Positions 1-64,000 of a stretch of DNA of 64,000 nt are shown here, piece after piece. The position numbers were made by a program, and so were the translations under genes. Position 1 is the stretch's first letter, and the number at the start of each line of letters is the position of its first letter. This stretch comes from Allobosea psychrotolerans (GTDB taxonomy: Bacteria > Pseudomonadota > Alphaproteobacteria > Rhizobiales > Beijerinckiaceae): assembly GCF_002917105.1 (NCBI RefSeq), contig NZ_PQFZ01000011.1:62001-126000 (forward strand), read 5' to 3'. The notes beneath the pieces were generated by a model that was given only the letters and a program-made list of their open reading frames with translations, made no database searches and was not told where the DNA came from.

Positions 1-945
1 CCGGAGCATAATCTCAAGGAGATCATCTTCACGCCGATCGCCTCGGACGCCACGCGCGTCGCGGCGCTGCTGTCGGGCGAGGTCGACGTGATCGAGCCGG
101 TGCCGATCCAGGACATCCAGCGCGTCAACGCCTCCGGCAACGCCCAGGTGCTGACGGGGCCGGAACTGCGCACGATCTTCCTCGGCATGGACCAGGCTCG
201 TGACGAATTGCTTGAGTCCAGCGTCAAGGGCAAGAACCCGTTCAAGGATGTCCGGGTCCGCCAGGCCTTCTATCAGGCGATCGATATCGAGACGATCAAA
301 AGCCGCGTCATGCGCGGTCTCTCCACGCCATCGCCCCTGATGATCGCGCCGGAACTCTTCCCCAGCACCGGCTTCACCCGCGCCAAGTTCGACAGCGCCG
401 CCGCCAAGAAGCTGCTGGCCGATGCTGGCTATCCCGACGGTTTCGAACTCGGCATGGACTGCCCCAATGACCGCTACGTCAATGACGGCGCGATCTGCCA
501 GGCGGTGGTCGGCATGCTCGCCCGCATCGGCGTCAAGGTGAACCTGAACGCCCAGCCCAAGGGCCAGTATTTCGCCAAGGTGCTGAAGCCCGGCGGCTAC
601 AAGACCTCGTTCTATCTGCTCGGCTGGACGCCCGGCACCAGCGACGCCCACAACGTGCTCTTCGACATCATGGGCTGCCGCGACAACCCCGCCTCCTCGC
701 GTGGCGAGTCCAATGTCGGCGGCTACTGCAACAAGAAGCTGGACGCGCTGACCGACAAGATCCTCGTCGAGGTGGACAAGGCCAAGCGCGACGCGATGAT
801 CCGCGGGGCCTTCCAGCTCTCGATCGACGATTTCGCCTACATCCCGCTGCATCAGCAGGCGCTGGCCTGGGGCGTCTCGAAGAAGGTCAAGCTGCCGCAG
901 CGCGCCGACAATGCGGTGAACTTCCAATACGCTATCAAGGAGTGA
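1..945 (+). CDS. ABC transporter substrate-binding protein, peptide/nickel type (5' end outside window)
   Basis: The frame is open from base 1, so only the last 314 residues of a family usually 500-600 residues long are present. This is the periplasmic solute receptor (SBP_bac_5 family) of an oligopeptide/dipeptide/nickel importer. Family features seen are the LLADAGYPDGFEL stretch, the RQAFYQAIDIETI helix and the closing segment with PLHQQALAWGV. It is followed by two permeases and two ATPases on the same strand, so the whole importer is encoded together. The substrate cannot be read from this fragment. A 209-base gap with a palindromic repeat separates it from the first permease. Confidence 0.9.
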   Translation, partial: PEHNLKEIIFTPIASDATRVAALLSGEVDVIEPVPIQDIQRVNASGNAQVLTGPELRTIFLGMDQARDELLESSVKGKNPFKDVRVRQAFYQAIDIETIKSRVMRGLSTPSPLMIAPELFPSTGFTRAKFDSAAAKKLLADAGYPDGFELGMDCPNDRYVNDGAICQAVVGMLARIGVKVNLNAQPKGQYFAKVLKPGGYKTSFYLLGWTPGTSDAHNVLFDIMGCRDNPASSRGESNVGGYCNKKLDALTDKILVEVDKAKRDAMIRGAFQLSIDDFAYIPLHQQALAWGVSKKVKLPQRADNAVNFQYAIKE

Positions 946-1000
946 ACGGGAGCGCAGTGTTCGAGCTGCGTGTCTTGCCCGTCCGGTTGCCCCACGCGAT

Positions 1001-1107
1001 CGTCATCCCGGACAAGCCGCGCAGCGGCGCTGATCCGGGATCCATCCTAGAGCTCAGACGCCCTTCGATGGATCCCGGATCTCCGCTTCGCTCCGTCCGG
1101 GATGACG
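1001..1107. repeat. Palindromic intergenic repeat
   Basis: The ends are inverted copies (CGTCATCCCGGA and TCCGGGATGACG), with further inner arms around GGATCCAT and ATGGATCC. The element lies between the binding protein and the first permease and could fold in the mRNA. It is of the general kind of dispersed palindromic repeat seen several more times in this window. Confidence 0.75.
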
Positions 1108-1154
1108 CGGAGGTTCGGTTGCGAACCATCAAACCTTAGACTTTCAAGGCGTTC

Positions 1155-2132
1155 ATGCTCGCTTTCATCCTGCGCCGGCTCTTCCAGTCGCTCATCGTCA
1201 TGCTGAGCGTGGCGCTGATCGCCTTTGCGATGTTCCGCTTCGTCGGCGACCCGGTGAACCAGATCGTCTCGATCGACACGCCGCAGGCCCAGGTCGCCGA
1301 GATCAGGCGCTCGCTTGGGCTGGACGATCCCTTCCTCGTCCAGTTCGCCCGCTACATCTACAATGCGGCGCGGCTCGAATTCGGCGTGTCCTATCAGTTC
1401 CGCCTGCCGGTGATCTCGCTTCTGGGCGAGCGCGCCCCGGCGACGCTGGAGCTTGCCTTCTGTTCGGCGCTGTTCTCGCTCGCGGTCGGCATTCCCATGG
1501 GCGTCTATACGGCGCTGAGGCGCGAAAGCCCGCTCGCCAAGCTTTTCCAGGCGATTTCGCTCGTCGGCATCAGCCTGCCGACCTTCCTGATCGGCATCCT
1601 GCTGATCTACCTGTTCTCGGTCACGCTCGGCTGGCTGCCTTCCTTCGGGCGCGGCGAGGTCGTCAAGATCGGCTCCTGGTGGACGACCGGGCTCCTGACC
1701 GGCTCGGGGTTGAAGGCGCTGATCCTGCCCTCGATCACGCTTGGCCTGTTCCAGATGACGCTGATCATGCGACTCGTCCGGGCCGAGATGCTGGAGGTGC
1801 TGCGCGCCGACTACATCAAATTCGCCCGGGCGCGGGGCTTGACGACCCGCGCCATCCATTTCGGCCATGCTCTGAAGAACACGCTGGTGCCGGTCATCAC
1901 CATCGCCGGCCTGCAGCTCGGCTCGATCATTGCTTTCGCCATCATCACCGAGACCGTCTTCCAGTGGCCGGGCATGGGCCAGCTCTTCCTGCGCTCGGTG
2001 CAGAACGTCGATATCCCGATCATGGCGGCCTATCTGATGCTGATCTCCTTTCTGTTCGTCAGCATCAATCTCGCGGTCGACCTGCTCTATGCGCTGGTCG
2101 ATCCGCGCCTGCGCGCCACGGTCGGCGCGTGA
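1155..2132 (+). CDS. ABC transporter permease, DppB/OppB type
   Basis: This 325-residue inner-membrane permease has the usual layout of the DppB class: an N-terminal membrane segment (RRLFQSLIVMLSVALIAFAM), a periplasmic loop of about 75 residues, then five membrane segments. The cytoplasmic EAA-type loop that docks the ATPase is seen as RADYIKFARARGL followed by HALKNTLVPVITI. It pairs with the DppC-type permease that starts 17 bases downstream. The length is normal for the family. Confidence 0.92.
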   Translation: MLAFILRRLFQSLIVMLSVALIAFAMFRFVGDPVNQIVSIDTPQAQVAEIRRSLGLDDPFLVQFARYIYNAARLEFGVSYQFRLPVISLLGERAPATLELAFCSALFSLAVGIPMGVYTALRRESPLAKLFQAISLVGISLPTFLIGILLIYLFSVTLGWLPSFGRGEVVKIGSWWTTGLLTGSGLKALILPSITLGLFQMTLIMRLVRAEMLEVLRADYIKFARARGLTTRAIHFGHALKNTLVPVITIAGLQLGSIIAFAIITETVFQWPGMGQLFLRSVQNVDIPIMAAYLMLISFLFVSINLAVDLLYALVDPRLRATVGA

Positions 2133-2149
2133 GTGGGGAGGGCGAGAGA

Positions 2150-3091
2150 ATGAGCATGATCCCCCCACCTGCCGCCGCCCCCTCGCGCTGGAGCCGCTTC
2201 CGCGACAGCGACATCCTGGCGAGTTTCCTGAAATCGAAGGTGACGATGGTCGCGGGCCTCGTCGTGCTGCTGCTCTTCCTCGGCGCGGCCTTCTCCCCCT
2301 GGCTCGCGCCGACCAATCCGTTCGATCCTGCGACCGTCTTCCTGGCGGATTCGATGATCCCGCCCGCCTGGCAGGATGGCGGCGAGGCGCGCTTCATCCT
2401 CGGCACCGACGACCAGGGCCGCGACCTCTATTCCGCGATCCTCTACGGCATGCGCGTCTCGCTGGTCGTCGGCGGGCTCGGCTGCCTCCTGGCGGCCTCG
2501 ATCGGCATCACGCTGGGGCTGCTCGCGGGCTATCTCGGCGGCCGCACCGACGCGTTCATCATGCGCATCGCCGATGTCCAGCTCACCTTTCCGGCGATCC
2601 TGATCGCGCTTCTGATCGACGGCGTCGTGCGCGGCGTCTTCCCCAAGGCCTCGCGCGAGGACACCGCGATCTATGTGCTGGTGATCTCGATCGGCTTAAG
2701 CTTCTGGGTGCAGTACGCCCGCACCATTCGCGGTTCGACGCTGATCGAGCGCAACAAGGACTATGTCATGGCGGCCCGTCTCGTGGGACTGCCGGCGCCC
2801 TTGATCATGCTGCGCCATGTCCTGCCCAACGTCATCGGGCCGGTGCTGGTCATCCTGACGATCAACCTCGCGCTCGCCGTGATCACCGAGGCGACCTTGT
2901 CCTTCCTTGGCGTCGGCCTGCCGGCGACGCAGCCCTCGCTCGGCACGTTGATCTCGATCGGCAACAAATACCTGTTCTCGGGCGATTGGTGGATCGTGAC
3001 CTTTCCCAGCGTGACGCTGGCGGCGCTGGTGCTGGCGGTCAACCTGCTCGGCGACTGGCTGCGTGACGCCCTCAATCCAAGGCTGAGGTGA
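2150..3091 (+). CDS. ABC transporter permease, DppC/OppC type
   Basis: This second permease of the importer has 313 residues. The start at 2150 is preceded by GGGAGGGCGAGAGA, a good ribosome binding site, 17 bases after the previous stop. The N-terminal cytoplasmic tail is followed by a membrane segment (VTMVAGLVVLLLFLGAAF), the conserved FILGTDDQGRDLYSAILYG motif typical of DppC proteins, then the transmembrane core with the coupling loop (RNKDYVMAARLVG and HVLPNVIGPVLV). It forms the translocation pore with the preceding permease. Confidence 0.92.
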   Translation: MSMIPPPAAAPSRWSRFRDSDILASFLKSKVTMVAGLVVLLLFLGAAFSPWLAPTNPFDPATVFLADSMIPPAWQDGGEARFILGTDDQGRDLYSAILYGMRVSLVVGGLGCLLAASIGITLGLLAGYLGGRTDAFIMRIADVQLTFPAILIALLIDGVVRGVFPKASREDTAIYVLVISIGLSFWVQYARTIRGSTLIERNKDYVMAARLVGLPAPLIMLRHVLPNVIGPVLVILTINLALAVITEATLSFLGVGLPATQPSLGTLISIGNKYLFSGDWWIVTFPSVTLAALVLAVNLLGDWLRDALNPRLR

Positions 3092-3128
3092 TCATGGCCC
3101 CATGCAGCCGCTCGCGTCCGGAGGCCAG

Positions 3129-4130
3129 ATGACCGTCCCCGTCCTCTCCGTCCGCGACCTCACGGTCGAATTCATGGCGCGGCGCGGCACCCTGCGTGCG
3201 CTCGACGCCATCTCCTTCGACATCGCGCGCGGCGAGGTGCTTGGCGTCGTCGGCGAATCCGGCGCCGGCAAATCGGTCACCGGCTCGGCCATCATCGGCC
3301 TGATCGATCCGCCCGGCCGCATCGCCGGCGGCGAGGTGGTTCTGTCGGGCGAGCGCATCGACAATCTGCCGCCCGACGCCATGCGCAAGGTCCGGGGCAA
3401 GCGCATCGGCATGATCTTCCAGGATCCGCTGACGAGCCTGAACCCGCTCTACCGCATCAGCGAGCAATTGATCGAGACGATCCGCACCCATACCGATCTC
3501 GATGCGGCCGACGCCCGCAAGCGCGCCATCGCCTTGCTCGACGAGGTCGGCATTCCCGCGCCCGAGCGCCGCATCGACGGCTATCCGCATGAGTTCTCCG
3601 GCGGCATGCGCCAGCGCGTGGTGATCGCGCTCGCGCTTTGCGCCGAACCCGAATTCATCATCGCCGACGAGCCGACGACGGCGCTCGACGTCTCCGTGCA
3701 GGCGCAGATCATCGCGCTGATCAAGCGGCTCTGTCAGGAGCGCGGCACCTCGGTGATGCTCGTCACCCACGATATGGGCGTCATCGCCGAGACTGCCGAC
3801 CGGGTCGCGGTGATGTATGCCGGGCGCATCGTCGAGATCGGTTCGGTGCGCGACGTGGTCAAGCAGCCGCTGCACCCCTACGCCAAGGGACTGATGGGCG
3901 CGATCCCCTCGCTCGAGGGCGATGCCGAGCGCCTGGTGCAGATCCCGGGCGCGATGCCGCGTCTCCAGGCGATCCCGCCGGGCTGCGCCTTCAATCCGCG
4001 CTGCGAGAAGGCGTTCGCGCGCTGCCATGCCGAGCGGCCCGAACTGGTCCAGCTCGGCGATCGCCAGGTCGCCTGCCATCTCTACGACCAGCCGCAATCC
4101 TCGCGGGACAAGGCGGGGATCGCAGCATGA
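3129..4130 (+). CDS. ABC transporter ATP-binding protein, DppD type
   Basis: This cytoplasmic ATPase powers the importer and has 333 residues from the chosen start. Walker A is GESGAGKS, the signature FSGGMRQRV, Walker [13 protein letters not shown] and the switch histidine is in VTHDMGV. The C-terminal oligopeptide-transporter domain has the usual cysteine-rich motif ([15 protein letters not shown]), which in relatives binds an Fe-S cluster. The ATG at 3129 was preferred over an in-frame ATG at 3102 because GGAGG lies six bases before it. Confidence 0.92.
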
Positions 4131-4143
4131 GCCGAGGTCCTGA

Positions 4144-5151
4144 ATGAGCCAAGGTCCCCCCGAGCGCCCCTTCGTCCAGGCCCGCGACCTGCGCCGCATC
4201 TTCGACGTCTCGAAGCCATGGCTCAACCGTGTGCTGGAGCGCGCGCCGCGCCAATATCTCAAGGCGGTCGACGGCGTCTCCTTCGACATACGCCGGGGCG
4301 AGACCTTTGCCTTGGTCGGCGAGTCCGGTTCGGGAAAATCGACCGTGGCGCGCATGGTCGTCGGCCTGTTGCCGCCCTCGGACGGCACGGTCTCGATCGC
4401 CGGCATCTCGATGAACGATGTCAATGTGGCGCAGGAGCGCCAGCGCCTGCGCCGGCGCATCCAGATGATCTTCCAGGACCCCTATGCCAGCCTCAATCCG
4501 CGCTGGCGCGTCGGGCGGATCATCGCCGAGCCGATCCGCGCCTTCGGCATCGTCCATGGCGAGGCGGACATCACCGGCCGCGTCGGCGAGTTGCTGACGC
4601 TGGTCGGCCTGCATCCCGACGACGCCGGGAAGTTCCCGCATGAATTCTCCGGTGGCCAGCGCCAGCGCATCGCGATCGCCCGCGCGCTCGCCGCCAATGC
4701 CGAGTTCATCGTCTGCGACGAGCCGACATCGGCGCTCGACGTCTCGGTCCAGGCCCAGATCCTCAACCTGATGCGCGATCTGCAGCAGAGATTCGGGCTG
4801 ACCTATCTGTTCATCTCGCACAACCTCGCGGTCGTCAGGCACATGGCGACGCGCATCGGCGTGATGTATCTCGGCCGCCTCGTCGAGGTCTCGGAGGGCA
4901 AGCAGCTCTTCTCGCATCCGCGCCATCCCTATACGCGCATGCTGCTCGACGCGGTGCCCGACCTCGCCATGGTCGGCAAGGCGCGCGAGGGTGTGAAGGG
5001 CGAGATCCCCAATCCGATCAGCCCGCCCTCGGGCTGCACCTTCCACCCGCGCTGCCCCCTGGTCTTCGAGCGCTGCCGCATCGAGAGCCCGCCGGTGATC
5101 GACGGGGTGGCCTGCCACGCGGTCAATCAGGGCCGCATTGCTGCGGCTTGA
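4144..5151 (+). CDS. ABC transporter ATP-binding protein, DppF type
   Basis: This is the second ATPase of the importer, 335 residues, starting 13 bases after the first. Walker A is GESGSGKST, the signature FSGGQRQRIA, Walker B FIVCDEPTSALD and the H-loop ISHNLAV. The C-terminal domain again carries the GCTFHPRCPLVFERC cysteine motif. It is expected to dimerise with the DppD-type ATPase. It is the last gene of the operon; a palindromic repeat follows. Confidence 0.92.
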   Translation: MSQGPPERPFVQARDLRRIFDVSKPWLNRVLERAPRQYLKAVDGVSFDIRRGETFALVGESGSGKSTVARMVVGLLPPSDGTVSIAGISMNDVNVAQERQRLRRRIQMIFQDPYASLNPRWRVGRIIAEPIRAFGIVHGEADITGRVGELLTLVGLHPDDAGKFPHEFSGGQRQRIAIARALAANAEFIVCDEPTSALDVSVQAQILNLMRDLQQRFGLTYLFISHNLAVVRHMATRIGVMYLGRLVEVSEGKQLFSHPRHPYTRMLLDAVPDLAMVGKAREGVKGEIPNPISPPSGCTFHPRCPLVFERCRIESPPVIDGVACHAVNQGRIAAA

Positions 5152-5177
5152 ACTGGGATCTTCCGCACGGCCTCTCC

Positions 5178-5265
5178 CGTCATTGCGAGCGCAGCGAAGC
5201 AATCCAGGGGCCGTCGAGCGAGCCCTCCTGGATTGCTTCGTCGCTCACGCTCCTCGCAATGACGG
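5178..5265. repeat. Palindromic intergenic repeat
   Basis: The outer arms are CCGTCATTGCGAG and CTCGCAATGACGG, with inner arms around GCAATCCAGG and CCTGGATTGC. The element fills most of the gap between the end of the ABC importer operon and the convergent O-antigen-ligase-like gene, where it could act as a transcript-stabilising or terminating hairpin for both. Confidence 0.8.
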
Positions 5266-5276
5266 TTTAAGCCGGC

Positions 5277-6539
5277 TCAGTTCTCGGGAGCGGGCGCCAG
5301 CGGTCTGTCGTTCTTGCGCCGGTTCTGCAATTCGGCCGGCAAGGGCGCGACCGGCCGCTCGGTGCGGTATTGTCCGCGCGCGATCGCCGCGAACAGCAAG
5401 ACCACTGCCGCCAGCGTCATCAGCCACCAGGGCTGCAGCGTCGCGAAGCCGAGCGCGGTCAGCGCGAAGGCGGTCGTATAGGCCGCGACGCCGCCCGCCG
5501 CCAACGCGACGGGCATGTGGCGGGCGGCGCGGATGGCGAAATACAGGCAGGCCGCCGCCGCAGCCGCTCCGACGATGCCGAGCTCGTACCAGGTCTCGAA
5601 GAGCAGCGTCGTCGGCGTCGTCGTCGGCAGGGCGCCGGTCACGCGGCTGCGCAGGACCGTGTCGAGTCCGTGGCCGGTGATCAACTGGACCGGCTCGCGG
5701 CCGACAACGTCGGCCCAGACGCCGAGCGCCTGAACGAAGTCGCTGGTGCTCTCGGGAAAGTGCGAGACGATCGGGATCAGCAGAAAGGGCAGGATCGGCG
5801 CGAGCAGCATGACGCCGCCGATCAGCGCGGCGATGATCGGGACGGCCTTCTCGCGATTGGCGCTGACGGCGCCGAAGGCGACCGCGCCGCAGATCATCGC
5901 GACGGCCTCGCCATCCTCGAAGCGCGTCAGCGCGAGCAGGCCGACGACAAGGGCAAGCCCGAGCGCGCTCAAGCCGCGGGCGCGCGACAAAAGCCAGGCC
6001 AGCGCCGGCCAGGCCATGATCAGCACGACACTGATGCCGCGCTCGACGCTGCCGATCTCCGCATCGGAGCGGCGCAGGGCCGCTACGACGATGAGCGCGA
6101 GCGCGAAGATGGCGGCCAGGCCCGTACCGAGCGCGGCGAGATTGAGGTTGGAGGCGCGCATGCGCTCGGGCAGCGCGGAGGTGCCGCAGAAACCGAGCGT
6201 GACAGCGAGCACGAGATTGCCGGCCTTCTCCGTCGCCGAGGAGGTATAGGGGCTCCAGATCAGCGAGAGCACCGACCAGGCGACGAGGCCGACCAGAATC
6301 ATGCCGGGCCGGCTCAGCAGGGCGCGCTTGAGCGTGCCGGTGAACCAGCCGGGCTCCTCGACCAGCGAGGAGATGACGAGCAGGACGACGCCGATCGGCA
6401 CGAGCACGACTGCGGCGCGGCGCGACACCAGCGAGGCGAGCGGCAGCGCGAGCGCCAGCGTCGCGAAGCCGATCCGGCGCAGCAGCACCGCGGCGTCCAC
6501 GGCGGGGTCGCGAGGTCCTTGAGCATTAGGGCGGATCAT
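5277..6539 (-). CDS. O-antigen ligase/polymerase-like integral membrane protein
   Basis: This 420-residue protein has about ten to twelve predicted membrane segments and one larger extracytoplasmic loop after the middle. The loop region holds the features that suggest the Wzy/WaaL O-antigen ligase superfamily: GREPVQLITGHGLDTVLR followed by TTLLFETWYELGIVG. Members ligate or polymerise surface polysaccharides at the periplasmic face of the inner membrane. No glycosyltransferases lie nearby, so substrate and exact reaction are unknown. The C-terminus is a short charged cytoplasmic tail. Confidence 0.7.
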   Translation of the reverse strand: MIRPNAQGPRDPAVDAAVLLRRIGFATLALALPLASLVSRRAAVVLVPIGVVLLVISSLVEEPGWFTGTLKRALLSRPGMILVGLVAWSVLSLIWSPYTSSATEKAGNLVLAVTLGFCGTSALPERMRASNLNLAALGTGLAAIFALALIVVAALRRSDAEIGSVERGISVVLIMAWPALAWLLSRARGLSALGLALVVGLLALTRFEDGEAVAMICGAVAFGAVSANREKAVPIIAALIGGVMLLAPILPFLLIPIVSHFPESTSDFVQALGVWADVVGREPVQLITGHGLDTVLRSRVTGALPTTTPTTLLFETWYELGIVGAAAAAACLYFAIRAARHMPVALAAGGVAAYTTAFALTALGFATLQPWWLMTLAAVVLLFAAIARGQYRTERPVAPLPAELQNRRKNDRPLAPAPEN

Positions 6540-6749
6540 GACGATAAACCAGCGGCCAGCCTCATCCGGAAAAAGCGCCGGACATCAACCTGTCCGCACC
6601 CTAGCGGGCCGCCGCGCATGCGGCTGTAGGTGCGGCGCAACACTAAGCCGGCATCTCGGCCGGCATCGCGAAAGCCGGCTCAGTCGGGCTGATCGCTCTG
6701 CGACGAAAGCACGCTGGCCTTGGACGGGCCTTTCGTGGGATGAATCGGC

Positions 6750-7265
6750 ATGACTTTGCTTGCGGCCATTCCCTATTCCCAGGGCTTCCCGATCGACGGC
6801 TTCATGGCCGGCCTGGCGCGACGCCTGAAGGATCGTGGCGTCAGGCTCGGCGGCGTCGTGCAGCTCAACACCGATGACTGCGAGAGCGGTTGCGCGGCGA
6901 TGATGCTGGAGGATCTGGCGAGCGGCCGGCATTTTCCGATCAGCGAAGCTCGCGGCTCGGGCTCGGCCGGTTGCAGGCTCGACGCGACCGGGCTCGCGGC
7001 TGCCGGCGGTGCGATGGCGTCGGCGCTGGCTGGCGGGGCCGAACTGGTGATCGTCAACAAATTCGGACGGCAGGAGATGCTAGGCCAGGGCCTGCGGCAG
7101 GAGATCGCCGCCGCTTTGCTGGCCGGCCTGCCGCTGCTCATCGCCGTCCGCCGTGATTTCCTGCCGGCCTGGCGCGATTTCGCCGGCGAGGACTGGGTCG
7201 AGCTCGCGCCCGAGGAGGCTGTCGTCGAGGCCTGGGCCGCTGCGCAAGCGCGCATCGCGGCCTGA
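6750..7265 (+). CDS. DUF2478 family protein
   Basis: This 171-residue protein resembles the DUF2478 family. Such proteins are often found beside molybdate transport and molybdenum-enzyme genes, and may be nucleotide-binding because the fold resembles MobB-like P-loop proteins. Visible motifs are AIPYSQGFPIDGFMAGLARR at the N-terminus, DDCESGCAAMMLEDLASG with two cysteines, and VIVNKFGRQE. The classical Walker A is missing. Its position just before fdhD and mobA, 22 bases from the former, supports a role in molybdenum cofactor handling. The biochemical function is unknown. Confidence 0.75.
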   Translation: MTLLAAIPYSQGFPIDGFMAGLARRLKDRGVRLGGVVQLNTDDCESGCAAMMLEDLASGRHFPISEARGSGSAGCRLDATGLAAAGGAMASALAGGAELVIVNKFGRQEMLGQGLRQEIAAALLAGLPLLIAVRRDFLPAWRDFAGEDWVELAPEEAVVEAWAAAQARIAA

Positions 7266-7287
7266 CGAAACCGCCGGAGCAAGCGCC

Positions 7288-8181
7288 GTGGCGCAGGATA
7301 TGAGCTTTCTCGACGATTATCTGGTGCGCCCGGACCCTGCTGCGCCGCGGCTGGGCGCGAGCGTCTCCGGCATCGACCAGACGGGGGCGAGCGTCGAGAC
7401 CCGCGTCGTCACCGAGCGGGCGCTGACGCTCTATCTGAACGCCCAGGAGATCGTCACCATGATGACGATCGGCGATCATCCCGACTATCTCGCGCTCGGC
7501 TATCTCCTGAACCAGAACATGCTGAAGCGCGGCGATGTCGTCGAGGCGGTCGATTATGACGAGGAGCTCGAAGTCGTGGTGCTGCGCACGCCGGAGCGCA
7601 CCAATTTCGAGGCGAAGCTGAAGAAGAAGACGCTGACCTCCGGCTGCGCTCAGGGCACCGCTTTCGGGGACCTGATGGAGGCGATCGACGAGATCAAGCT
7701 GCCGAAGGCGCAATTGCGCACGAGCTGGCTCTATGCGCTGACTCGCAAGATCAACACCACGCCCTCGCTTTATCTCGAGGCCGGGGCGATCCATGGCTGC
7801 GTGCTCTGCGAGGCCGACAGGCCCCTGGTCTATATGGAGGATGTCGGCCGCCATAACGCCGTCGACAAGGTCGCCGGCTGGATGTTCCGCCACGATGTCG
7901 ATCCCGGCAGGATGATCTTCTACACCACCGGCCGGCTGACCTCGGAGATGGTGATCAAGACCGTGCGCATGGGCATCCCCGTGCTGGTCTCGCGCTCCGG
8001 CTTCACCGAATGGGGCGTCGAGCTCGCGCGCAAGGCCGGGCTGACCCTGATCGGCCGGGCGCGCGGCAAGCGCTTCGTCGCTCTTGCCGGTGAGGCCAAC
8101 ATCGTCTTCGACCAGGACCCAGAGAGCGTCGAGGAGGAGGGCGGCAAGAGCCGGCGGAAGGGGGCGGAACGTGATGACTGA
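7288..8181 (+). CDS. fdhD: Formate dehydrogenase accessory sulfurtransferase FdhD
   Basis: FdhD passes sulfur from a cysteine desulfurase to the bis-MGD cofactor before it is inserted into formate dehydrogenase. The 297-residue product carries the family hallmark EDVGRHNAVDKVAGW and the region TLTSGCAQGT, equivalent to the E. coli CxxC loop but with only the first cysteine. A second pair, HGCVLC, lies just before the EDVGRHN motif. GTG at 7288 was chosen because GGAG lies eight bases upstream; an ATG at 7300 is the alternative. The target enzyme is encoded 12 kb downstream. Confidence 0.93.
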   Translation: MAQDMSFLDDYLVRPDPAAPRLGASVSGIDQTGASVETRVVTERALTLYLNAQEIVTMMTIGDHPDYLALGYLLNQNMLKRGDVVEAVDYDEELEVVVLRTPERTNFEAKLKKKTLTSGCAQGTAFGDLMEAIDEIKLPKAQLRTSWLYALTRKINTTPSLYLEAGAIHGCVLCEADRPLVYMEDVGRHNAVDKVAGWMFRHDVDPGRMIFYTTGRLTSEMVIKTVRMGIPVLVSRSGFTEWGVELARKAGLTLIGRARGKRFVALAGEANIVFDQDPESVEEEGGKSRRKGAERDD

Positions 8182-8193
8182 CCCAACGTCCCC

Positions 8194-8364
8194 CTGTCAT
8201 TCCGGGGCGCCGCAAAGCGGCGAACCCGGAACCCACGACTGGGCGCGCCCCGAAACAATGTCTGCACGACCGGTCTCACCCGGTCGTGGGTTCCGGGTTC
8301 TTCGCGGAGTTTATCCTTGGGCCGACCAAAAGTCGGCCCCGAGGGCGAAGCCCCGGAATGACAG
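8194..8364. repeat. Long mosaic palindromic repeat (copy 1, inverted relative to copies 2 and 3)
   Basis: The ends are inverted (CTGTCATTCCGG and CCGGAATGACAG). Inside are paired arms GAACCCGGAACCCACGACTG and CCGGTCGTGGGTTCCGGGTT and a GGGCCGACCAAAAGTCGGCC hairpin. Related 163-168 bp elements lie at 12803-12970 and 55728-55890 in the opposite orientation. This copy fills the gap between fdhD and mobA and ends about six bases before the probable mobA ribosome binding region. Confidence 0.8.
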
Positions 8365-8376
8365 GGGTGGATGCAC

Positions 8377-9021
8377 ATGAACACACCCCCCACCCTCGGG
8401 CTGCTGCTGGCCGGTGGTCTCGCGCGCCGCATGGGCGGCGGCGACAAGCCGCTGCGGACGATCGCGGGCAGGACCATCCTCGCCCATGTCGTCGAGCGGC
8501 TCGGCCCGCAATGCGAAAGCCTGCTGATCAACGCCAATGGCGATCCGGCGCGCTTTTCCGATTACGGCCTGCCGGTCGTCGCCGACAGCGTGCCGGATTT
8601 CGCCGGCCCGCTCGCCGGCATCCTCGCCGGGCTCGACTGGATGGCGCAGCACCGGCCCGGATCGAGCTGGATGGTCAGCGTCGCCGCCGACACGCCCTTC
8701 ATCCCGCGCGATCTCGTCGCCCGCCTGCACCTTGCCCGCGCCGAGCTGAATGTTCCGCTTGCCTGCGCGGCATCGGGTGGCTGGATGCACCCCGTCATCG
8801 GACTCTGGCCGCTGGCATTGCGCGAGGAGCTGCGCCATGCGCTGACCGTCGAGGACGAGCGCAAGATCGACCGCTGGACGGCGCGCCATGGCTGCGCCGG
8901 CACGGAATGGCCGGTCGATCCGGTCGATCCGTTCTTCAATGCCAACCGGCCGGAGGATCTGACCGAGGCCGAGCGGCTTTTCGCTGGCCTGAACGACAAG
9001 GATCTTCAGCCCTCGTCCTGA
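8377..9021 (+). CDS. mobA: Molybdenum cofactor guanylyltransferase MobA
   Basis: MobA attaches GMP from GTP to molybdopterin to give the MGD form used by DMSO-reductase-family enzymes such as the formate dehydrogenase here. The N-terminal nucleotide-binding motif [18 protein letters not shown] is clear, followed by [11 protein letters not shown], the metal-binding aspartate region, and a C-terminal NANRPEDL motif typical of the family. The product has 214 residues from the ATG at 8377, which has a GGGGTGG stretch at suitable distance; an ATG two codons earlier is also possible. Confidence 0.92.
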
Positions 9022-9163
9022 GGCTACGCCCCCGGCGGCGCTTGCGAGGCCTCCGGGGAGCGGCCTTCCGCCACCCCTCGGTCTGCTTGATACGGACCGC
9101 GCCGCTCGCTATCTCTCATAGGAATAAGGACAGCTTATCGCTGCCGCGCCTTGGGGGAAGATC

Positions 9164-9289
9164 GTGAAATCATTCGTTGCCGCCGTCATCTTCGCCATGG
9201 TCGCCGCTTTCGGAGCGAGCCTCGTGCTGAACGACTTCTTCCAGAAGCCTGTGGAAACAGCCTATTCGACCGGCAGCGTCAGGCTCTAG
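9164..9289 (+). CDS. Small single-span membrane protein (41 residues)
   Basis: A short frame starts with GTG and is preceded by GGGGGAAG six bases upstream. It encodes a hydrophobic N-terminal segment (FVAAVIFAMVAAFGASLVL) followed by a short polar tail NDFFQKPVETAYSTGSVRL. The layout of one membrane helix, then a phenylalanine-glutamine-lysine-proline motif and a threonine/serine-rich end, resembles small hypothetical proteins I recall from other Hyphomicrobiales. The function is unknown. Its TAG stop lies inside the left arm of an inverted repeat. It may be missed by gene finders because of its size and GTG start. Confidence 0.6.
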   Translation: MKSFVAAVIFAMVAAFGASLVLNDFFQKPVETAYSTGSVRL

Positions 9290-9328
9290 AGCATTTCCGC
9301 GTTTCTCGGGACTGCGGAAATGCTCTAG
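9286..9328. terminator. Perfect 15-bp inverted repeat after the 41-residue protein
   Basis: CTAGAGCATTTCCGC at 9286-9300 is matched by its exact reverse complement at 9314-9328, with a 13-base loop. The stem includes the stop codon of the small upstream gene. There is no U-tract, so it may be a repeat-derived hairpin rather than a true intrinsic terminator. Confidence 0.55.
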
Positions 9329-9335
9329 CTCCCTG

Positions 9336-9391
9336 TTTTAACGCGTTTTCTTCACGCGAACCGGTGTCCGCTTCGCTCGAAAACGCTCTAA
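9336..9391. repeat. CTAGAGC-type dispersed repeat, copy A
   Basis: This stretch of about 56 bases (core ACGCGTTTTCTTC, then CGAACCG, then CGAAAACGCTCTA) recurs at 63173-63228. It ends over the stop codon of the SRPBCC gene on the minus strand. A more diverged relative lies at 26657-26711. Confidence 0.75.
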
Positions 9392-9786
9392 CCCTCCAGC
9401 AGCGCCTTCAACGCCGCCAGGTCGCGCGCCACCATGCCTGCATCGCGCGCCATTTCGTCGTCGGACATGTCGCGCTGGAACAGCGTGAACACGACCTCGC
9501 TGCCCTCGCCATTGGCCATGACGCGCATCGGATTATGCATGGCCTTGCCGTTGTCGGGAATGACGGCATGGTCGAGCACGCCGTAGCGGTTGGGCTCGCT
9601 GAACAGGATCCGCATCCGGCCCATCGGCGTCTCGGCGATCCAGGTCATGCCCTCGACATGGCTGAAACTATGCCCGAGCCCCTCGGCCCATTTCGGAAAG
9701 TTCAGCGGTTCGGCCAGGAAGGCATAGACCTCGTCCGCGGGACGATCGATACCGATCCCGATATGGCGCGCCTGGCTCATGGACAT
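9388..9786 (-). CDS. SRPBCC family protein
   Basis: This 132-residue protein of the START/Bet v 1-like helix-grip fold begins with the characteristic RHIGIGIDRPADEVYAFLAEPLNFPKWAEGL, where PADEVYAF and the tryptophan-rich loop are typical of the family. These proteins bind hydrophobic ligands; no catalytic signature is visible. AAGGAG lies six bases before the ATG. The TAG stop falls in the end of a dispersed repeat. No neighbour indicates a ligand. Confidence 0.85.
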   Translation of the reverse strand: MSMSQARHIGIGIDRPADEVYAFLAEPLNFPKWAEGLGHSFSHVEGMTWIAETPMGRMRILFSEPNRYGVLDHAVIPDNGKAMHNPMRVMANGEGSEVVFTLFQRDMSDDEMARDAGMVARDLAALKALLEG

Positions 9787-9882
9787 GGGCCGCTCCTTCA
9801 GTTCGCAAAGAACAAAAGAAGAACATCATGAGCTATCTGTCAACCACTCTGTGACCCGGCAGGAAAACGGGATCCGCTTCTC

Positions 9883-10006
9883 CAGCCCTCATCCTGAGGA
9901 GCAAGGCGTGAGCCTTGCGTCTCGAAGGATGGTCCAGATCGCGATGGTGCCGCCCCCTGGAGCATCCTTCGAGACGCGCCTTCGACGCTCCTCAGGATGA
10001 GGGCTG
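9883..10006. repeat. Palindromic intergenic repeat
   Basis: The outer arms are CAGCCCTCATCCTGAGGAGC and the matching GCTCCTCAGGATGAGGGCTG, with inner arms TCTCGAAGGATG and CATCCTTCGAGACG. The element lies between two minus-strand genes (mrp-like and SRPBCC). It is a long, nearly perfect hairpin of about 124 bases. Confidence 0.85.
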
Positions 10007-10038
10007 TGGGGCTACGCTATGACGTTGGTGCCACTCAC

Positions 10039-11163
10039 TCACTCGATGACGATGCGGGGCGCCGCCCTGGCGGCGCCGCCGAGCCCCGCCTGCACCTGCC
10101 GCGCGATGGCGAGATAGGCCTTGGCATGGGCGCTGTCGGGGTCGCTGGCGACGATCGGGCGGCCGCCATCGGAGGTCTCCCGGATCGACATGGCCAGCGG
10201 CACCTCGCCGAGGAAGGGCACGCCGAGGCGTTCCGCTTCATGCCGCGCCCCGCCATGGGCGAAGATGTCGGAGCGGTGGCCGCATTCCGGGCAGATGAAA
10301 TAGCTCATATTCTCGACGACGCCGAGGATCGGCACCTCGACCTTGCGGAACATCGCGACGCCGCGGCGCGCATCGAGCAGCGCCAGATCCTGCGGAGTCG
10401 AGACGATGACGGCGCCGGCCAGCGGCGTCTGCTGCGCCATGGTGAGCTGCGCGTCGCCGGTGCCCGGCGGCATGTCGACCACGAGCACGTCGAGCTCGCC
10501 CCAGGCGACCTCGCGCAGCATCTGGGTGATGGCCGAGATCACCATCGGCCCGCGCCAGATCATTGGCGTTTCCTCGTCGATCAGGAAGCCGATCGACATG
10601 ATCTTGAGGCCATAGGCTTCCATCGGCGCGAGCGTGCGGCCCGAGATCAGCTTCGGCTTGCCGGTGATGCCGAAGATTTTCGGCACGGAGGGGCCGTAGA
10701 TGTCGGCGTCGAGCACGCCGACCTTGAGGCCGAGCACGCTGAGCGCCACAGCGAGATTGGCGGTCGTAGTGGATTTGCCGACGCCGCCCTTGCCGCTGGC
10801 GACCGCGATGATCTGCTTCACGCCGGGAACGCCGGCGGCCTTGGGAGGCGGCCCGCCCGGGCCGGGTGCGGGGCGATGCGCTTGCTGCCGTGCTTGCGCG
10901 GCTGCGGAGGCAGGCGCCTTGTCGGCGGTGAGGCCGACCAGCACCTGCGTCACGCCCGGCAGGCCGGAGACGGCGCTTTCCGCCTGTTTGCGCACCGGCT
11001 CCATCGCATCGGCCTCGGTCGCGTCGATGCCGATCGCGAAGATCACCTTGCCGCCGTCGATCAGGATGTTGTTGACGCGGCCGGAGGCTGAGAGCGATTG
11101 CCCGCTCGCCGGCAGCTTCACCAGTTCGAGCGCGCGCAGGATGTCGGCTTGGGTCAGGGCCAA
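10039..11163 (-). CDS. mrp: Mrp/ApbC-type iron-sulfur cluster carrier ATPase
   Basis: This 374-residue cytoplasmic P-loop protein is thought to deliver Fe-S clusters to apoproteins. The N-terminal MIP18/DUF59 domain (residues 1-85) is followed by a proline-rich linker (KAPASAAAQARQ onward) and the NTPase domain with the deviant Walker A GKGGVGKSTTTANL and the CPECGH motif whose two cysteines hold the bridging cluster. The start is TTG with GGAG eight bases upstream; there is no nearby in-frame ATG. The TusA-like gene ends 25 bases upstream and is probably cotranscribed. Confidence 0.92.
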   Translation of the reverse strand: MALTQADILRALELVKLPASGQSLSASGRVNNILIDGGKVIFAIGIDATEADAMEPVRKQAESAVSGLPGVTQVLVGLTADKAPASAAAQARQQAHRPAPGPGGPPPKAAGVPGVKQIIAVASGKGGVGKSTTTANLAVALSVLGLKVGVLDADIYGPSVPKIFGITGKPKLISGRTLAPMEAYGLKIMSIGFLIDEETPMIWRGPMVISAITQMLREVAWGELDVLVVDMPPGTGDAQLTMAQQTPLAGAVIVSTPQDLALLDARRGVAMFRKVEVPILGVVENMSYFICPECGHRSDIFAHGGARHEAERLGVPFLGEVPLAMSIRETSDGGRPIVASDPDSAHAKAYLAIARQVQAGLGGAARAAPRIVIE

Positions 11164-11188
11164 TTCGGCAACTCCAGTCGGGGCGGCG

Positions 11189-11419
11189 TCAGGCCGCCGC
11201 CTTGCGAATATGAAAGACGAGGAGGTCGCCCTCGCTCGCGCTGCGTTCGATCGCGTCGCCGGTCTCGCGCATCAGATTGGGAATGTCGATCGCCGCCATC
11301 GGGTCGGTGCATTCGACCACGAAGAGCGCCCCGGCCTCGGCGCCCTTCAGCGCCTTGCGCACCCTGAGCGCGGGCAGGGGGCATTTCAGGCCGCGCAGAT
11401 TGAGCGGGATCGGGGTCAT
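11189..11419 (-). CDS. TusA-family sulfurtransferase
   Basis: This small cytoplasmic protein (76 residues) has the TusA fold. The catalytic cysteine lies in the family motif LRGLKCPLPALRVRKAL (Cys13), and the second half shows the DPMAAIDIPNLM helix. TusA proteins carry persulfide sulfur to tRNA thiolation, to molybdenum cofactor enzymes or to other acceptors. The context (mrp downstream, molybdenum-enzyme genes all around) suggests sulfur delivery to cofactors, but this is inference. The start at 11419 gives the standard family length. Confidence 0.9.
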   Translation of the reverse strand: MTPIPLNLRGLKCPLPALRVRKALKGAEAGALFVVECTDPMAAIDIPNLMRETGDAIERSASEGDLLVFHIRKAAA

Positions 11420-11522
11420 GGAACTCGGAGCTCGGCGAAAGGGCTGCGCTTCATATGATGGCTGATCGGGCTGGGGCAACTGCGCGCCTTGCCAATCCGC
11501 TTCGCCGTTACATGATAACGGC

Positions 11523-12797
11523 ATGCGCTCCATCGGTCTCGCCTGCCTCGGTCTTGCAATGCTTGCCGCACCCGTCCCCGCCCAGGAGCTGCGCGGCCAT
11601 GGCGGACCGGTGCGCGCGGTTGCGGTCTCGGCTGACGGGCAGTTCGCGCTGACGGGCTCCTTCGACCAGTCGGCGATCCTCTGGCGGTTGAGCACGGGCA
11701 GTGCCGAAAAGGTGCTGCGCTTCCACCGGGGCGCGGTCAATGCGGCTGCGACCGTGACCGGCCTCGGCTTCGCCACGGGCGGGGAGGATGGCCGCATCGC
11801 GCTCTGGCAAGGCGAGGCGAACGAGCCGGCGCGGGTGATCGAAGGGCATAAGGGGCCGGTTGCGGCGCTCGCGGTCTCGCCCGATGGCGCGAGCATCGCC
11901 TCTGCCTCCTGGGACGAGACGCTGCGCGTGACCTCGCTCGCGGATGGCTCCGTGCGCGTGCTGGAGGGGCATAAGGGGCCGGTGAACGGCGTCGCCTTCG
12001 CGCCCGGCGGGGCCGTCGTCAGTTCCGGCTACGACGCGACCTTGCGGATCTGGCCGGCGGGACGCGGCGTACCGAAGGTCATCATGCTGCCGGCACCGCT
12101 GAACGGCGTCGTGGTCGCGCCCGATGGCGAGATCGCGGTCGCTGCCGCCGATGGCAGGCTCAGGCTGTTCGGTCCGGAGGGCGAGGCCCGCGCCGAGATC
12201 GAGATCGGGCAGACGCCGTTGATCGCGCTGGCGCTTTCAGCCGATGGCGCGACGATCGCTACGGGCGGCCTGCGCGGGCAGGTCGCGCTGATCGAGCGCA
12301 GGACGCGCGCGATCCGGGCGACACTGCTCGGGCCCGGCTTGCCCGTTTGGTCGCTGGCCTTCCTGCCCGGTGGCGAGGAACTGCTTTCGGGCGGCGCGGA
12401 CCGGCTGGTCCGGCGCTGGAACGCGGTTACCGGCGAGCACATCGGTACTGTGGTTCCGCGTGCCGGCGCGGACGTGCTGGCGGCCTTCCAGGGCGAGCGC
12501 GGCGCGCAGCTCTTCCGCGCCTGCGCCGCCTGCCACACCCTCACCCCGGCGGACGGCAATCGTGCAGGGCCGACGCTGCATGGCCTCTTCGGGCGCAGGA
12601 TCGCGACCGCGCCCGGCTACGCCTATTCCGACGCCTTCAAGACGATGGACATCGTCTGGAGCAAGGAGACGGTGGCGAAACTCTTCGAGCTCGGGCCGAA
12701 TGCCTACACGCCGGGAACCAAGATGCCGGAGCAGACGATCGGCTCGGCCGAGGATCGGCAGGCCCTGGTGGAGTGGCTGGAGAAGGTGACGCGGTGA
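11523..12797 (+). CDS. WD40-repeat protein fused to a class I cytochrome c
   Basis: The 424-residue product begins with a Sec signal peptide (about residues 1-20, ending PVPAQ), so it is periplasmic. Residues 25-310 form WD40 blades, for example GHGGPVRAVAVSADGQ and GHKGPVNGVAFAPGG, seven by rough count. Residues from about 320 are a mono-haem cytochrome c with CAACH near residue 335 and a likely methionine ligand in TKMPEQ near residue 400. The fusion suggests an electron carrier that docks to a partner through the propeller. It stands alone between the tusA-mrp pair and the formate dehydrogenase block; partner unknown. Confidence 0.9.
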   Translation: MRSIGLACLGLAMLAAPVPAQELRGHGGPVRAVAVSADGQFALTGSFDQSAILWRLSTGSAEKVLRFHRGAVNAAATVTGLGFATGGEDGRIALWQGEANEPARVIEGHKGPVAALAVSPDGASIASASWDETLRVTSLADGSVRVLEGHKGPVNGVAFAPGGAVVSSGYDATLRIWPAGRGVPKVIMLPAPLNGVVVAPDGEIAVAAADGRLRLFGPEGEARAEIEIGQTPLIALALSADGATIATGGLRGQVALIERRTRAIRATLLGPGLPVWSLAFLPGGEELLSGGADRLVRRWNAVTGEHIGTVVPRAGADVLAAFQGERGAQLFRACAACHTLTPADGNRAGPTLHGLFGRRIATAPGYAYSDAFKTMDIVWSKETVAKLFELGPNAYTPGTKMPEQTIGSAEDRQALVEWLEKVTR

Positions 12798-12802
12798 GCC
12801 GT

Positions 12803-12970
12803 CTGTCATTCCGTGCCATCGCCCTCGGGTCCGACCTTTGGTCGGCCCAACGATAGACTCCGCGATGAACCCGGAACCTACGACCGGGCGAGCGGCACAC
12901 AACAGCGGAGCCAGGGCACACCCAGTCGTGGGTTCCGGGTTCGCGGCATTGCCGCGCCCCGGAATGACAG
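12803..12970. repeat. Long mosaic palindromic repeat (copy 2)
   Basis: The ends are inverted (CTGTCATTCCG and CGGAATGACAG). It contains the TCCGACCTTTGGTCGGCCCA hairpin and the AACCCGGAACC / GGTTCCGGGTT arms shared with the elements at 8194-8364 (opposite orientation) and 55728-55890 (same orientation). It separates two convergent genes. Confidence 0.8.
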
Positions 12971-12979
12971 ACCGCGTTC

Positions 12980-15019
12980 CTACTGCAACGGATCCTCGCC
13001 CCGCTCGGCCCGCTCGCGCAGGTAATCGTCCGTGGTGCGCACCGGTGGGCGCTGCGGCGAGAGATGCGGGTCGAAGCTCTCATTGACGACGACCTCGACG
13101 CGGCAATCCTCGCACATCCTGATCACCGAGATGCGCTTGGCGGCGTCGCCCGAGAACATCCAGTGCTTGTTCTCCAGCTTGGCCGCGATCTTCTCGATCG
13201 TGCTCCTGACGCCGAAGGGTTTTGCGCAGTTGATGCAGTGGAAGGGTTCCTCCTGCTTCAGCACGCGCTTGCCGCCGGACCAGGCGTCGAAATCGATGCG
13301 CGGCTCCAGCGTGATCACCTTTTCCGGGCAGGTCGCGGCGCAGAGCCCGCATTGCACGCAAAGGTCTTCCTGGAAGGCGAGCGTCGGGCGGTCGGGATTG
13401 TCCGAGAGGGCCTGCGCCGGGCAGGCGGAGACGCAGGCCAGGCAAAGCGTGCAGCCCTCGCTATCGACATGGATCGTCCCGAAAGGGGCGAGCGGCGGCA
13501 TCGCCACGGCCGCGATCGGCGCCGGTGCGGCAGCGTGCAGTTCCCCGATCGTCTGGCGCAGCAATGGCCGGCCATCGCCCATCGGGCGGAAGCGGGCCGG
13601 CGTCGCGCCCGTCGTGCCGGGTGCGATCCGCGCCAACGCTTGCGCCAATTGGTCGGGGTCGTCGGTCTCGATCAGCCCGGCGCGGCCCTCGCCATAACCG
13701 AGCGCGCCTGCGAGCGCGTTGGCGTAGTCGAGATTGCGGGTCAGGCCGGAGAGGTCGTGCTTGGGTTTGGCACGGCCGAGCACACGGATGGCGCAGGCCC
13801 CGAAAGCCAGCGCCGCCGCATGGGTCTCGAGCCCGATCTGCGTGATCTCGTTGACGCGCAGCGGCAGCACGCGTGCCGGCAAGCCGTCGCCAAAGCGGGC
13901 GAGCGCGTCGATCAGCGCCTCGCCATGCTCGCCATCATGCAGCAGCAGCACGGCCTCGCGGCCGCCGGCCTCAGTATAGGTGGTCAGCAGGGTGCGCAGG
14001 CGGCGCAGCAGCGCGTCGGTCGGCGGCAGGGCGTAGGTCACGGCGCCGGTCGGGCAGACGGCCGCGCAGGCGCCGCAGCCGGCGCAGATCTCGGCCGAGA
14101 TCGCGACATGGTCGCCCGCTGGCGTGATCGCACCGGTCGGACAGAGCTCGAGGCAGCGCGTGCAGCCGGTCTTGGACGAGCGCGAATGGGCGCAAAGATC
14201 CTGATTCAGCCGGACGTAGGCCGGCTTGTCGAATTCGCCGACGAGATGGCTGGCCTGTCCGATCAAGCGCTCGACCGCCGCTTGGTCGCGCGGGTCGGCG
14301 CGCAGATAGCCGGCGCGCAAATCGCCGGCCGGGAAGAGCGGCGCGCCTCCGGATACATCGATGACGATGTCGCATTGCGAGTTCGCGCCGTTGCGCGCTT
14401 CGCCGAAGACGAGCTTGCTTCGCGAGGAGGGGGAGGGCGCGGCGTAATCGTTGACAGTCAGATCGAAGGCGCCAAGCCAGCCGGTCGCTGCGACGATCAT
14501 ACCCTTCAGCACCGGGATGTCGGAGACGCGCGGCGGCGTGATCTCGCCGGGCCGTGAGAGCAGGATGGTGACGTCGAGATGGTCTGCCAGCCTCTGCCCG
14601 ACCGAGAGCGCGACGTCGTCATGGCCATAGACCAGCGCCACGCCCTTGCTTTCCAGTGTGGTGAAGCTCGCCGGCGGCATCGGCTCGGCAGCGGCCGCCA
14701 GCAGAGCCGCCATTTTGGGGCCGGCCGACTTCGCCTCGCGCGCCCAGCCGCCGGTCTCACGGATATTGGCGAAGACGAGATCGCCGGAGTAGTCGAGGTC
14801 CGCAGCGATTTCCTCAAAAAGCGGGGCCTCCTGCGTGCAGCCGACGGTGATGGCGTCGCGCTCGCCGAGCAGCTTGGTGAAGATCTCCGTCTGCGTGCGG
14901 CAGAGATGCCGCGCCGTCCTGATTTCGCCGCCCTTGCAACCACGCGCCAGCGCCTCGCCATCGAGCGGCATGGTGTCCTCGCAGGAGCAGACCATCAGCG
15001 TGCGTGCGGTGCCGGTCAT
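12980..15019 (-). CDS. Polyferredoxin-like 4Fe-4S protein of the formate dehydrogenase cluster
   Basis: This large protein (679 residues) has no signal peptide or membrane span and is probably cytoplasmic. It starts with a CSCEDTM motif and further scattered cysteines, then has four ferredoxin motifs: CTRCLELCP (about 285), CAGCGACAAVCP (310), CTLCLACVSACP (523) and CVQCGLCAATCP (553). Two CxxC pairs follow, CINC (593) and CEDC (633). It is transcribed away from the fdh operon across a 138-base gap. Homologues sit next to DUF3305/DUF3306 and formate dehydrogenase genes in related bacteria. Electron transfer or cluster assembly for the enzyme is plausible but unproven. Confidence 0.85.
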   Translation of the reverse strand: MTGTARTLMVCSCEDTMPLDGEALARGCKGGEIRTARHLCRTQTEIFTKLLGERDAITVGCTQEAPLFEEIAADLDYSGDLVFANIRETGGWAREAKSAGPKMAALLAAAAEPMPPASFTTLESKGVALVYGHDDVALSVGQRLADHLDVTILLSRPGEITPPRVSDIPVLKGMIVAATGWLGAFDLTVNDYAAPSPSSRSKLVFGEARNGANSQCDIVIDVSGGAPLFPAGDLRAGYLRADPRDQAAVERLIGQASHLVGEFDKPAYVRLNQDLCAHSRSSKTGCTRCLELCPTGAITPAGDHVAISAEICAGCGACAAVCPTGAVTYALPPTDALLRRLRTLLTTYTEAGGREAVLLLHDGEHGEALIDALARFGDGLPARVLPLRVNEITQIGLETHAAALAFGACAIRVLGRAKPKHDLSGLTRNLDYANALAGALGYGEGRAGLIETDDPDQLAQALARIAPGTTGATPARFRPMGDGRPLLRQTIGELHAAAPAPIAAVAMPPLAPFGTIHVDSEGCTLCLACVSACPAQALSDNPDRPTLAFQEDLCVQCGLCAATCPEKVITLEPRIDFDAWSGGKRVLKQEEPFHCINCAKPFGVRSTIEKIAAKLENKHWMFSGDAAKRISVIRMCEDCRVEVVVNESFDPHLSPQRPPVRTTDDYLRERAERGEDPLQ

Positions 15020-15157
15020 CGCGTTCTCGTCCTTGGCCGATCCGCCGGGAGCGTCTTTTCGTCTCCCTTGCGAGTATCGAGGCTTATATGGAATTGGACA
15101 GGTTCAAAAGAAACCGGCGATGAGCAATTCGTCGCGCCACCGGGGAGCAGGAGGTCG

Positions 15158-15901
15158 ATGGCGGTGAATGTCCCGCGCCCTGACGATCTGCGGCGGGAGC
15201 CTGTCCTGCCGCCGGGCTTCTCGCTCGTGACCCTGCGCGAAGCCGGCGACGCCTTCGCCCATGCTCAGGCGATCGCCGCCGAGGCGGGGGCTGCGACGCT
15301 GGTCTGGGTGCGCCGCTTCGATATCGTCGAGTTCGCCGTGGTGCTGGAGCCAGACGTCGTGCTCGGCGAGGCGCGCCTCGCCCACTATCTTGCGATGAAT
15401 GCGCTGGCCGACGCGCTGGCCGTGCATTGTCCGCCGGAGCGGCCGGTCCTGTTCCGCTGGCCTGACGCGCTGATCTACGACCATGGCCTGATCGGCGGCG
15501 GGCGGCTCGCCTGGCCGCAGGGTTGCGGCGAGGGTGATGTGCCCGATTGGCTCGTCTTCGGCGCGATGCTGCGCGCCACCACCATGGCGCCCTTCGCGAT
15601 GGGGCAGACCGGCGTCGGCATGGCGGAGGAAGGTTTCGAGGAGGTCGATGCGGTCGATCTGATTGAATCCTTCGCGCGTCATCTCATGCTCGGCGTCACG
15701 TATTGGCAAAGCGATGGTCCCAAGGCCGCGGCCCGCCGCTGGCTCGACCGGCTCGACAAGGTCGTCGGCACCCGCCACGGCATCGAGGCGAATGGCGATC
15801 TCATCGCGACCTCGCAGAGCGGCATCGAGCGCCGGAGCCTGGTCGAGGCACTCGGCCGGGCCGACTGGCTCGACCGCGACAGCGGCGGGCCCAAGCTGTG
15901 A
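15158..15901 (+). CDS. Biotin/lipoate protein ligase-like protein, fdh accessory
   Basis: This 247-residue protein resembles the BPL/LplA superfamily (the BPL_LplA_LipB_2/DUF4444 group). The core stretch FRWPDALIYDHGLIGGGRL followed by PDWLVFGAML parallels the PND-lysine-GIN region of biotin ligases. By my alignment the catalytic lysine position is not a lysine, so a normal ligase reaction is doubtful. GGAGCAGGAGG precedes the ATG. It is the first gene of the operon leading to formate dehydrogenase, and its last bases overlap the next start (GTGA). The role in the fdh pathway is unknown. Confidence 0.75.
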   Translation: MAVNVPRPDDLRREPVLPPGFSLVTLREAGDAFAHAQAIAAEAGAATLVWVRRFDIVEFAVVLEPDVVLGEARLAHYLAMNALADALAVHCPPERPVLFRWPDALIYDHGLIGGGRLAWPQGCGEGDVPDWLVFGAMLRATTMAPFAMGQTGVGMAEEGFEEVDAVDLIESFARHLMLGVTYWQSDGPKAAARRWLDRLDKVVGTRHGIEANGDLIATSQSGIERRSLVEALGRADWLDRDSGGPKL

Positions 15902-16470
15902 GCGCACTCAGACTGCCGCGCGCCATCAGGCTCGACCCGTCGGACAGCTTCGTCTTCCGCCGCGCCGCCGAGCCCGGCGAATGGCTGGTGACCGGCTCCT
16001 TTCTGTTCGATCCCACCGGGATCGCGGCGCTCGACGCCAAGGGGCGCGCAGCCTTCCGCTCCGGCTTCCTCGGCATTGCGAGCTTCGGCTGGAGCACGCT
16101 GGCCGTGGTGAGCGAGGCGACGGAGGAGGAGCGCGAGGTCGCGATCGCGCAGCTCGCCGGCCATCTCGTCGCAAAACTCGGCGCGCCCGATCTCGCCATG
16201 GCGCGCGCTGCTGCGGCCGAGGAGGTCGCCTTCGCCGCCTCGCTCTGCGACCATCCGGCGCAGACGCTGATCGCCTTGCATCGCACTCTGGAGGATGGCG
16301 AAATCCGCGAGCGTTTCCGCACGCTCACCCCGCGCGGCGAGCAGGACGCTACGGGCTTCCGTGCCTTCGAATTTATGGAGGTCGAGGGCGAGGACGGGCC
16401 GCAGGATGAGGTCGACTTGCTGGCGCTCGGCAAGACGCCGGTATCGGGAAAGAAGACGGACGCATCATGA
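15898..16470 (+). CDS. DUF6505 family protein, fdh accessory
   Basis: This 190-residue cytoplasmic protein of unknown function starts with GTG overlapping the previous stop by four bases. The N-terminal part (RAIRLDPSDSFVFRRAAEPG) looks beta-rich, and the middle is helical and alanine-rich. It ends overlapping the next gene by four bases (ATGA), so translation is probably coupled. The family name is assigned from recall of the conserved gene order in Hyphomicrobiales fdh clusters, not from a search. No catalytic motif is seen. Confidence 0.65.
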   Translation: MSALRLPRAIRLDPSDSFVFRRAAEPGEWLVTGSFLFDPTGIAALDAKGRAAFRSGFLGIASFGWSTLAVVSEATEEEREVAIAQLAGHLVAKLGAPDLAMARAAAAEEVAFAASLCDHPAQTLIALHRTLEDGEIRERFRTLTPRGEQDATGFRAFEFMEVEGEDGPQDEVDLLALGKTPVSGKKTDAS

Positions 16471-17477
16471 TGCATTTCTGGGCGACCTCCGGCCATGTCC
16501 TGCTGGACCGCGCCGCCGGCGGCGGGCTCGTCGTCACCGATGATTTCCTCAAGGCCTATCTGGCGCGGCCGGAAGTGCTGCCGCCGGAGGAGGCCTGCGC
16601 GGATGAGCGCGCGTTGCACGCCAAGCTGATGGCGACGCCCCAGGCCGAGGTGGCGGCGGCCGAGATCGCAGCGATCGCAGACGAGGATGCCCGCGAGAAC
16701 TGGCGCTTCCTCATCGGCTGGCGCGACCGCTTGCTGGCTGCGCCGACGCTGGAGGCGGCTTATGCGCGGATCATCCGCGAGGGCGTCGCGGGCGTGCCGC
16801 CCTTGTTTCTAGACCAGCTCGTCCATGTCATCCTGCGTGGCGCGCTCGATGAGGTCGAGGATCCCTATGTGGTGCGCGCCGCCGAGTGCCTGTTCCGGCC
16901 GCAGCGCGTCACCCTGCACGAGAACACCATCCTGCTGGCCGATGCCGAGATCATTGAGGGCCATGAGGCGGATCGTCATGCCTCGCCCCTGCTCGCTATG
17001 CTGGGCGGTCCGGCCGTGACCTCGCTCGACATCCTCAAAGCCGCCAATGCCGAGCGCTATTGGCAGCGTTCGGACGGCTTCGACATGGTGCTCGATCTCG
17101 GCGGTTCGCCATCGGGGCGTGGGGCGCTGGCGGCGGCGCTGCGCCATTGGGTGCACGCCCTTCACGGTTTCGATGTCGCGATCGAGCCGATCGAGAACCT
17201 CAGGGATGCCGACTGGCGCTGGTTTGTCGGGCTCGATGCGCAGGCGACGGCGATCGGCAACGCGCTCTGGCAGGGCAAGAGCGTCGGTGAGCCGGAGCTG
17301 TCGCGCGTGCTGGCGCTCTACAGGATGACGTTGCCGCCCGATGTGCCGGTGTTGGCGGCGGCGCAGGCAAGGCCCATCTATCTCATCATGGCGATGTCGG
17401 CCGACAAGATCCTGCGCCTCAAGCCGCAAAATCTTGTGACCGGCCTGCCCCTGTCGGGCAACGCGATGACGAACTGA
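16467..17477 (+). CDS. DUF6352 family protein, fdh accessory
   Basis: This 336-residue protein of unknown function begins MMHFWATSGHVLLDR, a start I recall for the DUF6352 family found in formate dehydrogenase clusters. It is largely helical, with acidic stretches. A segment DEVEDPYVVRAAECLFRPQRV precedes a histidine/glutamate-rich part (HENTILLADAEIIEGHEADRH) that could bind metal, though this is speculation. It overlaps the preceding gene by four bases and is followed by DUF3305 after ten bases. Confidence 0.7.
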   Translation: MMHFWATSGHVLLDRAAGGGLVVTDDFLKAYLARPEVLPPEEACADERALHAKLMATPQAEVAAAEIAAIADEDARENWRFLIGWRDRLLAAPTLEAAYARIIREGVAGVPPLFLDQLVHVILRGALDEVEDPYVVRAAECLFRPQRVTLHENTILLADAEIIEGHEADRHASPLLAMLGGPAVTSLDILKAANAERYWQRSDGFDMVLDLGGSPSGRGALAAALRHWVHALHGFDVAIEPIENLRDADWRWFVGLDAQATAIGNALWQGKSVGEPELSRVLALYRMTLPPDVPVLAAAQARPIYLIMAMSADKILRLKPQNLVTGLPLSGNAMTN

Positions 17478-17487
17478 GGATCGCGAC

Positions 17488-18006
17488 ATGACGCAAGCGC
17501 ACATCGAGGTCGGGATCGTGGTCGAGCGGCGCGCGATCGATTCGCCCTGGGCCGACCATGCCTGGAGCCCGCTCGCCGTGCTGCCCGAGCCGCCGGCGCT
17601 CGCGCCCTGGACCGAACTTGCCAGCGAGCCCGGCCGGCGCAGCGTCTATCTCGGCCCGGCGACGCTGACGCTGCATTCGGTCGACACCGCGCATTTCCGC
17701 GAGAACTTCCAGACCGGCCGCGCCAAGCTCTGGGTCGCGATCCGGCCGACCGGGATCGAGCCCGAGCTGGATTTCGTCGGCGTCACCGCCGACCCGTTCG
17801 AGGGCGAGGTCTATGCAGAGAATGTCGGAGACATCGTCGAGGCCCTGCCGATGCCGGCCCTGATCGCCGAACAGGTGCTCGCCTTCTTCGAGGCGCATCA
17901 TGTCGAGCGCGAATTCATCAAGCGCAAGCGCAGCGAGCATGATCCGCGCAAGGGCGGCGGGCCGCGTCCCGAGCCGGGCCTGCGTCGGGGCGAGGGCGAG
18001 CGATGA
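17488..18006 (+). CDS. DUF3305 family protein, fdh accessory
   Basis: This 172-residue protein of the DUF3305 family has the pattern VGIVVERRAIDSPWADHAW near the N-terminus, then a beta-rich core, the segment NVGDIVEALPMPALI and a basic C-terminal tail (EFIKRKRSEHDPRKGGG). The family occurs beside formate dehydrogenase and DUF3306 genes. The biochemical role is unknown; the soluble nature and operon place it as an assembly or electron-transfer helper. Its stop overlaps the next start by four bases. Confidence 0.85.
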   Translation: MTQAHIEVGIVVERRAIDSPWADHAWSPLAVLPEPPALAPWTELASEPGRRSVYLGPATLTLHSVDTAHFRENFQTGRAKLWVAIRPTGIEPELDFVGVTADPFEGEVYAENVGDIVEALPMPALIAEQVLAFFEAHHVEREFIKRKRSEHDPRKGGGPRPEPGLRRGEGER

Positions 18007-18719
18007 GCCCGCGCGCAGGCGATCTCGACGAGGAAGGCTTCCTGACGCGCTGGTCGCGGCGCAAGCGCGCCGCGGCGGAGCAGGCCGAGGTTCTGCCGCC
18101 ATCGCCTGTGAGCGAAGCCCTGCCGGCGGAGGTTGAGCCGCAGGCCGACGCAGCTCAGCTCGAAATGGTCGAGCCGCCCTCGCTCGACCTGATCGACAAG
18201 GATTTCGACGTCGCCCACTGGCTCAAGCAGAACGTGCCCGAAAGCTGGAAGCTCGCGGCGATGCGGCGGGCCTGGGAGAGCGATCCGACGATCCGCGATT
18301 TCGAGAATCCGGCGCGCGACTATGCGCTCGACTGGAACACGCCGGGCGGCGCGCCGGGCTACGGCCCACTGACGGAATCGGATGATGTCGAGGCGATGGT
18401 GCGCGGCATCTTCGGCGACGCTCCGGAGCCCGGGATGGCCCTGTCGGATGTGGATAAGAGCGCCGGCGACAGCATGTCGCATGCACTTTCGTCGCATGAC
18501 GAAAGTCGCAAGTCTGACGCTGCGCTGCAAGATGAACAGCCTGCGGCGACCTCAGCCGGATCTGTCAGGGTGAGCGAGGCTGGCGCAAACCCGGTGGAAG
18601 AGGCTGAAACAGGCCGGATCGCGCCGGATCGAGTCTATGCTGCGGCGCAAAATAATCCTGAGCCGGATATGCGTTCCATGCGGATCCGCAAGCGCAGAGG
18701 CGGAGCCGTTCCAGTCTGA
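18003..18719 (+). CDS. DUF3306 family protein, fdh accessory
   Basis: This 238-residue protein of the DUF3306 family has a signature N-terminus EEGFLTRWSRRKRAA, followed by a proline/glutamate-rich linker and the conserved part IDKDFDVAHWLKQNVPESWK. The last 90 residues are low-complexity and probably disordered. It is always, in my recollection, the partner of DUF3305 in formate dehydrogenase clusters. It overlaps the DUF3305 gene by four bases. No enzymatic motif is visible; function unknown. Confidence 0.85.
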   Translation: MSPRAGDLDEEGFLTRWSRRKRAAAEQAEVLPPSPVSEALPAEVEPQADAAQLEMVEPPSLDLIDKDFDVAHWLKQNVPESWKLAAMRRAWESDPTIRDFENPARDYALDWNTPGGAPGYGPLTESDDVEAMVRGIFGDAPEPGMALSDVDKSAGDSMSHALSSHDESRKSDAALQDEQPAATSAGSVRVSEAGANPVEEAETGRIAPDRVYAAAQNNPEPDMRSMRIRKRRGGAVPV

Positions 18720-18805
18720 CCCTAGATTGGAATGCTTGTATTCTGGGGCGATAAGCGTTCATTATCACCGGATTGAAGCGGGCAGCGGCGAAGGAACGTC
18801 GCGCG

Positions 18806-19636
18806 ATGAGAGGAACGCCGCAAACGATGCGTGATCCGGCACTCGAGAGAGCAATCGGGGTTGCCGGCGGGGTGCGTGCATTGGCGCGCAGCCTGGGCGT
18901 GTCGCAGCCAGCGATCTCGAGCTGGAGGCGCGTTCCCGCCGACCGCGTGCTCTCCGTCGAAGCCAATACCGGCGTGCCACGCTCCGACCTGCGCCCCGAT
19001 CTTTATCCCATGGAGACCGCGCTGCACCAGCCCGCTTCGATGAACGGCGGTTCGTCGCTGGCGATCGATGAGATCGACGAGGCGCGCGCCCAGGAATACC
19101 AATTGATCGGAGCGCTGCTCTGGCGGGCGCCGACGGCCGAGACGCTGGCTGTTCTGCAAGGCCTGCGCGGTGACGCCTCGCCGCTCGGCATGGCCCATTT
19201 CGCCTTGGCCGAGGCCGCCGCCGAGCTCACGCCGGAAGCGGCGCGCGACGAATTCTTCGAACTCTTCATCGGCGTCGGCCGTGGCGAGATCCTGCCCTAC
19301 GCTTCCTATTACCTGACCGGCTTCCTGCATGAGCGCCCGCTGGCGCTGGTGCGCGAGGACATGGGCAGGCTCGGCATCGCCCGGGCCGAGCGCGCCGGCG
19401 AGCCGGAAGACCATATCGCCATCCTGATGGACATCATGGCCAACCTGATCCGCGGCGCCTTCGCGGGCGAGGGCGTCGATGCGGGCGCCTTTTATGCGCG
19501 CCATATCGAGCCCTGGGGCGAGCGCCTCTTCGCCGATCTGGAGGTCGCGAAGGCCTCGAAATTCTACCGGGCCGTCGGCCGTGTCGGCAGCCTGTTCCTG
19601 TCCATCGAGACGGAAGCCGGAAGGCTGCCGTCATGA
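18806..19636 (+). CDS. HTH-TorD fusion: Cro-like DNA-binding domain plus TorD-family chaperone
   Basis: TorD-type chaperones hold molybdoenzyme precursors and their Tat signals until the cofactor is inserted. Here residues from about 80 onward are the TorD domain (QEYQLIGALLWRAP; ARDEFFELFIGVGRGEILPYA with the family's YASYYLTG continuation). The first 60 residues are instead a Cro/YdaS-like helix-turn-helix: GGVRALARSLGVSQPAISSW and then RVPADRVLSVEANTGV. The chosen ATG has AAGGAACG upstream; total 276 residues. The gene precedes the small Tat protein and the catalytic subunit, so the chaperone could also control transcription, an inference. Confidence 0.85.
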   Translation: MRGTPQTMRDPALERAIGVAGGVRALARSLGVSQPAISSWRRVPADRVLSVEANTGVPRSDLRPDLYPMETALHQPASMNGGSSLAIDEIDEARAQEYQLIGALLWRAPTAETLAVLQGLRGDASPLGMAHFALAEAAAELTPEAARDEFFELFIGVGRGEILPYASYYLTGFLHERPLALVREDMGRLGIARAERAGEPEDHIAILMDIMANLIRGAFAGEGVDAGAFYARHIEPWGERLFADLEVAKASKFYRAVGRVGSLFLSIETEAGRLPS

Positions 19637-19671
19637 CGTCCGCCAGTCTGCCCGGCGCGGAGGAGGCGACG

Positions 19672-19875
19672 ATGTCGCAAAAGCCCAAAGAGACCGTGAC
19701 GCCGGCCTTCGACCGCCGCAGCTTCTTCAAGGCGCTCGGCGCCGGCGCGGCGGTGGCCGCGACGCCTGCCATGGTGACGCCGGCGGCAGCCGTCGATCCG
19801 GGCAAGGAAGAGACCAGGGCGCGCTACCAGGAGTCGGAGCACGTCAAGGACTACTACCGCGTCAACCGCTACTGA
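19672..19875 (+). CDS. Small Tat-targeted formate dehydrogenase region protein (TIGR02811 type)
   Basis: This 67-residue protein has a twin-arginine signal DRRSFFKALGAGAAVAATPA followed by a short charged tail ending VKDYYRVNRY. It matches the description of the formate dehydrogenase region Tat-target family TIGR02811. The ATG at 19672 is preceded by GGAGGAGGCGAC and is preferred over an in-frame ATG at 19633, which overlaps the TorD stop but would put 13 extra residues before the Tat motif. It lies 12 bases before the catalytic subunit gene. The function is unknown; it may escort or anchor the complex. Confidence 0.85.
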   Translation: MSQKPKETVTPAFDRRSFFKALGAGAAVAATPAMVTPAAAVDPGKEETRARYQESEHVKDYYRVNRY

Positions 19876-19887
19876 AGGCGCAACACC

Positions 19888-22869
19888 ATGCTCATCAAGC
19901 GCAAATCGGCCGATGTTCAGCGCGGCAAGCTCCGGGCCGCCATGGCGGGCCTGTCCTCGGGCGTGATGGACCGGCGCACCTTCCTGCGGCGCTCGGGTCT
20001 CGTCGCCGGCGGCGTCGCGGCCGCAAGCGCGCTCCAGATCGGCTCCGTCCGCAAGGCGGATGCGGCGGAGGGGCTGGGCCCGGCGAGCGGCACCAAGATC
20101 GTCAAGAACATCTGCACCCATTGCTCCGTCGGATGCACCGTCAAGGCCGAGGTCTCCAACGGCGTCTGGGTCGGCCAGGAGCCGGCCTGGGAAAGCCCGA
20201 TCAACCGGGGCAGCCATTGCGCCAAGGGCGCCTCGGTGCGCGAGCTGACGCATGGCGACCGCCGCATCAAATACCCGATGAAGCTGGTCGACGGGCAGTG
20301 GCAGCGCATCAGCTGGGATGTCGCGATCAGCGAGATCGGTGACAAGATGATGCAGATCCGGGCCAAGTCGGGCGCCGATTCCGTCTATCTGCTCGGCTCG
20401 GCCAAGTTCTCCAACGAGGGCGCCTATCTGTTGCGGAAGTTCGCCGCCTTCTGGGGCACGAACAATGTCGACCACCAGGCGCGCATCTGTCACTCCACCA
20501 CGGTTGCAGGTGTCGCGAACACCTGGGGCTATGGCGCGATGACGAACTCCTACAACGACATCCGCAACTCCAAGACGATCCTGTTCATGGGCTCGAATGC
20601 GGCCGAGGCCCATCCGGTCTCGATGCAGCACATCCTGAGCGGCAAGGAGATCAACCGCGCCAATGTCATCGTCTTCGATCCGCGCCTGACCCGCACGGCG
20701 GCGCATGCGACCGACTATATCCGCATCCGCTCCGGCACCGACATCGCGGTGATCTGGGGCATGATGTGGCACATCTTCAAAAATGGCTGGGAGGACAAGG
20801 ACTTCCTCGCCGCACGCGTCTACGGCATGGACGATGTCCGCAAGGAGGTCGAGAAATACGACCCCAAGACCGTCGAGGACATCACCGGCGTCCCCGAGGC
20901 GCAATTGAAGCGAGCCGCCGAGACCTTCGCCAAGGTCAAGCCGGCGACCTTCATCTGGTGCATGGGCGTGACCCAGCACTCGGTCGGCACGGCGAATGTC
21001 CGCGCGATCTGCAACCTCCTGCTCGCCACCGGCAATGTCGGCGGCATGGGCAACGGCGCCAACATCTTCCGCGGCCATTGCAACGTGCAGGGCGCGACCG
21101 ATTTCGGCCTCGATGTCTCGAATCTGCCTTGCTATTACGGGCTGGTCGAAGGCGCCTGGCGCCATTGGGCCCGCGTCTGGGGCGTCGATTACGACTATTT
21201 CGTCACGCGCTTCGATGCGGTGCCCGCCAAGGGCGGCCGCCCCGCCCGCACGGCCAAAGCCAATATGGAAACCTCGGGCCACACCTCGACGCGCTGGTTC
21301 GACGCGGCCAACATGCCCGCCGAGCAGGTCGACCAGAAGGACAATCTCAAGGCCATGATCGTCATGGGCCATGGCGGCAACACCATCCCGCGCATGCCCG
21401 ACGCCGTGAAGGGGCTGGAGACGCTCGAATTGCTGGTCGTGGCCGACCCGCACCCGACCAATTTCGTCTCGCTCGGCCAGCGCAAGAACGGCACCTATCT
21501 CCTGCCGATCGGCACGCAGTTCGAATGCTCGGGCTCGCGCACCTGCTCCAACCGCTCGGTGCAATGGGGCGAGAAGGTCGTCGATCCGATCTTCGAATCG
21601 GCCAATGACTACTGGGTCATCTACAAGCTGGCGCAGAAGCTCGGCTTCGCCGAACCGATGTTCAAGACGCTCGAGCTGGTGCAGGGCAAATACGGCCCGG
21701 AGCCCTCGGCGGAATCGATCCTGCGTGAGATCAACAAGGGCGGCTGGTCGACCGGCTATACCGGGCAGTCGCCCGAGCGCCTCAAGCTGCACATGCAGCA
21801 CCAGGACAAGTTCGACGTGGTCTCGCTGCGCGGCGCCAAGGGCTCGCCGGTCGAAAACGACTTCTACGGGCTGCCCTGGCCGTGCTGGGGTACGCCGGAA
21901 CTGAAGCATCCCGGCACGCATATCCTCTACAACACGGCGCTCGAGGCCAATAATGGCGGCGGCACCTTCCGCCCGCGCTTCGGCCTGACGCGCGAGCGCA
22001 CCTTGCCGGATGGCAGCAAGGTCAACGACACGCTGCTGGCCGAGAACGGTTCCTACTCGCTGAATTCGGAGATCAAGGACGGCTATCCTGAATTCACCAT
22101 GGGCATGCTGAAGAAGCTCGGCTGGGATCAGGACCTGACGCCGGCCGAGATCGCGACCATCACCTGGATCGGCGGCAACGCGGTCGACACGGTGAACTGG
22201 GCCAACGATCTGTCGGGCGGCATCCAGCGCGTCGCGCTCAGCCATGGCTGCGTGCCCTACGGCAACGGCAAGGCCCGCGCCAATGCCTGGAACCTGCCCG
22301 ATCCGGTCCCGACCCACCGCGAGCCGATCTACTCGCCGCGCGTCGATCTCGTGGCGAAATGGCCGGCGCGTCCTGACGAGCGGACTTTGCGCATCCCCAA
22401 CCTCCACACCACCATGCAGAAGGCGGCGGTGGAGCGCGGCGTCGCGAAATCCTTCCCGATCGTCCTGACCTCGGGCCGGCTCGTCGAATATGAGGGCGGC
22501 GGCGAGGAGACGCGCTCGAACAAATGGCTGGCCGAATTGCAGCAGGACATGTTCGTCGAGATCAACCCGGCTGATGCGACCGAGCGCGGCATCAAGGACG
22601 GCGCCTTCGTCTGGGTCTCCGGGCCGGAGAACAACGCCAAGGCCAAGGTCAAGGCGCTGGTGACGGAGCGCGTCGGCAAGGGCGTCGCCTTCATGCCCTT
22701 CCATTTCGGGGGCTTCTACCAGGGCGTCGACCAGCGCGGGAACTACCCCAAGGGGCTGGATCCGATCGTGCTCGGCGAGTCCGTCAACACCCTCACGACC
22801 TATGGCTACGACCCGGTGACCGCCATGCATGAAGGCAAGGTCACGCTCTGCCAGATCGCCGCGGCGTGA
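19888..22869 (+). CDS. fdhA: Formate dehydrogenase catalytic subunit (bis-MGD molybdoenzyme)
   Basis: This 993-residue periplasmic enzyme oxidises formate to CO2. A Tat signal (MDRRTFLRRSG, arginines 29-30) is followed by one [4Fe-4S] site, CTHCSVGC (Cys76, 79, 83) plus the later cysteine in GSHCAKGA. The active-site residue is Cys201 in ARICHSTTVAG, encoded by TGT, so this is a cysteine and not a selenocysteine enzyme; His202 follows. Further hallmarks are GSNAAEAHPVSMQHI and the C-terminal molydopterin dinucleotide-binding domain (LTSGRLVEYEGGG). Length and layout match the FdnG/FdoG class. The Fe-S subunit follows after 14 bases. Confidence 0.95.
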   Translation: MLIKRKSADVQRGKLRAAMAGLSSGVMDRRTFLRRSGLVAGGVAAASALQIGSVRKADAAEGLGPASGTKIVKNICTHCSVGCTVKAEVSNGVWVGQEPAWESPINRGSHCAKGASVRELTHGDRRIKYPMKLVDGQWQRISWDVAISEIGDKMMQIRAKSGADSVYLLGSAKFSNEGAYLLRKFAAFWGTNNVDHQARICHSTTVAGVANTWGYGAMTNSYNDIRNSKTILFMGSNAAEAHPVSMQHILSGKEINRANVIVFDPRLTRTAAHATDYIRIRSGTDIAVIWGMMWHIFKNGWEDKDFLAARVYGMDDVRKEVEKYDPKTVEDITGVPEAQLKRAAETFAKVKPATFIWCMGVTQHSVGTANVRAICNLLLATGNVGGMGNGANIFRGHCNVQGATDFGLDVSNLPCYYGLVEGAWRHWARVWGVDYDYFVTRFDAVPAKGGRPARTAKANMETSGHTSTRWFDAANMPAEQVDQKDNLKAMIVMGHGGNTIPRMPDAVKGLETLELLVVADPHPTNFVSLGQRKNGTYLLPIGTQFECSGSRTCSNRSVQWGEKVVDPIFESANDYWVIYKLAQKLGFAEPMFKTLELVQGKYGPEPSAESILREINKGGWSTGYTGQSPERLKLHMQHQDKFDVVSLRGAKGSPVENDFYGLPWPCWGTPELKHPGTHILYNTALEANNGGGTFRPRFGLTRERTLPDGSKVNDTLLAENGSYSLNSEIKDGYPEFTMGMLKKLGWDQDLTPAEIATITWIGGNAVDTVNWANDLSGGIQRVALSHGCVPYGNGKARANAWNLPDPVPTHREPIYSPRVDLVAKWPARPDERTLRIPNLHTTMQKAAVERGVAKSFPIVLTSGRLVEYEGGGEETRSNKWLAELQQDMFVEINPADATERGIKDGAFVWVSGPENNAKAKVKALVTERVGKGVAFMPFHFGGFYQGVDQRGNYPKGLDPIVLGESVNTLTTYGYDPVTAMHEGKVTLCQIAAA

Positions 22870-22883
22870 AGAGGAACTGAACC

Positions 22884-23480
22884 ATGGCCCGGATGAAATT
22901 CCTCTGCGACGCCGACCGCTGCATCGAATGCAATGCCTGCGTCACCGCCTGCAAGAACGAGAACGAAGTACCCTGGGGCATCAACCGGCGCCGCGTCGTC
23001 ACCATCAATGACGGCAAGCCGGGCGAGCGCTCGATCTCGATGGCCTGCATGCATTGTACGGACGCGCCTTGCATGGCGGTCTGTCCGGTCGACTGCTTCT
23101 ACAACACCGCCGACGGCGTCGTGCTGCACAACAAGGACCTCTGCATCGGCTGCGGCTATTGCTTCTACGCCTGTCCGTTCGGGGCGCCGCAATATCCCAA
23201 GGTCGGCAATTTCGGTTCGCGCGGCAAGATGGACAAATGCACCTATTGCTCGGGCGGCCCGGAGGTCGATCTCTCCCCGGCCGAGTTCCAGAAATACGGT
23301 TCGAACCGCCTGGCCGAAGGCAAGCTGCCACTCTGCGCCGAGATGTGCTCGACCAAATCGCTGCTCGCCGGCGACGGCGAGATCATCGCCCAGATCTACA
23401 AGGAGCGGGTGGTCAAGCGCGGCTATGGCTCAGGCGCCTGGGGTTGGCAGACCGCCTACAAGGAAACGATCGCCATCTGA
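22884..23480 (+). CDS. fdhB: Formate dehydrogenase iron-sulfur subunit
   Basis: This 198-residue electron-transfer subunit has four [4Fe-4S] motifs: CIECNACVTACKNE near the N-terminus, CMHCTDAPCMAVCP, CIGCGYCFYACP, and a last cysteine set in KCTYC with LCAEMCSTKS. It relays electrons from the catalytic subunit to the cytochrome b subunit. Unlike E. coli FdnH it has no C-terminal membrane anchor, so it is held by its partners. It has no Tat signal and probably crosses the membrane with the catalytic subunit. Its stop codon lies in the first base pairs of a dispersed repeat. Confidence 0.95.
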   Translation: MARMKFLCDADRCIECNACVTACKNENEVPWGINRRRVVTINDGKPGERSISMACMHCTDAPCMAVCPVDCFYNTADGVVLHNKDLCIGCGYCFYACPFGAPQYPKVGNFGSRGKMDKCTYCSGGPEVDLSPAEFQKYGSNRLAEGKLPLCAEMCSTKSLLAGDGEIIAQIYKERVVKRGYGSGAWGWQTAYKETIAI

Positions 23481-23644
23481 GCATGATGCCGAGAAATGGT
23501 CCCGGTTTTCGGGCGACATCATGCTCCGAGACGAATGAGCATGATGCCGAAAGGTGGTCCCGGTTTTCGACAACATGCTTCGTGAAGAACCAGCTCGGGG
23601 GAGGGACGCGTCTCGGCCGCAAGGTTGGGCGCGTTCCCCCGAGC
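23478..23644. repeat. Two GAGCATGATG repeats and a GC-rich hairpin between fdhB and the cytochrome subunit
   Basis: Copy one (23478-23526) and copy two (23536-23580) share TGAGCATGATGCCGA, then TGGTCCCGGTTTTCG, and end in inverted CATCATGCTC or ACATGCTT. A third structure follows at 23593-23644 with arms GCTCGGGGGA and TCCCCCGAGC. The set splits the fdh operon by 200 bases and could lower expression of the membrane subunit or mark processing sites. Confidence 0.75.
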
Positions 23645-23680
23645 AGGATGTCCGGTTCATCTCGCGAGAGGAATTTCGCA

Positions 23681-24688
23681 ATGCGTCTCGGCGCTCACCT
23701 TCGTCTCCTGGTCACCGGCCTGCTGCTGACCTTCGCTGTCGCGCTGGCGGTCCCGGCTTTCGCGCAGCAGGTCAACCCGACCGCGGACTCGGTCAAGGAG
23801 CAGCAATTCCTCGACGCCCTGAAGGCCGACCCTTCGGCCGAGCTCAAGGGCCGCATCACCATTCCCGACGGCAAGGCCGCCACGCTGGAGCGGCCCGCCG
23901 GGCGCGATTGGCGCGCCTTCCATCAGGGCACCATGGTCAAGGTCGGTGCCGTCGCGGTGCTCGGCATGCTGCTTCTGCTGGCGGTGTTCTACCTGGTGCG
24001 GGGCCGCATCCGGCTCGAGTCCGGCCTGTCGGGCCGCACGCTGACGCGCTTCAACGCCTTCGAGCGCTTCATGCACTGGCTGACGGCCGCGTGCTTTATC
24101 GTGCTGGCGCTGTCAGGGCTCAACGTCACCTTCGGCAAACTGCTGCTGCTGCCATTGGTCGGGCCGCAGACCTTCACCAATATCTCGGTCGTGGCGAAAT
24201 GGGCTCATAACTATCTCGCCTGGCCGTTCATGCTCGGCATCGCGCTGATGTTCGTCGTCTGGATCAAGGACAACATCCCCGGCATGGTCGATCTCCGTTG
24301 GCTCGCCGCCGGCGGCGGCATCGTCGGCAAGGGGCACCCGCCGGCCAAGCGCTTCAATGGCGGCCAGAAGATCATGTTCTGGACGGTGGTGGTTGGCGGC
24401 ACGGCGCTCTCGCTGTCTGGCCTCAACCTGCTGTTCCCGTTCTTCTCCGGCGGCGTGCTGGCCATGCAGTTCTGGAACGTGGTGCACGGCATCGTCGCCG
24501 TGCTGATGGTCGCCGCGATCATGGCGCATATCTATATCGGCACGATCGGCATGGAGGGTGCCTTCGACGCGATGGGTTCCGGCGAGGTCGATCTCAACTG
24601 GGCCAAGGCGCACCATTCGCTCTGGGTCGCCGAGGAGATGCGGAAAGGCCATGTTCCGGGCGCCCCGGCGCTGCAGCCGGCGGAGTGA
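23681..24688 (+). CDS. fdhC: Formate dehydrogenase cytochrome b subunit (gamma)
   Basis: This integral membrane subunit (335 residues) takes electrons from the Fe-S subunit and reduces quinone. A signal peptide (ends PAFAQQ) precedes a periplasmic region of about 70 residues, one membrane segment (VGAVAVLGMLLLLAVFYLV), then the four-helix cytochrome b core with haem-ligand histidine candidates in RFMHWLTA, WAHNYLAWP, VVHGIVAVL and MAHIYIGTIGMEGAFDAM, a signature of this family. GAGAGG precedes the ATG at 23681. The gene ends the operon; a tandem repeat and a terminator follow. Confidence 0.94.
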   Translation: MRLGAHLRLLVTGLLLTFAVALAVPAFAQQVNPTADSVKEQQFLDALKADPSAELKGRITIPDGKAATLERPAGRDWRAFHQGTMVKVGAVAVLGMLLLLAVFYLVRGRIRLESGLSGRTLTRFNAFERFMHWLTAACFIVLALSGLNVTFGKLLLLPLVGPQTFTNISVVAKWAHNYLAWPFMLGIALMFVVWIKDNIPGMVDLRWLAAGGGIVGKGHPPAKRFNGGQKIMFWTVVVGGTALSLSGLNLLFPFFSGGVLAMQFWNVVHGIVAVLMVAAIMAHIYIGTIGMEGAFDAMGSGEVDLNWAKAHHSLWVAEEMRKGHVPGAPALQPAE

Positions 24689-24705
24689 GCCCGTTCTCGC
24701 CAAGC

Positions 24706-24765
24706 CTGGCCTGGCCAAGCCTGTCCTGGCCAAGACTGTCCTGGCCAAGACTGTCCTGGCCAAGA
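24706..24765 (+). repeat. 15-bp tandem repeat, four units
   Basis: Three perfect units of CTGTCCTGGCCAAGA (24721-24765) follow one diverged unit (24706-24720). It starts 18 bases after the stop of the cytochrome subunit and ends 40 bases before the terminator, so it lies in the 3' untranslated part of the fdh transcript. Each unit holds the palindrome TGGCCA. Confidence 0.9.
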
Positions 24766-24803
24766 CGGATTGCTTGACCGCGAGAGGCAATCTGAAAGAT
24801 GAC

Positions 24804-24831
24804 AGCCGGGCGCTTTCGCGCCCGGTTTTTC
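24804..24831 (+). terminator. Rho-independent terminator of the fdh operon
   Basis: The stem GCCGGGCG / CGCCCGG with a short TTTC-containing loop is followed by five T residues. It lies about 116 bases after the cytochrome subunit stop and before mobB. Confidence 0.85.
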
Positions 24832-24868
24832 TTTGGAGACCGGCTTTTGTTTGGAGACATGGCCTTCG

Positions 24869-25393
24869 ATGCGCGTGATCGGTCTGGCGGGATGGAGCGG
24901 AGCGGGCAAGACGACGCTGCTGACGCGATTGATCCCGGAACTCGGCCGTCGCGGCGTCGGCGTCTCGACGCTCAAGCACGCCCATCATGCCTTTGATCTC
25001 GACACGCCCGGCAAGGATTCCTACGCGCATCGCCAGGCCGGCGCGCGCGAGGTCTTGATCTCCTCGGAGCGACGCTGGGCGCTGATGCGGGAGTTGCGCG
25101 GCGAGCCGGAGGCGAAGCTCGGCGAATTGCTCGGGCGGCTGTCGCCGGTCGATCTCGTCATCATCGAGGGCTTCAAGCGCGACCCGCACGCCAAGATCGA
25201 GATCTATCGCGTGGCCAACGGCAAGCCGCCCTTGCATCCCGACGATCCAAGCATCGTGGCAGTTGCGAGCGACAGCGCTTTTCCCGAAGCGGGCCGTCCG
25301 GTGGTTGCTCTCGACGACATTGCGGCAGTTGCCGATATCGCATTGGCGGCGGCCGAGCCGCTCGCTGCCGTGCTGGCGCGGCGACAGGGGTAA
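24869..25393 (+). CDS. mobB: MobB, molybdopterin-guanine dinucleotide biosynthesis adaptor
   Basis: This 174-residue P-loop GTP-binding protein assists MobA in making bis-MGD. Walker A is GWSGAGKTTLL, with the MobB-typical STLKHAHHAFDLDTPGKDS and the VDLVIIEGFKRDPHAKIEIYR segment that follows in the family. The ATG at 24869 gives the usual MobB N-terminus (MRVIGLAGWSGAGKTT). It follows the fdh terminator and precedes moeA by 13 bases, so mobB-moeA form their own unit. Confidence 0.93.
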   Translation: MRVIGLAGWSGAGKTTLLTRLIPELGRRGVGVSTLKHAHHAFDLDTPGKDSYAHRQAGAREVLISSERRWALMRELRGEPEAKLGELLGRLSPVDLVIIEGFKRDPHAKIEIYRVANGKPPLHPDDPSIVAVASDSAFPEAGRPVVALDDIAAVADIALAAAEPLAAVLARRQG

Positions 25394-25406
25394 GGGTGAG
25401 GACGTC

Positions 25407-26660
25407 ATGGCCCAGCTCAGCAAGGACGAGGAAGCCTTCGGCGCATTGATGAGCGTGGAGCAGGCGGCCGAGCGCGCCGGCTCGCTGGTCGCGCCATTGG
25501 CCGGGGCGCAGACTATCGCGCTTGCCGAGGCCGATGGCCGCGTCCTGGCGCAGGATGTCGTGGCGAGGCTTGACCTGCCGCCTTTCGCCAATTCCGCTGT
25601 CGATGGCTATGCGGTGCGCTTCGCCGATCTGGCTGCCGCTGGCGAGAGCCGCCTGCGCCTGTCGGGCCGGGTCGCTGCGGGGGCGGATGCGTCCCGCACC
25701 GCGACGGCGGGCGTCGCGGTGCGGGTCTTTACCGGCGCGCCGATGCCACCGGGCGCCGATACCGTCTTCATGCAGGAGGATGTCGGGCTCGACGACGGCT
25801 TCGTCAGGCTGCCGGCCGGGCTGAAGATCGGCGCGAATGCCCGCCCGGCGGGAGAGGATATCGCGTGTGGCGAAACCGCCCTGAAGGCCGGCCAGCGCCT
25901 GCGGCCGCAGGATCTCGCGCTCCTGGCGGCCCTTGGACTGATCGAAGTGAGCATTCATCGCCGGCCGCGTGTCGCGATCTTTTCGACCGGCGACGAGCTG
26001 ACCGAGCCGGGCGAAGTGCTCGCGCCCGCTGCGATCTACGACGCCAATCGCAGCCTGCTGCGCGCGATGGTCGCTCGCGCCGGAGCCGAGGTCGTCGATC
26101 TCGGCATCCTGCGCGACGAGCCCATCAGCCTGGCGCGGCGCCTCTCCGAGGCCACCGCGTCCTGCGATCTCATCCTCACCTCGGGGGGCGTCTCGACCGG
26201 CGAGGAGGATCACGTCAAGGCGGCGGTCGAGCGCGCCGGCTCGCTGGCGTTCTGGCGCATCGGCATCAAGCCCGGCCGGCCCGTCGCGATGGGGCTCGTC
26301 GGGACCACCCCCTTCATCGGCTTGCCCGGCAATCCTGTTGCGGTCTTCGTCACCTTCGCCTTCGTCGCGCGGCCGCTGCTCGCGCGGCTTGCCGGCGCCC
26401 ATTACGTCGCACCGACGCCGCTGCCGGTGCGGCTCGGCTTTCCCTACGCCAAGAAAGCGGGCCGGCGCGAATATGTCCGGGTTTCGCTGACGCCTGCGCC
26501 TGACGGCGTCATGGTCGCGCGCAAGCACCCGCAGGACGGGGCCGGCGTCCTGACCTCATTGACCCGCACCGACGGGCTGGTCGAACTCGCCGAGGATCTG
26601 ACGCGGATCGAAGAGGGGGCGACCGCGCCCTTCTTCGCCTATGGCCTGCTGATCGGCTAG
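25407..26660 (+). CDS. moeA: Molybdopterin molybdenumtransferase MoeA
   Basis: MoeA inserts molybdate into adenylylated molybdopterin. The 417-residue protein shows PFANSAVDGYAVR near residue 70, the FTGAPMPPGADTV motif, STGDELTEPGE, the MoaB-like domain motif SGGVSTGEEDHVK and the GLPGNPVAVFVTF motif, all standard. The C-terminal domain is beta-rich as expected. Start at 25407 has GGGTGAGG upstream. The TAG stop lies in the CTAGAGC end of a dispersed repeat. Confidence 0.94.
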   Translation: MAQLSKDEEAFGALMSVEQAAERAGSLVAPLAGAQTIALAEADGRVLAQDVVARLDLPPFANSAVDGYAVRFADLAAAGESRLRLSGRVAAGADASRTATAGVAVRVFTGAPMPPGADTVFMQEDVGLDDGFVRLPAGLKIGANARPAGEDIACGETALKAGQRLRPQDLALLAALGLIEVSIHRRPRVAIFSTGDELTEPGEVLAPAAIYDANRSLLRAMVARAGAEVVDLGILRDEPISLARRLSEATASCDLILTSGGVSTGEEDHVKAAVERAGSLAFWRIGIKPGRPVAMGLVGTTPFIGLPGNPVAVFVTFAFVARPLLARLAGAHYVAPTPLPVRLGFPYAKKAGRREYVRVSLTPAPDGVMVARKHPQDGAGVLTSLTRTDGLVELAEDLTRIEEGATAPFFAYGLLIG

Positions 26661-26711
26661 AGCCTTGCGCGAAAAAGTGGGGACCGGTTCTTCGCTGGAG
26701 CAATGCTCTAA
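26657..26711. repeat. CTAGAGC-type dispersed repeat, diverged copy
   Basis: It runs from CTAGAGCCTTGCGCG through GGGGACCGGTTC to GCTCTAA, with inverted ends. It is a diverged relative of the elements at 9336-9391 and 63173-63228, read on the opposite strand. The moeA stop codon is inside its left end. Confidence 0.65.
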
Positions 26712-26774
26712 ACTTTTAGAGTCGATCACGTGAGGGACTGCACGTCTCCGCGCTTGAAAAGCCTGCTTCAGCGC

Positions 26775-27548
26775 TCAATCCTTGCGGAAGACGACGCTGG
26801 ACAACCAGCCGAAGAACAGCGCCAACGCAACGGTCGCGAGGCCGTAGAGCAGGGAATGTTCATAGGCGCCGGTGGCGAGGCGCTGCTCGATGCCGGATTT
26901 GACCACTTCGAAATTGGTCGATTGGCGGGCCAGCGGCACGCCGCCGGCATAGAGCACGATGTCGATCTCGTAGGAGCCGGTCGGAGCCGTGGCCGGCACC
27001 GGGATCGGCGCGCTGAACAGCGTGTTGGAGAGGAAGGTCACGCCGCGCGCCTCCTGGGAATAGAGCCCCTTCTCCTCGAGGATGCGGATCATGCCCGTCT
27101 TGAAGCGCGCGGTCGTGCGGCCGAAATCGAGCCCCGAACCGGGGAGGCTCTGGGCGTTCTCGAGGCCGATGCGCTCACGCCGCGCGGTTTCCTCGCTCAT
27201 GATCTCGTTGATCGGCCGGTTGCTCGCCACCGCCAGGAAGATCGAGTTGTCGGGAAAGCGCCGCTGGGTGCGGTTGATCCAGATCGGCCCGAGCCGCTCC
27301 TTCTCGCGCACCAGGAGCATGCGCCGCGGGCCGCGCACGGTGACGATGATGTCGTAGGGATCGCCGCGCGCGGCGGTGCGCCCGTCGCGCTCGACCAGCC
27401 CGAAGACCGTGAGCTGGTCGCCGGTGTAGTTGGAGTTGATCTGGATCTGATGGCTCGACATGGCCGCGATCAATGTCTCGGCGTGCGCCGAGGCGGCCGT
27501 GAGCGCGGCCAGTGTCGCCAGCAGCAGGATTGCACGGGAGCGTCTCAT
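26775..27548 (-). CDS. TIGR02186 family membrane-anchored protein
   Basis: This 257-residue protein has a signal peptide (ends ASAHAE), a periplasmic beta-rich domain and a C-terminal membrane segment (LLYGLATVALALFFGWLSSVV) with a short basic tail. The sequence start of the mature part (LIAAMSSHQIQINSNYTG) and GLVERDG fit the TIGR02186 family, which is regularly found next to TauE/SafE exporters. GGAGGG lies before the ATG, which overlaps the exporter stop by four bases. It is probably a periplasmic partner of the exporter; the role is unproven. Confidence 0.85.
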   Translation of the reverse strand: MRRSRAILLLATLAALTAASAHAETLIAAMSSHQIQINSNYTGDQLTVFGLVERDGRTAARGDPYDIIVTVRGPRRMLLVREKERLGPIWINRTQRRFPDNSIFLAVASNRPINEIMSEETARRERIGLENAQSLPGSGLDFGRTTARFKTGMIRILEEKGLYSQEARGVTFLSNTLFSAPIPVPATAPTGSYEIDIVLYAGGVPLARQSTNFEVVKSGIEQRLATGAYEHSLLYGLATVALALFFGWLSSVVFRKD

Positions 27549-28474
27549 CGGATGCCCTCCGTCACGATCACGGAGAAGGGCTCGGTCGGCGCGATGAACA
27601 ATTCGATGGCGAAGCGCAGGCCGACGGAGAGGATCAGGAGCGCCAGCAGCAGGCGGAAGGATTCGACATTGAGGTTGCGCGCCGCCCGCCCGCCGAACTG
27701 CGCGCCGATGACGCCGCCCAGCAGCAGGAAAATCGCCAGGATCAGGTCGACCGACTGGTTGGTCAGCGCGTGCAGGATGGTCGCGCCGGTCATCGTCACC
27801 AGGATCTGGAACAGCGAGGTGCCGACGACGACGGCGGTCGGGATGCGGAAGAAATAGATCAGCGCGGGCACCAGGATGAAGCCGCCGCCTACGCCCAGCA
27901 CCGCGCCGATGAAGCCGATCACGACCGCAAGCAGTGCTATCGGGATCACGCTGGCATAGAGCTGGGAGCGGTAGAAGCGCATCCGCAGCGGCAGGCCCAT
28001 CCACCAGGGATGCGTCCCGGCCCGCCGCCGCAACCGCGCCGGCCTGCCCGCCCGCACGCGCCACATCGCCCGCAGGGCGTCGTAGAGCATCAGGCCGCCG
28101 ATGATCGTGAACAGGGTCACATAGGACAGGGTGATGACGAGCTCGAGCTGGCCGAGCCTGCGCATCAGGTTGAAGAACAGCACGCCGAGCACTGTGCCCA
28201 ATATGCCGCCGGCGACGAGCACGCCGCCGAGCTTGAAGTCGAGCGCGCGCCTGCGCCAATAGGTCAGGACGCCGGTGGTCGAGGAGCCGGCGACCTGCGC
28301 TGCGACGGTCGCGACCGCGACGGCGGGCGGAATGTCGAGGAAGATCAGGAGCGGCGTCAGCAGGAAGCCGCCGCCGACGCCGAACAGGCCGGAAATGAAG
28401 CCGACCGCGCCGCTGAGGCCCAGCACCATCAGGATGCTGATCGGGAGTTCGGCGATCGGAAGGTAGATCTGCAC
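27545..28474 (-). CDS. TauE/SafE family sulfite/sulfonate exporter
   Basis: This 309-residue inner-membrane protein has about eight membrane segments and the twin family motifs: GFISGLFGVGGGFLLTPLL near residue 25 and GFIGAVLGVGGGFILVPAL near residue 190. TauE/SafE proteins export sulfite, sulfoacetate or other organosulfur anions, or import some small acids; the substrate here is unknown. The basic loop between the halves (RVRAGRPARLRRRAG) is cytoplasmic by the positive-inside rule. Translation is likely coupled with the TIGR02186 gene through an ATGA overlap. Confidence 0.9.
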   Translation of the reverse strand: MQIYLPIAELPISILMVLGLSGAVGFISGLFGVGGGFLLTPLLIFLDIPPAVAVATVAAQVAGSSTTGVLTYWRRRALDFKLGGVLVAGGILGTVLGVLFFNLMRRLGQLELVITLSYVTLFTIIGGLMLYDALRAMWRVRAGRPARLRRRAGTHPWWMGLPLRMRFYRSQLYASVIPIALLAVVIGFIGAVLGVGGGFILVPALIYFFRIPTAVVVGTSLFQILVTMTGATILHALTNQSVDLILAIFLLLGGVIGAQFGGRAARNLNVESFRLLLALLILSVGLRFAIELFIAPTEPFSVIVTEGIR

Positions 28475-28654
28475 CCTTGGTCCTCGCGTCCCGGCGCGCT
28501 CTTGCTGAAGCCCGGCGCCGGATCGTCCCAGATTGCACCAATCGGGTTAGACAAATCCTTATCGTTGCGAAAAAGGGAGTTTTGTCCCGGCCGGTGACTG
28601 GAGGCCTCGTCCTGTCATGGCGCTCCAACGCGTCGAAACCGTGACATTGAACGC

Positions 28655-28680
28655 GAAAACAGGCGCTTTCGCGCCTGTGA
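28655..28680 (-). terminator. Rho-independent terminator of the PodJ-like gene
   Basis: On the minus strand ACAGGCGC and GCGCCTGT pair around a GAAA loop and are followed by TTTTCGC. It lies 10 bases or so after the stop of the minus-strand gene ending at 28691. Confidence 0.7.
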
Positions 28681-28690
28681 TGTCGTCGGT

Positions 28691-31600
28691 TCAGCCGTGC
28701 GCCGGCTTGGCGGGCTTCTTGGTGGTCGCGCTCGGCGCCTCGTCCCAGCCCTTGGAGGGTGGGGTCACGTCGTTGGCGGCGGCTTCGAGCGCCTTCGGCT
28801 TCCAGCTCTCGGCGGCGGCCTTGGCGGTGGCGAGATCGCCGGGGCTCAGGCGCTGGGCGACCTCGTCGCGCTTGCGGCTGGCATCCTCGTCGCCCTGGGC
28901 GGCGGCGATGGCGAACCAGAGATAGGATTGGCCGAGATCGGTCGGTGCACCGAGGCCGCGCCCGAGCAGGATGGCGAGATTGTACTGGCTGTCGCGCACG
29001 CCGAGTTCCGCGGCCTTGCGGAACCATTCCGTCGCGGTGGCGTAGTCGGGCTTGCCGGCGGCGCCTTCGGCATGCAGCACGGCGAGGTTGTGCATCGCCT
29101 TGGCGTTGCCGCGCTCGGCGGCGCGCGTGTACCAGACCCGCGCCAGCGAGGCGTCGCGCGTGGTGCCGATGCCCTTCTCGAACATATTGCCGAGGCGGAA
29201 CTGGGCCGGGGCGAGCCCGGCCACGGCGGCGCGCTCGAACAGGCGCAGCGCCAACTTGGGGTCGCGGCCGGGGCCCGGGCCGTCTGCCGCGCGGCTGGCG
29301 ACCTCATAGACCGCACGTGCATCGCCCGCGAGCGCGGCCTTGCGCAGGCCCACGCTGCCGAGCCCCGTCGGGAGGTCGTCGATGCCCGTGACCGTCAGGA
29401 CGGCGGTCTGGGCGGGAGGCGCGGAAGCGGTCGCAAGCGGTTCCGCAGCCGGAGCCGTTTCCGGAATGGTGATGGCGGCCTGGGCAGGGCTCACGAAGGA
29501 GGGCGCCGTGCTGATCGTCGGAGCAGGCACGGGCGGGAGGGCGGAGGTCTGGTCCTTGGCGGGCGTCGGCGTCGCCGGGACGGGAGTCGTCGGCGCCGCG
29601 GGAATGTCGACCGCCTCGGCGCTGACCGGCTTCGCCGTACCGCCGCCGCCTTGCAGCGCGCCGGTCACGACATGGGCGGTGCCCATGGCGAGTACGATCG
29701 CGGCGAGGCCAAGCAGAAGCGGCTTGCGGCGCTTCTCCATGATCTCCTTCAGGCGGCCACTGCCCTTGGTGGGCTCGCTCGTCGCGGCTGGCGCCGTGGT
29801 GGCGGCTTCGGTCGCGGCCTTGGCGGAGCGCCTTGCCGCGGCGATCAGGCTCTGGCGGACCGATTGCGCGTCATGCGGCGCGGTGGCGGTGCTGACGCGC
29901 GGCCGGCCCGAGCCGGGCTCCAGCGGCAGGTCGAGCGAGGCTGCGATCGGCGAGGATGCCTCGGGCTGGCCCGCGCGCGGGCGCTCGGCGACGATGCGGT
30001 CGCCCTCGGCGATGCTGACGCTTGCGGCCGGCTCGGGCGTACGGGCGGCGGATTGCGCTTGTTCGGCATGGCGGGGCGGCATCACCGGGCGCGGGGCCGG
30101 GCCTTGCCGCTCGGCGGCAAGCTCGGCTTCGATGCTGGCGAGCCGCGAGATTACGGTTTCAAGCGTCTGGTGGACGGCGCCGATCGCGTCCTGCGTCTCG
30201 CGCCCGGAGGAGACATGGGTGTCGCGCAGGCCCGAGAGCAGGTTGCTGATCTCGGCGATGCCGCTGGCCGGCCCGCCCTTGGTCCCCATATCGGCCATGG
30301 CGGCGCGCGCCGCGCGCTCGGCGGCGGCGGTGGTGTCCTGCCGCAGCGTCTGCAGATGGACGACGAGGTCCTGCAATGTCCGCTCGATGCCGGTCTCGGC
30401 GGAGCGGGTCGCCGCGGCGGCGTCGAGCCGCTGGGCGAGGCCGGAGATCTGCTGCTCCAGCGCATCGAAGGCATCGGTTTCCGCGCCGGGGCGGCCAGCC
30501 TCGTCGATCTTCTCGGCGAGGCCGCGCAGCATGTCCTCGATCGGGCGCAGATCGACGCGGGCGACTTGCGGGCCTTTGCCCTCGCTGATGATCTGGGACA
30601 GGTTGCTCGCCGCAGCCAGGCTCTCGATGCGGCCGGCCAGGGCCTCGATCTGCCGTGTCACGGCGACCGGGCCCTGCTCGGCCAGGGTCTCGATGCTCTC
30701 CTGCAGGGCGTCGATGCGGCTCTCGAGCTGGCCGGGCTGTCTGCCGGCCATGTCCTCGAGCCGGATAACCAGTGCCTCGATGCGATCGGACAGGACGTGC
30801 GAGACACCGCGTCCCGAGGCGTCCATTTCGCTGAGCCGCGCCGCGAGCAGCTCTGCCTGGGCGTTGATCACCTCGGGCCGCATCGCCGGCAAGGTCTCGA
30901 TCTTGTCGGCCAGATTCTCGATCTGCCGCGACAGCGAGGTCAGCTGCGTGGGGTCGGCCTGCCGATCATGGGCGCGGTCGGACAGGATGGCGTCGCGCAC
31001 ATCCTCGATGGCCTGCGAGAGACCGCGGATCTCGCGCCCGTCCGGCTGCGCTTCGCGCAATTGCGCCAGTTCCGTGGACAGCGACGAGATCTGCCGCGAA
31101 AGGGCGTCCATGCGGGGGTCGGCGGCCGGCGCCCGCACCATGTCGCGCAATTCGGCGATATCGCGCAGGACAGGGGCAATGACGTTGCGGTCGCCGCCGC
31201 GCGCGACGAGCGCGTCGACCTTGGCTGCGAGATGGGCGATTTCGAGCTCGAAGCGCTGATAGCTCTCGGCCGAACGTTCCTGCGACAGGCGCGAGACGTC
31301 CGACTCGATCCGCGCCAGCGGCTTCATGATCGGGTCAAGGCGCTCCTGCTTGTCGAGCTTGTCGAGCCGTGCGCCGAGATCGGCCAGCATCGCTTCGATC
31401 GGGTTGCCCTGGATCGGGGCTGACGCAGGCGCCGGGCGCTGGTCCGGTGTGGTCCTCATGCGCTGAAGCGGCGCCTCCGCCTCCGGTGAGGCGGGCACGA
31501 TCCGGTTGCTCAGCTCGCGCAGATCCTGACGCAAGGCCGCGATCCGGCTTTCCGGGACCGAGTGGCGCGCCGGCTGGGCTTGTCCGTCGACGTCGAGGGC

Positions 31601-32230
31601 CCGCTGGCGGGTGCGGATGTCGTTCACGGCTTCGGCCAGGCCGTCGCGGCTGAAGGCCAGGCGCGGGGCAGGCATTGCCTTGGGCTGGGCTTGGGCTTGG
31701 GCCTGCTGCGCTTCGCCGGCCCTGCGTTCCATCTCGACGAGGCGCTCGCCCATGGTCTTGATCGCATCGGCGATGACGCTGGTCGCGCGCTCCTGGCGCT
31801 CGGCGGCGGCGCGCTCGCTGGAGGTGATGCGGCTTTCGGTCTTCTCGATCCAGCGGGTGATCGAGTCGAGCGCACCGGCCGTCTTGGCGCTGGATTCGCG
31901 GGTCAGGCGCTCGACGGCGGCCGCCTGATTGATCACGGCGTCGATCTCGCCGCGCGAGAGCTCGCTGGTGCCCTGCTGGGCGACGCTGGCGGCCGCGCGC
32001 GGCGAGGTGTCCATTTGCCCCTGGGACAGCTTGGCGAGACGTTCCGAAAGCGCTGCGATGTCGAGCTGCTCGGGGGCGGCCTGCTCTGGCTCTGCCTCGG
32101 CGGCCTCTTCGCGAATCTTGTTGTCGAGCCATTCGCCAAGCGTCATGCCGGCGCGGCGGGCTGCGGCTTTCGCTGCATCGCGGGTGCGCGGATCAACGCC
32201 CTTGACGCTCCAGGGCAAGCTAGTGGCCAT
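28691..32230 (-). CDS. PodJ-like polarity protein with coiled coils and Sel1 repeats
   Basis: This 1179-residue protein starts with the short conserved segment LPWSVKGVDPRTRDAAKAAA and GMTLGEWLDNKI seen in PodJ/localisation-factor proteins. Residues 60-750 are long coiled coils rich in glutamine, glutamate and leucine. A single membrane segment lies near residues 830-850 (PLLLGLAAIVLAMGTAHVV), followed by a proline/alanine/threonine-rich linker. A periplasmic C-terminus has about four Sel1/TPR-like repeats, for example AVAGLAPAQFRLGNMFEKG and AERGNAKAMHNLAVLHAEG. PodJ organises one cell pole in Caulobacter. The topology matches; the actual role is inferred. Confidence 0.85.
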   Translation of the reverse strand: MATSLPWSVKGVDPRTRDAAKAAARRAGMTLGEWLDNKIREEAAEAEPEQAAPEQLDIAALSERLAKLSQGQMDTSPRAAASVAQQGTSELSRGEIDAVINQAAAVERLTRESSAKTAGALDSITRWIEKTESRITSSERAAAERQERATSVIADAIKTMGERLVEMERRAGEAQQAQAQAQPKAMPAPRLAFSRDGLAEAVNDIRTRQRALDVDGQAQPARHSVPESRIAALRQDLRELSNRIVPASPEAEAPLQRMRTTPDQRPAPASAPIQGNPIEAMLADLGARLDKLDKQERLDPIMKPLARIESDVSRLSQERSAESYQRFELEIAHLAAKVDALVARGGDRNVIAPVLRDIAELRDMVRAPAADPRMDALSRQISSLSTELAQLREAQPDGREIRGLSQAIEDVRDAILSDRAHDRQADPTQLTSLSRQIENLADKIETLPAMRPEVINAQAELLAARLSEMDASGRGVSHVLSDRIEALVIRLEDMAGRQPGQLESRIDALQESIETLAEQGPVAVTRQIEALAGRIESLAAASNLSQIISEGKGPQVARVDLRPIEDMLRGLAEKIDEAGRPGAETDAFDALEQQISGLAQRLDAAAATRSAETGIERTLQDLVVHLQTLRQDTTAAAERAARAAMADMGTKGGPASGIAEISNLLSGLRDTHVSSGRETQDAIGAVHQTLETVISRLASIEAELAAERQGPAPRPVMPPRHAEQAQSAARTPEPAASVSIAEGDRIVAERPRAGQPEASSPIAASLDLPLEPGSGRPRVSTATAPHDAQSVRQSLIAAARRSAKAATEAATTAPAATSEPTKGSGRLKEIMEKRRKPLLLGLAAIVLAMGTAHVVTGALQGGGGTAKPVSAEAVDIPAAPTTPVPATPTPAKDQTSALPPVPAPTISTAPSFVSPAQAAITIPETAPAAEPLATASAPPAQTAVLTVTGIDDLPTGLGSVGLRKAALAGDARAVYEVASRAADGPGPGRDPKLALRLFERAAVAGLAPAQFRLGNMFEKGIGTTRDASLARVWYTRAAERGNAKAMHNLAVLHAEGAAGKPDYATATEWFRKAAELGVRDSQYNLAILLGRGLGAPTDLGQSYLWFAIAAAQGDEDASRKRDEVAQRLSPGDLATAKAAAESWKPKALEAAANDVTPPSKGWDEAPSATTKKPAKPAHG

Positions 32231-32376
32231 GTTGTCGCTCGCCTACGGGGCTCGTCCTCATCGGAAAGGCGCGGGCCCCTGACACCGCTGCTTTCCTTGC
32301 GAATGTGGCGATCCGTGAAGATTACGTTGCTGCTGACGGGACGCCGATCCGCAGAGCAGACTTTTGGCGACCGTGG

Positions 32377-32391
32377 TAAACAGTCAGTTAA
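32377..32391. promoter_or_regulatory. CtrA-like motif TAAA-N7-TTAA
   Basis: The CtrA consensus is TTAA-N7-TTAA, and this site differs by one base. It lies about 147 bases upstream of the PodJ-like start. Cell-cycle control of a polarity gene would make sense, but one near-match in an AT-richer spacer is weak evidence. Confidence 0.3.
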
Positions 32392-32466
32392 GATTGTGGG
32401 GTCGGGAGTTAATTTTTTACGAACGGGCGCTGAGGCCGGTCCGGGCAGGGCGCGTATAACCGTAAC

Positions 32467-32497
32467 TTACCTGACGGAAGCGTCACATTACCTGACG
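32467..32497. promoter_or_regulatory. Pair of TTACCTGACG direct repeats, 21 bp apart
   Basis: Two perfect 10-base copies (32467-32476 and 32488-32497) are exactly 21 bp apart, two helical turns. A weaker copy, CTACCTGTCG, is at 32515-32524. They sit upstream of the MerR gene and may be an operator, possibly for the MerR protein itself. Confidence 0.45.
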
Positions 32498-32591
32498 CAA
32501 GGGGAAGCAGCCGGCTACCTGTCGGCGAACGGATGATCGCCGCCTGCATGGTCGGCGTTCCCGAGACCCAACCCGCAAGGAATGCACCCTT

Positions 32592-33053
32592 ATGTCGCGC
32601 CCAAGCTTCGCTTTGGCGGCTGCTTCGACTCATGAAGGCCGCTCGTCCAACCCCGCCGCCACCGAGACCGAATCCGCCGGTGGCTTTACCATCAGCGATC
32701 TCGCCCGCGATTTCGATGTGACCTTGCGCACGCTGCGCTTCTATGAGTCGCGCGGCCTGCTCGCCCCAGCCCGCTCCGGCATGACCCGGATCTATTCGAG
32801 CCGCGACCGCGCTCGCCTGGCCCTGATCCTGAAGGGCAAGCAGCTCGGCTTCACCCTGGTCGAGATCCGCGCGATGCTCGCCAATGAAGAGAAGAAGGGC
32901 GAGGCAGCCGAGGATTCGGCATCGGTCGGTGGCCTGCAGCTCAGCCATGAGCAGGTCACGGAGCAGCTCGAATTGCTGCGCAGCCAGCGCAAGGAGATCG
33001 AGGAAGCGATCGCCGAGCTGGAAGCGACGCAGGCTCGCTTCCGCAAGGCCTGA
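32592..33053 (+). CDS. MerR family transcriptional regulator
   Basis: This 153-residue regulator has an N-terminal extension of about 30 residues, then the MerR winged helix FTISDLARDFDVTLRTLRFY followed by ESRGLLAPARSGMTRIYSSRD, and a long C-terminal coiled coil (SHEQVTEQLELLRSQRKEIEE). No metal-binding cysteines are present, so it belongs to the group that senses organic ligands or acyl-CoA. It lies directly upstream of the beta-oxidation operon on the same strand, which makes it the likely regulator of those genes. AAGGA is found before the ATG. Confidence 0.9.
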   Translation: MSRPSFALAAASTHEGRSSNPAATETESAGGFTISDLARDFDVTLRTLRFYESRGLLAPARSGMTRIYSSRDRARLALILKGKQLGFTLVEIRAMLANEEKKGEAAEDSASVGGLQLSHEQVTEQLELLRSQRKEIEEAIAELEATQARFRKA

Positions 33054-33160
33054 GCGTCGTCGATCAGGATACGCGGCGTCTTTGCAGGGCTGCATGCGAG
33101 AAGTGGGGGCCGATTTTTCGCAGCAGCCAGCCTTCAGGGAATTCCGTCTCTCCGCAAGAA

Positions 33161-33186
33161 GCCTCGGGCAGCCGCCCGGGGCTTTT
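33161..33186 (+). terminator. Rho-independent terminator of the MerR gene
   Basis: The stem GCCTCGGGC / GCCCGGGGC (one G-U pair) has a four-base loop AGCC and is followed by TTTT. It lies 107 bases after the MerR stop. Confidence 0.75.
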
Positions 33187-33267
33187 CGCTGTCTGGCGGT
33201 TGTTGCACGCCAGGCGGAAGGGTGGTCCGATTGCGCATGAGGCAGTTGCCTCTTTTCCGGACTCGCC

Positions 33268-33296
33268 TTGCCAAGCTTGTCCAAATAGTTTATATG
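33268..33296 (+). promoter_or_regulatory. Sigma-70-type promoter of the beta-oxidation operon
   Basis: A -35 box TTGCCA (33268-33273), a 17-base spacer and a -10 box TATATG (33291-33296) lie 68 bases before the acyl-CoA dehydrogenase start. Transcription would begin near 33303. It is the best-formed promoter I found in the window. Confidence 0.65.
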
Positions 33297-33305
33297 TGAA
33301 CTATT
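33284..33305. promoter_or_regulatory. Palindromic operator AATAGTT-N8-AACTATT over the -10 box
   Basis: The seven-base arms are exact inverted copies and the eight-base spacer contains the -10 box TATATG. A protein bound here would block RNA polymerase, so a repressor site is likely. Whether the MerR protein or another (TetR-type) regulator binds cannot be told. Confidence 0.6.
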
Positions 33306-33363
33306 CTGATGTGGCCCCGCAACGATCTGGCGGGCCGGCGTCGCGACGAGAGGGAGGATGAAC

Positions 33364-35160
33364 ATGCCGGTCTACAAGGCACCCGTCGAAGACACGCTTT
33401 TCCTGCTGAACGACGTCTTCAATATCGAGCGCTACAACAACCTGCCGGGCTTTGCCGACGCCACGCCCGATGTCGTCGAGGCCGTGCTGGCGGAAGGCGC
33501 GAAGGTCTGCGAGGAGATCCTCCAGCCATTGAACCACTCGGGCGACCAGGAAGGCTGCACGCGCAACGCCGACGGCTCCGTGACGACGCCCAAGGGCTTC
33601 AAGGCGGCTTATGAGGCCTATGCCGGCGCCGGCTGGATCGGCCTTGCCATGGACCCCGAATATGGCGGCCAGGGCCTGCCCTACACGCTGGGTGCCGTCA
33701 TGAACGAGTTCGCCTCCTCGGCGAACATGGCTTTCGCGATGTATCCCGGCCTGACCATGGGCGCGATCGCCGCGCTCTACGTCCATGGCTCGGACGAGCA
33801 GAAGCGCACCTATCTGCCGAAAATGATCGAGGGCGAGTGGTCGGGCACCATGAACCTGACCGAGCCGCATTGCGGCACCGATCTCGGCCTGATCAAGACC
33901 AAGGCCGTGCCCAATGGCGACGGCTCCTATGCCATCAACGGCACCAAGATCTTCATCTCGGCCGGCGAGCAGGACATCACGCGCAACATCATCCATCTCG
34001 TGCTCGCCCGCATCGAGGGCGCCCCGGCCGGCGTGAAGGGCATCTCGCTCTTCGTCGTGCCGCGTAACACGATCGGCGAGGATGGCTCCGTCGGCGAGAA
34101 CAACCGCGTCTCCTGCGGCTCGATCGAGCACAAGATGGGCATTCACGGCAATTCGACCTGCGTCATGAACTATGACGGGGCGAAGGGCTGGCTCATCGGC
34201 ACCGAGAACAAGGGCCTCAATGCCATGTTCGTGATGATGAACGAGGCGCGCCTCGGCGTCGCGATCCAGGGGCTGGCGCAGTCGGAGGTCGCCTATCAGA
34301 ACGCCGTCGTCTACGCCCGGGACCGCATCCAGGGTCGCGCGCTGACCGGCGCGACGAGCCCCGACAAGGCTGCCGATCCGATCATCGTGCATCCCGATGT
34401 GCGCCGCACCCTGATGTCGATCAAGGCCTTCAACGAAGCCGCCCGCGCCTTCGTGATCTGGAACGCGATCAAGTCCGATATCTCCCATCGCTCCAGCGAT
34501 GCCGCCGAGCGCCAGGCGGCCGATGACCAGCTCGGCCTGATGACGCCGGTGCTCAAGGGCGTGCTGACCGATATCGGCTTCGACAATGCGGTTAAGGCGC
34601 AGCAGATGTTCGGCGGTCATGGCTACATCGCCGAGACGGGCGTCGAGCAATTCGTCCGCGATGCCCGCATCGCCATGATCTATGAGGGCGCCAATGGTGT
34701 GCAGGCGATGGATCTCGTCGGCCGCAAGCTCGGCCGCGATGGCGGCCGCGCCATCATGGCCTTCTTCAATGAGGTCGCAGGCTTCCTGAAGGACAATGCC
34801 GAGGATGAAGGGCTGAAGCCTCTGCTCGGGCCGCTCCAGCTCTCGCTCGGCCATCTCCAGCAGGCGACGATGTGGTTCATGAACAACGCCCTCGCCAAGC
34901 CCGACAATGCCGGTGCCGGCGCGACCGACTATATGCATCTGCTCGGCCTCGTCTCGCTCGGCTATATGTGGGCGAAGATGGCCAAGGTCGCGCAGGACAA
35001 GCTCAAGGCAGGCGCCAATGGCGCGACCGAGCGCATGAACACCAAGCTGGTGACGGCGCGCTTCTTCATGGAACGCAGCCTGCCGGAGACGGCGGCGCAT
35101 CTGGCCCGGATCACCGCCGGCGCCGATTCGACGATGGCGCTGAGCGCCGAGCAGTTTTGA
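33364..35160 (+). CDS. Acyl-CoA dehydrogenase with C-terminal extension domain
   Basis: This FAD enzyme (598 residues) catalyses the first step of beta-oxidation. It is of the large type with an extra C-terminal domain, like DmdC/FadE-type proteins. Conserved parts are GAGWIGLAMDPEYGGQGLP, the FAD/substrate segment MNLTEPHCGTDLGLIKTKA, and MIYEGANGVQAMDLVGRK, whose glutamate is the catalytic base position. ATG 33364 was chosen because GAGGGAGG lies at the right distance; an ATG two codons earlier would sit on top of it. The substrate chain length is unknown. Confidence 0.93.
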   Translation: MPVYKAPVEDTLFLLNDVFNIERYNNLPGFADATPDVVEAVLAEGAKVCEEILQPLNHSGDQEGCTRNADGSVTTPKGFKAAYEAYAGAGWIGLAMDPEYGGQGLPYTLGAVMNEFASSANMAFAMYPGLTMGAIAALYVHGSDEQKRTYLPKMIEGEWSGTMNLTEPHCGTDLGLIKTKAVPNGDGSYAINGTKIFISAGEQDITRNIIHLVLARIEGAPAGVKGISLFVVPRNTIGEDGSVGENNRVSCGSIEHKMGIHGNSTCVMNYDGAKGWLIGTENKGLNAMFVMMNEARLGVAIQGLAQSEVAYQNAVVYARDRIQGRALTGATSPDKAADPIIVHPDVRRTLMSIKAFNEAARAFVIWNAIKSDISHRSSDAAERQAADDQLGLMTPVLKGVLTDIGFDNAVKAQQMFGGHGYIAETGVEQFVRDARIAMIYEGANGVQAMDLVGRKLGRDGGRAIMAFFNEVAGFLKDNAEDEGLKPLLGPLQLSLGHLQQATMWFMNNALAKPDNAGAGATDYMHLLGLVSLGYMWAKMAKVAQDKLKAGANGATERMNTKLVTARFFMERSLPETAAHLARITAGADSTMALSAEQF

Positions 35161-35238
35161 AGGGCAATAGGCAGTCGGCGGTAGACAGTCGGACCCACTG
35201 AAACCCGACTGCCTACTGCCTATTGCCGACTGCCCGAA
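35161..35238. repeat. Inverted repeat of GGCAATAGGCAGT type
   Basis: The left arm GGCAATAGGCAGTCGG and the right arm CCGACTGCCTACTGCCTATTGCC pair with small internal differences. It lies between the acyl-CoA dehydrogenase and thiolase genes and forms a hairpin in the operon mRNA. Confidence 0.8.
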
Positions 35239-35262
35239 CAACAAGAACCCGGGAGGCCCTTG

Positions 35263-36471
35263 ATGGCTGATGCATTCATCTACGACCACGTCCGCACGCC
35301 GCGCGGCAAGGGCAAGGCCGACGGCTCGCTGCACGAGGTCACCGCGATCGAGCTCGGCACGCAGACGCTGCGCGCGATCAAGCAGCGCAACAACCTCGAC
35401 ACCAGGCTGGTCGAGGACGTCGTCTTCGGCTGCGTCGATCCCGTCGGCGAGGCCGGCGCCGACATCGCGCGCACCGTCGCGCTCAAGGCGGGCTACGGCA
35501 AGGAAGTGCCGGGCGTGCAGATCAACCGCTTCTGCGCCTCCGGGCTGGATGCGGTGAACCTCGCCGCCGCGCAGGTGATGTCGGGCCAGAAGGAGATGGC
35601 GATCGGTGGCGGCGTCGAGAGCATGTCGCGCGTCGGCATGGGCGCCTCCGGCTTCGGCATCGCGGTCGATCCCAGCGTCGCGATCGACACCTATTTCATG
35701 CCGCAGGGCGTCTCGGCCGATCTGATCGCGACGAAATACGGCTTCTCGCGCGATGATGTCGATGCCTTTGCGGTGCGCTCGCACAAGCGCGCCGCCGCTG
35801 CCTGGGAGGCCGGGCGTTTCAAGAATTCGGTGATCCCGGTCAAGGACGTCAACGGCCTGATCCTGCTCGATCGCGACGAGACCATCCGCCCCAACACCGA
35901 CATGCAGACGCTGGCTGGCTTGAAAGCCTCCTTCGTCCAGATGGGCGAGATGGGCGGGTTCGATGCGGTCGCGACCGCGGCGCATCCCGATGTCGAATTC
36001 GTCAACCACGTCCACCATGCCGGCAACTCCTCGGGCATCGTCGATGGCGCGGCAGCTGTGCTGGTCGGCTCGAAGAAGGGCGGCAAGGCGGCGGGCCTGA
36101 AGCCCCGCGCCCGCATCAAGGCCTTTGCCACTATCGGCTCCGACCTCGCCCTGATGCTGACGGGTCCGGTCGATGTCACCGAGCTCGTGCTGCGCAAGGC
36201 CGGCATGACGATCAAGGACATCGACCTGTTCGAGCTGAACGAGGCCTTTTCCTCCGTGGTGCTGCGCTATCAGCAGGCCTTCGACATCGATGACGCAGTC
36301 CTCAACGTCAATGGCGGCGCGATCGCGATGGGGCACCCGCTCGGCGCCACCGGCGCGATGATCCTCGGCACTGTGCTCGACGAGCTGGAGCGCACCGACA
36401 AGAACACCGCGCTGGTGACCTTGTGCGTGGCGGCCGGCATGGGCGTCGCAACCATCATCGAACGCGTCTGA
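35263..36471 (+). CDS. Acetyl-CoA C-acyltransferase (thiolase)
   Basis: This 402-residue thiolase carries out the last beta-oxidation step, cleaving 3-ketoacyl-CoA. The nucleophilic cysteine is in [13 protein letters not shown] (near residue 90), the active-site histidine in [15 protein letters not shown] and the second cysteine in LCVAAGMG near the C-terminus. GGGAGG is six bases before the ATG. It is followed by the hydratase/dehydrogenase after 21 bases, which completes the pathway. Confidence 0.94.
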
Positions 36472-36492
36472 TCGGCGAAGGGGAGAGAAACC

Positions 36493-38691
36493 ATGAACCT
36501 CACCAATTTCCGCTTCGAAACCGATTCCGACGGCATCGCCACCGCGGCCTGGGACATGCCCGGCCGCTCGATGAACGTCATCACGCCCGAATTGATGGGC
36601 GAGCTCGACCAGATCATCGACAAGGTCGCGGGCGATGAGGCGATCAAGGGCTGTGTCATCACCTCCGGCAAGGAAAGCTTCTCCGGCGGCGCCGACCTGA
36701 CCATGCTGCAGGGCCTGCGCGATCTCTTCGTCAAGCTGGCGAAGGAGAAGGGCGAGCAGGTCGCGATGCAGAGCTTCTTCGACGAGAGCCGCAAGCTCTC
36801 TCTGCTCTACCGCAAGCTCGAGACCTGCGGGAAACCCTTCGCGGCGGCAATCCATGGAATCTGCCTGGGCGGCGCCTTCGAGCTGTCGCTCGCCTGCCAG
36901 TATCGCGTCGTCTCGGACGACGCCTCGACCCGCGTCGGCCTGCCCGAGATCAAGGTCGGGCTTTTCCCCGGCGCTGGCGGCACGCAGCGCGTCTCGCGCC
37001 TGATGCAGACCGGGGACGCGCTGCAGATGATGTTCAAGGGCGAGCAGATCAAAGCCTTGCCCGCGCGCAATACCGGCCTCGTCCACGCCGTCGTGCCGCG
37101 CGACCAGCTCGTCGCCAACGCGAAGGAGTGGCTCAAGGCCAATCCGCAGGCCAAGGCCCCCTGGGACGATCCGAAATTCAAGCTGCCCTCCAACAAGGTC
37201 TATTCGCCGGCCGGCATGCAGATCTGGCCGCCAGCCAATGCGATCTATCGCCGCGAGACCAACGACAATTACCCGGCGGCCCGCGCCATCCTCTCGGCGG
37301 TCTATGAAGGGCTGCAGCTGCCGATCGATCTCGCTTTGAAGGTCGAGAGCCGCTACTTCGCGAAAATCCTGCGGACGAAGGAGGCGGCCTCGATGATCCG
37401 CTCGCTCTTCGTCTCGATGCAGGAGCTGAACAAGGGCGCGCGCCGCCCCGCCGACGTGCCGCCGAGCAGGCTCAAGAAGGTCGGCGTCGTCGGCGCCGGC
37501 TTCATGGGCGCCGGCATCGCCTATGTCACGGCGCAGGCCGGGCTGGAGGTCGTGCTGGTCGACCGCGACCAGGAGGCGGCCGACAAGGGCAAGGCCTATT
37601 CGCACAAGCTGGTCTCCGACCAGATCATGAAGGGCCGCGCCAAGACGGCCGACCGCGACGCGCTGCTCGGGCGCATCCACGCCACCGCCGACTATGCCGC
37701 GCTCAAGGGCTGCGATCTGGTCGTCGAGGCCGTATTCGAGGATCCCAAGGTCAAGGCCGAGGTCATCGCCAAGGTCGAGGCCGTGATCGGCCCCAAGGCG
37801 ATCTTCGGCTCCAACACCTCGACCCTGCCGATCACGGGGCTGGCCGAGCACAGTGGGCGGCCGAAGAATTTCATCGGTATCCACTTCTTCTCGCCGGTCG
37901 AGAAGATGCTGCTGGTCGAGATCATCATGGCCAGGAAGACCGGCAAGAAGGCGCTCGCCATGGCGCTCGACTTCGTCCGCGCCATCAAGAAGACGCCGAT
38001 CGTGGTCAACGACACGCGCGGCTTCTACGCCAATCGCTGCGTCGGCAACTACATCCGCGAGGGCCATTTGATGCTGATGGAAGGCGTGCCGCCGGCGATG
38101 ATCGAGCAGGCGGGCAAGCAGGCCGGCATGCCGGTCGGCCCGCTCTCTCTGAATGACGAGGTCGCTGTCGATCTCGCCTACAAGGTGCTGAAGGCGACCA
38201 AGGCGCAGCTTGGCGAGGGCGCGGTCGATCCGGCGCAGGAGAAGCTGCTGACCGAGATGGTCGAGACGCATGGCCGGCTCGGCCGCAAGAACAAGAAAGG
38301 CTTCTACGATTATCCCGAAGCCGGGCCGAAGCGGCTCTGGCCGGGGCTGGCGGATCTGGTTGCGACGCGTCTCGACCCCGAGAGCATCGACATGCAGGAG
38401 CTCAAGCACCGCCTCCTGGTGACGCAGGCCCTGGAGGCGGCACGCACCTATGAGGAGGGGGTCGTCACCGATCCGCGCGAGGCCGATGTCGGCTCGATCA
38501 TCGGCTTCGGCTTTGCGCCCTATTCGGGCGGGACACTGAGCTATATCGACAATATGGGCGCGGCCGCCTTCGTGAAGCTCTGCGAGGCCCTGGCGAAGAA
38601 GCATGGCGAGCGCTTCAAGCCGAACAAGCAGCTCAAGCGCATGGCCAAGATGGGCGAGAGCTATTACGGCACGGCGAAGAAGGCGGCCTGA
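36493..38691 (+). CDS. Bifunctional enoyl-CoA hydratase / 3-hydroxyacyl-CoA dehydrogenase (FadB/FadJ type)
   Basis: This 732-residue multifunctional enzyme covers the middle two steps of beta-oxidation. The N-terminal crotonase domain (1-300) shows [12 protein letters not shown] and [19 protein letters not shown]. The NAD-binding domain begins near residue 330 with [20 protein letters not shown], and the dehydrogenase catalytic histidine is in [13 protein letters not shown]. The C-terminal helical domain ends with [18 protein letters not shown]. Together with the two genes before it this forms a compact fatty-acid oxidation operon. Confidence 0.94.
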
Positions 38692-38733
38692 GCCTCCTCC
38701 CTTCGGATCAGCGAAGACTCTCGACAGAAAAAG

Positions 38734-38759
38734 AAAAGGGTCGCGCGAGCGACCCTTTT
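38734..38759. terminator. Bidirectional rho-independent terminator
   Basis: A perfect 11-base stem AAAAGGGTCGC / GCGACCCTTTT encloses a GCGA loop. T-rich flanks on both strands allow it to end the beta-oxidation operon and possibly the convergent aminotransferase transcript. Confidence 0.88.
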
Positions 38760-38876
38760 CTCATTTGCTTCGCTGTGTTCGGCGGCTTCTCCCACCCCTG
38801 CCGGATGTGTCCGACAGGGACATGAATTTTGCCAGGGATCGGGCAAGCCCGATCCTGATGGGGAAACGGAAAGCGC

Positions 38877-40217
38877 TCAGGCTGCCACTGCCCGGATCCC
38901 CCGGCGCAGCTTGTCGACCAGCTCCCCGACCTGGCTTTCGGTGATGATCAGCGGCGGCGAGAAGGCGATCGTGTCGGCCGCGGTGCGCACCATCAGCCCT
39001 TCCTCGCGGAAGAGGCGGTCCATCGCCTCGAAGGCGCGCTTGCCGACGCCGTCGGCCCGCGGCGCAAGATCGATGGCGCCGACCATGCCGACGGTGCGGA
39101 TGTCGACGACATTGGGTTCGCCCTTCAGGCTCATGATGGCGTCGGCCCAGGCTGGCTCCATCTCGCGGGCACGCTCGAACAGTCCCTCCTCGCGATAGAC
39201 GTCGAGCGTCGCCAGGCAGGCGGCGGCCGCCAGCGGATGGCCGGAATAGGTGTAGCCGTGGAACAGCTCGATGGCATTGTCGGGGCCGTTCATGAAGGCG
39301 TCGTAGATGTGCTTGCGCACGATCACGCCACCCATCGGCACGGTGCCCGAGGTCACGCCCTTGGCGAAGGTGATCATGTCGGGAATGACGCCGTAGCGCT
39401 CGGCGGCGAAGGCATAGCCGAGGCGGCCGAAGCCGGTGATGACTTCGTCGAAGATCAAGAGGATGCCGTGCTTGTCGCAGAGTTCGCGCAAGCGCTTGAG
39501 ATAGCCCTTCGGGGCCGGCAGCCCGCCGGTCGATCCGGCCATCGGCTCGACGATCACGGCGGCGATGGTCGAGCCGTCATGCAGTGCGACGATGCGATCG
39601 AGATCATCGGCGAAATGCGCGCCGTAATCCGGCTCGCCCTTGCTGAAGGCCTGCTTCTCGCGATCATAGGTATGCGGCAAATGGTCCGTGCCGGCGAGCA
39701 GGCTGCCGAAGAATTTGCGGTTGTTGACCATGCCGCCGACCGAAATGCCGCCGAAGCCGACGCCGTGATAGCCGCGCTCGCGGCCGATCAGTCGGGTCTT
39801 CGAGCCCTTTCCGGTGACGTTCCAATAGGCGAGCGCGATCTTCAGCGCGGTGTCCGCGGCTTCCGAACCGGAGCCGGCGAAAAAGACATGGTCGAGATCA
39901 CCCGGCGCCAGGGAGGCGATGCGGGCGGCCGCCGCAAAGACCTTGGGGTGGCCGAACTGAAAGGAAGGTGCGTAATCGAGCTCCTCGGCCTGGGCCTGGA
40001 TAGCCTGGATGATCGGCTTGCGGGCGTGGCCGGCATTGCAGCACCACAGGCCTGCCGTTCCATCCATTACCGGCTTTCCTTCCGGCGTGTAATAAAACAT
40101 CCCCTCGGCGCGCGCGATCATGCGTGGATTTTGCTTGAACGAGCGGTTGGCCGTGAACGGCATCCAGAAGGCTTCGAGATTGTTCGGCGTGCCCAGCGGC
40201 TGCGTGGCGGATGTCAT
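38877..40217 (-). CDS. Class III aminotransferase (omega-amino acid:pyruvate type)
   Basis: This 446-residue PLP enzyme has GTAGLWCCNAGHARKPI, the PLP-binding FFAGSGSEAADTALKIA, the aspartate motif LLIFDEVITGFGRLG and the lysine that forms the Schiff base in MITFAKGVTSG (about residue 290). MPFTANRSFKQNPRMI at the N-terminus is typical of beta-alanine/omega-amino acid:pyruvate aminotransferases. Exact substrate specificity cannot be read. ATG at 40217 follows GAGGAC; a TTG one codon upstream is not needed. Confidence 0.92.
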   Translation of the reverse strand: MTSATQPLGTPNNLEAFWMPFTANRSFKQNPRMIARAEGMFYYTPEGKPVMDGTAGLWCCNAGHARKPIIQAIQAQAEELDYAPSFQFGHPKVFAAAARIASLAPGDLDHVFFAGSGSEAADTALKIALAYWNVTGKGSKTRLIGRERGYHGVGFGGISVGGMVNNRKFFGSLLAGTDHLPHTYDREKQAFSKGEPDYGAHFADDLDRIVALHDGSTIAAVIVEPMAGSTGGLPAPKGYLKRLRELCDKHGILLIFDEVITGFGRLGYAFAAERYGVIPDMITFAKGVTSGTVPMGGVIVRKHIYDAFMNGPDNAIELFHGYTYSGHPLAAAACLATLDVYREEGLFERAREMEPAWADAIMSLKGEPNVVDIRTVGMVGAIDLAPRADGVGKRAFEAMDRLFREEGLMVRTAADTIAFSPPLIITESQVGELVDKLRRGIRAVAA

Positions 40218-40399
40218 CAAGGCGTCCTCGTGGGGTTAAGCGTCTCTCAACCTAACAGTACGATCCGGGGTGTAAATCGCCGTCGCGTCGGGGCATCCCT
40301 GCGCGCCACGAGAGTCGCCCCGTCATTCCGTGTCAGATGACGTTACGTCGGCTTTGAGCTAACCTGAACAAGGGGGGCGACAAACTGGGCCAGACCCCA

Positions 40400-42214
40400 A
40401 TGGTCTCAAGCGGTCAATCCGGCGTCAGGCTGGACGAGCAGAGAGCCGCACTGATTCGCGCGGGGCTCGATCGCGTCCTGGCTTCGGACCTGTTCCGCGG
40501 TGCGCCTCAGCTTTCCGCCTTTCTGAGCTTCATCGTCGATCGCGCGCTCGATGGGCGCAGCGCCGAGCTGAAGGGATACACCGTGGCGGTGGAGGCCTTC
40601 GGCCGCCCGCCCGATTTCGATCCGCAATCGGACCCGATCGTCCGCGTCGAGGCGGGCCGCCTGCGCAAGGCGCTCGGGCAATATTATCTCGGCGAGGGTG
40701 TCGACGACCCGGTCCGCATCACGATCCCGGTCGGCGCCTATGTGCCGGCATTCGAGGTCGATGAGCGCGCTATGGCCGAAGCCGAGCCCGCGACGGCGAC
40801 TGCGGGCGATGTCGTGGCGCCGGAGGAGGCGCCCCGGCGTCCCGATGCCGCCGTATCGCGCCGCTGGCTGCTGGGGGCCGGCCTGGCGCTCCTGCTCGGA
40901 TTGGCGTCGCTGGCCTCGTGGTATCGTATCCGGGACGATGAACCCCCGGTGCCCGGCTCGCGATCCTTGCAGCCAAGTGTCTTGCAGCAAAGCGTTTTGC
41001 AGCAGAGTGTTCCGGTCGAGCGGGCGGTGAAGCCGACGACGTCCACCGCTGCAGCGCATCTGCCCGTCCTGGCGATCGTGATCGGCGAGTTGCCGCCCGA
41101 CCCCATGGCGAACGAGATCGCGCGCCGGTTCGTGACGCTTCTGGCCGACGCGATCGCCGGTTTCGACGATCTCGTCACCGTGAAGGCCCCGCTCGACCCA
41201 CGTGCGACGACGGTCGATGCCGACTACGTCTTTGAGCTGAGCGCGACGCGTTTCGGCGATGTCACCGAGAGCGCGGCGAGACTGCGCGCGGTGAAGGATG
41301 GGCGCATCGTCTGGACCGGCTCCAGCAACAGGAAGTTCCGGTTCAATGCAGAGGATCCCGAATTGCCGGACATCGCCCGGCGCCTGGCGATCCGCCTGGC
41401 CGAGCCGTTCGGCGTCATCCATGCCGATTTCAGGCAGTCCTCGATCATGTCGCCGGCGATGCGCTGTATCTTCCGGGCGCTCGATTTCCGCCTGACGATG
41501 AAGGCCGAGGACCATCTGGCGGCGCGCATCTGCCTGGAGGGTGTGCTCGAGAAGGATCCGAACTTCCACGCGGCCTGGTCGCAGCTAGCCCTCCTGACCC
41601 TGGACGAATACACAGCCGGCCTGAATCTGCAGCCCGGCCCGCCGCTCGACCGGGCGCTGAGTGCGGCGCTGAACGCAGTTCGCCTGGCGCCGTCCAGCGC
41701 CCGGGCCCAGCAGGCGATGATGGATGTGCTCTTCGCGCGCGGGCAGCCCGACGAGGCGCTGGCGGCCGGCCGCGAGGCCTTGACGCGCAACCCCTACGAT
41801 CCCGACATCATGGCCGATCTCGGGGCGCGTTTCGTCCAGCTCAACCGCCCGGCCGAAGGCCTGCCCCTGCTGGAACGTGCAGTTTCGCTCAGCAGCGGCC
41901 GGCCGCCCTGGTATGATTTCTTCGCCTTTCTGGGCGCGCGGCTGACCGGCGCCAGCAAACATGCCGAAAGCCATGCCGCCCGGCTCCTGGCCAATGAAGG
42001 GCCGCTGAGCCTGCTTGGGCGCGCGCTGCATTATGCGGGAGCCGGAGACCAGGCTGGATTCGCAGCCGCGGTGTCCGGTCTCGCCGAGGCGTCTCCGTTG
42101 TTTCGCGTCGATCCGCGCCTCTTCCTCGAGCGCCGGGGTTTCAGCCCTCCGGTCATAGAACGGATCATGAGCGATCTGGGACCGACGATCCTGGACCTGA
42201 TCAAGCGCCCCTGA
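40400..42214 (+). CDS. Membrane-anchored TPR protein with an N-terminal adenylate-cyclase-associated type domain
   Basis: This 604-residue protein has an N-terminal cytoplasmic part (RVLASDLFRGAPQLSAFLSF; DPQSDPIVRVEAGRLRKALG) of a kind often annotated as adenylate-cyclase-like or winged-helix regulator in rhizobia. One membrane segment lies near residues 155-177 (RRWLLGAGLALLLGLASLA). After it come three LQxSV repeats and a periplasmic half with TPR-like helices (EKDPNFHAAWSQLALLTLDE; REALTRNPYDPDIMADLGA). No cyclase catalytic residues are visible. It is probably a transmembrane regulator; the signal is unknown. Confidence 0.65.
   Translation: MVSSGQSGVRLDEQRAALIRAGLDRVLASDLFRGAPQLSAFLSFIVDRALDGRSAELKGYTVAVEAFGRPPDFDPQSDPIVRVEAGRLRKALGQYYLGEGVDDPVRITIPVGAYVPAFEVDERAMAEAEPATATAGDVVAPEEAPRRPDAAVSRRWLLGAGLALLLGLASLASWYRIRDDEPPVPGSRSLQPSVLQQSVLQQSVPVERAVKPTTSTAAAHLPVLAIVIGELPPDPMANEIARRFVTLLADAIAGFDDLVTVKAPLDPRATTVDADYVFELSATRFGDVTESAARLRAVKDGRIVWTGSSNRKFRFNAEDPELPDIARRLAIRLAEPFGVIHADFRQSSIMSPAMRCIFRALDFRLTMKAEDHLAARICLEGVLEKDPNFHAAWSQLALLTLDEYTAGLNLQPGPPLDRALSAALNAVRLAPSSARAQQAMMDVLFARGQPDEALAAGREALTRNPYDPDIMADLGARFVQLNRPAEGLPLLERAVSLSSGRPPWYDFFAFLGARLTGASKHAESHAARLLANEGPLSLLGRALHYAGAGDQAGFAAAVSGLAEASPLFRVDPRLFLERRGFSPPVIERIMSDLGPTILDLIKRP
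40966..41010 (+). repeat. 15-bp tandem repeat within coding sequence (three units)
   Basis: Three units of CTTGCAGCAAAGCGT-like sequence each encode LQ(P/Q)SV, just after the membrane segment of the TPR protein. Units differ by two to four bases, so the repeat is older than the perfect one at 24721. Confidence 0.85.
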
Positions 42215-42366
42215 TCTGTCCTGGTGGCGCGATCCACTGTTTTTCCCGCGTTTACGGCCGCAAAGCCTCCACCCGGCGCTCGCAAGCCGTCCGACCTATG
42301 GTTAAGGTTGCGGAACACCCGTGATTCGCCGATTCGTCCCGATCAACCCAACGCGCGAATGCTGCC

Positions 42367-43821
42367 TTGGCCCCTGTCCGCCTGAATGCATTGCACCCTC
42401 TCGCCGCAGCCGTCACAGGCGTTTCGGCCGGCGCGATCACGACTTTGCTGCTGCCGGGTGGATTGGGCGCGGCTGCGGGGCTGCTGCTCTGCGGCGGCGG
42501 GTTGATCGGTACGGCCCGGCTCTATGAGCGGCGCCTGCTGGCGCAGCGCGAGCAGGTCTTCGCCGGCCTTGGCGAGGTCAAGGTCAGGCTCGCCACCAAT
42601 GCCATTCGGCTGGATAACCTGTCGCAGCGCGTCGAGCAGATGCCGATGCGCGAGGCCGACGCGGCGCCGGCGCGCGCGGCGATCAACGAACTGACAGCCG
42701 AGGTCGGTCTGCTCGGCGATCTCATCCATCAGGTCGCGACCACGCTCGCCGACCACGATGCCCAATTGACCGTGGCGCAAGCGCGGCAGGCGCCGCCCGC
42801 CAAGCCGGCGCCGGTTCCGGTGATCGATCCGGAGGCCGCGCGCCAGGCGCGGCTCGACGCGATCGCGGCCGAACGCGAGGAGGCCGAGCGCGCCGCCCAA
42901 CGTCGCGCCGCCGACAAGCGCGCTGCCGTGATCAGCACGGCCTTGTCCGAGGGCAAGGTCGAGGTGCATCTGCAGCCGATCGTGCAATTGCCGCAGCGGC
43001 GCACGCGTGGCTATGAGGCGCTGGTGCGCCTGCGGGTCGATGAGAACACGCTGCTCCTGCCCGAGGATTTCCTGGCGATCGTCGAGCAGCGCGGCTTCGG
43101 TCCGACGCTCGATGCGCTGGTGCTGACGCGCGCTCTGGCGATTGCGCGCCATCTCGGCACGAAGCAGGGCGGGCTCTTCGTCTCCTGCAATTTCAGCGAC
43201 GCGACCTGGGGCTCGTCCAAGGCGCTGGCGACGCTGTCGCGCATTCTCGACAAATATCGCGAGCACAATGGCCATCTCGTGGTGGAGATGCCGCAGCGCG
43301 TCTTCCGCGCGCTCGACCCGGCGAGCCTGGGATTGCTTGGTGCGATGTCGGCCAATGGCGTGCGTTTCGCGCTCGATCAGGTCGCCGATCTGCGGTTCGA
43401 CCCGATTGCTCTGTTCGATCGCGGCATTCGCTTCGTCAAGGCGCCCGCGACGCTGTTCCAGGCCGAGATGGCCGGCGAGGGTTCGCTCGACATCGCGGCT
43501 GGTGATTTGGCGTCGATGATGGCGCGGGCCTCGATCGCGCTGATCGCGGACGAGATCGCCGACAATCCGACAGTCGCCGACATGATCGAGCTCGGCATCA
43601 CCTATGCGCAGGGCCTGATCTTCTCGCCGCCGCGCCCGGTGAAGCCGGAGGTCTTCGCCGAGCCGGAGGTCGCGCCGCCCGCTGCCGAAAGCGAAGCCGC
43701 ACTGGCGCGCCCGACCGCCGAGGTCCTTGGCTATCCGCCGCCGGCGGCGAGCCCGGCGCAGGACGAGGCCAAACCCGAGCGTCAGTCGTTCCGGTCCGTA
43801 CTGCGCCGCGCCAGCGCCTGA
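42367..43821 (+). CDS. Degenerate EAL-domain protein with N-terminal membrane segments and coiled coil
   Basis: This 484-residue protein has two hydrophobic segments at residues 8-45, a coiled coil (about 50-180, alanine/glutamate/arginine-rich) and an EAL domain (about 190-430). The EAL motif itself is present (YEALVRL), but the usual DDFG becomes LDQVAD, the EITE region is VEMPQ, and the later glutamate motif reads IADEIAD, so most metal ligands are lost. It probably binds c-di-GMP or a partner and does not hydrolyse it. The start is a TTG; no in-frame ATG lies before residue 90, so the exact N-terminus is uncertain. Confidence 0.8.
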   Translation: MAPVRLNALHPLAAAVTGVSAGAITTLLLPGGLGAAAGLLLCGGGLIGTARLYERRLLAQREQVFAGLGEVKVRLATNAIRLDNLSQRVEQMPMREADAAPARAAINELTAEVGLLGDLIHQVATTLADHDAQLTVAQARQAPPAKPAPVPVIDPEAARQARLDAIAAEREEAERAAQRRAADKRAAVISTALSEGKVEVHLQPIVQLPQRRTRGYEALVRLRVDENTLLLPEDFLAIVEQRGFGPTLDALVLTRALAIARHLGTKQGGLFVSCNFSDATWGSSKALATLSRILDKYREHNGHLVVEMPQRVFRALDPASLGLLGAMSANGVRFALDQVADLRFDPIALFDRGIRFVKAPATLFQAEMAGEGSLDIAAGDLASMMARASIALIADEIADNPTVADMIELGITYAQGLIFSPPRPVKPEVFAEPEVAPPAAESEAALARPTAEVLGYPPPAASPAQDEAKPERQSFRSVLRRASA

Positions 43822-43997
43822 GCGTCGGCATGGGCCTTGGGCCTGCGTGCCTCATCGGTGCAAGTCTCATCGATGCATGCATGGGAGCTCGGTGCCGAGA
43901 AGCGGTTGTCATTTTCCGGCATCATGCTTTTCCTTCGGTCGGTAGAATCTTTTTTCAGGCGATAGAACCTGCCGACGCCATCCGGAGTGACCGCGAT

Positions 43998-44882
43998 TTG
44001 AGTGACCAAGATTTGCCGCCATCGAAGAGCAAAGCCACCACGGCCCTGACCGGCTTTTCCGAGATCGCCGACCGCTTCGATCTCTGCCTCTGCGATGTCT
44101 GGGGCGTGGTCCATAACGGCGTCGTGGCGCATCGCGATGCCGTCGAGGCGCTGGTTGCTGCCCGGCAGCGCGGCGTCTTCGTCGTCCTCGTCACCAACGC
44201 GCCGCGCCCGCGCGCCGAGATCGAGCGCCAGCTCGCGGGCTTCAACGTGCCCAAAGACGCCTGGGACGCGATCGTGACCTCCGGCGATGTCTGCCGCGCC
44301 TTGATCCAGGAGCGCGCGGGCGAGCCTGTCTTCATGCTCGGCCCCGACCGCGACCTGCCGCTGGTCGCCGGGCTGGATGCTCCGCGTGTCGGGCCGGCGG
44401 AGGCGAATTACGTGCTCTGCACCGGCCTGTTCGATGACGAGACCGAGACGGCCGGGAGCTATGCCGGCATGCTGGCCGATTTCGCCCGGCGCGAACTCAC
44501 CCTGATCTGCGCCAATCCCGATCTGGTGGTCGATCGGGGAGGGCGCATCGTGCCTTGCGCGGGCTCGATCGCGCTCGCCTATGAAGAGGTCGGCGGCAAG
44601 GTCATCTATGCCGGCAAACCGCACCAGCCGATCTACGAGGTGGCGGTGGCGATCATGGAGCGCGAGCGTGGCGCCCCGGTCGAGCGATCGCGCATCTGCG
44701 GCATCGGCGATGCGATCCGCACCGACATCGCCGGAGCCAATGGCTTTGGCGCGACGAGCGTCATGGTGCTGGCCGGGATCCATGCGCAGGACCTGCTCGA
44801 GGCGTCCTGGGAGCACAGGCATGATTGGTTCGCCGAGCAGAGCCACCGGCCGGACTTCGCATTGCCGCATCTAGTGTGGTGA
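43998..44882 (+). CDS. TIGR01459 family HAD-type hydrolase
   Basis: This 294-residue HAD-superfamily phosphatase of the NagD-like class IIA has the nucleophile motif DVWGVVHNG (near residue 33), motif II TNAPRP, motif III lysine in IYAGKPHQPIYE and motif IV GIGDAIRTDIAGANG. The family is typical for alphaproteobacteria; the substrate is unknown. TTG at 43998 is taken as start because GGAG lies at a good distance and the N-terminus then has normal length; the frame stays open further upstream without family-like sequence. Confidence 0.88.
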   Translation: MSDQDLPPSKSKATTALTGFSEIADRFDLCLCDVWGVVHNGVVAHRDAVEALVAARQRGVFVVLVTNAPRPRAEIERQLAGFNVPKDAWDAIVTSGDVCRALIQERAGEPVFMLGPDRDLPLVAGLDAPRVGPAEANYVLCTGLFDDETETAGSYAGMLADFARRELTLICANPDLVVDRGGRIVPCAGSIALAYEEVGGKVIYAGKPHQPIYEVAVAIMERERGAPVERSRICGIGDAIRTDIAGANGFGATSVMVLAGIHAQDLLEASWEHRHDWFAEQSHRPDFALPHLVW

Positions 44883-44921
44883 GAGGGCGCCGCCATGCGG
44901 CCCTCACCCTGAGGCGCGCGC

Positions 44922-45305
44922 TCAGGCGGCGCAGACCGATTCGATCTTGGTCTTCAGCGTCTGGGCGTTGAACGGCTTGACGATGTAGTTGTTCACGCCG
45001 GCCTTCTTGGCGGCGATGACGTTTTCGGTCTTGGATTCGGCGGTCACGATGATGAACGGCGTCTGCGACAACGCGTCTTCCTCGCGCACGCGGCGCAGCA
45101 ATTCGAAGCCGGTCATCGGCTCCATGTTCCAGTCCGAGATCACCAGCCCGTATTTCTTGTCGCGCATCTTGGCGATCGCTGCGGAGCCGTCGGACGCATC
45201 ATCGACATTCTCGAAGCCAAGCTGCTTCAGGAGATTGCGGATGATTCGGACCATGGTCTGATAATCATCGACCACCAGGATCGGCATGGAGGGGTCGAGA
45301 GCCAT
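44922..45305 (-). CDS. CheY-like single-domain response regulator
   Basis: This 127-residue receiver domain has the acidic pair in ILVVDDYQTMVRII, the phosphoacceptor aspartate in LVISDWNMEPM (near residue 59), the threonine in FIIVTAESK and the lysine in NYIVKPFNAQTL. It has no output domain, like CheY. There is no chemotaxis cluster in the window, so its kinase and target are unknown. The ATG at 45305 gives MALDPSMPILVVDD; upstream codons are not family-like. Confidence 0.92.
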   Translation of the reverse strand: MALDPSMPILVVDDYQTMVRIIRNLLKQLGFENVDDASDGSAAIAKMRDKKYGLVISDWNMEPMTGFELLRRVREEDALSQTPFIIVTAESKTENVIAAKKAGVNNYIVKPFNAQTLKTKIESVCAA

Positions 45306-45590
45306 TATGGTGCTCCAAGCATCAAATTCGCAGGGCGGGGCGATACCCAGGCCGCGTGCCGTCTCTGACGGGCTGCCATGGATCAACTCTCTTAGGCCCG
45401 CGGCGTTTCAAAGCGGTTAATCCAATGCGGAAGTGACCTAAGGGCATTATCCGTTCGGCCGGCAGCAATCGCCGGCGATCACCAAAGTTCAATGGTCGAA
45501 ACCGGGTGGCTGTGACAGGCTTTCGCAGATGCGAGATAAAGACCGGGTCGCGCCGACGCGCTGGCCTGGAGCACCGGGACGACCAGGACG

Positions 45591-46034
45591 ATGACCAGCT
45601 CTCTTTATCAGGTCCATGCCTTCGAGGATCTGTCGATCGGGCAGAACGAGAGCCTGATGCGCACCGTGATGGAGCGCGACATCTCGCTTTTTGCCGATCT
45701 CTCGGGCGATGCGAATCCCATCCATCTCTGTGACCGCTATGCCGCCAGCACCAAATTCGGCCAGCGCATCGCCCATGGCATGCTGACCGCGAGCCTCGTC
45801 TCGGCACTGCTCGGCACGCGCCTGCCCGGGCCGGGCGCGGTCTATCTCTCGCAGACGCTGACCTTCCTCGCACCTGTCAAGATCGGTGATGTCGTCACTG
45901 CGCGCGTCGAGGTGGTCGAGCTGGTGGCCGAGCGCAGGCGGGCGCGGCTGTTCTGCGAATGCCTGGTCGACGGCAAGGCCGTGCTGGAGGGCGAGGCCTG
46001 GGTCGCGCTGCCTCCTGCGCGGTCGAAGGTCTGA
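45591..46034 (+). CDS. MaoC family (R)-enoyl-CoA hydratase-like protein
   Basis: This 147-residue hot-dog-fold protein has the hydratase motif FADLSGDANPIHLCDRYA followed by FGQRIAHGML, with the catalytic aspartate and histidine of the MaoC/PhaJ class. It hydrates trans-enoyl-CoA or a related thioester; in bacteria this can feed polyhydroxyalkanoate synthesis. No phaC is near. It is transcribed divergently from the response regulator. An 18-base tandem duplication covers its stop codon. Confidence 0.88.
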   Translation: MTSSLYQVHAFEDLSIGQNESLMRTVMERDISLFADLSGDANPIHLCDRYAASTKFGQRIAHGMLTASLVSALLGTRLPGPGAVYLSQTLTFLAPVKIGDVVTARVEVVELVAERRRARLFCECLVDGKAVLEGEAWVALPPARSKV

Positions 46035-46061
46035 GCATGCTTTAAGGTCTGAGCATGCTTT
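46026..46061 (+). repeat. 18-bp perfect tandem duplication over the MaoC stop codon
   Basis: AAGGTCTGAGCATGCTTT occurs twice without interruption. The first copy carries the in-frame TGA stop of the MaoC gene. Confidence 0.95.
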
Positions 46062-46063
46062 CG

Positions 46064-46158
46064 CGTCATGGTCGGGCTTGACCCGGCCATCTCAAGCAGG
46101 AAAGCCCCTTCTTGAACAAGGTTCCCGGGCCTGCGCTTTGCTTCGCCCGGGAATGACG
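46064..46158. repeat. Palindromic intergenic repeat
   Basis: The outer arms are CGTCATGGTCGGG and CCCGGGAATGACG with several mismatches. It lies between the MaoC gene and ribF and resembles the ends of the other CGTCAT...ATGACG elements in the window. Confidence 0.65.
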
Positions 46159-46247
46159 GTCTCGCTCTTGGTCTTGACGCCTCTGCGGCCTTGAGGCCAA
46201 ACACTGCTCCGGCCCGGGCTCCTCGGGCGCCCGGACGCTTGCGATCG

Positions 46248-47246
46248 ATGACCTTTCCCGCCGATGCGCCGCCTGCCGACGTGCAGCCTTCCCAAGCGCA
46301 TGCCGCCTTCGTTCTCGACATCGAGAAACCGGTTCCCGATGCCTTGCGCGGCGCGGTCCTGGCGCTCGGCAATTTCGATGGTGTCCATCGCGGCCATGTC
46401 GAGCTTGCCCATGTCGCGGTCGCGATGGCGGCCGAGCATGGCGCGAAAGCCGCCGCACTGACCTTCGAACCGCATCCGCGCAGCGTCTTCCGCCCCGACC
46501 AGCCGGTGTTTCGTTTGACGCCGCCGGCCGTGAAGCTGGAGCTGCTTTGCCAGGCCGGCCTGCCATTGACCTTCGTCCTGCCGTTCGACCGTGGCGTCGC
46601 GGCGATCAGCGCCGAGGCCTTCGTCGATGACCTGCTGCTCGGCAAGCTGGGCGCGGCCGGGCTCGTCTGCGGCTATGACTTCCATTTCGGCCGGGGCCGC
46701 GCCGGTTCGCCCGAGATGCTGCAGGCGCGCGCAGGCGTGCGGGGCGTGCCCGTCGCGGTCGTACCGCCCTATGCCTGGGCTGGCGAGCCGGTCTCCTCGA
46801 CATTGATCCGCATCGCGCTCGAGGCCGGCGATGTCACCCGCGCGGCGGATTTCCTGGGCCGGCCCTGGTTCGTGCGTGGCGTTGTCGCTCACGGCGACAA
46901 GCGCGGGCGCGATCTCGGCTATCCGACGGCCAACATGCACCTCGCCCGCGATTGCAAGCTGCGCTACGGCATCTATGCGGTCAGGATGAAGATCGACGAC
47001 GCCTGGCATGACGGCGTCGCCAGCTTCGGCAGCCGCCCGACCTTCGATGACGGCGCGCCGCGATTGGAGACCTTCGTCTTCGATTTCTCCGGCGACCTCT
47101 ATGACAAGCAGGTCGATGTCGCGCTCGTCTCCTGGCTGCGCGGCGAGGCGAAGTTCGACACGCTCGCGGCGCTGATCGTGCAGATGGACGCCGATTGCGT
47201 GGCGGCGCGCGACATCTTGGCGAAAACGCCGCCCTTCCTTCCGTAG
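46248..47246 (+). CDS. ribF: Bifunctional riboflavin kinase / FAD synthetase RibF
   Basis: RibF turns riboflavin into FMN and then FAD. The 332-residue protein has the adenylyltransferase domain with LALGNFDGVHRGHVELAHVA (near residue 45) and the kinase domain with GRDLGYPTANMHLARD near residue 225. The remaining family motifs (FGSRPTFDDG; ETFVFDFSGDLYDKQV) are present. ATG 46248 is taken as start. There is no FMN riboswitch upstream. It precedes ileS, an order common in proteobacteria. Confidence 0.95.
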   Translation: MTFPADAPPADVQPSQAHAAFVLDIEKPVPDALRGAVLALGNFDGVHRGHVELAHVAVAMAAEHGAKAAALTFEPHPRSVFRPDQPVFRLTPPAVKLELLCQAGLPLTFVLPFDRGVAAISAEAFVDDLLLGKLGAAGLVCGYDFHFGRGRAGSPEMLQARAGVRGVPVAVVPPYAWAGEPVSSTLIRIALEAGDVTRAADFLGRPWFVRGVVAHGDKRGRDLGYPTANMHLARDCKLRYGIYAVRMKIDDAWHDGVASFGSRPTFDDGAPRLETFVFDFSGDLYDKQVDVALVSWLRGEAKFDTLAALIVQMDADCVAARDILAKTPPFLP

Positions 47247-47451
47247 ACCGCGTTTGCTAGAAGCCGCAGATGCTTGCTGATCGCGCCACGTTCATAGACC
47301 TCCGGCGAATTACGGGCCCGGCTGCCGCCCTGCGCTGACGCGCGGGCGCTTGCGCAAGCCGGGTGACCATCGCTTCCCAGTTTCACGATGGACCAGCGCC
47401 GCGCCAGCCTCGAATGGCCCGCTTGTCCGCATTGCCCGAGCCGGACCCGAG

Positions 47452-50409
47452 ATGACCGACAAAGCCGCCGACAAGACCGAAACCGTCGACTATTCCCAGA
47501 CGCTGTTCCTGCCCCAGACCGAGTTCCCGATGCGCGCGGGGTTGCCGCAGCGCGAGCCGGAATTGCTCTCCCGCTGGGCCAGGATCGACCTTTACAAGAA
47601 GCTGCGCGCCACCGCGAAGGGGCGCGACCGCTTCGTGCTGCATGACGGCCCGCCCTACGCCAATGGCAACATCCATATCGGCCACGTGCTCAACAAGGTG
47701 CTGAAGGATCTCGTCGCGCGCTCGCAGCAGATGCTCGGCTTCGATTCGAACTACGTGCCGGGTTGGGACTGCCACGGCCTGCCGATCGAATGGAAGATCG
47801 AGGAGCAGTACCGCGCCAAGGGCCTCAACAAGGATGATGTGCCGGTCGTCGAATTCCGCAAGGAATGCCGCGCCTTCGCCGAGAAATGGGTCGATATCCA
47901 GCGCGAGGAGTTCAAGCGCCTGGGCGTCGAGGGCGATTGGGCCGATCCTTATCTCACCATGGCCTATCCCGCCGAGGCGCAGATCGCCCGCGAGATCATG
48001 AAGTTCGCCGAGACCGGCCAGCTCTATCGCGGCTCCAAGCCGGTGATGTGGTCCGTGGTCGAGAAGACCGCGCTGGCCGAGGCCGAGGTCGAGTATGAGG
48101 AGCATGTCAGCGACACGGTGTTCGTGGCGTTCCCCGTCGTCGCACCCGCCGGCAGTCTCGCCGATGCCTCGATCCTGATCTGGACGACCACGCCCTGGAC
48201 CATCCCCGGCAACCGCGCGATCTCCTTCCACAACAAGATCGCCTATGGGCTCTACCGCATCACCGCAGCGCCGGAAGGCAACTGGGCCAAGGTCGGCGCG
48301 ACCTACGTCCTCGCCAAGAACCTCGCGGAAGGCGTCTTCAAGGCGGCGAAGGTGGACGCTTTCGAGCTGGTTTCGGATGTATCGGCCCATGAGCTTGCCG
48401 GCCTGACCTGCGCTCATCCGCTGCGCGGTCAGGGCTATGATTTCGACGTGCCGCTGCTCGACGGCGACCATGTCACCGACGATGCCGGCACGGGCTTCGT
48501 CCACACCGCGCCCGGCCATGGTCGCGAGGACTTCGACGTCTGGATGGCCAATGGCCGGATGCTGGCCGAGCGCGGCATCGAAACGCTAATTCCCTACACC
48601 GTCGATGCCGATGGCCGCTTCACCAAGGATGCGCCGGGCTTCGAGGGCAAGCAGGTCATCACCGACAAGGGCGAGAAGGGCGACGCCAACGAAGCCGTGA
48701 TCAAGGCCCTTGCCGCGAGCGGCCATCTCGTCGCGCGTGGCCGGCTGAAGCACCAGTATCCGCATAGCTGGCGCTCGAAGAAGCCGGTCATCTTCCGCAA
48801 CACGCCGCAATGGTTCATCGCCATGGACAAGGCGGTCGAGGCGCTCGGCAACCGCACCCTGCGTGAGGTTGCGCTCGGCGCGATCAAGGACACGCAATGG
48901 GTGCCCGCCGCCGGCGAGAACCGCATCAACGGGATGATCGCCAACCGCCCCGACTGGGTGGTCTCGCGCCAGCGTGCCTGGGGCGTGCCGATCACCGTCT
49001 TCGTCGAGAAGGAGACCGGCGCGATCCTGGTCGATGCCAAGGTCAATGCCGCGATCGCCGATGCCTTCGAGCTGGAAGGCGCCGACGCCTGGTTTACCGA
49101 CCTGGATGGCGCACGCTTCCTGAAGCCCTTCGGCTACGACCCGGCTGCTTACGAGCGCGTCACCGACGTGCTCGACGTCTGGTTCGATTCAGGCTCGACG
49201 CACGCCTTCACACTGGAGAAGCGGCCGGATCTGCGCGCCCGCCGGCGCGGCGATGGCGGCAATGACCGGGTGATGTATCTCGAAGGCTCTGACCAGCATC
49301 GCGGCTGGTTCCATTCGAGCCTGCTCGAAAGCTGCGGCACGCGCGGCCGGGCGCCCTTCGACATCGTCCTGACCCACGGCTTCTGTCTCGACGAGAAGGG
49401 CGAGAAGATGTCGAAGTCGAAGGGCAACGTCACCGCCCCGCAGGACATCATCAAGGATTCGGGCGCCGACATCCTGCGCCTCTGGGTCGCTGCGGCCGAT
49501 TATTCCGACGATCTGCGCATCGGCAAGGAGATCCTCAAGACCTTCGTCGAGACCTATCGCAAGCTGCGCAACACCACGCGCTGGATGCTCGGCACGCTCG
49601 CCCATTTCAGCGAGGATATCCGGGTCAACGAGCCGCAGACTATGCCGGAGCTGGAGCGGTTGATGCTGCATCGGCTCGCCGAGCTCGGGCCGCAGGTCGA
49701 GGAGGCCTATCGCACCTACGACTACAAGAAGGTGGTGAACCTGCTCTCGCAGTTCATGAACACCGAGCTTTCGGCCTTCTATTTCGACATCCGCAAGGAC
49801 GCGCTGTATTGCGATCCCTTGTCGAGCCATGTCCGCAAGAGCGCATTGACGGTCGTCGACCATCTCTTCCGTTGCCTGGCCACCTGGCTCGCGCCGATCC
49901 TGGTCTTCACCACGGAAGAAGCCTGGCTGGAGCGCTATCCCGAGCAGAAGGCGATGGACGGCTCGGTGCATCTCGAACTCTTCGCGCAAGCGCCCGAAGG
50001 CTGGCTCGATCCCGAGCTCGCCGAGCGCTGGAGCAAGATCCGCCGCGTCCGCCGCGTCGTCACCGGCGCGCTGGAGCTGGAGCGGGCGGGCAAGCGCATC
50101 GGCTCCTCGCTGGAGGCCGCGCCCCAGGTCTATATCGACGACCCCGATCTGAGGGCTGCGCTCTCGGGCGTCGATCTCGCCGAGATCAGCATCACCTCGG
50201 GCATCGCGATCAGCGCGGGCGAGGGCCCCGAAGACGCCTTCCGCCTGCCCGACGTGCCGGGCGTCGCGGTCGTCTCCGCGCGGGCGCCGGGCGTCAAATG
50301 CGCCCGCTCCTGGAAGTATTTCGATCCCGCCCTGGCCGATCCGGCCTATCCGGAGGTGACGCCGCGCGACGCCAAGGCCTTGCGCGAGCTTGGGCAGCGC
50401 GCGCGATGA
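47452..50409 (+). CDS. ileS: Isoleucyl-tRNA synthetase
   Basis: This 985-residue class I synthetase charges tRNA-Ile. HIGH motif: [16 protein letters not shown] (near residue 67). KMSKS motif: [11 protein letters not shown] (near residue 650). The editing domain has the [13 protein letters not shown] motif. At the C-terminus the zinc-site region reads CARSWKY, with only one of the usual cysteine pair and no second pair, so the zinc finger is likely lost. The stop overlaps the lspA start by four bases, giving the classic ileS-lspA coupling. Confidence 0.96.
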
Positions 50410-50888
50410 TGCCGGCGCGCCGCCTCGGCATCTTCATCGTCGCTCTGGTCTTCGGGCTCGATCAGGCGCTCAAGCTCTGGCTGCTCTTCGGGGTTCGGCT
50501 GGCCGAGACCGGCCCTTTCGAGGTCGCGCCCTTCATGGAGATCGTGCTCGCCTGGAATCGCGGCATCTCCTATGGCCTGTTCCAGCAGGATGGCGACCTC
50601 GGCCGCTGGCTCCTGGTCGTGATCTCCTTCGTTGCCGCGATCTGGCTCGGGCGCTGGATGTTGCGCGAGACGCGGCGATTGACCGTCGTCAGCCTGGCTC
50701 TGATCGTCGGCGGAGCGCTGGGCAACGGCCTCGACCGTGCGGTCTACGGCGCCGTCGTCGACTTCGTGCACCTGCATCACGGCAGCTTCAGCTGGTACAT
50801 CTTCAACATCGCCGATGCGGCGATCGTTGTCGGCGTGGCCGCTCTGCTATATGAGTCCTTCCGTTCCAGCTCGGATAAGCCGGCATGA
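50406..50888 (+). CDS. lspA: Lipoprotein signal peptidase LspA
   Basis: This 160-residue inner-membrane aspartic protease cleaves prolipoprotein signal peptides. Four membrane segments are visible. The two catalytic aspartates are in [16 protein letters not shown] and [11 protein letters not shown], and the [10 protein letters not shown] motif is typical. It overlaps ileS by four bases. Length and motif spacing are normal. Confidence 0.95.
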
Positions 50889-50962
50889 TGGGCGCTTCGC
50901 CATCGTTTTGCCGCGCGCCTGAGGTTGAAGTAGGGATGAAAAAATCCCGAGGGAGGTTTGAG

Positions 50963-51628
50963 ATGGCTCACCGCATCCGCGTGACGCATTGGCTCCTGGC
51001 CGGTGGGCTGCTGCTTGCGGCCTCGCCCGCCTTCGCGCAGGAAGGCATGCTCTTCAAGAATCTGATGGAGGGCGTCATCGGCGGCAAGGGCAATAACGAC
51101 ATCGAATACCGGCAGCGGCCGCCGCTCGTGGTGCCTCCCGGTTCGACCCTGCCGCGGCCGCAGGACCCGGCGAGCACGCGCAATGCCGCCTGGCCGAACG
51201 ATCCCGACATCGCAAAGCGTCGCGCCGAGGATGCGCGCGCGCTGGTGCCCGCGACTGAACGCGAGAAGTACAAGGACAATCAGCGCCCGCTGCTGAGCCA
51301 GGAAGAGCTGCAGAAGGGCCGTGTCGCCGGCCGCAACAGCCGGCCGTTCCAGCCGCAGCAGTCGAAGACCTATGAGGAAAACATCGCCCCGATCCGGACC
51401 GGCCGCGACATTGCCGCGAGCAAGAATGCCGAGGATCTGGCGAGCCTGACCTATGGCAGCGAGCCGGAGCGGAAATATCTCTACGAGCCGCCGGTCGGCT
51501 ATCGTCGCCCGGCCGGGACGGCGCCGGTCGGACCTGGCCGGAATGGCCCGCGCGAGGACACGCAGGCCGTGGGGCAGAAAGAATTCGTTCAGGGTACGCC
51601 CATGCCGACCCTGCCCGCGCTCAACTGA
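50963..51628 (+). CDS. Secreted protein of unknown function (221 residues)
   Basis: A Sec signal peptide (ends SPAFAQ) is followed by a polar, proline- and arginine-rich mature part without membrane segments. The segment DIEYRQRPPLVVPPGSTLP loosely recalls the start of DUF3035 (BamF-like) proteins of alphaproteobacteria, but there is no lipobox cysteine here, so this is only a hint. GGGAGG sits six bases before the ATG at 50963; an earlier ATG at 50936 has a poorer site. It lies between lspA and the M16 peptidases, a position that suggests an envelope role. Confidence 0.75.
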   Translation: MAHRIRVTHWLLAGGLLLAASPAFAQEGMLFKNLMEGVIGGKGNNDIEYRQRPPLVVPPGSTLPRPQDPASTRNAAWPNDPDIAKRRAEDARALVPATEREKYKDNQRPLLSQEELQKGRVAGRNSRPFQPQQSKTYEENIAPIRTGRDIAASKNAEDLASLTYGSEPERKYLYEPPVGYRRPAGTAPVGPGRNGPREDTQAVGQKEFVQGTPMPTLPALN

Positions 51629-51707
51629 GACGGGCGTCGCGTCTGGTTCTCCGGGGGATGGCGGCTTATATGGGGTGGATGCCCCGCCGCCAACCCACGG
51701 TCCCGCG

Positions 51708-53000
51708 ATGACGATCCATATCCCGCCGACCCGCATGAGCGCGCCTGTCGAGTCGTTTCGGCTCGGCAACGGACTGGAGGTCGTGGTGGTGCCCGACCAT
51801 CGCGCCCCGGTCGTCACCCATATGGTCTGGTACCGCAACGGCTCGGCCGATGATCCGGCGGGCAAGTCCGGCATTGCCCATTTCCTCGAACATCTGATGT
51901 TCAAGGGCACGGCGCGCTGGCCGGCCGGCGAATTCTCCAAGATCGTCGCCGGTTTCGGCGGGCAGGAGAACGCCTTCACCTCCTACGACTACACCGCCTA
52001 TTTCCAGCGCGTGCCGAAGCAGCATTTGCGCGCCATGATGGATTACGAGGCCGACCGGATGACCGGGCTCGCCTTCGACGAGAGCGTCGTGGGGCCCGAG
52101 CGCGACGTCGTTCTCGAAGAGCGCCGCATGCGCGTCGATTCCGATCCGGCGGCCCAGCTCAGCGAGGAGTTCTCCGCGGCGCTGTTCGTGCATCACCCCT
52201 ATGGCACGCCGATCATCGGCTGGGAGCACGAGATCGAGGAGCTGAACCGCGACGACGCCTTCGCCTATTACCAGCGCTTCTACACGCCCGAGAATGCGAT
52301 CCTGGTCGTTGCCGGCGATGTCGAGGCGAAGGAGGTGCGCGAGCTCGCCGAGGCGACCTATGGCCAGATCGCCGCACGCGGCGAGGCGCCCTCCCGCAAG
52401 CGCCCGGCCGAACCCGATCCGCGTGCGGCGCGGCGCGTCACGCTGAGCGATCCGCGCGTGCACCAGCCTTCGCTGCGCCGGGGCTGGTTGACGCCGACCT
52501 ATCTCAGCGGCGATCGGACCGAGGTCTTCGCACTGGAGATCGCTGCGGAGATCCTGGGTGGGGGGACCACATCGCGACTTTATCGCAGCCTTTGCGTCGA
52601 GCAGGAGCTCGCCGCCGGCGCCAGCGCCTATTTCATGGGCTCGATGGTCGATCGCTCGGCTTTCCAGCTCTCGGTCAGCCCGCGCCCGGGCGTGGAGATG
52701 GCGGTACTCGAAGCTGGCCTCGATGCCGCACTTGCGACCTTCCTGGCGGAGGGGCCCAGCGAGGTCGAGCTGACGCGCGCCCGCACCCGGCTTGTTGCCG
52801 AGACGATCTTCGCCCGCGACAGCCAGTCTTCGCTCGCCCGCATCTTCGGGGCCTCGCTTGCCGTCGGCGAGACCGTCGAGGATGTGCTGACCTGGCCTGA
52901 GCGCATCGAGGCGGTTCCGCGCGAGGCGGTCGTCGAGGCAGCGCGCCGTTATCTCCGGCCCGACCGCTCGGTCACCGGCCTTTTGCTACCGGTCGCCTGA
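51708..53000 (+). CDS. M16 family zinc metallopeptidase (catalytic partner)
   Basis: This 430-residue pitrilysin-family peptidase has the inverted zinc motif HFLEH (in GIAHFLEHLMFKGT) and the downstream glutamate in ERDVVLEERRMRVD. The C-terminal M16 domain has the usual LGGGTTSRLYRSL motif. Bacterial M16 pairs of this type degrade peptides in the periplasm or cytoplasm. No signal peptide is obvious from the chosen start. The next gene encodes the non-catalytic half, so the two likely form a heterodimer. Confidence 0.93.
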   Translation: MTIHIPPTRMSAPVESFRLGNGLEVVVVPDHRAPVVTHMVWYRNGSADDPAGKSGIAHFLEHLMFKGTARWPAGEFSKIVAGFGGQENAFTSYDYTAYFQRVPKQHLRAMMDYEADRMTGLAFDESVVGPERDVVLEERRMRVDSDPAAQLSEEFSAALFVHHPYGTPIIGWEHEIEELNRDDAFAYYQRFYTPENAILVVAGDVEAKEVRELAEATYGQIAARGEAPSRKRPAEPDPRAARRVTLSDPRVHQPSLRRGWLTPTYLSGDRTEVFALEIAAEILGGGTTSRLYRSLCVEQELAAGASAYFMGSMVDRSAFQLSVSPRPGVEMAVLEAGLDAALATFLAEGPSEVELTRARTRLVAETIFARDSQSSLARIFGASLAVGETVEDVLTWPERIEAVPREAVVEAARRYLRPDRSVTGLLLPVA

Positions 53001-53057
53001 CCGCCTGCCCTCCTTTCAACCGGGCGGAGGTGTCACGCCCCGCTTTCAGGAAGCGAC

Positions 53058-54353
53058 ATGAACGCGCCCATCCCCGTTGCCCTTTCCGCGATCACTGGCC
53101 CCTCCGTGGCGGTGCAGAAGGTTCGCTCCGCCGCCGGCGTCGAGGCCTGGCTGGTCGAGGAGCATAGCCTGCCCCTGATCGCGATCGACTTCGCCTTCGA
53201 CGGGGGCGCGACCCGGGACCCCGAGAACGCGGGCGGCAGCGCTTATACGATCTCCGGCCTGCTCGACGAAGGCGCTGGCGATCTCGATGCCGAGGCCTTC
53301 CAGGGCAAGATGGCCGATCATGCCATCAGCCTCGGCTTCGATGCGCGCCGCGACGATTTCCACGGCCAGCTCCAGACCCTGTCGCGCCATCGCGATACCG
53401 CTTTCGAATTGCTGGCGCTGGCCCTCAACGCGCCGCGCTTCGATGCGGACGCGGTCACGCGGGTGAAGTCGCAGATCGTCGCCGGGCTGCAGCGCCAGGC
53501 ACAGAATCCCGAGACGCTCTGCCGCAATGCGCTCTATGCGGCGGCCTATCCCGGCCACCCCTATGGCCGGCCCGAGAAGGGCGATATCGACAGCGTCTCG
53601 AAACTGCAGGCCGCGGGGCTCAAGGCGCTCACCGGCGATCTGCTCAGCCGCGGCGGACTCAAGATCGTCGTGGTCGGTGACATCACCGCCGACGAGCTGG
53701 CGCAGCGTCTCGACCAGATCTTCGGCGCCTTGCCCGAGGGCAAGCCGCGCGCTTTGCCGGGCACGCCGCTGCCGATCCAGGGGCTGGGCCAGACCCATGT
53801 CATCGATCTCGACGTGCCTCAGACGGTGCTGCGCTTCGTCGGCCCGGGATTGATGCGCAACGATCCCGATTTCATCGCGGGCAGCGTGCTGAACCATATC
53901 CTCGGCGGCTCGGCCTTCACCTCCCGCCTCTTTCTCGAGGTGCGCGAGAAGCGCGGCCTCGCCTATGGCGTCTCCTCCAGCCTGCTGCCCCTGCGCGAGA
54001 GCGCCATGCTCGTCGGCGGCACCGCGACGCGCAACGACCGCGCGGCGGAATCGCTTGCCGTCATCCGCGAGGAGATGGCCAAGCTCGCAGATGAGGGGCC
54101 CAGCGAGCATGAGGTCGAGGAGGCCAAGCGCTACATCATCGGCTCCTATCCGCTGCGCTTCGACACCTCGCCCAAGATCGCCGCCGAACTGCTCAGCCTC
54201 GCCGTCAACGGCTTCGAGCCGGAGTTCCTGAGCGAGCGCAACCGGCTCTTTGCCGAGGTCACGCTCGCCGATATCGGCCGTGTGGCCAAGCGTCTGTTCG
54301 GCGATCCGCGCTTGCTGGTGCAGGCTGTCGGCCGGCCGGTCGGCCTCGTCTGA
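53058..54353 (+). CDS. M16 family peptidase-like protein lacking the zinc motif
   Basis: This 431-residue partner of the preceding M16 enzyme has the same two-domain fold: NHILGGSAFTSRLFLEVREK and GLAYGVSSS in the C-terminal half. At the HxxEH position it reads AYTISGLLDEG, so it cannot bind zinc. In such pairs the inactive subunit closes the chamber and binds the substrate with a conserved arginine/tyrosine pair. AGGAAGCG precedes the ATG; the gap from the catalytic gene is 57 bases. Confidence 0.92.
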   Translation: MNAPIPVALSAITGPSVAVQKVRSAAGVEAWLVEEHSLPLIAIDFAFDGGATRDPENAGGSAYTISGLLDEGAGDLDAEAFQGKMADHAISLGFDARRDDFHGQLQTLSRHRDTAFELLALALNAPRFDADAVTRVKSQIVAGLQRQAQNPETLCRNALYAAAYPGHPYGRPEKGDIDSVSKLQAAGLKALTGDLLSRGGLKIVVVGDITADELAQRLDQIFGALPEGKPRALPGTPLPIQGLGQTHVIDLDVPQTVLRFVGPGLMRNDPDFIAGSVLNHILGGSAFTSRLFLEVREKRGLAYGVSSSLLPLRESAMLVGGTATRNDRAAESLAVIREEMAKLADEGPSEHEVEEAKRYIIGSYPLRFDTSPKIAAELLSLAVNGFEPEFLSERNRLFAEVTLADIGRVAKRLFGDPRLLVQAVGRPVGLV

Positions 54354-54398
54354 ACCCTCTCGTCCTTTCCCTTAGGCACCGCGACGGACCTCATCACC

Positions 54399-55721
54399 AT
54401 GCTGCAGCAAAGCTTCGATCTCGCGCTCGAATCCGGTGTCGGCAAGGGGGGCATTCCCGATGCCGCTTTCGAGCAGGCACTGGCCGATCTTGCTCCCGCC
54501 TTAGCGCGGCTGCAGGGCCAGGCGCGGGATCATTCGCTGCCGCTGCTCGGCCTGCCCGCCGACACGGCCGATCTGCCGCCGGTCCATGCCGCGGCCAAGC
54601 GCCTCAAGGCAGGCGCGACCGACATTCTCGTGCTCGGCACCGGCGGCTCCAGCCTCGGCGGCCAGACGCTGGCGCAGCTCGCCGACTACGGCATCTCCGG
54701 CCTGTCGCGCTTCGCGCCTGAGCCACGCGTCCACTTCATCGACAATCTCGACCCCGAGACCTATTCGGAGCTGCTCGCCAAGCTGCCGTTCGAGACGACG
54801 AAATTCGTCGCTATCTCGAAATCGGGCGGCACCGGCGAGACCCTGCTGCAGAGCATCACGGTGATCAGCGCCCTGCGCGCCGCAGGCTTCAGCGATGCGC
54901 AGATCGGCGAGCGTTTCCAGGGCCTGTCCGAGCCAGCGATCCCCGGCAAGCTGCATCCGCTGCGCGCGCTGCTGGAGCCCTTCGGCGTGCCCTTCCTCGA
55001 GCACCACACCGGGGTCGGCGGGCGCTATTCTGTGCTGACCAATTGCGGCCTGTTGCCGGCCGCCGCGCTCGGTCTCGACGTCGAGGCTCTGCGCGCCGGC
55101 GCGGCCAAGGCCGTGGCGCCGGTCCTGGCGGGCAAGAGTGTGCGCGAGACGCCTGCCGCGGTCGGTGCCGCGCTGCATCTCGCCGCGATGCGCTCAGGCA
55201 AGAATATCGCGGTTCTGATGCCCTATGCCGATAAATTCGCGCTGCTGACGCGCTGGTGGATGCAGCTCTGGGCCGAGAGCCTGGGCAAGGACGGGCAGGG
55301 CACGCAGCCTGTCGGTGCGCTCGGCCCGGTCGATCAGCATTCGCAGCAGCAGCTCTATCTCGCCGGCCCGAAGGACAAGTTCTTCACGGTGCTGACGGTG
55401 GGCGCCAAGGGCAAGGGGCCCAGGATCGATGCCGAACTCGCCGGCAAGATCGGCCAGGACGATTTCGCCGGCAAGACGATCGGCGACCTGGTCGCCGCTC
55501 AGGGCGTCGCGATGATCGACACCTTCGCCAGGAATGGCTGCTCGGTGCGCCGCTTCCATGTCGATGAGATCGACGAAACCATCCATGGCGAAGTGCTGAT
55601 GCACTTCATGCTGGAGACGGTCCTGACCGGCTATGCCATGGGAGTGGACCCGTTCGACCAGCCGGCGGTCGAGGAAGCGAAACTCCTCGCCAAGCGCTAT
55701 CTTGCCGAAGCGCGCAGCTGA
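54399..55721 (+). CDS. pgi: Glucose-6-phosphate isomerase
   Basis: This 440-residue isomerase interconverts glucose-6-phosphate and fructose-6-phosphate. It is shorter than the E. coli enzyme (549) and fits the compact alphaproteobacterial type. Phosphate-binding motifs LGTGGSSLGGQTL and FVAISKSGGTGETL are clear, and GPVDQHSQQQLYLAGP near the C-terminal third holds the active-site glutamine/histidine region. It stands alone; repeats follow downstream. Confidence 0.93.
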   Translation: MLQQSFDLALESGVGKGGIPDAAFEQALADLAPALARLQGQARDHSLPLLGLPADTADLPPVHAAAKRLKAGATDILVLGTGGSSLGGQTLAQLADYGISGLSRFAPEPRVHFIDNLDPETYSELLAKLPFETTKFVAISKSGGTGETLLQSITVISALRAAGFSDAQIGERFQGLSEPAIPGKLHPLRALLEPFGVPFLEHHTGVGGRYSVLTNCGLLPAAALGLDVEALRAGAAKAVAPVLAGKSVRETPAAVGAALHLAAMRSGKNIAVLMPYADKFALLTRWWMQLWAESLGKDGQGTQPVGALGPVDQHSQQQLYLAGPKDKFFTVLTVGAKGKGPRIDAELAGKIGQDDFAGKTIGDLVAAQGVAMIDTFARNGCSVRRFHVDEIDETIHGEVLMHFMLETVLTGYAMGVDPFDQPAVEEAKLLAKRYLAEARS

Positions 55722-55727
55722 GTCGCC

Positions 55728-55890
55728 CTGTCGGTCCGGGCCTTCGCCCTGGGGTCCGACCTTCGGTCGGCCCAAGGATAGACTTGGCGAAAAACCCGGA
55801 GCCCCTGACGGGGGGATCGGGGACCGCTGACGGCCGGTTCGTCCGGTCGTGGGTTCCGGGTTCGGCTCTGCGAGCCGCCCCGGAATGACT
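55728..55890. repeat. Long mosaic palindromic repeat (copy 3)
   Basis: It shares the TCCGACCTTCGGTCGGCCCA hairpin, the GATAGACT segment and the GGTCGTGGGTTCCGGGTTCG arm with the element at 12803-12970, in the same orientation. The left end is diverged. It fills the gap between pgi and mutL and ends 11 bases before the mutL start. Confidence 0.8.
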
Positions 55891-55901
55891 AATGGAGCGT
55901 C

Positions 55902-57716
55902 ATGACCGTTCGCCGCCTCGATCCCGTTCTCGTCGACCGCATCGCCGCCGGCGAGGTGATCGAGCGGCCGGCCGCTGCCGTGAAGGAGCTGGTCGAAAAC
56001 GCGATCGACGCCGGCGCGCGCACGATTTCGGTCACGATCGCAGCCGGCGGCCGCGAATTGATCCGCGTCGTCGATGACGGCTCCGGCATGTCGCCTGAGG
56101 ATCTGGCGCTGTCGGTCGAGCGCCACGCCACCTCCAAGCTGCCCGACGGCGACCTTTTCGCGATCAAGTCGCTGGGTTTTCGCGGCGAGGCCTTGCCCTC
56201 GATCGGTTCGGTTGCGCGGCTTTCGATCGCGACCCGCCGGCATGATTCCGCCCATGGCCATGGACTCGTCGTCGAGGCTGGTGAGAAGGGGGTGGTACGG
56301 CCGGTCGCTGCCGCGGCCGGGACGCGCATCGAGGTCAGCGATCTTTTCGCCTTCACTCCGGCGCGGCTCAAATTCCTGAAGAGCGATCGCGCCGAGGCGC
56401 AGGCCGTCTCCGAGATGCTGCGTCGGCTCGCCATCACCCATCCCACGATCCGCTTCGCGCTCGATGGCGATCACGTCACCGGGTTCGACTGGCCGGCGGA
56501 GGCGCATGGTGAGGATGGCATGCTGCGCCGGCTGGCGCGCGGCCTTGGGCGCGATTTCCCCGAGAACGCGCTGCCGCTAGACGTGGCGCGCGAGGGCTTC
56601 CGCGTCACGGGCTTTGCCGGCCTGCCGACCTTCCATCGCGGCACCTCCGCCGGGGTGCATCTGGCGGTGAACGGCCGGCCGGTGCGGGACAAGCTGCTGC
56701 TCTCGGCCGTGCGCGGCGCCTATGCCGATGTCGTGCCCTCCGACCGGCATCCGGTGCTGTTCCTCGATGTCGCCTGCGAGCCGCGCCTCGTCGACGTCAA
56801 CGTCCACCCGGCCAAGAGCGAGGTCCGCTTCCGCGATCCCGCTCTGGTGCGCGGCCTCGTCGTCTCCGGGCTGAAGGCGGCCCTGGCCGAGGCCGGCCAT
56901 CGCGCCACCACGACCGGCGGGGCGCGGACACTCGAGGCCTTTCGCGCGGTGTTTGCGGGCAATGGAGTGGCCTCCATCCCGCGTCCGCATTTTCCCGAGA
57001 CGCCGGCCTGGCCCCGGCCTGCAGCCGGCTTCGCCGAGCCGGCCCAGGCAGGTTTCGAGAGCTTCGCGACCCCTTCCGCCGATGCGCGCGCCCATGCCGC
57101 CGAGCCAGCCGCCGATGCGCTCGACCGGCCGCTCGGCGCGGCACGGGCGCAATTGCACGAGACCTATATCGTCGCCCAGACGCGCGAGGGCGTCGTCATC
57201 GTCGACCAGCACGCTGCGCATGAGCGATTGGTCTATGAGCGGTTGAAGGCCGAGCGCGCCAGGTCTGGCATCGCCCGGCAGGCGCTATTGCTGCCGGAGG
57301 TCGTCGAACTCGACCCTGTCGATGCCGATCGCCTGAATGCGGCCTCCGACGAACTCGCGACGCTCGGGCTCGGCATCGAGGCCTTCGGGCCCGGTGCGGT
57401 GCTGGTGCGTGAGGCCCCTTCCCAGCTCGCCGGCGGCAATCTCCAGAAGCTCGTGCGCGATGTCGCCGACGCACTGGCCGAGCACGGCCAGATCTCCTCG
57501 ATTCCGGGTTCGCTGGAGCGCCGGCTCGACCATGTGCTGGCGACGATGGCCTGCCACAATTCGGTGCGCGCCGGTCGCAGGCTGCGGCCGGAGGAGATGG
57601 ACGCGCTGCTGCGCGAAATGGAGATCACGCCGAATTCGGGCCAGTGCAACCATGGCCGACCGACCTATGTCGAACTGAAGCTCGCCGATATCGAGAAGCT
57701 GTTCGGGCGAAGGTGA
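55902..57716 (+). CDS. mutL: DNA mismatch repair protein MutL
   Basis: MutL links mismatch recognition by MutS to strand removal. The 604-residue protein has the GHKL ATPase motifs [27 protein letters not shown] and [13 protein letters not shown] in the first 110 residues, then the transducer domain ([12 protein letters not shown]). The C-terminal dimerisation domain has a [12 protein letters not shown]-type motif, QHAAHER, that in many MutL proteins is part of a metal-dependent endonuclease site (DQHAxxER). It therefore may have nicking activity, but the other metal motifs (ACH of [20 protein letters not shown]) should be checked. Confidence 0.95.
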
Positions 57717-57777
57717 GGATCAGGTGGCGATCTCATGAGACCGCTACGACGCCTCTGGCGTCATGCGCGCCTCGGTC

Positions 57778-58419
57778 TCATAGCCATGGCTGCGGTATGT
57801 GTTCTTGTGCATGGGCACGCTGGACGGCTGGCCGCTCGAGCACGCGTCGTAAATACGCGCCCAAATGCGCTCGGCTGGTGGCGGGCCGGGGCATGGCGCG
57901 AGACCAGCGCGCGAGGGTGAACACATAGGCGTCGACGGCGGAGTAAGTATCGCCCAGGAACCACGGGCCGCCATGACGCGCCAGCTCGCCTTCCAGGCGG
58001 TCGAACTGGCTGTTCACCCGCTGCTCCGAGGCCTGTTTGATCTCCGCCTGGGCCGCGACGGAGACGGCGACCTTGTTGGGATGCAGGTAGAGCGACAAGT
58101 TCGCGTGCAGCGCGGTCGCAAGCCACATAAGCCATTTGTAAAATTGCGGCCTGAGCACGCTGCCTTGCGCAGGTATGAGCGCTGCCCCTCCCTTCAACTC
58201 GAGCAAATGAAGGATGATGGCCGTGCTCTCGTAAAGAGAGAGGCCGTCGCTTTCCAGCACAGGCACGAGCCCATCTGGGTGCAAGGCGCGATAGGATGGG
58301 TTGTTGCTCGGGCCTTTGTGCAAATTGACGAAGGAAAGTTCGTATTCCGCGCCGATTTCCTCAAGGACAATATGGGCGGCGAGGCTGATAAAGCCGGGGT
58401 AATAATGAAGTCGCAGCAT
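57778..58419 (-). CDS. Glutathione S-transferase family protein
   Basis: This 213-residue GST has the thioredoxin-like domain with the segment MLRLHYYPGFISLAAHIVLE (a serine near position 12 replaces the usual catalytic serine/tyrosine context), GLVPVLESDGLSLYESTAII for glutathione binding, and an all-helical C-terminal domain (WFLGDTYSAVDAYVFTLARW). The ATG at 58419 has GAGGT five bases upstream. Base composition looks less GC-rich than the neighbours, and a probable gene remnant lies just upstream, so it may have been acquired. Substrate unknown. Confidence 0.88.
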   Translation of the reverse strand: MLRLHYYPGFISLAAHIVLEEIGAEYELSFVNLHKGPSNNPSYRALHPDGLVPVLESDGLSLYESTAIILHLLELKGGAALIPAQGSVLRPQFYKWLMWLATALHANLSLYLHPNKVAVSVAAQAEIKQASEQRVNSQFDRLEGELARHGGPWFLGDTYSAVDAYVFTLARWSRAMPRPATSRAHLGAYLRRVLERPAVQRAHAQEHIPQPWL

Positions 58420-58444
58420 CCAGACCTCGCAATCCGAGACGGTC

Positions 58445-58541
58445 TCAATCTGGCTTCTCCTGAGGACCGACCTGGAAGAGGTCAAGTTGCGTCCACAGGC
58501 TGAAGCGCTCCAGCTTCCGGTACAAGGTCGCCCCCGCGGGC
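58445..58541 (-). pseudogene. Probable 3' remnant of a Fis-type HTH regulator gene
   Basis: On the minus strand, between rsmD and the GST gene, a frame without a start reads GATLYRKLERFSLWTQLDL and ends at a TGA (complement of 58445-58447). ATLYRKLERF is close to the C-terminal Fis-type (HTH_8) helix-turn-helix of sigma-54 activators. Only about 30 codons remain before the rsmD stop. The match is short, so this is tentative. Confidence 0.35.
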
Positions 58542-58548
58542 CGACGTC

Positions 58549-59109
58549 CTATCCCGCCCGCAGCAGAACCACCTGGGTCTCGCCATAGTCGCGGCGCTCG
58601 ACCACGGCGAAGCCCTCCGGCACGGCGATCTCCACGCCTGCCGCCTCCTCGAGCACGATGAGCGCGTCCGGCGTCAGCCAGCCGCCGAGCTGGGCCGAGA
58701 CAAGCGCCTTTTCGCCCAGGCCCTTGCGATAGGGCGGGTCGCAGAACACCAGCCCGAAGGGCGGCATCGGGCTCGCCGGGCCGAGCTTGGTGGCGTCGCG
58801 CCGGAAGACGCGGCTATGGCCGGCGAGGCCGAGATTCATCTGGTTCTCGCGGATCAGGCCGCGCGCCTCGGTGCCGTCATCGACCAGCAATGCGAACTCC
58901 GCTCCGCGCGAGAGCGCCTCGAACGCCATCGCGCCCGTTCCGGCGAAGAGATCGAGCACGCGCGCGCCATCGACCACATCGTCATAGGCGTGGGCGAGCA
59001 CGTTGAAGAGCGATTCCCGCAAACGGTCGGAGGTCGGGCGAATGGTCCCGATTCCCGGTTTGGGGCCGGCGAGCGGCCGCCCGCCGAAGCGTCCGCCGAC
59101 GATCCTCAT
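58549..59109 (-). CDS. rsmD: 16S rRNA (guanine966-N2)-methyltransferase RsmD
   Basis: This 186-residue SAM-dependent methyltransferase has the N-terminal MRIVGGRFGGRPL, the SAM-binding VLDLFAGTGAMAFEALSRG (near residue 50) and the catalytic VFCDPPYRKGLG (near residue 125). It methylates the 30S subunit during ribosome assembly. It lies 41 bases downstream of the large pseudouridine synthase gene and is probably cotranscribed with it, a common arrangement in this order. Confidence 0.94.
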   Translation of the reverse strand: MRIVGGRFGGRPLAGPKPGIGTIRPTSDRLRESLFNVLAHAYDDVVDGARVLDLFAGTGAMAFEALSRGAEFALLVDDGTEARGLIRENQMNLGLAGHSRVFRRDATKLGPASPMPPFGLVFCDPPYRKGLGEKALVSAQLGGWLTPDALIVLEEAAGVEIAVPEGFAVVERRDYGETQVVLLRAG

Positions 59110-59150
59110 CGCTTTAATCCTCAGTCGCCATTGCCCCAGTCACGTTTGCC

Positions 59151-61448
59151 TTAGTCACGCTTGCCGCGCCCGGCACCGCCTGGACGCGGACCCTTGCCGC
59201 CGCCACCCGGGCGACCGCCGCCGGGCTTGCCGCCGAAGGGGCGACCCCCGGAGGGTTTGGCTCCGGAAGGTTTGCCCGCGAACGGCTTGCCGCCGCTGCG
59301 TTCGCCGCCTGCGCTGCGACCGGCCGGCCGCTCGCTCGAGCGCGCGGCATAGCTCTTGGGCGCGCCGCCCGGCTTGTCACCGAAGCTGCGGCTGCGCGGC
59401 CGTTCATCGCCACTGCGCTCGCTGAAGCGGCGCGCGGGGCGCTCCGCTCCCTCGCGCGGCGCGCGGTCGGGCCGCTCGCTGCGCGGCGCTGCATCCTGCC
59501 AGGGACGCTCGGAGGCGCGGTCGCGGCCAGCGGCCTCCTCGCGCGGGCGGCGAGGCGGACGTTCGCCGCTGCTCGCGCGCTCCTGTGTGCGTGGCGGACG
59601 CCCCCCGGCCGCGCCGCGCTCGCTGCGTGGCAGGCGGTCGGGCCGGCGCTTGGGGTTGACGCCCTCGCGGGCCGGGCGCTCCTCGCGGGATGCGGCGCTG
59701 ACGCGCTCGACCAGCACGCGGCGGCCATTGGGATCCTCGATCGCCTTGTCTCGGCGGCGGACCACCTCGCCGGTGGCCTCGCGCGCCTGGCGCTCGATCT
59801 TGGGGTCGGCGCCACGGCGCGGCGGCGCCTTGCGCTCGCGCTGCGGCTCGGCCTCGGCGTCGCGCCAGACGGTGCGCTTCCATGGCTTGTCGCTGCGGTC
59901 GTCCTTGGACGGCGTGCGCACGGCGTCGCTCTGCCAGCGCTCCCGCTCGGGCTTGCCGTCGCGGTCGCCTGCCTCACGCCGGCGCGGCCGGTCGTCGCCG
60001 CTGGGCGCGCGCGGGGGGGCGGCCGGCATCTCGTCGCGGCGCGGCGCCTCCAGATCGACGCCGGCCCTTGCGATCAGATCTTCGCCGAGCTGGTCCCTGA
60101 GCACGCGCGAACGGATCTCGTCGACCTCCCCCTCGGGCAGGTCGCCGAGCTGGAACGGCCCGAACGAAACCCGGATCAACCGGTTCACGTCGAGGCCGAG
60201 ATGCTCGAGCACCGTCTTGACCTCGCGGTTCTTGCCTTCGCGCAGATCGACCACGAGCCAGGTGTTCGAGCCCTGCTGGCGCTCGAAGCGGGCGACGATC
60301 GGGCCATAGCTCACGCCCTCGATCGTCACGCCATCGCGCAGCGTGTCGAGCTTGTCCTGCGTGACCGAGCCGAAGGCGCGCACACGGTAGCGCCTGAGCC
60401 AGCCGGTCTCCGGCAGCTCCAGCATGCGCGCGAGACCGCCGTCATTGGTGAGCAGCAGCAGGCCTTCGGTGTTGATGTCGAGCCGGCCGATCGAGAGCAC
60501 GCGCGGGAGCTCTTCCGGCAGCGAGTCGAACACGGTCGGCCGCCCCTCCGGATCATGGTTCGTCGTCACCAGCCCGCGCGGCTTGTGATAGAGCCACATC
60601 CGCGTGCGCTCGCGCGCCGGCAAGGGCTCGCCATCGACGAGAACGACGTCATTGGGGCCGATATCGAGCGCCGGGCTTTCCAGCACCTTGCCGTTCACGC
60701 TGACGCGGCCTTCCACGATCATCGCCTCGCTGTCGCGACGCGAGGCGACGCCGGCCCGCGCCATCACCTTGGCGATGCGCTCGGGCTCCTGCGCGGCAAG
60801 CGAAGCGAGAAGCTTGGGCTCGGCGGCGGCGTCCTCGCGGCGCGGCCGTTCGTTGCGTTTATCGTCACGCTGGCTGAAGCTTTTGCCGCCAAAGCTCTTG
60901 CCACTCGGCGCGGCGCCGTCGCGGGGCGGACGGCTGGAGCTGCGCTCACCCTCGGCTCTGGCGCGGAACGGCCTCTCGCCGCCCTCGCGTGGTGGCCGGC
61001 TCGTGCTGCGTTCGCCCTCGGGCCTGGCGCGGAAGGGCCGCTCGGCCCCGCTGCCTGCGCTGCGGCTCGGACGATCGTCGCTGCCGCGCTCGCGATAAGG
61101 CGCGCGCTCGCCCTCAGGCCTGGCCCGGAACGGACGTTCGCCACCGGCGCGCGGCGGGCGCGGAGCGCCATCGCGCTGGCCGGCCGGCTTGTCGAAACGA
61201 CGCTGTGGGCGCTCACCACCCTCGGACGTGACCCGGGCCGGACGCTCGCCACCCTCGGAGCGGCTGCGGAACGGCTTGCGCTCGCCACTTGGCGCGCCGG
61301 AGCGCGCAGGTCCGCGACCCGCACCATCGCGTCCGAAACCGCCGCCGCGAGAGCCGCCATCCTTGCCGCCGCCTTGTCCGCCACTGCGGCCGCCGGCACC
61401 GCCGCCCTTGCGCGGGCCACGGCTTTTCTGGTTGTTGTCGTCGCTCAT
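59151..61448 (-). CDS. RluB/RsuA-type pseudouridine synthase with large disordered extensions
   Basis: The enzymatic core of this 765-residue protein is at about residues 225-470: an S4 RNA-binding domain (RIAKVMARAGVASRRDSEAM) and the RsuA-family catalytic domain with GRLDINTEGLLLLTNDGG, where Asp324 is the nucleophile. The core makes pseudouridine in rRNA, most likely 23S. It is flanked by a 220-residue N-terminal and a 295-residue C-terminal extension of arginine, glycine, glutamate, proline and serine, very likely disordered and RNA-binding. It is transcribed divergently from tadA and upstream of rsmD. Confidence 0.92.
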   Translation of the reverse strand: MSDDNNQKSRGPRKGGGAGGRSGGQGGGKDGGSRGGGFGRDGAGRGPARSGAPSGERKPFRSRSEGGERPARVTSEGGERPQRRFDKPAGQRDGAPRPPRAGGERPFRARPEGERAPYRERGSDDRPSRSAGSGAERPFRARPEGERSTSRPPREGGERPFRARAEGERSSSRPPRDGAAPSGKSFGGKSFSQRDDKRNERPRREDAAAEPKLLASLAAQEPERIAKVMARAGVASRRDSEAMIVEGRVSVNGKVLESPALDIGPNDVVLVDGEPLPARERTRMWLYHKPRGLVTTNHDPEGRPTVFDSLPEELPRVLSIGRLDINTEGLLLLTNDGGLARMLELPETGWLRRYRVRAFGSVTQDKLDTLRDGVTIEGVSYGPIVARFERQQGSNTWLVVDLREGKNREVKTVLEHLGLDVNRLIRVSFGPFQLGDLPEGEVDEIRSRVLRDQLGEDLIARAGVDLEAPRRDEMPAAPPRAPSGDDRPRRREAGDRDGKPERERWQSDAVRTPSKDDRSDKPWKRTVWRDAEAEPQRERKAPPRRGADPKIERQAREATGEVVRRRDKAIEDPNGRRVLVERVSAASREERPAREGVNPKRRPDRLPRSERGAAGGRPPRTQERASSGERPPRRPREEAAGRDRASERPWQDAAPRSERPDRAPREGAERPARRFSERSGDERPRSRSFGDKPGGAPKSYAARSSERPAGRSAGGERSGGKPFAGKPSGAKPSGGRPFGGKPGGGRPGGGGKGPRPGGAGRGKRD

Positions 61449-61627
61449 GATCGCTCCGAAGCATGGTCCGCAGAAGTGGAGTGCACTTTCGCGAAAGGCC
61501 GATGCTCAAATATTTGATGTCGCGCGCGTCCCCGACCGGCCCAATCAAGCCGGACGGAACGCTGACTGATAGCCGGCGCTTGTAGCAGAGCGCCTTGCCG
61601 CTCGCGAGCGGTAAAGCAGGGTTTTTG

Positions 61628-62089
61628 ATGGTGCGGGCAAAGGCAAATGGCGTGGACGGCATGGCGCTCGCCTTGGCGGAGGCACGGGCGGCCGCCTCAC
61701 GTGGCGAGGTTCCGGTCGGGGCGGTTGTCCTGCGCGAGGGCGTCGTGCTGGCAAGCGCGGGAAACCGCACGCTGGAGCTGAGGGACCCGACCGCCCATGC
61801 CGAGATGCTGGCGCTGCGCCTGGCTTGCGCGGAAATCGGCAGCGAGAGGCTGATCGGCTGCGATCTCTACGTCACGCTCGAACCCTGCCCGATGTGCGCC
61901 GCCGCGATCTCCTTTTCCCGCATCCGCCGGCTCTATTTCGGTACAGGCGACCCCAAGGGCGGCGCGGTCGAGAATGGGGTCAGGCTCTATGCCAGCCCGA
62001 CCTGCCACCACGCGCCGGAGGTCTATGGCGGCTTGAGCGAGAGCGAGGCTGCGGGGCTGTTGCGGGAGTTTTTCAGGGAGCGGAGATAG
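61628..62089 (+). CDS. tadA: tRNA-specific adenosine deaminase TadA (nucleoside deaminase)
   Basis: This 153-residue zinc deaminase makes inosine at the wobble position of tRNA-Arg. The zinc/catalytic motifs are TAHAEMLALR and LEPCPMCAAAISFSRI; the YFGTGDPKGGAVENG segment is typical of TadA and not of cytidine deaminases. The ATG at 61628 has a GCAGGG stretch seven bases upstream. Divergent orientation to the pseudouridine synthase gene is typical for this order. Confidence 0.93.
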   Translation: MVRAKANGVDGMALALAEARAAASRGEVPVGAVVLREGVVLASAGNRTLELRDPTAHAEMLALRLACAEIGSERLIGCDLYVTLEPCPMCAAAISFSRIRRLYFGTGDPKGGAVENGVRLYASPTCHHAPEVYGGLSESEAAGLLREFFRERR

Positions 62090-62403
62090 CCGGTTGGGTC
62101 GAGCGAGACGGAGCGAACGCTTCTCCAGTCGCCGGCTGCATCTGTCCCGAGCATTTGACGCGGGAGCGTCACGTTCATGTAGGTCGATCGGCCGGCGGTC
62201 TAGGCGGAAGCCTCCGGATGCGGCCTTTTGGGGGGCATGGAAGACCCCAGGCTGAGTTCATTCAGGCCGCGATCGCGTCGGTCGGCCGAAGGCGTTTGAT
62301 TTAGATCAAATGCCGCTCCAGTCTAGTAGCGGAAATACCGATCGTTAAGAGCTTGGGGTGGTAGTTGGACAAGGGCGCGGGCCCATAATCAAGAATAACT
62401 CTA
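62090..62403. other. Intergenic region with an FNR/FixK box
   Basis: These 314 bases contain no supported gene. The one clear signal is the FNR/FixK box at 62296-62309. A small inverted pair CCGCT / AGCGG lies at about 62312-62332 just after the box. Confidence 0.65.
62296..62309 (+). promoter_or_regulatory. FNR/FixK-type binding site TTGAT-N4-ATCAA
   Basis: The sequence TTGATTTAGATCAA is a perfect match to the FNR/Anr/FixK consensus, and the arms extend to TTTGAT and ATCAAA. Its centre is about 101 bases before the small gene at 62404. With the usual -41.5 placement, transcription would start near 62344, leaving a 60-base leader. Confidence 0.75.
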
Positions 62404-62667
62404 ATGATAGCTGCCACGCCACCGTCATTGTTCAAGCCGGTTTCCTGGCGCGTCGGCACCAAGATCGCGGTGATCATGGCACTTCTGATGCTTCCTATAG
62501 GGCATCTCACTGTGCTGTTCGTCCAGCAGGTCAGGAAGGATATCACCTCGGTGAAGGCCTCCGCCCAAGCATCGAAGCAGGCAGCCGCGATCGCAACCGA
62601 GGCGATGGAGGCGGCGCAGTCGGGCGGCACGCCGGCGACGCCGGCTGGCAAGAGTTTTGAACCTTGA
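62404..62667 (+). CDS. Small membrane protein of unknown function, under a probable FNR/FixK site
   Basis: This 87-residue protein has a basic N-terminus, one membrane segment (KIAVIMALLMLPIGHLTVLFV) and a short helical tail rich in alanine, lysine and serine (VKASAQASKQAAAIATEAME). It resembles the N-terminal anchor of a signalling protein without any further domain. No homologue is recognised. The FNR/FixK box upstream suggests expression under low oxygen. The next small gene follows after 60 bases on the same strand. Confidence 0.6.
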   Translation: MIAATPPSLFKPVSWRVGTKIAVIMALLMLPIGHLTVLFVQQVRKDITSVKASAQASKQAAAIATEAMEAAQSGGTPATPAGKSFEP

Positions 62668-62727
62668 GCAGGCTGGCCGCCCGCCGACTGTGCGCCTTGT
62701 CTCGCTGGACTGAAATAGGGGTGCTTC

Positions 62728-63057
62728 ATGGACGACACGGAAAGACTGAAAATCTGTCAGCAGGCATTGGGCATGATCCTGATCGAGCATGACAAGGCGC
62801 TGGAAAGGCTGCGGCGCGAAACAAGTCTCTACGAAAGCGCGCGCTTCAGCCAATCCGCCGACGCGGCGGCGATCGCCACACGGGCGCTCTTTCAGACAAG
62901 CGCACTCAGCGCCCAGAACGCGCTCATGCGTATGCACACCGCCCGGCTGGCCGTAACCACCGCGCAGGCGATCATGAAGGCTGACGAGGTCGAAGCCTGT
63001 CTGTTGGACAGTGGCTATCAGTGCAGATCCAGGCCCCCGGCACGATCATCGCTCTGA
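62728..63057 (+). CDS. Hypothetical protein (109 residues)
   Basis: This soluble, mostly helical protein has the start MDDTERLKICQQALGMILIE and a middle rich in alanine and serine. Two cysteines near the end (EACLLDSGYQC) are the only notable residues. AGGGGTG precedes the ATG. It may be cotranscribed with the small membrane protein 60 bases upstream and share its oxygen control. I do not recognise a family. Confidence 0.5.
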   Translation: MDDTERLKICQQALGMILIEHDKALERLRRETSLYESARFSQSADAAAIATRALFQTSALSAQNALMRMHTARLAVTTAQAIMKADEVEACLLDSGYQCRSRPPARSSL

Positions 63058-63172
63058 GCTTGGTGGTGTGTCATGCACGCCTCTGAAAGCCGAGCCGGAC
63101 TTGAAACGGGCTCGCCGAAGGCCGACGGGCCGCCGGCGCAGCGCTTAACCTTCAACGGCTCCGGCTCTTCGT

Positions 63173-63228
63173 TTCAACGCGTTTTCTTCGCCCGAACCGC
63201 TGTCCACTTCGCGCGAAAACGCTCTAGA
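63173..63228. repeat. CTAGAGC-type dispersed repeat, copy B
   Basis: This stretch is nearly the same as 9336-9391, with the shared core ACGCGTTTTCTTC, CGAACCG and CGAAAACGCTCTA in the same order and orientation. It lies in the gap before the GNAT gene. Confidence 0.75.
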
Positions 63229-63265
63229 ATGGCTTCATGCATATTTCCCAACCGCGGCCGGCCGC

Positions 63266-64000
63266 ATGAGCGAGCGCCTCATCCGCACGCTCGCATTGGC
63301 AGAGGTCGGGCAGCTCATCGACTGGGCTGGTACCGAGGGCTGGAATCCCGGCCTCGATGACGCCGCTGCCTTTCGCGCGAGCGACCCGGAGGGGTTCATC
63401 GGCGCCTTCGTCGATGGCGAGATGGTCGCCGGCATCGCGGCGGTCGCCTATGGGCCGAGCTACGGTTTCATCGGGCTCTATATCAGCCGCGCGGGCATGC
63501 GGGGCCAAGGCCATGGCAAGGCCGTCTGGGATGCCGGGATGGCGCGGCTCGCGGGGCGCACGATCGGGCTCGACGGGGTCGATGAGCAGTTCGAGAATTA
63601 CCGCCGGAAAGGTTTTGCCCCGGCCTACCGCACCATCCGTTTCGGCGGCGTCTTTGCCGGCGCGCCGGTGGAGCGACGGGATCTGCGCGTCGTCACGTCC
63701 GAGCTCTTGCCTCAAGTCATGGCCTTCGATCGCAGGAGCTTTCCGGCAGCACGGGAGGCCTTCCTCGCCCGCTGGCTCGCGATGCCGCATCTTGCTTGCG
63801 TTACGACCTCGCAGGGCGCGGTCACAGGCTATGGCGTGGTCCGGAAATGTCGCGAAGGCTGGAAGATCGGCGGATTATCGGCGCTGGATGACGCGACCGC
63901 TGTTGCGCTCGTTGCGCATCTTGCGTCCTCCGTCGAAGGCGAGGTCTTCATCGACGTGCCTGCCGCGCGACAGCAATTCATCGATCTGCTGACGCATGCA
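63266..64000 (+). CDS. GNAT family N-acetyltransferase (3' end outside window)
   Basis: The frame is open from the ATG at 63266 to the last base (245 codons). The N-terminal GNAT domain has the acetyl-CoA loop SRAGMRGQGHGKAVWDAGM and the GLDGVDEQFENYRRKGF segment seen in the group that carries a second, C-terminal acetyltransferase-like domain (Acetyltransf_18 type). The second half here (AREAFLARWLAMPHLACVTT and YGVVRKCREGWKIGGL) fits that layout. The acceptor is unknown. The C-terminus lies beyond the window. Confidence 0.85.
   Translation, partial: MSERLIRTLALAEVGQLIDWAGTEGWNPGLDDAAAFRASDPEGFIGAFVDGEMVAGIAAVAYGPSYGFIGLYISRAGMRGQGHGKAVWDAGMARLAGRTIGLDGVDEQFENYRRKGFAPAYRTIRFGGVFAGAPVERRDLRVVTSELLPQVMAFDRRSFPAAREAFLARWLAMPHLACVTTSQGAVTGYGVVRKCREGWKIGGLSALDDATAVALVAHLASSVEGEVFIDVPAARQQFIDLLTHA

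Follow-up and report, generated by a model that had tools for sequence, protein, structure and literature searches.

We found that the five coupled genes at 15158–18719 of the window, i.e. the whole 64,000-nucleotide stretch analyzed here, probably (at about two chances in three) belong to a two-layered kit that would act in the cytoplasm on the pre-export assembly of a formate dehydrogenase (FDH) of the SoFdhAB type, to which it would be dedicated. This reading draws on the observed gene content, strict co-occurrence in the survey sample, nesting, the cytoplasmic character of the proteins by sequence, missing ligase motifs and the lack of an FdhE match. In order, and all on the plus strand, the genes encode BPL2 (BPL_LplA_LipB_2, PF16917; 15158–15901), a DUF6505 protein with a GTG start (15898–16470), a DUF6352 protein (16467–17477), a DUF3305 protein (17488–18006) and a DUF3306 protein (18003–18719). 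All were above the Pfam cut-offs, with E-values of 4.7e-51, 2.9e-56, 6.5e-64, 5.9e-30 and 9.3e-12, respectively. In DUF3306 the alignment revealed a poorly conserved middle part and a conserved N-terminal RWSRRK-like motif. The junctions within the block are −4, −4, +10 and −4, so that the original prediction of genes linked by four-base overlaps or a ten-base gap was borne out by three overlaps and one gap; its statement that none of the five families has a biochemical role on record was likewise supported.

Among 200 Pseudomonadota genomes, the window's own included, FdhA of this type (matched at E<=1e-150), DUF3305 and DUF3306 were found in an identical set of 22 genomes spanning 15 genera, and in none of the 178 others (Fisher 8.9e-30), in agreement with the predicted tie to a Cys-type, Tat-exported FDH. 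DUF6505, fdh-type BPL2 and DUF6352 were present in 15, 14 and 9 genomes, respectively, all within the 22, and the neighborhood survey is thus in line with strict co-occurrence, as no family (for BPL2, the fdh-type) was found outside the FDH genomes. Since DUF3305 and DUF3306 accompany the enzyme in 22/22 genomes and the others do not, we read the block as two layers, i.e. a core pair and a three-gene add-on, instead of one unit, and the fixed stoichiometry of a single five-gene unit originally deduced from tight coupling does not agree with these counts. Four-base overlaps are by themselves no proof of a complex. The core pair looks obligatory, usually joined by a polyferredoxin and TorD, while the trio looks optional, with DUF6505 missing from 7, fdh-type BPL2 from 8, DUF6352 from 13 and all three from 6 of the 22 genomes. 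One genome without any of the add-on genes, G111, retains FdhA, FdhB, polyferredoxin, DUF3305, DUF3306 and TorD, and its FdhA nests inside an add-on-bearing clade (99/98 support). The polyferredoxin was not seen in the fdh stretch of G016, nor TorD in that of G047. Eight additional alphaproteobacterial DUF3305 loci, chosen partly for long frames out of 42 such loci in 289 genomes, all contain FdhA.

The patchiness of the trio among the FDH genomes would also fit a scenario where BPL2, DUF6505 and DUF6352 have an unrelated job and were co-inherited by linkage to an fdh island, which can be mobile given that DUF3305 is present on 88 plasmid records. We regard such hitch-hiking as very unlikely, as the trio was not found without this FDH in the 200 genomes, even where unlinked: DUF6505 and DUF6352 lie distant from fdh and from one another in G016, and DUF6352 is unlinked in G019. 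The neighbors of these unlinked copies, inspected by eye from frame starts, gave no clue. Hitch-hiking is further argued against by the −4 junction between DUF6505 and DUF6352, found in 54 out of 70 loci when junctions were counted across a named set of loci with start codons picked by script. The same junction joins DUF3305 and DUF3306 in 56/62 loci, DUF6352 and DUF3305 in 21/74, and BPL2 and DUF6505 in 16/66, the latter pair being separated by a 7-base gap in 25/66. Three Aurantimonas loci (L109, L126 and L180) have DUF3306 away from DUF3305 on the opposite strand, which counts against strict coupling.

The BPL2 profile matched BirA (E 1.4e-05), placing the protein in the fold family of the BirA and LplA ligases. 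It differs from these in two features that we take to be ligase motifs, i.e. a catalytic lysine and a GRGRxG loop. The lysine occurs in 15/15 canonical ligase relatives and in 0/86 fdh-linked BPL2 proteins, and the loop aligns to gaps in 85/85 of the latter. A catalytic biotin or lipoate ligase was consequently rejected, and by its sequence BPL2 is a pseudo-enzyme. Its direct solved relative, PDB 3bfm (E 1.7e-88), is entitled a biotin protein ligase-like protein of unknown function. The AF2 models of DUF6505 (pLDDT 85.1) and DUF6352 (pLDDT 90.8, pTM 0.89) had no Foldseek match at E<=0.001, which does not establish a new fold, and with best VIA Z values of 2.6 and 4.3, respectively, no convincing fold relative was obtained. 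Searches for PDB relatives by sequence gave chance-level rows only for DUF6505, DUF6352 and DUF3306, and none for DUF3305. Homology among the five proteins was rejected for the three pairs compared, with profile probabilities of 0.1 (DUF3305-DUF6505), 0.2 (DUF3305-DUF6352) and 3.0 (DUF6505-BPL2). Moreover, the NarJ/TorD domain PF02613 was absent from all five at E<=1, TorD being a separate adjoining gene. NCBIfam includes a MobA-DUF3305 model (NF011058), of which the window's DUF3305 matches the DUF3305 half (E 4.3e-16, far below the model cut-off). As a point for pre-export assembly, MobA is the immediate upstream neighbor of DUF3305 in G243, and in G412 and G313 both lie in the same frame with one stop codon between them. 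A true fusion was found in 0/256 genomes at the curated cut-off and in none of eight DUF3305 loci.

No Tat motif was found in the 68 to 77 proteins scanned per family, and a simple hydropathy limit was passed by 0 to 5 of them (5/74 for DUF3305, 0/68 for DUF3306); the RR motif is present in 58/58 FdhA. Because the five proteins look cytoplasmic while FdhA is Tat-exported, pre-export assembly is favored over electron routing, the alternative held out in the original prediction. Under routing, the genes would connect the periplasmic FDH with one given electron acceptor, be it a quinone, a cytochrome or a cytoplasmic ferredoxin. A WD40-cytochrome c gene (in 49/80 loci) and FdhC nearby, together with a polyferredoxin that is redox-active by sequence, speak for such routing. 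The five families, however, match no redox cofactor family, and the polyferredoxin has a hydrophobic N-terminus in 0/67 cases and a Tat motif in 1/67, so that its contact with exported FdhAB is unlikely. We thus consider electron routing quite improbable.

The polyferredoxin-like protein (12980–15019, minus strand, 679 aa, with Fer4 domains) is the divergent neighbor of BPL2 and a core part of the module. In an alignment of the window with 20 genomes, G016 being left out, 15 out of the 16 cysteines in its four cluster motifs are kept in 21/21 orthologues and the sixteenth (C315) in 16/21, and all four cysteines of a C-terminal CxxC pair are kept in 21/21. An Mrp/NUBPL-type Fe-S carrier ATPase is encoded at 10039–11163 (minus strand; Pfam E 8.9e-105), and in families f14 and f38 an Mrp homologue sits between polyferredoxin and BPL2. 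Pfam matches also confirmed that the classical helpers FdhD, MobA, MobB, MoeA and TorD are all present. Apart from TorD, these are, all on the plus strand, the FdhD sulfurtransferase (7360–8181; E 1.3e-72), a MobA-like guanylyltransferase (8371–9021; NTP_transf_3, 8.7e-36; MobA part of NF011058, E 9.0e-65), MobB (24833–25393; E 1e-49) and MoeA (25404–26660; MoeA_N, 1.9e-45).

FdhD was matched in 22/22 FDH genomes, while FdhE_N (PF04216) had no match in any of the 22, the window's genome included, and none of the five proteins matches it. This agrees with the earlier claim that something beyond the E. coli route is at work, although the exclusion is borderline against chance (0/22 with 24/200 genomes positive, P = 0.051). 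In the available text of PMC2535785, moreover, fdhE appears among the S. oneidensis genes. The trio was rejected as a replacement for FdhE, as FdhE is also missing where the trio is missing. As far as the accessible parts of PMC10609526 describe it, the E. coli FdhD/FdhE route for FDH-N/FDH-O resembles the proposed kit in having helpers that act before Tat export and in sharing FdhD, and differs from it in that the FdhE_N match is missing in the 22 genomes.

The TorD gene (18806–19636, plus strand) encodes a Cro/YdaS-like helix-turn-helix (HTH) domain fused to the chaperone (Pfam YdaS_toxin, 3.1e-13; Nitrate_red_del, 6.3e-26). The original prediction needs correcting in that the block is not tightly joined to this gene: 86 bases separate DUF3306 from its likely ATG (18806; the frame's first TTG is at 18773). 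Within this gap lies a 17-bp palindrome, GATAA-N7-TTATC (18750–18766), a probable operator and the only strict match in the 64-kb window. HTH and TorD form a single reading frame in 52 of the 70 loci with TorD, and equivalents of the palindrome were identified in 47/50 HTH-TorD upstream regions, window included. The Cro-like DNA-binding domain of this TorD and the conserved palindrome ahead of its gene suggest a self-regulating chaperone. The same features, together with the mostly poor conservation of DUF3306, would suit a module for stability or regulation in which the five proteins sense or protect the FDH (e.g. through control of proteolysis or transcription) and have no role in cofactor or cluster insertion. 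Co-occurrence cannot separate assembly from regulation or stability. Even so, the five proteins match no DNA-binding, protease or sensor family above cut-off, and we would not expect a purely regulatory role to be kept in all 22 genomes of 15 genera; we hold this explanation to be unlikely.

Under pre-export assembly, the biochemical steps and physical contacts that we infer would be the following. MobA, MobB and MoeA would make the cofactor and FdhD would sulfurate it, after which the core layer, i.e. DUF3305, DUF3306, polyferredoxin and TorD, would act on unexported FdhA-FdhB. The DUF3305-DUF3306 pair may take the place that FdhE has for the E. coli enzymes and, prior to Tat export, hold the catalytic subunit once it is loaded with cofactor, or check it. 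The polyferredoxin, joined by Mrp in some lineages, may supply iron-sulfur clusters or keep them reduced. Many Alphaproteobacteria, along with some other lineages (DUF6352 often being absent), would have an additional helper made up of BPL2, DUF6505 and DUF6352, in which the no longer catalytic ligase fold of BPL2 may act as a binding platform. A more elaborate version, which we put forward only tentatively and as rather doubtful, is a complete FdhE-independent maturation line for an oxygen-tolerant Cys-type FDH. Here, DUF3305-DUF3306 and the four-cluster polyferredoxin would be an obligate loading and proofreading station, the pseudo-ligase and the two proteins of unmatched fold a second station, and TorD the repressor: free HTH-TorD would sit on its operator between accessory block and fdhA and be released by unloaded FdhA precursor, or the two states would be swapped. 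Transcription of the FDH genes would in this way track the assembly state. If true, this would couple assembly to expression in an unusual manner, through a chaperone that carries a DNA-binding domain and has an operator of its own. Enzymes of the SoFdhAB type are, according to the text available of PMC13397495, wanted for CO2 reduction in air, and our survey separates a minimal co-expression set (polyferredoxin, DUF3305, DUF3306, TorD) from the optional trio.

The enzyme itself is encoded on the plus strand by FdhA, the Cys-type catalytic subunit with a Tat signal (19888–22869), and the iron-sulfur subunit FdhB (22884–23480), preceded by a small Tat-signal protein of TIGR02811 type (19633–19875; 44.2 bits, just below the cut-off of 48.45), FdhX by position. 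An open frame at 23054–24688 on the same strand, whose start is not fixed, holds a putative FdhC (cytochrome b subunit), named by position and sequence. The best PDB matches of FdhA and FdhB are chains A (E 0) and B (E 1.2e-99) of Shewanella oneidensis SoFdhAB (PDB 9VAP), which is expressed, structurally solved and reported as oxygen-tolerant, with Tyr776 and Thr927 as oxygen-protection residues, in the available sections of PMC13397495. As these name neither the expression host nor any helpers, the enzyme may have been active without DUF3305/DUF3306, a point against the assembly reading. With SoFdhAB residue numbers placed by a one-residue offset, the sole one found scanning −20 to +20, His653 and Tyr776 are kept in 21/21 aligned FdhA and Thr927 in 11/21, window included. 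The Cys metal ligand is found as RICHSTTV in 21/21, with no in-frame stop in 22/22 matches. The window's FdhA hence resembles SoFdhAB in the Cys ligand and these three residues, and differs in having Ala at the Val666 position. The add-on trio, present in the window, is missing from the f36 genomes, whose gene order resembles that of Shewanella. In the parts of PMC2535785 at hand, Shewanella SO4504/SO4505, which by gene order are presumably the DUF3305/DUF3306 genes, fall with fdhA, fdhD and the Fe-S gene in an array, which supports the assembly reading.

The original view of a candidate undescribed system holds only in part. BPL2, DUF6505 and DUF6352 are unmentioned in the consulted portion of Bay et al. 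2015 (PMC4464133), and DUF6505, DUF6352 and PF16917 were not named in the literature searched; among titles and abstract openings for fdh3A, Fdh3, fdhT/fdhX, SO45xx, polyferredoxin-TorD, 3BFM and FdhAB/SoFdhAB, none dealt with the function of these proteins. DUF3305/DUF3306 are also named in PMC7160927, which is apparently unrelated. The association of DUF3305, DUF3306, ferredoxin, TorD and fdh is, on the other hand, in print: the accessible text of PMC4464133 describes TorD/DmsD-fdhGHI operons with DUF3305, DUF3306 and fer4, puts the association at 60% for dmsD-fdhGHI operons, reports FdhD/E in 97% of the species with TorD-fdh, and labels DUF3305/DUF3306 as putative membrane proteins, in contrast to our hydropathy counts. 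As described there, these operons match the core of the window, i.e. a TorD-family chaperone, DUF3305, DUF3306, a 4Fe-4S protein, a small Tat protein and the FDH subunits.

Gene calls and a family search confirmed both the positions and the family assignments of the five-gene block at 15158-18719, namely BPL2 (PF16917), DUF6505, DUF6352, DUF3305 and DUF3306, in a source genome of 6.39 Mb. Successive junctions measure -4, -4, +10 and -4 bases. The tight coupling that the original prediction read from them stands in part: short overlaps are frequent in bacterial operons and prove nothing on their own, yet two of these recur across many relatives: DUF6505/DUF6352 (54 of 70 measured junctions) and DUF3305/DUF3306 (56 of 62; best 80 of at least 552 loci, start codons picked by script). 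DUF3306 is separated from DUF3305 in three Aurantimonas loci.

By searching an identical set of 200 Pseudomonadota genomes for every family, we found DUF3305 and DUF3306 in 22 genomes each, DUF6505 in 15 and DUF6352 in nine. PF16917 matched 120 genomes, only 14 of them above 165 bits; this line, which like the FdhA limit of E<=1e-150 was set by us, is fairly safe because the next match, a canonical ligase, scores 96 bits. At that limit the window's FdhA, the catalytic subunit of its Cys-type formate dehydrogenase (FDH), was found in exactly the same 22 genomes as DUF3305 and DUF3306 (Fisher 8.9e-30), and all genomes with DUF6505, high-scoring BPL2 or DUF6352 are nested inside these, in agreement with the dedicated link to this FDH proposed at the outset. 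None of the 22 FdhA matches has an in-frame stop, and the Cys within RICHSTTV is present in all 21 aligned (G019, cut by the end of its locus, is omitted). Among 289 Alphaproteobacteria, 42 had DUF3305, with FdhA present in all eight of those loci read.

Gene order was read in 21 fdh stretches fetched from the 22 genomes, the window not counted, and two layers emerged: a core of DUF3305 and DUF3306 with a polyferredoxin and TorD, and a trio of BPL2, DUF6505 and DUF6352. TorD and the polyferredoxin each occur in 20 of the 21 stretches, the exceptions being G047, where FdhA lies just outside the stretch, and G016, respectively. Genome families f34 and f36 carry the core only, and f14 and f38 have polyferredoxin-Mrp-BPL2-DUF6505 without DUF6352. 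Genome G111 lacks the trio. Its FdhA groups with those of G035 and G159 (99/98 support) inside a trio-bearing clade of the 21-row FdhA tree and its operon order differs too; therefore, the trio was most simply lost there as one set, although transfer or an assembly gap may instead account for the absence. In G016, DUF6352, DUF6505 and DUF3305 occupy three far-apart sites and a genome search found no fdh-type BPL2, and in G019 DUF6352 lies 2.8 Mb from DUF3305. Among 80 named loci gathered via DUF6505 (the best 80 of at least 552, hence a sample skewed towards close relatives), DUF6352 was found in 80, DUF3305 in 77, BPL2 in 76, polyferredoxin in 75, DUF3306 in 73 and FdhA in 68; in the 12 without FdhA the contig ends shortly beyond. 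Of these best 80, 46 exceed 20 kb; all seven genes are present in 43, and a BPL2 match is missing from three. DUF3305 occurs on 88 plasmid records (e.g. NZ_CP019316.1), of which 61 are from Pseudosulfitobacter or Sulfitobacter, so that it is plasmid-borne in some Rhodobacterales.

The five proteins are most likely cytoplasmic and would encounter FdhA prior to export, because a simple motif and hydropathy scan, rather than a signal-peptide predictor, found a Tat motif in none of the families and only 0 to 5 of the 68 to 77 proteins scanned per family above the hydropathy limit of 1.6. An RR motif was present in 58/58 FdhA. FdhD occurs in all 22 FdhA genomes, and a profile search for FdhE_N matched none of them, versus 24/200 overall (P = 0.051 for zero overlap by chance alone). 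The FdhE result disagrees with the FdhD/E presence in 97% of TorD-fdh species given by Bay et al. (PMC4464133).

BPL2 is a member of a ligase fold family with a solved relative, 3bfm, filed as a protein of unknown function. Its catalytic lysine is found in 15/15 canonical relatives versus 0/86 fdh-linked proteins, and the GRGR loop is absent from the fdh-linked proteins when aligned with canonical relatives; by its sequence, BPL2 is predicted to be a pseudo-ligase. The AlphaFold models of DUF6505 (pLDDT 85.1, pTM 0.74) and DUF6352 (pLDDT 90.8, pTM 0.89) had no confident match among solved structures, and sequence searches gave no credible solved relative for DUF3305 or DUF3306. DUF3305 has a possible cofactor link: it matches the second half of the NCBIfam model "MobA, DUF3305 domain-containing". 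In genome G243 MobA ends immediately upstream of DUF3305. In genomes G412 and G313 a single stop separates the two parts, both covered by the model; its cut-off was reached in 0/256 genomes. The cluster cysteines of the polyferredoxin are invariant at 15 of 16 positions across the 21 aligned sequences, as are its two terminal CxxC motifs. An Mrp/NUBPL Fe-S ATPase (10039-11163 in the window), situated between polyferredoxin and BPL2 in f14 and f38 (loci L090-L093, L097, L100, L101), suggests a dedicated cluster carrier. A fusion of a WD40 propeller with a cytochrome c domain (11523-12797) is a possible periplasmic electron acceptor; it is encoded close to fdh in 49 loci among the best 80 of at least 552.

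TorD is fused in one frame to a Cro/YdaS-like HTH in 52 of 70 TorD-bearing loci (L107-L186), and in the window this HTH-TorD (18806-19636) is preceded by a 17-bp palindrome, a putative operator, at 18750-18766. Defined as NATAR-N7-YTATN with no fewer than four of the five arm bases pairing, a pattern derived from the same loci, the palindrome lies between DUF3306 and HTH-TorD in 47 of 50 measurable regions including the window (33 with perfect arms), compared with 0.24 on average in shuffled regions, and in 0/15 regions where TorD lacks the HTH. In four further loci (L082, L085, L088, L200) the palindrome is present as well, each time with one mismatch in the arms. Across 915 kb of HTH-TorD loci there are 34 perfect palindromes, of which 32 start no more than 400 bases upstream of HTH-TorD; the 64-kb window contains one. 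HTH-TorD is a possible chaperone-repressor. A second palindrome, T(A/G)GAA-N3-TTC(C/T)A, resembling the rhizobial iron-control (Irr) box, occurs in the DUF3306-TorD intergenic space (e.g. L111, L112, L143) in 25 of 49 HTH-TorD regions, in 0/15 regions without HTH (shuffles 0.015) and not in the window.

Taken together, the comparative evidence lends good support to the prediction that these genes form a kit for assembling this FDH type before export, with the specific roles of individual helpers as proposals. As for the enzyme, the best solved match for both FdhA and the iron-sulfur subunit FdhB is 9VAP, SoFdhAB of Shewanella oneidensis, described as a Cys-W enzyme that tolerates oxygen and can transfer electrons directly (PMC13397495). 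A one-residue offset is the one shift between -20 and +20 that fits all four published residues in the three f36 rows, which we infer from gene order to be Shewanella-like. On this numbering, position 653 of the window FdhA is His, 666 is Ala, 776 is Tyr and 927 is Thr; His653 and Tyr776 are found in 21/21 aligned FdhA and Thr927 in 11/21. The likeness to SoFdhAB is one of sequence, oxygen tolerance and W use being described for SoFdhAB itself. The association of the core with fdh was already known; new here are a tie to this FDH that is obligate within the sample, the nested distribution of the trio, the prediction that BPL2 is a pseudo-ligase, the absence of FdhE matches and the putative operator.
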